A DNA stretch of 27,634 nucleotides from a virus: IMG/VR virus record IMGVR_UViG_3300025413_000908, positions 1 through 27,634 of that record; one strand, written 5' to 3'. Below the pieces are notes generated by a model. That model saw only the letters and a list, made by a program, of their open reading frames with translations. It had not been told where the DNA came from and ran no database searches. This document shows positions 1 through 27,634 of this stretch, piece after piece (position 1 is the stretch's first letter; each line of letters begins with the position of its first letter). Made by a program: the position numbers and the translations under genes.

Positions 1-1
1 A

Positions 2-451
2 CCCGAGGCCCGCAACTGTATTACAATTGAGAACGAAGAAAACTCATGGGGGTTAAATGATTGTCTTACTATTAGTGATGTTGTTCCTATTGTCCTCGAT
101 ATACATCATCATTGGATCCGAGAGGGAGAGTACATTAACGCCAACGATGACCGTGTTAAGAGGGTTGTTGATAGCTGGCGTGGTATGCGGCCTACTTGTC
201 ACTATTCAGTTAGTCGTGAGGATTATCTTATCGACCACGACCAGTCTACCGCACCTGTTCATGCCCAGCTTATTCTAGAAGGCTACAAAAAGCAAAAGCT
301 CAGAGCACATTCAGACTTTTACTGGAACACAGCAACGAATGAATGGGCATTGAGCTTTTTAGGTACGCACGATATCATGTGCGAAAGCAAGGGCAAGAAT
401 CTAGCCAGCTTTGCGCTTTACGAGCAGGCTAAAGAACTTACTCTGCTTTAG
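2..451 (+). CDS. uvdE: UV-damage endonuclease UvdE/UvsE, C-terminal part (5' end outside window)
   Basis: The frame is open from base 2 to a TAG at 449-451, giving 149 residues. It matches the C-terminal half of the UvdE/UvsE TIM-barrel endonuclease, which nicks DNA 5' of UV photoproducts in a metal-dependent repair pathway. Family landmarks appear in order: ITIENEEN (Glu10 of the fragment), PIVLDIHHHW (Asp33, His36), the CHYS motif, AHSDFYW, and HDIMCESKGK near the end. These correspond to the known metal-binding and catalytic His/Asp/Glu positions, so the visible part appears intact. A hydrophobic alternative frame inside it is a shadow. Its last 14 bases overlap the end of the convergent basic-protein gene. 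In a phage, this enzyme would repair UV damage to the infecting genome or the host template. The family call is firm; the start is not visible. Confidence 0.88.
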   Translation, partial: PEARNCITIENEENSWGLNDCLTISDVVPIVLDIHHHWIREGEYINANDDRVKRVVDSWRGMRPTCHYSVSREDYLIDHDQSTAPVHAQLILEGYKKQKLRAHSDFYWNTATNEWALSFLGTHDIMCESKGKNLASFALYEQAKELTLL

Positions 452-692
452 GCGTTTTAGGCTTACGTGGTTTCTTAACAGCTGATGCTTTTTTAGCCGC
501 TGGCTCTTTCTTAACCTTAGGGCCTTTAGCAGGTTTTCCATCAGCAATAGCAACAACTACACCAGCATCGTTTACTAGCGGTGTGCCGGCTGGAACTGGT
601 GCAACGTCAACAACTGGTGCTGGTGCTTCTACTTTATATTCAGCAACAGATGCTTCTTGCTTTTTAAAGAAACTTTTGATAAATTTTAACAT
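438..692 (-). CDS. Small Lys/Ala/Pro-rich basic protein (histone-H1-tail-like), unknown function
   Basis: This 84-residue protein starts at 692, with a GGAGG ribosome-binding site (703-707 on the minus strand) about ten bases upstream. The N-terminus (MLKFIKSFFKKQ) is a short amphipathic basic helix. The middle is Ala/Pro/Val-rich, and the last 30 residues are Lys/Pro/Ala repeats (KKPRKPKTPKAE) like the tails of histone H1 and bacterial H1-like proteins. Such low-complexity basic tails often bind nucleic acid, so a DNA- or RNA-binding role is an inference only; no folded domain is visible. A perfect TATAAATA box lies just upstream on the same strand, suggesting late expression. The 3' end overlaps uvdE by 14 bases in convergent orientation. 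I do not recognise a named family. Confidence 0.7.
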   Translation of the reverse strand: MLKFIKSFFKKQEASVAEYKVEAPAPVVDVAPVPAGTPLVNDAGVVVAIADGKPAKGPKVKKEPAAKKASAVKKPRKPKTPKAE

Positions 693-711
693 GGTATATT
701 ATCCTCCATGT

Positions 712-719
712 TATTTATA
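712..719 (-). promoter_or_regulatory. T4-type late promoter box (perfect TATAAATA) for the basic-protein gene
   Basis: The minus strand reads TATAAATA, an exact match to the T4 late-promoter consensus recognised by the gp55 sigma factor. In T4 the start lies about six bases past the box, here near 706, which would leave a very short leader that keeps GAGG of the ribosome-binding site. It lies back-to-back with the plus-strand box at 722-729. Confidence 0.55.
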
Positions 720-721
720 TC

Positions 722-729
722 GCTAAATA
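722..729 (+). promoter_or_regulatory. Candidate T4-type late promoter box (GCTAAATA) before the superoxide dismutase
   Basis: The sequence GCTAAATA matches six of eight bases of the late consensus and is identical to the box at 24190-24197. It ends only seven bases before the ATG at 737, so transcription from it would give an essentially leaderless mRNA. No Shine-Dalgarno sequence is visible for that gene. The very short spacing lowers confidence. Confidence 0.35.
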
Positions 730-736
730 TTACACT

Positions 737-1297
737 ATGTATAATTTTATTCGTTATGTTAGCCTAAATGAAGGAAAAACTCCTAAAACTTTAGAACAAA
801 CTAAATTGCCTTACAAACGCGATGCGTTAGAACCTAGTATCAGTGAGGATACTATCAACTACCATTATGGAAAATTATACAAAGGATATGTTGATCGGTT
901 TAATAACGGCGAAGGCGATGCTGATTTTAATGAAGCAGGTGCATTTTTACACGATTTATTGTTTACTCAATATCAAGAACCTGCAAGAAGTAATGATCCA
1001 GACGGTTCTGCTGGCGAGTTTATAACTAAACATTTTAAAACATTTGACAAATTTACAGCTGATTTTGAAAAAGAAGCAATGAAAATACAAGGTAGTGGTT
1101 GGGTATACCTAGCTCGAGATGGTAAAATTAAAACTATCAAGAACCACGAAATTAAGATGGATATTGTTTTAATAGTTGACTGGTGGGAACATGCGTGGGC
1201 ATTAGACTATCAAAGTGAAAAGAAAAAGTATCTATCTAATCAATGGAAAATTATCAACTGGAACGTTATTAGTTCTAGAATTGGTCTAGCGTCTTAA
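737..1297 (+). CDS. Compact Fe/Mn-family superoxide dismutase
   Basis: This 186-residue protein belongs to the Fe/Mn superoxide dismutase family, which converts superoxide to oxygen and hydrogen peroxide. It has LPYKRDALEP (24-33), the first metal ligand His43 in NYHYGK, the gate Tyr51, the second ligand His72 in AFLHDLLF, GSGW (119-122), and the ligands Asp148 and His152 in VDWWEHAWALDYQ, followed by the usual WKIINW end. All four metal ligands are therefore present. Two things are odd. The stretch between Tyr51 and His72 is only 21 residues, against about 47 in E. coli SodA, so most of the N-terminal helical hairpin is missing. In addition, the usual active-site Gln in the NQD loop is His137 (KNHEIK). 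Metal preference cannot be told. Its end overlaps the convergent zinc-ribbon gene by 23 bases. It probably protects the infected cell or phage-supported metabolism from oxidative damage. Confidence 0.87.
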   Translation: MYNFIRYVSLNEGKTPKTLEQTKLPYKRDALEPSISEDTINYHYGKLYKGYVDRFNNGEGDADFNEAGAFLHDLLFTQYQEPARSNDPDGSAGEFITKHFKTFDKFTADFEKEAMKIQGSGWVYLARDGKIKTIKNHEIKMDIVLIVDWWEHAWALDYQSEKKKYLSNQWKIINWNVISSRIGLAS

Positions 1298-1562
1298 GAC
1301 TGCTAACTGGCATATCCCAAACTTTACGTGCTTCTACGCCTTTTTCTTGGGCAAACTTTTTAGCATCGCAGTTGCCGCATACATGATAATAGTTATTATC
1401 TAAACGTTTAGGATCTATGTCTCCTTTGTCTCGTTTAAAAATTCCCTGACAACAATCGCAACTAAAAATCACAATACGTTTTTTACGAAAATAACTATGA
1501 TAGTTACCGCGTTTGCTCACACGTATGTGCTGTGTTTGTTGATATTCTATGCTCAAGTACAT
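1275..1562 (-). CDS. Small CxxC/CxxC zinc-ribbon-like protein, unknown function
   Basis: This 95-residue protein has two CxxC knuckles, Cys35/Cys38 (in FSCDCCQG, with an extra Cys37) and Cys62/Cys65 (in HVCGNCDAKK), 24 residues apart. That is the layout of a four-cysteine zinc ribbon or treble clef. The N-terminal third is basic and aromatic (RGNYHSYFRKKR), consistent with nucleic-acid contact. No HNH catalytic histidine pair is visible, so I do not call a nuclease. Many T4-like phages carry small Zn-finger proteins of unknown role. The start at 1562 is preceded by a TGTAAATA box only five bases away and lacks a clear ribosome-binding site, so the start is less certain. It converges on, and overlaps, the superoxide dismutase gene by 23 bases. 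Confidence 0.68.
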   Translation of the reverse strand: MYLSIEYQQTQHIRVSKRGNYHSYFRKKRIVIFSCDCCQGIFKRDKGDIDPKRLDNNYYHVCGNCDAKKFAQEKGVEARKVWDMPVSSLKTLDQF

Positions 1563-1567
1563 GCTAG

Positions 1568-1575
1568 TATTTACA
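1568..1575 (-). promoter_or_regulatory. Candidate late promoter box (TGTAAATA) for the zinc-ribbon gene
   Basis: The minus strand reads TGTAAATA, seven of eight bases matching the T4 late consensus, and ends five bases before the start codon at 1562. As with the box at 722-729, this implies a leaderless message or a start codon further downstream. The region is very AT-rich, so chance is possible. Confidence 0.35.
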
Positions 1576-1607
1576 TTTAATTTACATTAAGATTATAAAA
1601 AGCCTTT

Positions 1608-1615
1608 GATAAATA
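1608..1615 (+). promoter_or_regulatory. Candidate T4-type late promoter box (GATAAATA) for erpA and the giant fibre gene
   Basis: GATAAATA matches seven of eight bases of the T4 late consensus. The predicted start, near 1621, lies just before a GAGGG ribosome-binding site (1623-1627) and the ATG at 1633, which is a good geometry. It would drive erpA and, three bases after erpA, the 14-kb fibre gene. Confidence 0.55.
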
Positions 1616-1632
1616 ACATATCGAGGGCAATC

Positions 1633-1956
1633 ATGATCACAATCTCTGAATCAGCAAAAGCAAAAATCAAGGATTTACTCCTTGAAGAAAACAATCCTAA
1701 ATTAGCATTACGTACATTTGTACAAGGTGGAGGCTGTAGTGGCTTCAGCTACGGTTTTACATTTGACGAAGAAATGAACGAGGATGATTTTGAAATCCCG
1801 TTAGACCAATATAAAGTACTTGTAGACAGCATGAGCATGCAATACCTCACAGGTGCAGAAATAGATTATAAAGAAGATTTAATGGGTAGTAGTTTTAGTA
1901 TCAAAAACCCTAATGCAACAACAACATGCGGCTGTGGTAGCAGCTTCGGAGTTTAA
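1633..1956 (+). CDS. erpA: A-type Fe-S cluster carrier, ErpA/IscA/HesB family
   Basis: This 107-residue protein is a full-length A-type Fe-S carrier, closest by eye to ErpA. It has [16 protein letters not shown] at the start, the motif [11 protein letters not shown] with Cys35, and the end motif TCGCGSSF with Cys99 and Cys101. These three cysteines form the known cluster-binding set, and all are present. The family takes up Fe-S clusters from the ISC or SUF scaffold and delivers them to target enzymes. I chose ATG 1633 because GAGGG sits at 1623-1627 and the protein begins exactly where ErpA homologues do; an upstream TTG at 1606 would add nine unlikely residues and lies inside the promoter box. 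It is three bases ahead of the giant fibre gene. Being phage-borne, it is an auxiliary metabolic gene that may maintain Fe-S enzymes in the infected cell. Confidence 0.92.
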
Positions 1957-1959
1957 TAT

Positions 1960-4900
1960 ATGTCACAACAATTAGTTAACGTAGGTGTACAAGGTAATGA
2001 CGGTACAGGCGATAGTATTCGCGATAGTTTTACCAAAATCAATAATAACTTTACAGAGCTGTATGCTGTATTTGGTGCTGGCGGTCAAATTAAATTTAGT
2101 AACTTAGCAGACGCACCTGGTACGGCAAGTTTTAGTATTACAAATATTGTTGCTGGTAGTCCGTCTACTGGTTCTACAACTATAACATTTTCTAATCCAA
2201 ATGTATTATTAAGTCCATTTACTACAGGACAAAATATTACTATTAGCGGTTGTTCGCCATCTGGTTATAATGGAAACTATTTAATTACAGCAGCATCATC
2301 TACTACTATTACTGTAATCAATAGTACCACTGGTACAGCTACGACATTAGGTGCTGTGGCAAGTACAGCTTATAGTGCTAATCAAATTATTATGGCAAAT
2401 ACTAGTGGTAGTGCATTATCTGCAAGAACACTAGTGGCTGGCACAAATATTACCATCAATAATTCAAATAATAGTACGTTAACTATTAGTTCAACAGCCG
2501 GCACACTTCAGAGCGATTCTAGTCCGACATTAGGAAATTTTTTAAATGCGGCAAATTTTACTATTGGGCGTTTGTCTGATCCTAGTCCAGCACTAGTAGC
2601 ACAATTTAATGCGTTTTATGGCTCAGTAAATCCTAGCTTAACTACTACACTAAATCAAATGCCAGTTACTGTTGGCTATGCCAACAGTAACTTTTTACCA
2701 ATTAATCCAGCAACTGGTAGTGTTATTGGGGCATTAAAAGTTCGAAATGAACCTACTACACCACAAACCAGTGATTCAGATTACGATGCAACATTACAAG
2801 GAAATTATGTAGCTACTGAAGCGATACAACGCCGTCATGCAGTTCGTCGCGATGGCGATACCATGTCTGGCACGTTGACTCTTAACGATCACCCTGCACC
2901 GCTAAACGGTAAAGGTATTGTTAATTCTTCAACCGATTTACAAGCTGCTACAAAATATTATGTTGATAGCAACACATACTATAGCGGTGTTAATTTATAT
3001 GTTAGTGCAACAAAAGGTGATGATTTACAAAGAAATACACCTAGTGGAAGACAAGGTCGTGCTTGGCAATATGCCTACAAAACTGTAGGTGCTGCTGCAT
3101 TACAAGCTGACAATTTAATAAATTTATCTTCAATAGAACCCGGACCGTATCGTCAAACTATTGTTTATACAATATCTCCAACCCAATATAAAAGTACAGT
3201 TCAAAGTGTAACACTAGTGGGAGGAAATAGTGGCATCCAAGGATACATGGATGCTACAGCATTATTACAAGCTAATAGATCATTCATTCAAGCTGAAACT
3301 ATTGCTTATCTAAACAGAAAATATGTAAATCAATTTACATTTAGTCAAGCACGTTGGGCCGGTATTATTGATAATATTTTAACCAGTATTGGAAACGATC
3401 TAGTATTTTCTAATGGATCGGTTGCTCCTTTATCAAACTACAATAGTATTACCCAGGCTAGTTTATTATTAAACAATAATAATTCAGACATTATTTCAAA
3501 TTATTATATTCAACTAGTTGATGCTATCGGTTATGCTCAGGCGCAACTGGCAACTTATTCTTATAGCATAACCAATACACAAACATACATTGGTTCAGTT
3601 ATAGATGCTGTTGCATCTGATGTAGTATTCTTATCAAATTACCAAAGTATTCAAGCAGCTTTGGCATTTTCGTATGCTAATACAGGACTAACTACAACTG
3701 AAATTGTCGGAGCATTGACTAATTTATCAAGTGTAATTACAAGTTCAGCCAGTTGGAATTCTAACATTACAACTGCTCCAACTACTTCAACATTTATTGC
3801 CAACACAATAACATCGATTATTAATATTATTCAGTCTGGCAATATACCAAATCCTACTTTCCCATCAATTGCTACAACAACTACTGGTCAGGTAAGTGCT
3901 CAAAATTTATTAATTAATAATATTCCTTTCATACAAGCTGAAATAACAGCGTATATCACAGCAAATTATCCAAATGTAAGCTATAGTACATCGTTATCAC
4001 AACGCGATATAAAGTATATTGTTTGGAGTTTAGTATACGATTTAATGTATGGAGGTAACAGTCAAAGCGTTTATGCAGCAAATCGTTACCGCTACAATGC
4101 TACACTACATTTAAACTCTAGCGAACAACCTGTCTGCGCAGCTGCGGTTGGATATTTAAATACCCTAGCACAAAACATTATTAACAACACCTTACTTGGT
4201 TCTGGTAGTACTACGCTGTATCAATCTAGTGTAGTTCAGTATACAAATGCAACATACCTAAACGGTGGTAGCGGATTTATCAATGGTGGCGCAACAACAA
4301 TTTCGTCATCAATTGCTGCAAACATTGCAACAATACAACATGTAATCGATGGCACAAATACTAGTCCTACTGCAACTGCTCCTACATATTCTAATGGTAA
4401 TAGTATATTACAAAGTATTAGAAGTATATTAACTTCACAAAAAGTTGGAGATACCTTTACAGGAAGTATTGCTACTAATACTTTAACAATTTCTGGAAGT
4501 GTTACAGGAAGTGTGCCGTTTGGTATAGGTGATACTATTAGCGGAGCAGGCGTAATCGATGGTACAATAATCACTGGCGGATCAGGATTATCCTGGACAG
4601 TTAATAATGCCCTAAATCTCAGTCTAGTTCCTATGACTACTGGACTAGTTCAAGGAGCAATCAATTATATCAATGCTACGTACTCTATTATTAATGATAC
4701 AACAACTAACACTATCATTACTAATTTGTTTAGCAGCATTACCAATTTATTAAATGTAGGGGTACCTAACAGGACAGTTCCAACTTTTGTCAACCCTACA
4801 GGATTACCTTCTGCAAATAGTCAGGCACAATCAGCATTATTGGCCAATATTCTATTCTTGCAAAACGAATTTACATCTTGGATTGCTGTAAATTATTCTA

Positions 4901-7900
4901 CAACTACTATTGATGTTATTTCTACTAAACGTGCATTAGGCTATATCATCGAAGCATTAGCTTATGATTTAACTTACGGTGGAAATACAGCAAGCAGTGC
5001 CGTAGCACAAACATTTATTGCCAGTGCAAATGCTATTGGTGCAGGATTAAACAGTTTATATGTTGCTGCATTAACACAAATTTCAACAACTATTGGTACT
5101 GTATTGAGCAACAGTCCTGCTAGTGCAAGTTTAGGAAATTATCTGTCAGTTACTGGTGTTACAGTATCAACTCCTAGTACAGGATATGTTCAATTAAATT
5201 TTGCTAGTCAAACTTCTGCTCCATTTACAATTGGCCAACAAATTACTGTTCAAGGGCTAACACCTAGTAGTCTTAACTCTACAACTGGTACATCATTTAC
5301 TGTAACTGGAGTAGGAACAAATTATGTTCAATATGCAAATACTACTAATAGTACCGTAGGGTTTGTTAGCGGGCAAGGACAAATCACTACACAAGTTCAA
5401 TATTCTGGTTGGAGTTCTGCCAGCGGAGTTACAACAGGAACACAAGCAACTAACTACCAAACAACTACTTCGCTACTAGGTGAAATAATTACTATTGTTG
5501 GTGCTACTACAGTAACTACTTCGACTACGAATAATATTACCACTATTTCAACAGTAACAACTACAGGTGGCGGATCTAATACAGTTAACTATACATTAAC
5601 TAATCCGTTAATTAGTAACTCAGTTTATAATTCAACATACATTAATGCTAGAACATTAATTAACAATAATTATATTACAGTTGGAACAGCAACTACAACT
5701 TATCTTGCAAACAAATACACCGGTGGATTCAACTATAATCAAGCAACTTGTTCTAGAGATATTGGTTTAATTGTTGATGCCATGGTTATTGATATGCGTG
5801 TTAACGGTACATATCAAAGTATCAATGCAGGTCGAGCATATTATAAAAATGCTTCAGCACAAGGTATTGCTATTGGAACACAATATACTGAAACTATAGA
5901 TGGACTAACATTTGCATTTGGTGATGGTAGCGGCAGTAATGTTGGCCTAGTATATCAAGTTTTAAATCAAACTACCAATGTTCAACGCTATCAAACACTA
6001 GTTACTCAGCAAACTAATGCTACATTAAGCACAAATTATAACCCAACTACTCCTGCCATTAATACTTACACAAGTCAATGGTACATTGCCTATAGTATTA
6101 TTACTACCGGACTCGGAGCAGCTCCTGCTATAACTACTAGTACATACGGTACTGGTTATTATAGTATCACATTTAATAACGGCGGTAATGGGTATGTAGA
6201 TCAAGGAACACCCGGAGATGTACATATTATACCAGGCAAGATATTGATTGGTAATTCGTCTAATGCACTTGGACAAATTATAAGTTACACTCCCGGTAAA
6301 CAACCTCTTAGCACGGTTCCATATGATACAATTAACATGTATCTAACACAACCAGGATTCTTCCAAGTTGGGGAATATTTGGATTATGGCGAAACTGTTA
6401 GTAATTTAAATATTACAATTTTTGTAGAAAGCGGAATTTATTACGAAGACTATCCAATTAAAATTCCAGCAAACGTGACCATTAGCGGAGATGATTTCCG
6501 TCGTACAATTATTCGACCATTAAATCGTATCAGTCAAAGTCCATGGCGTAATGTATTCTTCTATCGAGACGGTGTAATTGATGCCTTACAAGTTGGGCCA
6601 ATAAATTATGCAGGAACCGATTATGCTCAGTTATCAGCTACTGCATTAACTATTGGAGCTACATCTGGCACATTTACTGCTTCGCTTGGTAATGGAGTAC
6701 AGGCCATTTCAACATGGCCAGGTCTGGTATTAACTGAAGCTGTATATCAAGTAACCAGTGCATCTATAAACACTAGCACAAATGTAGCTACGTTGACTTT
6801 CCAGACTATTCAAGGCAATTTAATGCCATCTAGTCCGTATATTGTTGGTCAAAATATTAATATTGAAGGGATGACTCCTGCTTCATATAATGGTGTGTAT
6901 GCAATCAATACTATCAATGTAACAGGTGCAGGTACTAGTGGCGGAACTGCCACTATAACAGTTTACAATTACTCTACTACTATTAATGCAACTAGTTACG
7001 GTAATATTGTAGCAGGTAAGGCAGTAATTAACACAGTTAGCGGTAACGTAATTAATTGTACAACAATTTATCCATTTACAGCTACACAAACATACGCAGC
7101 AAATAGTTGGCATTTATTTGGAACTATTAATTACGGACGTCATTACCTAAGTAATCCATTAGATATTAACAGTACTCCATTGAATAATCAAAACATGGAT
7201 GTATTCTTATGTAATGATGCTACACGTATTAAATTGTTGACTATGCAAGGCCATGGCGGATTTGCTATGGTACTTGATCCAACTGGACAAATTAAAACTA
7301 AATCGCCATATGGTCAAGAAAGTGCAGTGTTTAGTGCAAGTATAAACGCACAAGCATTTAGGGGCGGACAATTTGTTGACGGATTTACTGGAAGATTATT
7401 TGGTAATATAATTGGTATTGCTAGTGCCAATGGTACTGCCGGTTTATCAGTTACTATTCAAGGTACAGTTAATAGTGGTCTTGATGTTAGACCACCGCAA
7501 ACACCATGCGCATTTTACTTGCAAGGTTTTAGATATCAAGTCAACAATGTTACAAGTTATAATGCTAATGCTACTATTACAACAGCTGCTTATGTAAGTG
7601 GCGGAGCAATTGGTGCAAAGACTTTAACTATTGCTAGTAATTTACTAGTGTTAGTTGGTCAAGTAATTAGTGGTACTGGTATTCCTACTGGAACTTATAT
7701 TAAATCTATCAGCGGTACTACACTAACTCTTTCAGCCGCATTAACAACACAAGCTGCCGGAACATACACATTCTATGCTCCTCAAGTAACTGTTACATTA
7801 GATGTTAGTACACCGTTTAACCCTGCTGTAATTTACAGTAGTGCTGCATTTGCAAGCAACTTAGGTAATATTGTCGATGCTATTGCATACGATAATGTGT

Positions 7901-10900
7901 TTGGTTCAAACTATCAAAGTGTTAAACAAGGGTTGATTTATCTTGCACCTCAAAATGCTGTTACAACAACAGCTGAGTTATTTGTAATTCAAGGGCTTAA
8001 CTATGCAAATTCATTAATTAATACATTGAGTTTACAATCGACTACCTTGACTACAGTAGCATCTTCTCTTGCCAATATTACTAATATTATTGCAAATGGA
8101 ACAGTTAGTGTACCAACATTAGTTTATCCCGATCCTGTTGGTGTAACTAGTACTGTTAGTCAGGCTCGTAAAAATATAACTTTGAATAAGAATTTTTTAC
8201 AATCTGAAATCTCAGCTTGGATCGCAAATAATTATGTAACAACTAGTTTATCAAATTATACAGCTACTAAATCTCAAAGAGATGCTGGGTATATTATTGA
8301 TGCGATTAGTTATGATTTGTTATACGGCGGCAATTCATCAATTTATGATATAGCACAAACATTCTATACTTCAAATTACAACGGTACTAGCCAGTTAGGT
8401 ACAAATGCACAAGTATGTATTGCAGCATATATACGCCTAAACACCGTAATACAACAAGTTATTCAAAATCAAGTTGTAACTCCAAGCAATGGTAATTTGC
8501 TAACTCAAAATCTTACAACTTACACAGCCGCCACAGAAACTTTAAGTAGTGTTGTAATTGGCTCTAGCGGAACATTTACATTTGCAACTGCTCCACGAAC
8601 TTTAGTTGTTGGTCTAGCTGTTACTATTAGTGGTACTAATACTGGATCAGGTAGTGTAGCAAACGGTACATATTATATTACAACTTGCACACAAACATCA
8701 TTCACTTTATCTAGCTACTCGGGTGGTGCAGCGATTTCAACTACAGCAGGTACGCCAGTGGGATTAACATTTGCGTTTAGTGTCGAAGCATTGGCTATTT
8801 CCACATTGTTTAATACATTAATTGATTATGTTGCTGACGGCGCATTTAACGATACTGTAGCAGCAACTATCACTGCTGGTAGTACAACTATTACCAATTT
8901 GTCTTATAGCCCGTATTTAACTAATGGAGTAACTGTTACAGGTACCGGTATTCCAGCAAGTACAACATTAAGTAATATTAATTTTTCAACTGGAACCGCA
9001 ACACTAAGCAATGCAGCTACTGCAACAAGTGCTAGCACAGGCGGCAGTAATCAAGATGGCACTATATTATTAACTGTAGGATCTCCAGCTGTTACTCGTA
9101 CACCACCAGTAATTACAGCGCAAACTACAAGTGCTATTACTGATTTTTATACATTATCTAATAATAAGATTGCTAGTGTAACCGCAACTTATTCTAGCGG
9201 TGGAGCAAGTGGTGCTAGTTCATTCACTATATCAAACAGCGCAAATACAACATTAAGCAATGTACAAGCAACTGGACTAGCAGGAACATTCACTTGTAAT
9301 AGTGCAAAACTAGTACTCGGTAATACTGTTACAGTAACCGGGTCTGCAGGTGGTACTGGAAGTATTTCTGGATATACAACTGGTAATATCTACTATATTA
9401 TTTCTGTAACTGGCACAACAGGATTTACATTATCTACAACATTGAATGGTAGCCCAATCACTACTACTATTGGTACATTAACCATGACATTTACCGAAAC
9501 TGGTAGTGTGTCAGGTATATTGCCTGGAATGATTGTTACAGGTACTGGGGTACCTGCAGGAACAGCAGTTGCTAATACATATGTTCCAACTAGCTCAACT
9601 ATTCAATTAGTTAGTGCATCAACTGGGTTACCTGTAACATTGACTGCACAGGCCGCTGGAACATACACTTTTGGTACTAGTACTATCGACATTGAAGATG
9701 CCGCTGTTAATTATATCAACGCTGGTGCCAATATTGGTATCAACATTGAAATGGGCGGTAATAAGTCAATGTTGAGCAATGACTTTACTATGGTAAACGA
9801 TTTAGGTTACGGATTATTAGTAACTAACGGTGGTGCAGCAGAAGCTGTAAGTATGTTTACATACTACAACTATGTAAGCTATTGGGCATTAAACGGTGGA
9901 CAAATTCGTTCTGTTGCTGGCTCAAGTAGCTATGGTGTGTACGGATTACGTTCAAGTGGTAGTGATGTAACTGAATTACCTAATGCTGTGAATTTGGCCA
10001 ACGACATGGTTCAAACAGCACGTATCTACAAAGAAGGTATTTTTGCTAGTTCGCAAACAACAGCTACAAGTTTAAATTTAACTGTATATATTATTAACTA
10101 CGAGTATCCTCCAGAGCCAACAAGCGAATTAGAAATTGATCACACAGCCAGTGGTGGAGTGATTACTAGATATTTAATTAATACAGTAAGCCATACTACA
10201 GTATATGTAAATGGTCAAAATGTATTGTCTCTTGCATTGAGTACTTCAGGTACAAACAGTACAACTACAACAGGTCTAGCATACCCGTTATATGACGGAC
10301 AACTAGTAACTATTCGAGTATTGCAAAATATTAAATTCTACAATATCACTAACGTTAAACCTGTTCGTCCAAGTACCGCATTACAATATAGTACTAATTT
10401 AGGTTCTATCTATCGTATTATTAGTTACGGATTGACTGAAAGTACTGGTGAACAATTGCCAGCAAATACATCTGTGTTAACTACAGATAGTTCGTTTGCT
10501 TACATATCATTTAATCATGATACAAGTAGTATACAAAATGCTGACTTAGTAAATTATGCGGCTAAAGGATTTGTTGCAATTAACGGTTCAGGAAATAATA
10601 CAAGCAGCACAACGCTAACAGTTAATCAAGTTAATGGTACAATTATTGCTGGACAAATTCTTGGAGGCATTGGTTTTACCAATCAAACTGTATCAACTGT
10701 TGTAACTAATACAGCAGTAACAACAGGATCTACAATTAGCAACACTGGTGTATTTACAGTTGGCACATTAGGATCAGGAACTGTTGCCATCGGTATGGTG
10801 CTAACTGGTACTAATGTTACAGGCACTGTTTATATTATATCTAATATTAGCGGTAGCGGTAGCGGTAGTACATGGCAAACAAATACTACTAGCGCAGCTA

Positions 10901-13900
10901 CAAGCGGTGCAATTACAGGTACAAGCTATACTGTAACATTAAGCGGTGTTCCAACACTGACTCCGTATGGACCTGTAGTATTTTCAACACAATCACAAGG
11001 TTCAAAATTAGGTGATAGTAAAATTGCTGTTTTGGCATCTAGCGTATCAACAACTATTAACCAAATTAACCAAGGTACATATCTAACAGGTTGGGGTGGT
11101 AAAGTTTTCCGTGTATTAAGCTATACACAATCAAATATACCTGCCAGCGGATTATTCAATCAAGCATTAAGCACTACAGCATCTAGTACAGGTATTATTG
11201 GTAATGGGTTAGCCAGTGCAAGTATTGGAAATATTTTTACTCCGTTAAGTACTATCACAGGATCATTTACTGTGGGCATGGGACTTACTGGTTCAGGTAT
11301 AACTAATAGTACATATATTACCGCTGTTAATTCAGCCGTGTTTATTGGTACTATTAGCACAACTACTTTAACCATTAGTTCAGTAACAAGTGGAACCATA
11401 TCAATTGGTATGGCAATTACAGGAACTGGCGTAACAGCTGGAACATATATTGTTTCAGGTAGCGGTACAAGTTGGACATTAAATCAATCAGCGACGGGTA
11501 CTCCTACGACAGGTACAAGTTATACTGTTAACATTGGTCAACTAGTAACAAGTAATACATTTACAGGTTATAGTACAACAATTTATCTAACAGCAGTTGC
11601 TGGAACAATTACAAATAATTCTCTAATAACAGGTGCTGGTTTTAATGGTACACAAAGCATTGTAAGTTTTACACAACCAACATTGAGCACAGCTCAAATT
11701 GTGTTAAATGTTGCACCAAGCGGTGTACCGAGTGGAACATTGACTATAGGAACAGCTACTAATGCGTTCTTAACTATTGATCCAAATAGTGTTTACAACT
11801 TATCAAGTATTGGCACAGGTGTTAGTGCTATGACGTTTGCTAGCCAAACACTACAACCTAATAGTACAAGTAGTAAATTTGTTACTTATAATATTCCCTA
11901 CAACGCCAATGCTATATTACCACCAGTAGATAGTTATATAACAATAGCAAACCAAGCCAATACTAACTATAATGGAACTTATCAAGTAGTAGGTATTACT
12001 AATAAAACTCAAATTACAACAAGTAGCACTAGTAGTTTAACTACTGGTATGGTTGTATCTAGTATTAATACTAGTATTACTATCACCGGTATCACTGCTA
12101 GTACACCTGGTGTAGGTTATTTTACTGTAACTTATGGCACACAAACTAGTGCGCCATTTAGTATTAATAGCGTTATAGTAATTGCAGGTGTTACTGGTAC
12201 TACAGCATACAACGGCACTTATACTGTTTACTCATTAGTAAGTGGAACAGGACTTACTGGAGTAGTCATTGCAAGTACAACTACTGGGTCGGCAACAGTC
12301 ACAGGCGCTACTATTTCAAATCCATTTAGTTATGTTCCAAGTGGAACAATTGTTCAAAGTATTGATAGTTCAACACAATTTACTGTAAGTCCTGCTTGTT
12401 GGGTTCAATATGGATCCGTAGTAAGTAGTCAACTATTAGGAACAGTAGCTAGTGTAACTATTACCAACGGCGGTAGTGGGTATACAAGCCCACCAACAAT
12501 AACATTCTCAGGTGGAGGGGTAACAAGTCCTGCGCAACAAGCTATTGCAGTTTGTACAATCAGTGGCGGAAGTATTAGCGCTGTTACTGTTGTAAGTCCT
12601 GGTTTTGGATATACCAGTACTCCAACGATTACATTAAGTTCAGTACTAGGAGGCGCAATATTGACACCGGTCATTACTGTGCCAACAGCAGTAAGTGTAT
12701 CTGCTAATGCAGGTGTCAATACTATACAAGCTCAATTATTGTACTCAACTGATCCAGGCACTAGCGGCAACGCTACAGCCGTAGCAACTACTACTGCTAC
12801 TATGTCATCTAGTAGTATCAATAGTAGTGGTGTGTTATCAATTGGATCTGTATCCGGCACTGTTACAAATGGTATGATATTAACTGGTGCAGGTATAGCA
12901 CAAGAAACAAGTTTATCAGTTGCATCTGTCAGTACTAATACCGGTACAGTTACATTTACTGTAATTACATCGCTAACAACTCCATACGCTGTTGGTCAAT
13001 TAATTACTGTTACAGGCATGGTTCCGACTGGTTATAATGGAACTTATCCAGTTACCGCTTCTAGTACAACTACATTTAGCAGCACATCTGGATTTATATC
13101 AGGTAATACATTATCATTAACTGGTACTATAACTAATAGTTCAAACATTTCAATTGGTAGTGTGGTAACTAGTGCAAATATTACTGCTGGTACATATATT
13201 ACTGGTATTAATACAGCAACATTTACTAGTACTATTAGCAGTACAACACTAACAATAGCAACAATTTCTGCAGGAACAATTAGCGTTGGTATGGTATTAA
13301 GTGGTGGTACAGTGACAGCTGGAACTTATATCAGTGCGTTCTTGGGCGGGACAGGTGGAACCGGCACATACACATTAAATCAAAGTGCAACTGGAACTCC
13401 TACAACAGGTACAAGTTATACTGTTAATACCAGCCAATCGGCAGCAAGTGCAAGTGTATCAGGTACAACAACTATAGTAAGTTATACCAATAGTACAACA
13501 GGGGCATTAAGTACACCCGGTACCGTAAATAGCAATATTTACACTTACATTACTAGTGGAAGTGGAAGTACATGGCAAACTGCAACTAATATTGGTACAA
13601 ACTATACTGTAAGTTCAACAACAATTACAGGTACCGACAATTTAATTACATTAAGTACTGTCAATAATATTAGCATTGGTAATCAAATTACATTTACAAC
13701 ACCTAGTGGTGGAACAGCATTAGGTAATCTAGTAACTGGTACTACATATTATATTACTAATGTAAATTCTAGTACAAAACAAATTACAGTAAGTGCTACA
13801 CCTGGTGGAAATTCATTTACAACTGGTACTGTTGGAACTGGTTTAATGACATTCTACTGTCCAGGATATACTTATGGCAGTTCTATAACTAGTACTGGTT

Positions 13901-16245
13901 TTGTTAGTAAGACATATAATTCTGGTAATAACAATTATAGTATTGTATTAAGTTTCTTAACAACTACAGCACCAACAACTAATGCTTGGTTCTATGTAGC
14001 AGGTAACAGCAACAGTTTGTACAATGGTTATTTTCAATGTAGCTCAAGTAGTACTACTAGTATTACATTAACCTATCCATATGATCCTGGTATATATGGA
14101 ACTACTTACACTACAACTACTACAATAACACCTGAGGTAACTAGTGCAAGTTCTACAGCATTAGGATTAAGTAAACCATTTAGTCTTACAACAAGTTCAA
14201 CATTACGTTTAGGTTATCCTGCAGCTAGTTCAGGACAAATTACTGTTAAGATTTCAACTACTCGTGCTACAGGTCACGACTTTTTGAATATTGGTACTGG
14301 CGGTTACAATACCAGTAACTACCCAACACAAATTTACGGTAATCCTGCTATTGCTGAAATTTCAAGTCAGCAAATTTTAGAAGAAACTACTGGTCGTGTG
14401 TTTTATGTAACAACAGACGAAAACGGTATTTTCCGTGTGGGTCGATTCTTTACAGTTGACCAAGGTACCGGTACTGTTACATTCTCAGCATCAATTGCCT
14501 TAAGTAACTTAGACGGTCTAGGATTTAAGAAAGGTGTAGTTGTTAGTTCATTTAGTACAGATGGAACTATGGCTGAAAATGCAAGTGATGTTATTCCAGT
14601 ACAAAGTGCAATTCGAAGTTATATCGATAGTCGTTTAGGATTGACACACAATGGAAGTTTAACTCCTCTGGTCAACTTAATTGGTCCTGGATTCTTGGCA
14701 TTAGACGGAAGTCTAAGTATGAAAGGTAATATTAATGCTGCAGGCTTTACAGTTAGTAATCTTGCTACACCAGTGTATACTACCGATGCAGCTAATAAAG
14801 TTTATGTTGATGGCAAAGTTACATTATTCAATGCTTTAAGTAAACTAAGTGATGTGTTAATTGCATCACCGATTCAAAATAATTTGTTAGCGTACAATGG
14901 TACAACATGGGTTAATGCTAGTACTGGCGGCGCAAGTAATATTACTATAACTTATGTGGGAACTAATATTGTTGCTACAATCAATAGTAGTACTATTACT
15001 AATTCAATGATTAGCTCATCGGCCGCTATTGCTCAAAGCAAATTGTCATTAAATGTTGCCAAAGGACTAGCAACAGGAACTAGTGGAAGTGGAACAGCAG
15101 GCGCTATTGTGCAGGCAGATTTAGGATTAAGTGTTTACAACAATAATGTGTTTAATGTAAGCGCTACTGGTTTTGTCGATTTGTTAACTAGTTCTAGTTC
15201 AACTACAGGTGTACCATTAACAGCTATTACACAAATTGCTACTGGAACATTGTTGGGTAACAGAAGTGGTAGTGCAACAAGTCCAACAACTGTTACTCCT
15301 GCACAAGTAGTTAGTGATGCTGGCGGTATTGTAAACACTTCGTTTAATTCAAGCGGTATAATGACTATAACTTACAATGGTGTTAGCACAGCTGGTAATA
15401 CTTATAGTGTAACACCAGTTAGCGTAAGTAATGCCGTAAGCAGTATTGTAAAATCTGGAGCTGATAAGAGTGTTGATGTTGGCAGTTTAAAAGTTTCTAC
15501 TTACACAGCATTAACTGTAAGTGGAACTACATTAAATTTTAGTACACCCGGCGCAAGTACTGGTACAACATACTTTATGACTAGTACGGGTACAACTACT
15601 AGTAATACAGTTACAACAATGTACGGTGCTGTCGATCATACTAATGGTACATTACTTGCTAAAAACTTGTTTACTAATAGTACAGATAATACTGTTAAAG
15701 GCAGCATACAAGGTAATTGGCAAGTTCAAAGCGGTAGTTATATCGATTTGTATACATATGGTGGAACATTATTAAGTAGTACATTAACAACAGGTAGTGG
15801 AACTAATGCAGGTACTATTACAGGTACTTGGACATTAAGCGGAACTGGAACACAACTTCAAGCTACGTATAGCGACTTAGCTGAATGGTATACAGCTGAT
15901 GCAGAATACGAACCTGGTACAGTATTAGTATTTGGAGGTGATGCAGAAACTACAACTACTACAACAATTAATGACACACGTTGTGCTGGTATTGTAACAA
16001 CAGATCCGGCATATACTATGAATAGTCAACTAAAAGGAACTAGGGCGTGTCTTGCACTTGCAGGTCGTGTACCATGTAAAGTTGTAGGACGGGTGAAGAA
16101 AGGAGATATCTTAACTACAAGTGCTACTCCTGGATATGCCGTACGTGCTGCAACTCCTACTTTAGGTGCTATTGTTGGCAAAGCATTAGAAGATAAGGAC
16201 TACGGCGAAGCTGGAGTCATTGAAGTTGCTGTAGGGAGAGCATAA
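1960..16245 (+). CDS. Giant modular tail-fibre / virion structural protein (4,761 aa)
   Basis: One uninterrupted frame of 4,761 residues follows a GGAG ribosome-binding site. The N-terminus (NVGVQGNDGTGDSIRDSF, then NNNFTELY) is a motif shared by neighbouring fibre genes and marine T4-like phage fibres, and probably attaches to the virion. Next comes DLQAATKYYVD with VSATKGDDL (about 325-355), then repeated helical modules ending in YDLxYGGN (three full copies, with partial ones around 458, 543, 1261 and 1964). A likely pectin-lyase-type beta-helix begins near NITIFVESGIYYEDY (about 1485) and another beta-rich stretch around 2600-2680. Many short Thr/Ser/Gly beta modules (GMxLxGTGVxxGTYI) run from about 2700 to 4050. 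Then come GRVFYVTTDENGIFRVGR (about 4146) and a second DAANKVYVDGK (about 4275). From YSDLAEWYTADAEYEPG (about 4637) the C-terminus resembles the intramolecular-chaperone/peptidase G2 type. It probably forms a very long host-recognition fibre. The subunit's exact virion position is unknown. Confidence 0.88.
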   Translation: MSQQLVNVGVQGNDGTGDSIRDSFTKINNNFTELYAVFGAGGQIKFSNLADAPGTASFSITNIVAGSPSTGSTTITFSNPNVLLSPFTTGQNITISGCSPSGYNGNYLITAASSTTITVINSTTGTATTLGAVASTAYSANQIIMANTSGSALSARTLVAGTNITINNSNNSTLTISSTAGTLQSDSSPTLGNFLNAANFTIGRLSDPSPALVAQFNAFYGSVNPSLTTTLNQMPVTVGYANSNFLPINPATGSVIGALKVRNEPTTPQTSDSDYDATLQGNYVATEAIQRRHAVRRDGDTMSGTLTLNDHPAPLNGKGIVNSSTDLQAATKYYVDSNTYYSGVNLYVSATKGDDLQRNTPSGRQGRAWQYAYKTVGAAALQADNLINLSSIEPGPYRQTIVYTISPTQYKSTVQSVTLVGGNSGIQGYMDATALLQANRSFIQAETIAYLNRKYVNQFTFSQARWAGIIDNILTSIGNDLVFSNGSVAPLSNYNSITQASLLLNNNNSDIISNYYIQLVDAIGYAQAQLATYSYSITNTQTYIGSVIDAVASDVVFLSNYQSIQAALAFSYANTGLTTTEIVGALTNLSSVITSSASWNSNITTAPTTSTFIANTITSIINIIQSGNIPNPTFPSIATTTTGQVSAQNLLINNIPFIQAEITAYITANYPNVSYSTSLSQRDIKYIVWSLVYDLMYGGNSQSVYAANRYRYNATLHLNSSEQPVCAAAVGYLNTLAQNIINNTLLGSGSTTLYQSSVVQYTNATYLNGGSGFINGGATTISSSIAANIATIQHVIDGTNTSPTATAPTYSNGNSILQSIRSILTSQKVGDTFTGSIATNTLTISGSVTGSVPFGIGDTISGAGVIDGTIITGGSGLSWTVNNALNLSLVPMTTGLVQGAINYINATYSIINDTTTNTIITNLFSSITNLLNVGVPNRTVPTFVNPTGLPSANSQAQSALLANILFLQNEFTSWIAVNYSTTTIDVISTKRALGYIIEALAYDLTYGGNTASSAVAQTFIASANAIGAGLNSLYVAALTQISTTIGTVLSNSPASASLGNYLSVTGVTVSTPSTGYVQLNFASQTSAPFTIGQQITVQGLTPSSLNSTTGTSFTVTGVGTNYVQYANTTNSTVGFVSGQGQITTQVQYSGWSSASGVTTGTQATNYQTTTSLLGEIITIVGATTVTTSTTNNITTISTVTTTGGGSNTVNYTLTNPLISNSVYNSTYINARTLINNNYITVGTATTTYLANKYTGGFNYNQATCSRDIGLIVDAMVIDMRVNGTYQSINAGRAYYKNASAQGIAIGTQYTETIDGLTFAFGDGSGSNVGLVYQVLNQTTNVQRYQTLVTQQTNATLSTNYNPTTPAINTYTSQWYIAYSIITTGLGAAPAITTSTYGTGYYSITFNNGGNGYVDQGTPGDVHIIPGKILIGNSSNALGQIISYTPGKQPLSTVPYDTINMYLTQPGFFQVGEYLDYGETVSNLNITIFVESGIYYEDYPIKIPANVTISGDDFRRTIIRPLNRISQSPWRNVFFYRDGVIDALQVGPINYAGTDYAQLSATALTIGATSGTFTASLGNGVQAISTWPGLVLTEAVYQVTSASINTSTNVATLTFQTIQGNLMPSSPYIVGQNINIEGMTPASYNGVYAINTINVTGAGTSGGTATITVYNYSTTINATSYGNIVAGKAVINTVSGNVINCTTIYPFTATQTYAANSWHLFGTINYGRHYLSNPLDINSTPLNNQNMDVFLCNDATRIKLLTMQGHGGFAMVLDPTGQIKTKSPYGQESAVFSASINAQAFRGGQFVDGFTGRLFGNIIGIASANGTAGLSVTIQGTVNSGLDVRPPQTPCAFYLQGFRYQVNNVTSYNANATITTAAYVSGGAIGAKTLTIASNLLVLVGQVISGTGIPTGTYIKSISGTTLTLSAALTTQAAGTYTFYAPQVTVTLDVSTPFNPAVIYSSAAFASNLGNIVDAIAYDNVFGSNYQSVKQGLIYLAPQNAVTTTAELFVIQGLNYANSLINTLSLQSTTLTTVASSLANITNIIANGTVSVPTLVYPDPVGVTSTVSQARKNITLNKNFLQSEISAWIANNYVTTSLSNYTATKSQRDAGYIIDAISYDLLYGGNSSIYDIAQTFYTSNYNGTSQLGTNAQVCIAAYIRLNTVIQQVIQNQVVTPSNGNLLTQNLTTYTAATETLSSVVIGSSGTFTFATAPRTLVVGLAVTISGTNTGSGSVANGTYYITTCTQTSFTLSSYSGGAAISTTAGTPVGLTFAFSVEALAISTLFNTLIDYVADGAFNDTVAATITAGSTTITNLSYSPYLTNGVTVTGTGIPASTTLSNINFSTGTATLSNAATATSASTGGSNQDGTILLTVGSPAVTRTPPVITAQTTSAITDFYTLSNNKIASVTATYSSGGASGASSFTISNSANTTLSNVQATGLAGTFTCNSAKLVLGNTVTVTGSAGGTGSISGYTTGNIYYIISVTGTTGFTLSTTLNGSPITTTIGTLTMTFTETGSVSGILPGMIVTGTGVPAGTAVANTYVPTSSTIQLVSASTGLPVTLTAQAAGTYTFGTSTIDIEDAAVNYINAGANIGINIEMGGNKSMLSNDFTMVNDLGYGLLVTNGGAAEAVSMFTYYNYVSYWALNGGQIRSVAGSSSYGVYGLRSSGSDVTELPNAVNLANDMVQTARIYKEGIFASSQTTATSLNLTVYIINYEYPPEPTSELEIDHTASGGVITRYLINTVSHTTVYVNGQNVLSLALSTSGTNSTTTTGLAYPLYDGQLVTIRVLQNIKFYNITNVKPVRPSTALQYSTNLGSIYRIISYGLTESTGEQLPANTSVLTTDSSFAYISFNHDTSSIQNADLVNYAAKGFVAINGSGNNTSSTTLTVNQVNGTIIAGQILGGIGFTNQTVSTVVTNTAVTTGSTISNTGVFTVGTLGSGTVAIGMVLTGTNVTGTVYIISNISGSGSGSTWQTNTTSAATSGAITGTSYTVTLSGVPTLTPYGPVVFSTQSQGSKLGDSKIAVLASSVSTTINQINQGTYLTGWGGKVFRVLSYTQSNIPASGLFNQALSTTASSTGIIGNGLASASIGNIFTPLSTITGSFTVGMGLTGSGITNSTYITAVNSAVFIGTISTTTLTISSVTSGTISIGMAITGTGVTAGTYIVSGSGTSWTLNQSATGTPTTGTSYTVNIGQLVTSNTFTGYSTTIYLTAVAGTITNNSLITGAGFNGTQSIVSFTQPTLSTAQIVLNVAPSGVPSGTLTIGTATNAFLTIDPNSVYNLSSIGTGVSAMTFASQTLQPNSTSSKFVTYNIPYNANAILPPVDSYITIANQANTNYNGTYQVVGITNKTQITTSSTSSLTTGMVVSSINTSITITGITASTPGVGYFTVTYGTQTSAPFSINSVIVIAGVTGTTAYNGTYTVYSLVSGTGLTGVVIASTTTGSATVTGATISNPFSYVPSGTIVQSIDSSTQFTVSPACWVQYGSVVSSQLLGTVASVTITNGGSGYTSPPTITFSGGGVTSPAQQAIAVCTISGGSISAVTVVSPGFGYTSTPTITLSSVLGGAILTPVITVPTAVSVSANAGVNTIQAQLLYSTDPGTSGNATAVATTTATMSSSSINSSGVLSIGSVSGTVTNGMILTGAGIAQETSLSVASVSTNTGTVTFTVITSLTTPYAVGQLITVTGMVPTGYNGTYPVTASSTTTFSSTSGFISGNTLSLTGTITNSSNISIGSVVTSANITAGTYITGINTATFTSTISSTTLTIATISAGTISVGMVLSGGTVTAGTYISAFLGGTGGTGTYTLNQSATGTPTTGTSYTVNTSQSAASASVSGTTTIVSYTNSTTGALSTPGTVNSNIYTYITSGSGSTWQTATNIGTNYTVSSTTITGTDNLITLSTVNNISIGNQITFTTPSGGTALGNLVTGTTYYITNVNSSTKQITVSATPGGNSFTTGTVGTGLMTFYCPGYTYGSSITSTGFVSKTYNSGNNNYSIVLSFLTTTAPTTNAWFYVAGNSNSLYNGYFQCSSSSTTSITLTYPYDPGIYGTTYTTTTTITPEVTSASSTALGLSKPFSLTTSSTLRLGYPAASSGQITVKISTTRATGHDFLNIGTGGYNTSNYPTQIYGNPAIAEISSQQILEETTGRVFYVTTDENGIFRVGRFFTVDQGTGTVTFSASIALSNLDGLGFKKGVVVSSFSTDGTMAENASDVIPVQSAIRSYIDSRLGLTHNGSLTPLVNLIGPGFLALDGSLSMKGNINAAGFTVSNLATPVYTTDAANKVYVDGKVTLFNALSKLSDVLIASPIQNNLLAYNGTTWVNASTGGASNITITYVGTNIVATINSSTITNSMISSSAAIAQSKLSLNVAKGLATGTSGSGTAGAIVQADLGLSVYNNNVFNVSATGFVDLLTSSSSTTGVPLTAITQIATGTLLGNRSGSATSPTTVTPAQVVSDAGGIVNTSFNSSGIMTITYNGVSTAGNTYSVTPVSVSNAVSSIVKSGADKSVDVGSLKVSTYTALTVSGTTLNFSTPGASTGTTYFMTSTGTTTSNTVTTMYGAVDHTNGTLLAKNLFTNSTDNTVKGSIQGNWQVQSGSYIDLYTYGGTLLSSTLTTGSGTNAGTITGTWTLSGTGTQLQATYSDLAEWYTADAEYEPGTVLVFGGDAETTTTTTINDTRCAGIVTTDPAYTMNSQLKGTRACLALAGRVPCKVVGRVKKGDILTTSATPGYAVRAATPTLGAIVGKALEDKDYGEAGVIEVAVGRA
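3817..4089 (+). repeat. Helical fibre module, copy 1
   Basis: About 91 codons with the pattern: Ile-rich start, NIPNPTFP, a helix with NNIPFIQAEITAYI, then SQRDIKYIVWSLVYDLMYGG and SVYAANRY. The same order recurs at 4741-5016 and 8071-8367, so this is an in-gene repeat at protein level. The copies have diverged at DNA level. Confidence 0.7.
4741..5016 (+). repeat. Helical fibre module, copy 2
   Basis: Same module as at 3817-4089: NRTVPTFVNPTG, LLANILFLQNEFTSWIAVNY, then ALGYIIEALAYDLTYGGN and SSAVAQTF. The charged SQRD start is replaced by STKR. The next related YD motif (around 5740-5860) is more divergent. Confidence 0.7.
8071..8367 (+). repeat. Helical fibre module, copy 3
   Basis: Third full copy: VSVPTLVYPDPVG, KNFLQSEISAWIANNY, then SQRDAGYIIDAISYDLLYGG and IYDIAQTFY. 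It is separated from the first two copies by the beta-helix-like part, suggesting the module was placed twice in the architecture rather than in one tandem array. Confidence 0.7.
11341..11532 (+). repeat. Beta module with GTISxxTLTI...TSYTVN, copy A
   Basis: A 64-codon module (STTTLTISSVTSGTISIGM, TGTGVTAGTYI, then TLNQSATGTPTTGTSYTVN). It pairs with 13222-13428. The last 19 residues are identical in both copies, while the DNA differs at eight synonymous positions. Confidence 0.75.
13222..13428 (+). repeat. Beta module with STISxxTLTI...TSYTVN, copy B
   Basis: A 69-codon module (SSTTLTIATISAGTISVGM, GGTVTAGTYI, a five-residue Gly-rich insertion, then TLNQSATGTPTTGTSYTVN). It is homologous to 11341-11532. 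Weaker relatives occur around 4471, 7600, 8870, 9495, 10740, 11220 and 13130. Confidence 0.75.
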
Positions 16246-16502
16246 TGACTCAACAAAATATAAACATCGGCGCAACACCAAATGCTACAGGTGCAGATAC
16301 TATTCGTGTAGCATTTGGTAAGGTAAATGCAAATTTTGCTGATTTATACCCGCAAATTGTGCCTACTCACAGTACTGGTAAAACAGGCGATATAGCAGGA
16401 ATGGTTGCGTTTGATTCTGTATATTTTTACTACTGCACAGCATCGTATGACGGTACTACTAATATTTGGAAGAGGCACACGTATGATGCTGGAACATGGT
16501 AA
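16245..16502 (+). CDS. Short fibre-family protein with shared N-terminal motif (85 aa)
   Basis: The ATG overlaps the stop of the giant gene (TAATG), indicating translational coupling. The N-terminus (NINIGATPNATGADTIRVAF, then NANFADLY) is the same motif that begins the giant protein and the next gene. The rest (GDIAGMVAFDSVYFYYCTAS, then NIWKRHTY) matches the C-terminal 'D-x-x-Y-x-Y-x-C-T-A ... W-K-R' ending that also closes the 360-aa protein. It is therefore a minimal fibre: an attachment motif joined directly to a tip motif with no shaft. It could be a fibre adaptor, a small fibre, or a remnant left by shaft loss; the intact ends favour a real protein. Virion localisation is inferred from context. 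Confidence 0.75.
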   Translation: MTQQNINIGATPNATGADTIRVAFGKVNANFADLYPQIVPTHSTGKTGDIAGMVAFDSVYFYYCTASYDGTTNIWKRHTYDAGTW

Positions 16503-16505
16503 ATA
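16498..16505 (+). promoter_or_regulatory. Weak candidate late promoter box (GGTAAATA)
   Basis: GGTAAATA, six of eight bases of the late consensus, overlaps the stop of the 85-aa gene. The predicted start, near 16511, precedes the ATG at 16522, with AAAGAGA as a possible weak ribosome-binding site. The genes on both sides are probably co-transcribed anyway, so this is only a candidate internal promoter. Confidence 0.25.
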
Positions 16506-16521
16506 CTAAAAGAGACTGCAA

Positions 16522-17604
16522 ATGACAATACAAACAATCAATTTAGGTAGCTATGCTAATGACGGCACAGGTGACGATTTACGCACCGCATTTACTAAGG
16601 TAAACAGTAACTTTGCTGTTCTTAATGCTGAGGCAGCAATTAGTACTGCTGTTAACTTAGGTTCTGGAACTGGAGTATTTGCCGATAAAAACGGTATTAA
16701 TTTAGAATTTAAAACATTAACTAGTACAGGAAATACAGTAACAATATCAACTGATGCAAGCACAGTTAATTTAGAAGCAAAGACTATACTAATTAACGAT
16801 TCAACTCCTACACTAAACAATAATTTAAATTTAAATGGTCATCATACGTTCGGTGGTGATATACAAAATACCATATATGGTCAAGATCCAAATATAGCTG
16901 CAGGTTTATTTTCTGCAATGGTTCCTACTACCAATCTTATTGCAGATTTTGGTTCTGTTACTTACCCAACTGGCTGGCAAAGAAATAGCAGAGGTTATAC
17001 TGTAGATTTTAATGGAACTGGAGTATTAAGTGGTATTACTAATCCTCCAAACAATGATTATGATTTTGGCGAGTTTGGGCAAACTTCACTATCTGTAGGA
17101 GGTCATTTTTTAACTTTAGGTGTTAGCCTTACTACCGCAGGTACTAATAATATCACATTAACATCTACTGGTGTTACCAATGTAACACTGCCTACTAGCG
17201 GTATTTTAACAACTACTGCCAGTACATTAAACCAATTTGCAAATACAAGTAGTAGTCAGTTGCTGTCTATAATACCCGATGCTACTGGAACTGGATATGC
17301 TGTTTTTAATGCAAATCCTATATTGACAGGAACTACTACCGCAACTAATTTATCACTAAGCGGATATTTATATGCTTCTGGAAATTTTGCCATCAATGGT
17401 TCAGTATTTGAAATCAATGCAACTAATGGTAATGTAACTTTTCAAGATGGCACAATACAAAATACCGCATGGCCTAGTACATCCGGCACAAAAAGTTCAA
17501 ATTCAACAGGTACTATTGGACAAATTTCATGGGATACCAACTACATTTATGTTTGTACAGCACCTAATACTTGGAAAAGATCACCATTAACCGGCGGTTA
17601 TTAA
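16522..17604 (+). CDS. Tail-fibre-like protein with shared N-terminal motif (360 aa)
   Basis: The protein begins with the shared motif (NLGSYANDGTGDDLRTAF, then NSNFAVLN). It then has Thr/Ser/Asn-rich beta repeats with shaft-like phrases (GVTNVTLPTSGILTTTAS, and FEINATNGNVTFQDGTIQNT) typical of phage fibre shafts, and ends with TIGQISWDTNYIYVCTAPNT followed by WKRSPLTGGY. That ending matches the tip of the 85-aa protein. The LPTSGTL-type phrase is common in phage fibre and appendage proteins. The gene lies 19 bases after the 85-aa gene and one base before the next. Probable role: a trimeric fibre used in adsorption. Receptor and partners cannot be read from the sequence. Confidence 0.78.
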   Translation: MTIQTINLGSYANDGTGDDLRTAFTKVNSNFAVLNAEAAISTAVNLGSGTGVFADKNGINLEFKTLTSTGNTVTISTDASTVNLEAKTILINDSTPTLNNNLNLNGHHTFGGDIQNTIYGQDPNIAAGLFSAMVPTTNLIADFGSVTYPTGWQRNSRGYTVDFNGTGVLSGITNPPNNDYDFGEFGQTSLSVGGHFLTLGVSLTTAGTNNITLTSTGVTNVTLPTSGILTTTASTLNQFANTSSSQLLSIIPDATGTGYAVFNANPILTGTTTATNLSLSGYLYASGNFAINGSVFEINATNGNVTFQDGTIQNTAWPSTSGTKSSNSTGTIGQISWDTNYIYVCTAPNTWKRSPLTGGY

Positions 17605-17605
17605 A

Positions 17606-20191
17606 ATGTTAAATGTTTGGACACAACCTAGCGGGTATTCATTTGGAACTCTGCAAGAACAGCAATCTGTTACGTTGGCATTACCAGTATCAAACAGCAG
17701 AGGTATTACTTTTACAATTATATCAGGAAATTTGCCCGATGGCATATTTTTAATAGGCAGTAATCTTACAGGTGCACCACTAGCAGTAGCTAATCAAACA
17801 ACTTATACATTCTGTATAAGAGCATCCGATGGTATTAGTATATCCGATAGAACATTTACAATCAGTGTTTACGGTTATAATCCTCCGACATTTATAACTC
17901 CTGCAGGATCATTGCCCTTAGGGCCAAGTAAACAATTTTATACACCAGATCAAACTTATATCAATTATCAAATAGAAGTTTCCGATTTAAATGTTGCTTC
18001 AGGTGCAACTCTAACATTTTATATTGCCGACGGTGACGGCATTCTTCCGCCAGGATTATCTTTAAATTCTTCAGGTCTCATTAGTGGTTACATCGAACCT
18101 TCTCCTCAGATTACCGTCAATGACGGTGTTGGAAATTTCGACGAACAGGGTTATGACAAGGGAGTATTTGATTTTGGTTTAAGATCGACTAATGGTTTTG
18201 ACAGCTACCAATACGACGATGTAATTTTTGATTATTTTACACCTTCAGTAGTCACACAAACATTAAGTTTAAATTATCAATTTAAAGTCACAGTAACTGA
18301 TGGTACTAATTATAGTCAAAGAATTTTTAAAATATTTGTTACCGGAACTGATGAATTTAGAGCAGATAGTATTACACTAGACGGTCAAGCTGACGAATTC
18401 ACAGCCGATTCAACATATTTGAGACGTCCAGTGTGGTTAACTGATAGTAATTTAGGAATATTTAGATCAAATAACTATATAACAATTCCTGTTGCATTAT
18501 ATGACAATAGAAACGTAGAATTCAGATTAGAGACCACAAATGAAGAAGTATATGCTGTTGCATATCAAATGTTAATAACTGATAATATTTTAGGTAGTAC
18601 GTCTGTTACTGTTCAAGATTTATCAAGTATTCCAGTAATAGGACAATTTTTTACATTAGATAATTATATAAATTCTGCTGATAATACTATCTATACAATA
18701 ACAGGAGTAACACAATTAACTCCTACTCGTTATAGATTAGCACTGTCAAGTGCATTATTAATTTCTATTCCTAATAATACTTATTTTTATATAGGAAGTT
18801 TAAGTAAACTACCATTAGGTTTAAATTTTGATCCTGTATCAGGTGATCTCTACGGACTAGTACCTTATCAACCAAGTGTTACTAAAAATTATAAATTTAC
18901 TATTACAGCCAGTAGACCTGGCGATAATAATAGTGAAGTTATATCTGCTAGTAGAGTATTTAATATTACAATATTAGGAAGTATTAACAGTGTTATAACC
19001 TGGAGCTCTCCTAGTAATTTAGGATCTATACCAGCCGATTATATATGTACATTGAATCTATTGGCTACTACTAGTGTACCAGATGCCATTGTTACGTATA
19101 ATTTAACGGCAGGATCTTTACCACCAGGACTTAAATTGAACGGCGATGGCGAGATTTTAGGAATTCCAAATCAGTTTGATGATCTAGTAAATAATTTGCC
19201 AGGGTTGTTAACCATTGACAGATCACAAACTACATTCGATGCTGGTAAGACAACTTACGATAGAACATATACATTTACTGTTGAAGCAGCCGATCAATAT
19301 GCCTATAGTGCAATTGATAAAACATTTACTCTAACTATCACTACTCCGAATACTACAATTTACAATAATATTACAGCAAGACCATTTTTGATCCCTGCCC
19401 AAAGAGCATTGTTTAGCAGTTTTATAAACAACAGTACAGTATTCACGCCATCCAGCATTTATAGACCAGAAGATCCAAATTTTGGAGTACAAACTAATTT
19501 ATCTATATTAATATACGCAGGAATACAAAATTTATATGCTTCTGCATATGTTAGTGCTATGACGTTAAACAATAAAAAGAAACGTTTTCAATTTGGAAGC
19601 ATCGAGAAAGCTGTGGCATTTGATCCTATATCTAATGTTCCAGTCTACGAAGTAGTTTACATACAAATGCTAGATCCTATGGAGCCAAATGGAAAACATT
19701 TACCCTTATCTATTAAAACTAGTAGTAATGCTCCTGAAACAATTACTGTAGATAATAGTTTAAATTTTTACAAAAACGATTTAACTACACTTACTTTAGA
19801 TGCGCCCGATAGTAGAAGAAATGATTACAATATTACTGTAGATAGTACAGGGTACGAAGCTAGTAATCCAAATACAGATACATATTTTCCTAGTAGTATT
19901 TCTAATTGGCAAAAGAGACTAAGCAATGCCGGAGCAACAGAGCGTAATTATTTGCCTCTATGGATGAGAAGTATACAATCCGGACAAAAAGCCCAATTAG
20001 GGTATGTACTAGCTATTCCATTGTGTTTTTGTAAACCAGGAACAGCAGACAAAATTATAACAAATATCAAATTTAATGGGTTTAATTTTAGCCAATTAGA
20101 CTATACTGTAGACAGATTCACATTGACTTCTCTGTCAGGGTACAGCAACGATAAATATCTAATATTCAAAGACAATAGGATAACCGTATGA
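17606..20191 (+). CDS. Ig-like (He_PIG) domain virion structural protein (861 aa)
   Basis: Four copies of the putative-Ig/He_PIG core phrase are visible: LPDGIFLIGSNLTGAP (about residue 41), LPPGLSLNSSGLISG (about 148), LPLGLNFDPVSGDLYG (about 402) and LPPGLKLNGDGEILGIP (about 506). Each is followed by a beta strand with a YTFTV-like ending (YTFCIRASD, YKFTITASR, YTFTVEAAD), as in cadherin/Ig-type folds. Residues from about 600 to the end form a distinct domain without these repeats (NYLPLWMRSIQ, then LGYVLAIPLCFCKPG) that I associate with marine T4-like phage structural proteins. Ig-like domains on phage virions often help the particle stick to surfaces or carbohydrates. The start follows the previous stop by one base and the end overlaps the next start (ATGA), so the genes are one translation unit. 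The structural role is inferred. Confidence 0.75.
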   Translation: MLNVWTQPSGYSFGTLQEQQSVTLALPVSNSRGITFTIISGNLPDGIFLIGSNLTGAPLAVANQTTYTFCIRASDGISISDRTFTISVYGYNPPTFITPAGSLPLGPSKQFYTPDQTYINYQIEVSDLNVASGATLTFYIADGDGILPPGLSLNSSGLISGYIEPSPQITVNDGVGNFDEQGYDKGVFDFGLRSTNGFDSYQYDDVIFDYFTPSVVTQTLSLNYQFKVTVTDGTNYSQRIFKIFVTGTDEFRADSITLDGQADEFTADSTYLRRPVWLTDSNLGIFRSNNYITIPVALYDNRNVEFRLETTNEEVYAVAYQMLITDNILGSTSVTVQDLSSIPVIGQFFTLDNYINSADNTIYTITGVTQLTPTRYRLALSSALLISIPNNTYFYIGSLSKLPLGLNFDPVSGDLYGLVPYQPSVTKNYKFTITASRPGDNNSEVISASRVFNITILGSINSVITWSSPSNLGSIPADYICTLNLLATTSVPDAIVTYNLTAGSLPPGLKLNGDGEILGIPNQFDDLVNNLPGLLTIDRSQTTFDAGKTTYDRTYTFTVEAADQYAYSAIDKTFTLTITTPNTTIYNNITARPFLIPAQRALFSSFINNSTVFTPSSIYRPEDPNFGVQTNLSILIYAGIQNLYASAYVSAMTLNNKKKRFQFGSIEKAVAFDPISNVPVYEVVYIQMLDPMEPNGKHLPLSIKTSSNAPETITVDNSLNFYKNDLTTLTLDAPDSRRNDYNITVDSTGYEASNPNTDTYFPSSISNWQKRLSNAGATERNYLPLWMRSIQSGQKAQLGYVLAIPLCFCKPGTADKIITNIKFNGFNFSQLDYTVDRFTLTSLSGYSNDKYLIFKDNRITV

Positions 20192-20805
20192 CCAGCGCAA
20201 TAATTACATCAACAATTAATACTGCTTACCCAGTAGCAGGACAGGATAATAATAGTCAAGGATTTCGTGACAATTTCACAGCTATTAAAACTGGATTAGC
20301 CGAAGCGGCTACTGAAATTTCAGCTTTGCAGGCAAATGGTATCAATGTTACATCTGCTACAAATTCTTTACAAGGATCAACATTAACTAACGGTTCCTAC
20401 AGTCAATTTTATCCTCAAGCAGATAATTTAGGAACTATCGGCACTTCAACTACTATCGATTTAAATAACGGGTCAGTTCAATACGGAACTATCAATACAT
20501 CTGGACTTACGCTAACTTTTGCAAATTGGCCAACAACTGGGTTTGGTACTATAAAACTTATTCTTAAATTTACACAAGCTGCGACAACAACAACTACACT
20601 TAGTACTACTAATTCAGGAAAACTAGTAGTAGATAGTTCATGGTCCGGCAGTGTGTTTACCCAATCGGGTGGTGTTGGTTCAAATGTACAAATTGTGTAT
20701 CCTTATCCAGGTACTAATAATATGTATGTAATTGATGCATTTAGTTATGATGCAGGTAGCCACGTATATTTAAAAGTATCTGGAACTTATTCGAGTAGTA
20801 TATAA
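20188..20805 (+). CDS. Fibre-family protein with variant N-terminal motif (205 aa)
   Basis: The N-terminus (INTAYPVAGQDNNSQGFRDN, then FTAIKTGLAEAATEI) is a variant of the 'GNDGTGD..R..F..NF' motif, here with a longer helix that looks like a short coiled coil. The rest is beta-rich and Thr/Ser/Gly-rich (NLGTIGTSTTIDLNNGSVQY and LILKFTQAATTTTTLST) and ends in a strand pair (NMYVIDAFSYDAGSHVYLKV). The same start phrase is found in marine T4-like phage proteins, annotated usually as hypothetical or structural. The ATG overlaps the previous stop and the TAA shares a base with the next ATG, so it belongs to the structural operon. It is probably a small fibre or whisker; the precise virion part is unknown. 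Confidence 0.7.
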   Translation: MTSAIITSTINTAYPVAGQDNNSQGFRDNFTAIKTGLAEAATEISALQANGINVTSATNSLQGSTLTNGSYSQFYPQADNLGTIGTSTTIDLNNGSVQYGTINTSGLTLTFANWPTTGFGTIKLILKFTQAATTTTTLSTTNSGKLVVDSSWSGSVFTQSGGVGSNVQIVYPYPGTNNMYVIDAFSYDAGSHVYLKVSGTYSSSI

Positions 20806-21035
20806 TGCATCCATTAGCCGGCAGTTTTGCAGAACTTAAAGATAGTGAAATCGAAGCTAAGGTTGCAGATCTCACTAACAAATATTTTATGACTTATAAT
20901 ACCGATGTCAAAACTCAAATTGGCATGTTGTTAGAGTCGTACAAAGAAGAACTTAGTACCCGTCGCAGATTGGCATTGGAAAAATTAATGAAATCGAGTG
21001 AGAAAAACATTGACAAATTAATTAAAGTCAATTAA
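20805..21035 (+). CDS. Small conserved helical phage protein (76 aa), unknown function
   Basis: This protein is 76 residues long and starts at an ATG that overlaps the previous stop (TAATG). It is mostly charged and helical: HPLAGSFAELKDSEIEAKVA, then a second helix with QIGMLLESYKEELSTRRRLA and a basic end (EKNIDKLIKVN). No enzyme motif, membrane segment or signal peptide is present. The HPLAG...LKDSEIE start looks familiar from marine T4-like phages, where it is uncharacterised. It could be a small scaffold, chaperone or adaptor, but nothing in the sequence decides this. It marks the end of the structural block and precedes the PolIII-alpha-like gene by ten bases. Confidence 0.65.
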   Translation: MHPLAGSFAELKDSEIEAKVADLTNKYFMTYNTDVKTQIGMLLESYKEELSTRRRLALEKLMKSSEKNIDKLIKVN

Positions 21036-21045
21036 AATATAGGCT

Positions 21046-21555
21046 ATGCGCCTAGATAAATTCGGTAATCCTATTTTTAATACACAAGATATATTTAAAT
21101 TCCTGTATCAAGGAAAGCTAACCAACCTCAAGGATCTTACGGTAGATTATACCGAAGAGATTAATGAGTTGGAGCAAGTTGCGGGTTTTACATTTCGAAG
21201 ATTCAACGAACAATTAGAATCAATTGACATCACAGATTTCGATAGTGCATTGCAAAGCGATTGGTTTATGCCTAACGAATACAGAGATTTTGATGTAGAA
21301 GATTGGTGTATTAAAAAATGTACAACCAAAGAACAAATTGCCAGAGTAACAGCTGAAATGGCTGCTTATAAAGATCGCGGAATGATTCCATTATTGCAAT
21401 GGACTAAACATTTTGTAGATACTTGCAATGAAAATGGTATTGTTTGGGGAGTCGGTCGTGGATCGAGCGTAGCTAGCTTTGTACTATATTTGTTAGGCGT
21501 ACATCAAATAGATTCGGTCAAATATAATTTAGACTGGCAGGAATTTTTGAGATAA
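21046..21555 (+). CDS. DnaE (PolIII alpha)-like fragment protein lacking the catalytic Asp motif (169 aa)
   Basis: This 169-residue protein ends with GIVWGVGRGSSVASFVLYLL, then HQIDSVKYNLDWQEFLR. That closely matches the palm motif of bacterial C-family DNA polymerase III alpha (GPGRGSGAGS, then DPL.F.LLFERFLN), which helps bind the incoming nucleotide triphosphate. In true DnaE the catalytic PDFDID aspartates follow immediately, but here the gene stops exactly before them. The N-terminal part (RLDKFGNPIFNTQDIFKFLY, helices with KDRGMIPLLQWTKHFVDTC) is not a PHP nuclease, as no His/Asp metal cluster is visible. It cannot be a polymerase by itself. Similar truncated DnaE-like proteins occur, to my knowledge, in marine T4-like phages with unknown role. 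It may bind nucleotides or DNA, or interfere with host PolIII; both are inference. Confidence 0.72.
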   Translation: MRLDKFGNPIFNTQDIFKFLYQGKLTNLKDLTVDYTEEINELEQVAGFTFRRFNEQLESIDITDFDSALQSDWFMPNEYRDFDVEDWCIKKCTTKEQIARVTAEMAAYKDRGMIPLLQWTKHFVDTCNENGIVWGVGRGSSVASFVLYLLGVHQIDSVKYNLDWQEFLR

Positions 21556-21582
21556 GTAGTAGTATAATTCAAGGAGAATTAA

Positions 21583-21861
21583 ATGGGACAAACTTACAAA
21601 ACAGCTCGTGGCAAAGTAATTGACATGGGCAAAATGGTTAATCAAAATGAATTAACCCCAGCTGTAGGTAACGCTAAAGTTAATGCTCGTGGTGATAAAC
21701 TAGGGCCAGGTGGTAAAATTATTCAACGTAGAGAGGAAATCGTTTCACAAAATATTAGTCCGATTCCTAATCAAAATAATGTTCCTGCTGCACAGCCTGC
21801 ACCCGTATCGGTGTCTGTTAAAAAAGATATTGCATCAATGGATCCGGAAGGAAACGAGTAA
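21583..21861 (+). CDS. Conserved small phage protein (MGQTYKTARGKVIDMGKM family), unknown function
   Basis: This 92-residue protein is preceded by a strong AAGGAG ribosome-binding site (21571-21576). The N-terminal half (TYKTARGKVIDMGKMVNQNE, then VNARGDKLGPGGKI) is well structured in sequence terms and familiar from marine T4-like phages. The C-terminal half is Gln/Asn/Pro/Ala-rich and probably disordered (NISPIPNQNNVPAAQPAPV). There is no signal peptide or enzyme motif. The last base of its TAA is the first base of the ATG of the co-chaperonin gene, so the two are translationally coupled. Since that neighbour is a folding factor for capsid protein in T4, a link to head assembly is possible but unsupported by any motif. 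Confidence 0.7.
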   Translation: MGQTYKTARGKVIDMGKMVNQNELTPAVGNAKVNARGDKLGPGGKIIQRREEIVSQNISPIPNQNNVPAAQPAPVSVSVKKDIASMDPEGNE

Positions 21862-22298
21862 TGGCAGAATCAAAAGGTATAGGACACGAGGGTATTAAAC
21901 CTAAAGTATACGGAAAACTTATCCCTATACGCGACAACGTTCTTGTTACTGATATGGAATTTGGCGAACGAAAACTTGGTATGTTTGTACTACCAAGTGA
22001 TGATGGTAAAAGCGAAGGAGTTCGCCATCGGTGGGCACGAGTTTGGGCTGTTGGTCCAAAACAAAAAGATGTTAAAGTCGGTGAATGGATTCTGTTAGAG
22101 CACGGCCGATGGACTCGTGGTGTCACGGTGGTAGAAGATGATGGCAATGAAATTACGATCCGTCGAGCAGATATTAAAGCAATTTTGATGGTTAGCGATG
22201 ACAAACCAGATGAAAAATATATGAATACCTATGGCGGACATTCAAAAATACAGCATCAAGAATGGGATCCTGCGCAATTTGCCGGGCCGCAATTTTAA
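21861..22298 (+). CDS. GroES/gp31-like co-chaperonin
   Basis: This 145-residue protein has the GroES-type beta-barrel pattern: YGKLIPIRDNVLVTDMEFGE at the start (the position of the 'R.L.DRV.V' strand), a mobile-loop-like stretch (GERKLGMFVLPSDDGKSEG), then ARVWAVGPKQKDVKVGEWIL and EHGRWTRGV, ending with ITIRRADIKAILMV (like the last GroES strand). In T4 the counterpart gp31 caps host GroEL so that the major capsid protein can fold. At 145 residues it is longer than GroES (about 97) and gp31 (111); the extra part is a C-terminal tail after ILMV rich in Asp/Tyr/Gly/His. The mobile loop reads GMFVLPS instead of GGIVL. A terminator follows the gene. The family call is good; the GroEL partner is inferred. 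Confidence 0.8.
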   Translation: MAESKGIGHEGIKPKVYGKLIPIRDNVLVTDMEFGERKLGMFVLPSDDGKSEGVRHRWARVWAVGPKQKDVKVGEWILLEHGRWTRGVTVVEDDGNEITIRRADIKAILMVSDDKPDEKYMNTYGGHSKIQHQEWDPAQFAGPQF

Positions 22299-22319
22299 AA
22301 TTAATTTTACCAAACAATT

Positions 22320-22346
22320 ACAGGACTATTGACTAGTCCTGTTTTT
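22320..22346 (+). terminator. Rho-independent terminator after the co-chaperonin gene
   Basis: A perfect nine-base stem (ACAGGACTA with TAGTCCTGT) and a five-base loop (TTGAC) are followed by a run of Ts. It ends the upstream operon 22 bases after the stop of the co-chaperonin gene. Its loop and 3' arm also contain the -35 element of the next promoter. Confidence 0.85.
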
Positions 22347-22357
22347 ATCTGTATAAT
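22329..22357 (+). promoter_or_regulatory. Near-consensus sigma70 promoter for the clamp-loader gene
   Basis: TTGACT (22329-22334) and TATAAT (22352-22357) are separated by exactly 17 bases. Only one base departs from the sigma70 consensus. The expected start, near 22364, lies before the AAGGA ribosome-binding site (22368-22372) and the ATG at 22378. This indicates early transcription by unmodified host polymerase. Confidence 0.8.
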
Positions 22358-22377
22358 AAAGAAAACTAAGGAATTCT

Positions 22378-23292
22378 ATGAAAGAACTGTGGGTAGAAAA
22401 ATATCGTCCTAAGACAGTGGATGGTTATGTATTTCGCGATGCTCATCAACGGGCACAAGTACAAACATGGATTAAAGAAAAATCAATTCCGCATTTACTA
22501 TTCAGCGGTAGTGCTGGCATCGGAAAAACTACTTTAGCTAAAGTGCTGTTTCATGAACTAGAAGTAAATGATTTAGATATATTAGAAATTAACGCAAGTC
22601 GTACAAATAGTGTAGATGATGTTAGAGATAAAATTGTAAATTTTGTACAAATGATTCCGTTTGGCGATTTCAAAGTAGTTTTGTTAGATGAGGCAGATTA
22701 TTTGAGTCCTAATGCACAAGGCGCACTTCGCGGAGTTATGGAGGAATATCATACTACAGCAAGGTTTGTGCTAACTTGTAACTATCCTAATAAAATTATT
22801 CCTGCTATCCATAGTAGATGTCAAGGATTTCATGTAGCTAAAACTGATCAAACTGAGTTTACTGCAAGAGCAGCCGAGATTCTTATTTCAGAAAATATTC
22901 AATTTGAAATCGATACATTAGATAGTTTTGTCAAAGCAACATACCCAGATCTAAGAAAATGTATCAACACTATACAAATGAATTCCAGCGAAGGTATTCT
23001 GAATGCTCCGCAAGTAGGTGATACCAATGAAGCCGATTATAAATTTAAAATGGTTGAATTGTTTAAAGCTGGTAAGATCAGTGATGCACGTAAACTACTA
23101 TGCAGTCAAGCTCGTCCAGAAGAAATGGACGAAATATACCGCTGGTTATACGACAATGTTGAAATTTTTGGCGACGAAGCAAATCAAAATAAAGCTATTT
23201 TAATCATCAAACAAGGGTTAGTAGATCATACACTAGTTATTGATCCAGAAATTAATTTGTCTGCAACATTGATTAGATTAGGAAACTTATAA
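22378..23292 (+). CDS. 44: Sliding-clamp loader large subunit, T4 gp44-type AAA+ ATPase
   Basis: This 304-residue protein is an RFC-like AAA+ ATPase. It starts with LWVEKYRPKTVDGYV, the RFC-box signature. Walker A is GSAGIGKTT (44-52), Walker B is VVLLDEADYL (100-109), sensor 1 is TCNYPNKI (133-140), and the SRC arginine-finger motif is at 146-148. All ATPase parts are intact and the length fits T4 gp44 (319 residues). In T4, four gp44 subunits and one gp62 load the gp45 clamp on primed DNA. The gp62 and gp45 genes are not in this window. The gene stands alone between a terminator/promoter pair upstream and a symmetrical terminator downstream, so it is its own early transcription unit. The ribosome-binding site AAGGA supports the start. 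Confidence 0.93.
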   Translation: MKELWVEKYRPKTVDGYVFRDAHQRAQVQTWIKEKSIPHLLFSGSAGIGKTTLAKVLFHELEVNDLDILEINASRTNSVDDVRDKIVNFVQMIPFGDFKVVLLDEADYLSPNAQGALRGVMEEYHTTARFVLTCNYPNKIIPAIHSRCQGFHVAKTDQTEFTARAAEILISENIQFEIDTLDSFVKATYPDLRKCINTIQMNSSEGILNAPQVGDTNEADYKFKMVELFKAGKISDARKLLCSQARPEEMDEIYRWLYDNVEIFGDEANQNKAILIIKQGLVDHTLVIDPEINLSATLIRLGNL

Positions 23293-23317
23293 AAAAAGGC
23301 CCTGCAGGGCCTTTTTT
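23292..23317. terminator. Bidirectional terminator between the clamp loader and phoH
   Basis: An inverted repeat with arms AAAAAAGGCCC and GGGCCTTTTTT flanks a four-base loop (TGCA). It is symmetrical, so it gives a GC-rich hairpin followed by a U-run on both strands. It begins at the last base of the clamp-loader stop and lies 25 bases from the convergent phoH stop, serving both genes. Confidence 0.9.
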
Positions 23318-23342
23318 AATGACTATCTAAAGTATTGCTACT

Positions 23343-24062
23343 TTATTCTCCATAAACCGCTAACACCTCCTTCACGGCATTATGGCGTTCGATGTCACGA
23401 GCATCGAATCGAACGATATCGATGTGCTCTAAATATTCTTTTGATTCTAACAGATTACAAAAATCAATCAGACCATTATCGCTCAATCGGTCTGCTTGTG
23501 CCAAGTCTCCTGTCACTACCATCTTAGACCCTTCTCCTAAACGGGTCAGTAGCATTTTCATTTGATTTACTGTGGCATTTTGCATTTCATCTGCTATAAT
23601 GTATGCGTTCTTAAATGTGCGTCCACGCATATACGCTAATGGGCTTATTTCGATAACACCTTCCTCTAACATTTTTTCAATATCCTTTTTTTGATAATAC
23701 TCGGATAAGACGTCAAATATAGGACGAGTCCATGGTGCCATTTTTTCGTTTAATGTACCTGGTAAAAATCCTAAATCTTCGTCGACTGAGACGGCGGGTC
23801 TTGTCACAACGATTTTTTCAACTAGACCTTCCTGAAACAATTTAATTCCGTATTGTACAGCCAACATGGTTTTACCCGTGCCAGCAGGACCAATAGCAAG
23901 TACTATGCTAGTGTGCTCCGCATACAATTTTGAGAGGTAGAGTTTCTGATTAGCATTACGTGCATTAATACTCACACGTTGCTTTTTTGCCGGAAGATAC
24001 GGCTGGAAATCAATTATGTTAACTTCTGATGTAAAACGCTTTTTCACTCGTTGTTTACTCAT
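23343..24062 (-). CDS. phoH: PhoH-like ATPase
   Basis: This 239-residue protein is a PhoH-family P-loop ATPase. Walker A is GPAGTGKT (58-65), followed by IVVTRPAVSVDEDLGFLPG (84-102), a PhoH signature, then SPLAYMRGRTFKNAYIIADE (140-159, including Walker B), the QNAT motif and VTGDLAQAD (183-191). The N-terminal 40 residues are basic. The family is linked to the phosphate-starvation regulon in E. coli and to RNA metabolism; it is common in marine phages, where its true role is unsettled. All visible ATPase motifs are intact and the length is normal for phage PhoH. It is a single gene, convergent with the clamp loader and divergent from the next block, with a structured leader of about 70 bases upstream. 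The family call is certain; the biological role is not. Confidence 0.95.
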   Translation of the reverse strand: MSKQRVKKRFTSEVNIIDFQPYLPAKKQRVSINARNANQKLYLSKLYAEHTSIVLAIGPAGTGKTMLAVQYGIKLFQEGLVEKIVVTRPAVSVDEDLGFLPGTLNEKMAPWTRPIFDVLSEYYQKKDIEKMLEEGVIEISPLAYMRGRTFKNAYIIADEMQNATVNQMKMLLTRLGEGSKMVVTGDLAQADRLSDNGLIDFCNLLESKEYLEHIDIVRFDARDIERHNAVKEVLAVYGE

Positions 24063-24097
24063 TAAAGTTGCTCCTACTTTTATGAAAAAGTAAGACT

Positions 24098-24134
24098 TGT
24101 AGTGACCGCCTATGATAACTACAGAGGTCCTACA
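24098..24134 (-). promoter_or_regulatory. Possible structured 5' leader of phoH (two alternative stems)
   Basis: TGTAGTGACC (24098-24107) can pair with GGTCCTACA (24126-24134) as nine base pairs with one bulged base. Alternatively, TGTAGT (24098-24103) pairs with ACTACA (24118-24123). The two stems share the 24098 arm and exclude each other. If phoH starts from the box at 24139-24146, the hairpin sits at the very 5' end of the mRNA. No known riboswitch class is recognised. Confidence 0.35.
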
Positions 24135-24138
24135 CTAT

Positions 24139-24146
24139 TATTTAAC
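24139..24146 (-). promoter_or_regulatory. Candidate late-type promoter box (GTTAAATA) for phoH
   Basis: The minus strand reads GTTAAATA, six of eight bases matching the T4 late consensus. The predicted start is near 24133, leaving a leader of about 70 bases before the phoH ATG. No convincing sigma70 promoter was seen in this AT-rich gap, but one cannot be excluded. Confidence 0.3.
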
Positions 24147-24189
24147 GAATATATAGAATAATAAAGTGATATGTTATGATTTCAAACCA

Positions 24190-24197
24190 GCTAAATA
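24190..24197 (+). promoter_or_regulatory. Candidate late promoter box (GCTAAATA) for the 24226 operon
   Basis: GCTAAATA is identical to the box at 722-729. The predicted start, near 24203, gives a leader of about 23 bases with a weak GGAAA ribosome-binding site before the ATG at 24226. It could drive the following structural/lysis gene run. Confidence 0.4.
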
Positions 24198-24225
24198 AGT
24201 ACAGAAGCTTCTGGAAACCACAATT

Positions 24226-24795
24226 ATGTACCACGATATTTTAGATGTTATTAAAAACATAGAAGAGTTATATGAAAATAACAGCAGTCTCGCTGTTTTA
24301 AAAGATTTTGAAAGAGTTCTAGAAGAGACCGATGTTTATGTATACGAAAATTGGGAAGAAGGCGAATTAGCGTATGGTCCTAAAGTAGATCGTCATTGGA
24401 TTACAGCAGGATTCATGTGGGAAGCTAGTAAAATGCCTAACCCGATAGCTGGAAAAAGACTAACAGAATTAGGTTGCAAAGTTACCTACCAGAAAAGCCA
24501 TTTAATAGAACCACGTAAAATACGTACTCCCGAGGATATTCGTCCTAATACTAAAAAAGGAAAATTAGATCGCAAGCCTATTTGGATTGTAGAAATTACA
24601 ATGCCAAAGAAAGTAGCTTTTGATATCTACAAAGGCTATATGGAAAAAATGAAGCACGATTATAAAGATCAATCAGCTACACTAACTGACTCAGCTACAC
24701 CTCCTGGAGGACCAGCACAACCACAAGCGCCGGCGGCGCCAGCAGCTCCAGCAGCAGCTCCAGCAGCTCCAGCAGCTCCAGCAGGAGGAGCATAA
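24226..24795 (+). CDS. Conserved T4-like phage protein with Ala/Pro tail (189 aa), function unknown
   Basis: This 189-residue protein starts with MYHDILDVIKNIEELYENNS, an amphipathic helix, then FERVLEETDVYVYENWEEGE and a beta-rich middle (RHWITAGFMWEASKMPNPIA, WIVEITMPKK). The final 35 residues are a low-complexity Ala/Pro/Gly linker encoded by nine-base repeats. No signal peptide, membrane segment or catalytic motif is visible. I recall homologues (ENW..GE...GP, MW..KMP.P.GAKRL) in marine T4-like phages, annotated only as hypothetical or virion-associated. It is two bases ahead of the next gene, whose ribosome-binding site lies inside the tail codons, so the two products are made together and may work together. 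A structural role is inferred from neighbours only. Confidence 0.68.
   Translation: MYHDILDVIKNIEELYENNSSLAVLKDFERVLEETDVYVYENWEEGELAYGPKVDRHWITAGFMWEASKMPNPIAGKRLTELGCKVTYQKSHLIEPRKIRTPEDIRPNTKKGKLDRKPIWIVEITMPKKVAFDIYKGYMEKMKHDYKDQSATLTDSATPPGGPAQPQAPAAPAAPAAAPAAPAAPAGGA
24739..24784 (+). repeat. Nine-base tandem repeat encoding the Ala/Pro linker
   Basis: The unit CCAGCAGCT is repeated about five times, with one extra GCA triplet, inside the 189-aa gene. It encodes APAAPAAAPAAPAAP. In-frame repeats of this kind change length easily by slippage without breaking the frame. The GGAGGAGC ribosome-binding site of the next gene lies directly after. Confidence 0.8.
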
Positions 24796-24797
24796 GC

Positions 24798-25532
24798 ATG
24801 AGCCTAACTGAAGCATTACGCAAAGATGATCTTAGAGATTTAGTAAAAAAAGTCTTTGATATCGACAGTTATAAAAGCAAAATTGGCAATGATGAAGATG
24901 TTGTAGTATTGAGTTTTACTGTTGATCATCAAGATCCAGCTAAAGATCTTGAAAATTTCTTTGAAATGGGTTATAACTTTATTTTAGATGCAGATTGTAC
25001 ACCTGGCGAAATGGATGACGGTAAGTATCGTGTATTTGTAGAGTTAGAAAGATCAAGAAGAGTAGCTGAACAAATTTCAGAAATAGTCGAAGGTGTAATG
25101 AAAATCACAGGCTTGGAAGAGATGCGTTTTAGATATTTTAAAAATTTTAAAAGCGAACCTGCTACATTAGAAAAATTAGAAGAAATTGTTCCTAAAGACA
25201 AAAATAGTTATAAAGCAGCTACTAAAGAAACTAATTTAAATAATTTTAGCAATTTTTTTAAAAATAGTTATGCCGATACATTAAGTGTCATTGACGAAAG
25301 TATTAGTTTTACCAGACCATATAGCGGAACTGTAACATTTAAAATATTAAATAGTGGTAACAAAAAAGAAATTTACGACAGCATTAAAGGTCCTATCGTA
25401 CTAGAAGGTAAGGATATGGCAGAAGTTATGTTTTTAACTAAAGTAATCGGTAATTATAATATTACTAAAATTAGCGATACATTTATATTTGAAAATACTA
25501 ACTGGGCTGTTGCACTTAAAAGGATACAATAA
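24798..25532 (+). CDS. Conserved T4-like phage protein (244 aa), function unknown
   Basis: This 244-residue soluble protein has an N-terminal helix (SLTEALRKDDLRDLVKKVFD), then DEDVVVLSFTVDHQDPAKDL and NFILDADCTPGEMDDGKYRV, a long helix (RSRRVAEQISEIVEGVMKIT), and a beta-rich C-terminal half ending FIFENTNWAVALKRI. There is no membrane segment, signal peptide or known enzyme motif. The alternating strand/helix pattern in the first half suggests a ferredoxin-like fold, but that is only an impression. I associate the first half (VVxSFTVDxxDxAxDLxxF...G) with uncharacterised marine T4-like phage proteins. The start follows the 189-aa gene by two bases with a GGAGG ribosome-binding site, and the stop shares a base with the endolysin start. 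A virion or assembly role is plausible. Confidence 0.68.
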   Translation: MSLTEALRKDDLRDLVKKVFDIDSYKSKIGNDEDVVVLSFTVDHQDPAKDLENFFEMGYNFILDADCTPGEMDDGKYRVFVELERSRRVAEQISEIVEGVMKITGLEEMRFRYFKNFKSEPATLEKLEEIVPKDKNSYKAATKETNLNNFSNFFKNSYADTLSVIDESISFTRPYSGTVTFKILNSGNKKEIYDSIKGPIVLEGKDMAEVMFLTKVIGNYNITKISDTFIFENTNWAVALKRIQ

Positions 25533-26161
25533 TGGCAGATTTTACATTTGATTTTAGTTTAGAAAAGTGTACAGCGATTCTACAAAATAACCCATATAGC
25601 GAACATTGGCATGAAGCATTATGCAAAATTTTGCCTGATTACGATATTAATACTTTAGAACGTGTAGCATGTTTCATGGGGCAAACAATGGTTGAAAGTG
25701 CCGGCTACAGAGCTATTATCGAAAATTTAAATTACAAACCAGAAACATTGATGAAAGTTTGGCCGCACTATTTTCCAACAATGGATATTGCTAATCAATA
25801 TGGCCATCATCCTGAGCAAATTGCTAACCGTGCGTATGCTAATCGTATGGGAAATGGGCCAGAAGAATCAGGCGACGGCTGGAAGTTTTGCGGACGTGGA
25901 TTAATTCAGCTTACTGGCAAAAGCAATTATCAAAAATTTGCTGAAAGTATTGATACACCGTTAGAAGATATTCCTGAATTTTTAACAACATTCGAAGGAT
26001 GTGTACAAAGTGCTTGCTGGTTTTGGGAAGCTAACAATTTGAATGACCTGGCAGACAAAGGCGATGTTCTTGGGTTAACTAAAAAGATTAACGGCGGAAC
26101 ATTGGGTCTCAACGAACGTCAGCAACATACAAGTAATGCACATTCAGTGTTAATGGGTTAA
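25532..26161 (+). CDS. GH19 (chitinase-like) endolysin
   Basis: This 209-residue protein is a glycoside-hydrolase-19 lysozyme-like enzyme of the phage endolysin type, cutting peptidoglycan glycan strands. The catalytic region is ACFMGQTMVESAGYRAIIEN (46-65), with Glu55 and Glu64 as the likely acid/base pair, followed by LNYKPETLM and the substrate-cleft phrase YANRMGNGPE (102-111), GDGWKFCGRGLIQLTGKSNY (114-133) and the late INGG motif (187-190). It has no signal peptide or SAR anchor, so it needs a holin to reach the cell wall, and one is encoded about 0.8 kb downstream. Its ATG shares a base with the previous stop (TAATG). It heads the lysis cassette. No separate cell-wall-binding domain is visible. 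Confidence 0.92.
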   Translation: MADFTFDFSLEKCTAILQNNPYSEHWHEALCKILPDYDINTLERVACFMGQTMVESAGYRAIIENLNYKPETLMKVWPHYFPTMDIANQYGHHPEQIANRAYANRMGNGPEESGDGWKFCGRGLIQLTGKSNYQKFAESIDTPLEDIPEFLTTFEGCVQSACWFWEANNLNDLADKGDVLGLTKKINGGTLGLNERQQHTSNAHSVLMG

Positions 26162-26165
26162 AAAA

Positions 26166-26624
26166 ATGTTTAGTTGGTTATTAGAGCAAATATTAGGAAA
26201 TTTACCTTCATGGTTATGGCCAGCAATAGCGGGTGCAGGTGCAACTGTTTACTTTACTGCAAATATATTAGGAAATTTTCCTAATTTTAAACCATATGCA
26301 TTGTTTATTAAACCAGTTAGTTTTGTTATAATTATAGCAAGTGTGTTTATGTACGGTGGTGCAGGTGTTACCGAAATATTGCAAGCACAAATTAAAGAAC
26401 AACAAGCTAAAATTGCTGTAGCACAACAAGCTAGTTCAGATGCTAATACTGCTGTACAAACAAAAATAGTCACTCATACAAAAGTTATACACGACACACA
26501 AATAGTATACCAAGAAAAAATTAAAGAAGTTGAAAAACGCATCGACGCAGACTGTAAAATTGATCCAGAGGCCATTACTATTTTAAATGGTGCGGCTAAG
26601 AATCCTCTAGGAGCGACTAAATGA
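26166..26624 (+). CDS. Two-TM, coiled-coil i-spanin-like lysis protein (Rz-like)
   Basis: This 152-residue protein has two hydrophobic segments (about 15-36 and 47-68), then a long charged and Gln/Ala-rich periplasmic coiled coil (EILQAQIKEQQAKIAVAQQA and YQEKIKEVEKRIDADCKIDP, about 70-130). The coiled coil and its position directly upstream of, and four bases overlapping (ATGA), a small lipoprotein gene are the signature of an inner-membrane spanin subunit. Spanins fuse inner and outer membranes after cell-wall breakdown. Classical Rz has only one membrane segment; a second segment is unusual and would reverse which side the N-terminus faces. A single conserved-looking Cys130 could make a disulfide-linked dimer, as in lambda Rz. 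It starts four bases after the endolysin stop. Confidence 0.78.
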   Translation: MFSWLLEQILGNLPSWLWPAIAGAGATVYFTANILGNFPNFKPYALFIKPVSFVIIIASVFMYGGAGVTEILQAQIKEQQAKIAVAQQASSDANTAVQTKIVTHTKVIHDTQIVYQEKIKEVEKRIDADCKIDPEAITILNGAAKNPLGATK

Positions 26625-26896
26625 AAAAAATATTAGTCGCCTCATTAATTGTATTTCTGAACGGGTGTTCTAGTGTTACTGGACCTAAAATGACTATGTC
26701 ATGGCCGGATACTCCGCCAGATCTTAAAACGGCTTGTCCAGATCTAAATCAAGTAGATGCTTCTACAACAAAACTAAGCGATGCGTTGAATGTTATTACA
26801 GTCAATTACAGTCAATATTATCTTTGCAAAGACCGTGTAGATAACTGGTTAGATTGGTATAATACTCAACAAAAAATATTTAACAGCGTGAAATAA
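26621..26896 (+). CDS. Rz1-like outer-membrane spanin lipoprotein (o-spanin)
   Basis: This 91-residue protein has a lipoprotein signal: MKKILVASLIVFLNGCSSV with lipobox LNGC, so Cys16 would be lipidated and the mature form has 76 residues. The mature part starts Ser/Thr-rich, then WPDTPPDLKTACPDL, a Pro-rich stretch typical of Rz1 proteins, and ends with an amphipathic helix (VDNWLDWYNTQQKIFNSV). The start overlaps the i-spanin stop by four bases, which is the usual spanin pair layout. It would insert in the inner leaflet of the outer membrane, so the host has a Gram-negative envelope. The stop overlaps the late promoter box of the holin gene. The length (91) is somewhat above lambda Rz1 (60). 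Confidence 0.82.
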   Translation: MKKILVASLIVFLNGCSSVTGPKMTMSWPDTPPDLKTACPDLNQVDASTTKLSDALNVITVNYSQYYLCKDRVDNWLDWYNTQQKIFNSVK

Positions 26897-26899
26897 ATA
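26892..26899 (+). promoter_or_regulatory. T4-type late promoter box (AATAAATA) for the holin gene
   Basis: AATAAATA matches seven of eight bases of the late consensus. The predicted start, near 26905, is followed by an AAAAGGAG ribosome-binding site (26914-26921) and the ATG at 26928. The geometry is good. It would give the holin its own late start, separate from the endolysin/spanin genes. Confidence 0.55.
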
Positions 26900-26927
26900 C
26901 GTATATAACAGCCAAAAGGAGCGAACT

Positions 26928-27590
26928 ATGGCAGAAGAAAAAGACGGCGGTGGAGCAGAATGGATGCAAAAACTATGGCGTCCAGCAATGGGTTGGATGT
27001 ACATGTTAATCTGTATGGCCGACATGATAGTATTCCCAGTACTATGGGCATTATGGCAAGGCATTAATCATGTACCTATTACACAATGGAATCCACTGAC
27101 ACTTCAAGGTGCTGGTCTGTTTCATATTGCTATGGGTGCGGTATTAGGTATTAGCGCATTTGGTCGTACACAAGAAAAACTAGCAGGTACAGCAGCCAAT
27201 CCAACTTCTACAAACCAAACAATTACTAACAATCAAAATATGTCAGGCAATGTAGCTGGCGGCTTTGGTAGTGGTCAAGGCGGTATGGGCGGAGGATTTG
27301 GAGGTTCAACAGGAGGATTCGGCGGTGGAAACAACTCATCATTTGGCGGGGCTCCAGCATTTGGCGCACCTGCGGCAGGAGGATTCGGTTCCTCAACCGG
27401 CGGTTTTGGTTCAACACCAACATCTACAGGCGGCTTTGGAAGCACACCTGCAACAACAACATCCGCAACGACACCAGGAGGTTTTGGATCGGGTTTTAAT
27501 AGCGGGTCAGGAACAACACCCGCAACTACACCAGCGCTAACATCATCTGGTAAAAAAGTTGTTCCATCATTTGATCAACCACCATTATAA
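26928..27590 (+). CDS. 3TM-type phage holin with FG-repeat C-terminal tail
   Basis: This 220-residue protein has two clear parts. Residues 1-90 resemble the 3TM holin family: WMQKLWRPAMGWMYMLICMA, then FPVLWALWQG, a loop with TQWNPLTLQGAGLFHIAMGA, and GISAFGRTQEKLAG. There are two strong hydrophobic segments (about 19-43 and 64-83). Residues 110-205 are a low-complexity Gly/Phe/Ser/Thr/Ala tail with nine FG dipeptides (GGFGS, GGFGG, SSFGG, PAFGA), like nucleoporin FG repeats. It ends with the basic SSGKKVVPSF. The tail would lie in cytoplasm or periplasm and could phase-separate or control pore timing, which is speculation. The holin would release the GH19 endolysin. A strong ribosome-binding site precedes it. 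The function rests on family resemblance and lysis context. Confidence 0.78.
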   Translation: MAEEKDGGGAEWMQKLWRPAMGWMYMLICMADMIVFPVLWALWQGINHVPITQWNPLTLQGAGLFHIAMGAVLGISAFGRTQEKLAGTAANPTSTNQTITNNQNMSGNVAGGFGSGQGGMGGGFGGSTGGFGGGNNSSFGGAPAFGAPAAGGFGSSTGGFGSTPTSTGGFGSTPATTTSATTPGGFGSGFNSGSGTTPATTPALTSSGKKVVPSFDQPPL

Positions 27591-27600
27591 GGAAAATAAA

Positions 27601-27634
27601 ATGAAAAAATTATTAGCACTACTTATCGTAGCTG
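27601..27634 (+). CDS. Start of a secreted or membrane protein gene (partial, right edge)
   Basis: An ATG at 27601 follows an AAGGA ribosome-binding site (27591-27595) and opens MKKLLALLIVA before the window ends. The two lysines followed by a hydrophobic run are the start of a signal peptide. The protein cannot be identified from eleven residues. It lies ten bases after the holin stop and may belong to the lysis or envelope group. Confidence 0.6.
   Translation, partial: MKKLLALLIVA

Follow-up and report, generated by a model that had tools for sequence, protein, structure and literature searches.

In many phycobiliproteins, the motif CXRD holds the chromophore cysteine to which a bilin is covalently attached, and the same site is found in the globins BBAG-1 and BBAG-3, which self-assemble and take up bilins without lyases (PMC10151467). 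Bilin enzymes are also encoded by phages. That heme oxygenase and bilin reductase genes occur together in phage genomes has been called 'still enigmatic', the enigma being greatest for a proposed alphaproteobacterial host, where light harvesting is an unlikely role; iron supply has been discussed as a role of these genes (PMC11480375). Among phage proteins with a self-cleaving end, gp12 of phi29 is cut at S691-D692 (PMC4690869).

The present study describes a giant gene in a virus record of 27,634 bases, which was analysed over its whole length and is hereafter called the window. The gene encodes a fibre that is ordinary in size and new in content. No report of phycobiliprotein-family domains in phage tail fibres was found in the open-access literature searched, and to our knowledge a phage tail fibre with such domains is undescribed. 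By its length, a giant fibre could claim no more than a size record, and the window fibre sets none; its helical modules belong to a group of candidate bilin acceptors, many of which still carry the bilin-attachment motif.

A continuous gene of ordinary size within its family

The gene consists of a single frame with an ATG start, 4,761 codons, and no internal stop; its length and lack of stops had been claimed in an earlier note on this DNA. At a GC content of 36%, an open frame of this length is not a product of chance. The coding sequence recurs without a single nucleotide difference on three other IMG/VR contigs (L002, L004, and L005), which perhaps derive from related samples. A search of IMG/VR with a 96-aa piece of the fibre returned 212 relatives, 80 of which were examined together with the window. 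A complete frame with the N-terminal motif was present in 44 sequences, representing 38 distinct proteins; one of these (L052, 2,722 aa) was set aside because of its different, probably broken end. The 37 distinct full-length members, including the window protein, measure 3,290–5,481 aa (median ∼4,000). The N-terminus is common to all of them, and the window-type C-terminus to 36. In comparisons with L006, L008, L009, and L020, codon position 2 was the most alike and position 3 the least in each 600-codon stretch compared, which indicates protein-coding constraint over the whole length. L052 and L081 hold homologous frames that end or start inside the gene, and represent broken or misassembled copies.

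The fibre gene is real and continuous, and its product, as deduced from the gene, would be a single chain. The unusual length could suggest a chimeric assembly, or production as several proteins, a concern that the earlier note had raised, but the identical gene on other contigs, the 37 full-length homologues, and the coding constraint throughout rule out a chimera and leave this explanation with a negligible probability. The gene is large, yet ordinary within its own family. Its description as very large holds in absolute terms; two of the 37 complete members are longer than the window protein, and other jumbo phages have virion proteins of comparable length. Nor does the range of lengths in the family support the idea that it is exceptionally long for its kind. 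That the gene fills half of the window is correct as stated, but is an effect of the fragment, since relatives with the fibre gene were found on contigs of up to 356 kb.

Identity of the fibre and its neighbours

Residues 1–105 of the window protein resemble cyanophage 'baseplate wedge tail fibre connectors' of the gp10 type (best E 2e-9), and the intact attachment end described earlier was recovered as a baseplate-type N-terminus. The N-terminal motif is repeated in small genes downstream (Table 1), of which the 85-aa neighbour matches PF07880 at E 0.0076, below the cut-off. The order of the skeleton blocks is kept in annotated tail fibres of P-SSM2, Mosig, S-CAM1, S-CAM3, and S-SSM7, and partly in S-PM2p091, while the helical modules match PHROG families of tail-fibre and virion proteins. 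Judged by these resemblances, the window gene is a tail fibre with a Kyanoviridae tail-fibre skeleton.

The gene order nuclease, superoxide dismutase, small reverse gene, IscA, giant fibre, and small genes with the N-terminal motif is kept in most loci that are long enough. The superoxide dismutase, of the Fe/Mn type, lies just upstream of the fibre gene and is kept in most relatives; such an enzyme is unusual in a phage, and is perhaps interesting beside possibly pigmented fibres. The gene for an IscA/HesB-type iron-sulphur protein directly 5' of the fibre gene is kept in nearly all relatives. On the other side of the fibre lies a DNA polymerase-like gene of 169 aa, much shorter than a polymerase, with a homologue in L032.

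T4-type gp23 was present in all four tested fibre-gene contigs of 161–356 kb. That of L040 is closest to gp23 of Phosso (71%) and of RaK2-like jumbo phages such as GAP32 (68%), their RaK2-like standing following PMC6102473. Those relatives that have the fibre gene come from samples of freshwater type and are jumbo phages, their capsid protein being RaK2/GAP32-like. Bacterial genome contigs yielded nothing related to the beta-block alignment, which therefore provides no host link.

Table 1. Positions of the fibre gene, its parts, and neighbouring genes in the window.
Feature	Position	Strand	Basis or remark
Fe/Mn superoxide dismutase	737–1297		Pfam, E 5e-23
IscA/HesB-type iron-sulphur protein	1606–1956
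Giant tail-fibre gene, 4,761 aa	1960–16245	+	open frame, homologues, coding constraint
Baseplate-attachment-type N-terminal motif NDGTGDSIRxSFxKxNxNF	1960–2079	+	common to downstream genes and cyanophage gp10-type connectors
Beta cassette B (YNG), copy 1	2158–2313	+	iterated profile
Helical module H1, variant without R-D	3262–3459	+	iterated profile
Helical module H2, variant without R-D	3499–3669	+	iterated profile
Phycobiliprotein-like module H3 (S-Q-R-D)	3871–4254	+	profile searches
Beta cassette A (TISG), copy 1	4462–4617	+	iterated profile
Helical module H4, variant without R-D	4837–5016	+	iterated profile
Beta cassette B, copy 2	5170–5331	+	iterated profile
Phycobiliprotein-like module H5, sole C-x-R-D of the window protein	5620–6006	+	profile searches
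C1264-S-R1266-D1267, bilin-attachment-type motif in H5	5749–5760	+	profile alignments
Conserved skeleton block, aa 1441–1560	6280–6639	+	matched in order in P-SSM2, Mosig, and S-CAM1 tail fibres
Beta cassette B, copy 3	6769–6924	+	iterated profile
Conserved skeleton block, aa 1681–1860	7000–7539	+	homologue alignment
Helical module H6, variant without R-D	7810–7941	+	iterated profile
Phycobiliprotein-like module H7 (S-Q-R-D)	8140–8529	+	profile searches
Conserved skeleton block, aa 2581–2830	9700–10449	+	common to cyanophage and pelagiphage tail fibres
Beta cassette A, copy 2	10729–10911	+	iterated profile
Beta cassette A, copies 3 and 4	11227–11511	+	iterated profile, DNA pairs
Beta cassette B, copy 4	11863–12006	+	iterated profile
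Beta cassette B, copy 5	12109–12234	+	iterated profile
Beta module C (GYTSPPTITF), single copy	12442–12639	+	also in S-PM2, Phosso, and Atu_ph07 virion proteins
Beta cassette B, copy 6	12928–13077	+	iterated profile
Beta cassette A, copies 5 and 6	13090–13407	+	iterated profile, DNA pairs
Beta cassette B, copy 7	13942–14067	+	iterated profile
Most conserved block RATGHDF..., aa 4081–4260	14200–14739	+	like stretch in 77 phage records
Peptidase_G2-like C-terminal domain, aa 4630–4761	15847–16242	+	profile matches in relatives, fold prediction
S4638-D4639, putative self-cleavage site	15871–15876	+	aligned with phi29 gp12 S691-D692; PMC4690869
85-aa protein with the fibre's N-terminal motif	16245–16502	+	sequence motif
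360-aa protein with the fibre's N-terminal motif	16522–17604	+	sequence motif
205-aa protein with a related N-terminal motif	20188–20805	+	by eye; without family match
DNA polymerase-like 169-aa gene	21046–21555		phrog_11127, 171 positions, E 5e-39

Conserved skeleton and insertable beta cassettes

Comparison of the window protein with itself by BLASTP returned nothing, and Pfam gave nothing useful for the whole protein and most of its pieces. Modules H, A, B, and C were defined by iterated HMM profiles, which bear out the recurring helical and beta modules proposed earlier. The homologue alignment contains conserved blocks, among them aa 1–60, 301–480, 1261–1320, 1381–1560, 1681–1860, 2581–2820, 4081–4260, and 4621–4761, and between them lie sites where modules come and go. 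The window protein contains seven copies of the helical module H (6–9 per family protein), six of beta cassette A (0–6), seven of beta cassette B (0–7), and one of beta module C.

Protein length tracks the copy number of A (r 0.72) and B (r 0.60), suggesting that size is set by insertable beta cassettes. Helical repeats were ruled out as the driver of size (H copy number against length, r 0.05). The earlier reading had missed that length varies through cassettes A and B and not through the helical modules. At the DNA level, no tandem repeats were detected in the fibre gene by TRF, and the only repeats are pairs that are 70–78% alike. The window copies of A are only 73–78% alike, so no very recent duplication is seen. 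Together, these data show that a single giant tail-fibre gene has been conserved and that its cassettes are exchangeable.

Strands are predicted in the conserved blocks, and we take their VESGIYYEDYPIKIPANVTISGDDF-type stretch to recall right-handed beta-helix proteins. Both points would suit a tailspike whose main task is to cut polysaccharide by means of a beta-helical catalytic domain, the rest serving as spacers. However, neither Pfam nor the PDB gave a convincing match to lyases or hydrolases, and the structural model of the conserved-block part is partly of low confidence. We regard the tailspike explanation as improbable, and retain the reading as a tail fibre.

C-terminal domain

The last 130 aa recur in proteins of PA5oct-like, Campylobacter, Atu_ph07, and Phosso phages, some of which are annotated as baseplate or virion proteins. 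Peptidase_G2 was matched by 7 of 12 family members (best E 5e-5); two relatives scored singly reached 17–18 bits and missed the Pfam cut-off of 25 bits, and the window member gave no match to this family at E≤1. The match puts an invariant Asp on D692 of phi29 gp12, and W-S691-D692-F-A-E of that protein stands opposite Y-S4638-D4639-L-A-E of the window protein. Ser-Asp at the cleavage position is kept in the window protein and replaced by Ala-Asp in most relatives, so cleavage, if any, is not general.

In L038, the C-terminal domain of the fibre is replaced by a Peptidase_S74 domain (E 1e-9), and the end of L073 is similar, by eye, to S74-like sequence. From the Peptidase_G2-like match and the S74 exchange, folding and trimerisation would be the likeliest role of the C-terminus, in line with the role of the families that it resembles. 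The maturation-like end that had been claimed is thus supported, as a domain that resembles self-cleaving chaperones. An AlphaFold model of the C-terminal 722 aa was usable for the last 120 aa only, and the predicted fold also resembles phage capsid decoration proteins. Alignment of the C-terminal profile with phi29 gp12 alone by hhalign was uninformative.

Helical modules and phycobiliproteins

An AlphaFold model of aa 1127–2077 of the relative L060 spans conserved blocks and H modules. Its helical part is confident, while much of this model and of the C-terminal one is of low confidence. Foldseek returned repeated matches of the L060 model to phycobiliprotein chains, with a probability of ∼1.0, a target TM of 0.5–0.7, and weak E values (0.03–0.1). 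Sequence profiles pointed to the same family. With a profile of 45 lake modules, 33 matches to the PDB were obtained at E≤10, and 31 of them were phycobiliproteins. A profile of 28 diverse modules from lake contigs, S-PM2, DSL-LC03, and other jumbo contigs (A6) was compared with 177,635 PDB sequences, and all 44 matches at E≤1 were members of the phycobiliprotein family (best E 3.2e-4). These include the engineered protein smURFP, which we take to be kin to the same family.

Profile-profile comparison by hhalign with 168 phycobiliproteins from cyanobacterial contigs yielded P values of 6.6e-6 and 4e-6, the latter over 97 columns. Among the controls, 12 other gene clusters of cyanobacterial contigs gave P≥0.08, reversed profiles 0.6–0.7, and shuffled columns 0.026 at best; in both the profile-profile and the PDB profile comparisons, the sequence kinship of the H modules exceeds the controls. 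Masking the C-x-R-D columns reduced the match to P 0.015–0.02, and much of the signal thus sits in this motif. PF00502 scored above Pfam's cut-off in the giant frames of S-PM2 (30 bits) and DSL-LC03 (24 bits). It matched 9 of 45 single lake modules at E≤5 (best 6.9e-5), and no match over the cut-off was obtained with the whole window protein.

The weak Foldseek E values, the weak match after masking, and the small number of single modules that reach significance in Pfam are compatible with convergence of short helical bundles, in which case the modules would be a separate phage fold. Against this, all 44 PDB profile matches are phycobiliprotein-family chains, an alignment over 101 columns persists for rows that lack C-x-R-D (P 0.0024), and the structure and sequence searches agree, so that we give convergence little credence. 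The assignment of the helical modules to the bilin-binding-globin family is well supported, and their kinship to phycobiliproteins and bilin-binding globins is probable but falls short of certainty. This identity had escaped the earlier note.

The C-x-R-D motif

In the 37 full-length proteins, 135 modules contain R-D, and the residue two positions before the Arg is Cys in 96 and Ser in 27 of them. The family proteins have only 12–24 cysteines in all. Of the seven window modules, one has the Cys (C1264), two have Ser, and four lack R-D. The motif is denser elsewhere: L375 (contig G024, 168500–175000) contains a frame of at least 1,868 aa that consists almost wholly of ten tandem phycobiliprotein-like modules, each of them with C-x-R-D, and all R-D modules detected in S-PM2p091 (five) and DSL-LC03 (three) also have it. 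C-x-R-D is found in most R-D modules across phages by the same computational analysis that established the single frame and the kinship of fibre and modules. C, R, and D are kept together across modules that are only 22–42% identical to one another's reference, and their conservation spans marine cyanophages to lake jumbo phages.

Bilin enzymes on phage contigs

Genes for heme oxygenase and a bilin reductase (FDBR) adjoin in G002 (345 kb) and G006 (356 kb), two contigs that were chosen for their fibre gene. In these lake contigs (L116 and L120) the two genes overlap as an operon, and a small heat-shock-like gene lies near the pair. A scan with the reductase returned 415 viral relatives, among them G011 (364 kb). 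This contig, found by its FDBR first, was then matched by H modules 11 times across three long frames, and has heme oxygenase beside the reductase. Both enzymes are consequently present in all three examined contigs >300 kb with H modules. The fibre gene and the bilin enzymes are about 80–95 kb apart; shorter fibre contigs end before this distance, and the lack of enzymes there says little. Nor is the window's own contig long enough to reach it.

The large positive contigs form one clade, so the co-occurrence of modules and enzymes is not independent, and as support for a bilin link it is suggestive within this one clade only. P-SSM2 and Mosig have bilin enzymes and no detected H modules. In S-PM2 and DSL-LC03, H modules are present and bilin enzymes were not found in either genome; here, a cyanobacterial host could be the source of the bilin. 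Neither H modules nor bilin enzymes were found in Phosso and Atu_ph07. A survey based on gp23 detected H modules in five of six contigs of 79–210 kb, with too few long contigs for a contingency table, and found no FDBR in these fragments. A CpeT-type lyase was not found in the lake contigs.

Proposed organisation of the fibre

We propose that the gene encodes one giant tail-fibre subunit of a myovirus of the T4 superfamily. By family resemblance, its N-terminus would attach the chain to the baseplate, and its Peptidase_G2-like C-terminus would aid trimerisation and cut itself off where the Ser is kept. Between these ends, beta cassettes and some seven helical modules from the bilin-binding-globin family appear to lengthen a Kyanoviridae tail-fibre skeleton. 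We hold this reading of a giant subunit with skeleton, cassettes, and phycobiliprotein-family modules to be likely as a whole, a judgement that leaves aside any pigment.

In a further step, some modules of the family may bind bilin through the cysteine of C-x-R-D, the bilin being supplied by phage enzymes or by a cyanobacterial host. The modules might instead descend from bilin-binding globins and now be mere rigid spacers, with C-x-R-D retained for folding or interchain contact and the enzymes serving iron supply or host pigments; we see roughly an even chance of this, and it bears on the pigment step only. It would fit the Ser in place of Cys in two R-D modules of the window and the lack of R-D in its other modules, the enzymes without modules in P-SSM2 and Mosig, and the discussion of iron supply in the literature (PMC11480375). 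It does not readily fit the joint conservation of C, R, and D in such divergent modules of proteins with very few cysteines. We therefore put forward only tentatively that, somewhere in the family, modules bind bilin via this cysteine and make the fibres pigmented. The broader proposal that aquatic jumbo phages and some cyanophages carry covalent-bilin fibres, and hence pigmented, possibly light- or redox-responsive virions, appears somewhat less likely still. Pigmented fibres, if real, would account for bilin genes that so far lack an explanation in such phages; the idea lends itself to tests on culturable phages such as S-PM2 and on recombinant modules.

Comparison with known systems

Two other giants, Atu_ph07 gp180 (4,449 aa) and Phosso XYS97451 (4,555 aa), share their size and module C with the window fibre. 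The Atu_ph07 and Phosso giants (L098–L101) have many copies of module C and adjoin a baseplate wedge gene. In contrast to the window fibre, no skeleton blocks and no H modules were found in them, and with only module C in common they were ruled out as orthologues.

The tail-fibre-like proteins of Kyanoviridae (PSSM2_301, S-CAM1, S-CAM3, S-SSM7, and Mosig_00063) share the blocks at about aa 1486–1520, 2590–2690, and 4093–4225 in the same order. Each has two or all three of these blocks, with ∼35–49% identity within them. Unlike the window fibre, those of P-SSM2, S-CAM1, S-CAM3, S-SSM7, and Mosig measure 1,090–1,477 aa, have other N- and C-termini, and contain no detected H modules.

The Peptidase_G2 chaperone of phi29 gp12 has the same C-terminal position and the same S-D-x-A-E at the cleavage site. 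The domain of the window family is shorter, most of its members have Ala for Ser, and the Pfam match in relatives is below the cut-off.

S-PM2p091 (3,338 aa) and the DSL-LC03 protein (∼3,161 aa) resemble the window protein in having H modules with C-x-R-D and in being encoded by multi-kilobase virion genes. S-PM2p091 also shares module C and skeleton blocks with it, and differs in both its N- and C-termini. With phycobiliproteins and the BBAGs, finally, the phage modules have domain kinship and C-x-R-D in common, and they differ in sitting inside a fibre.
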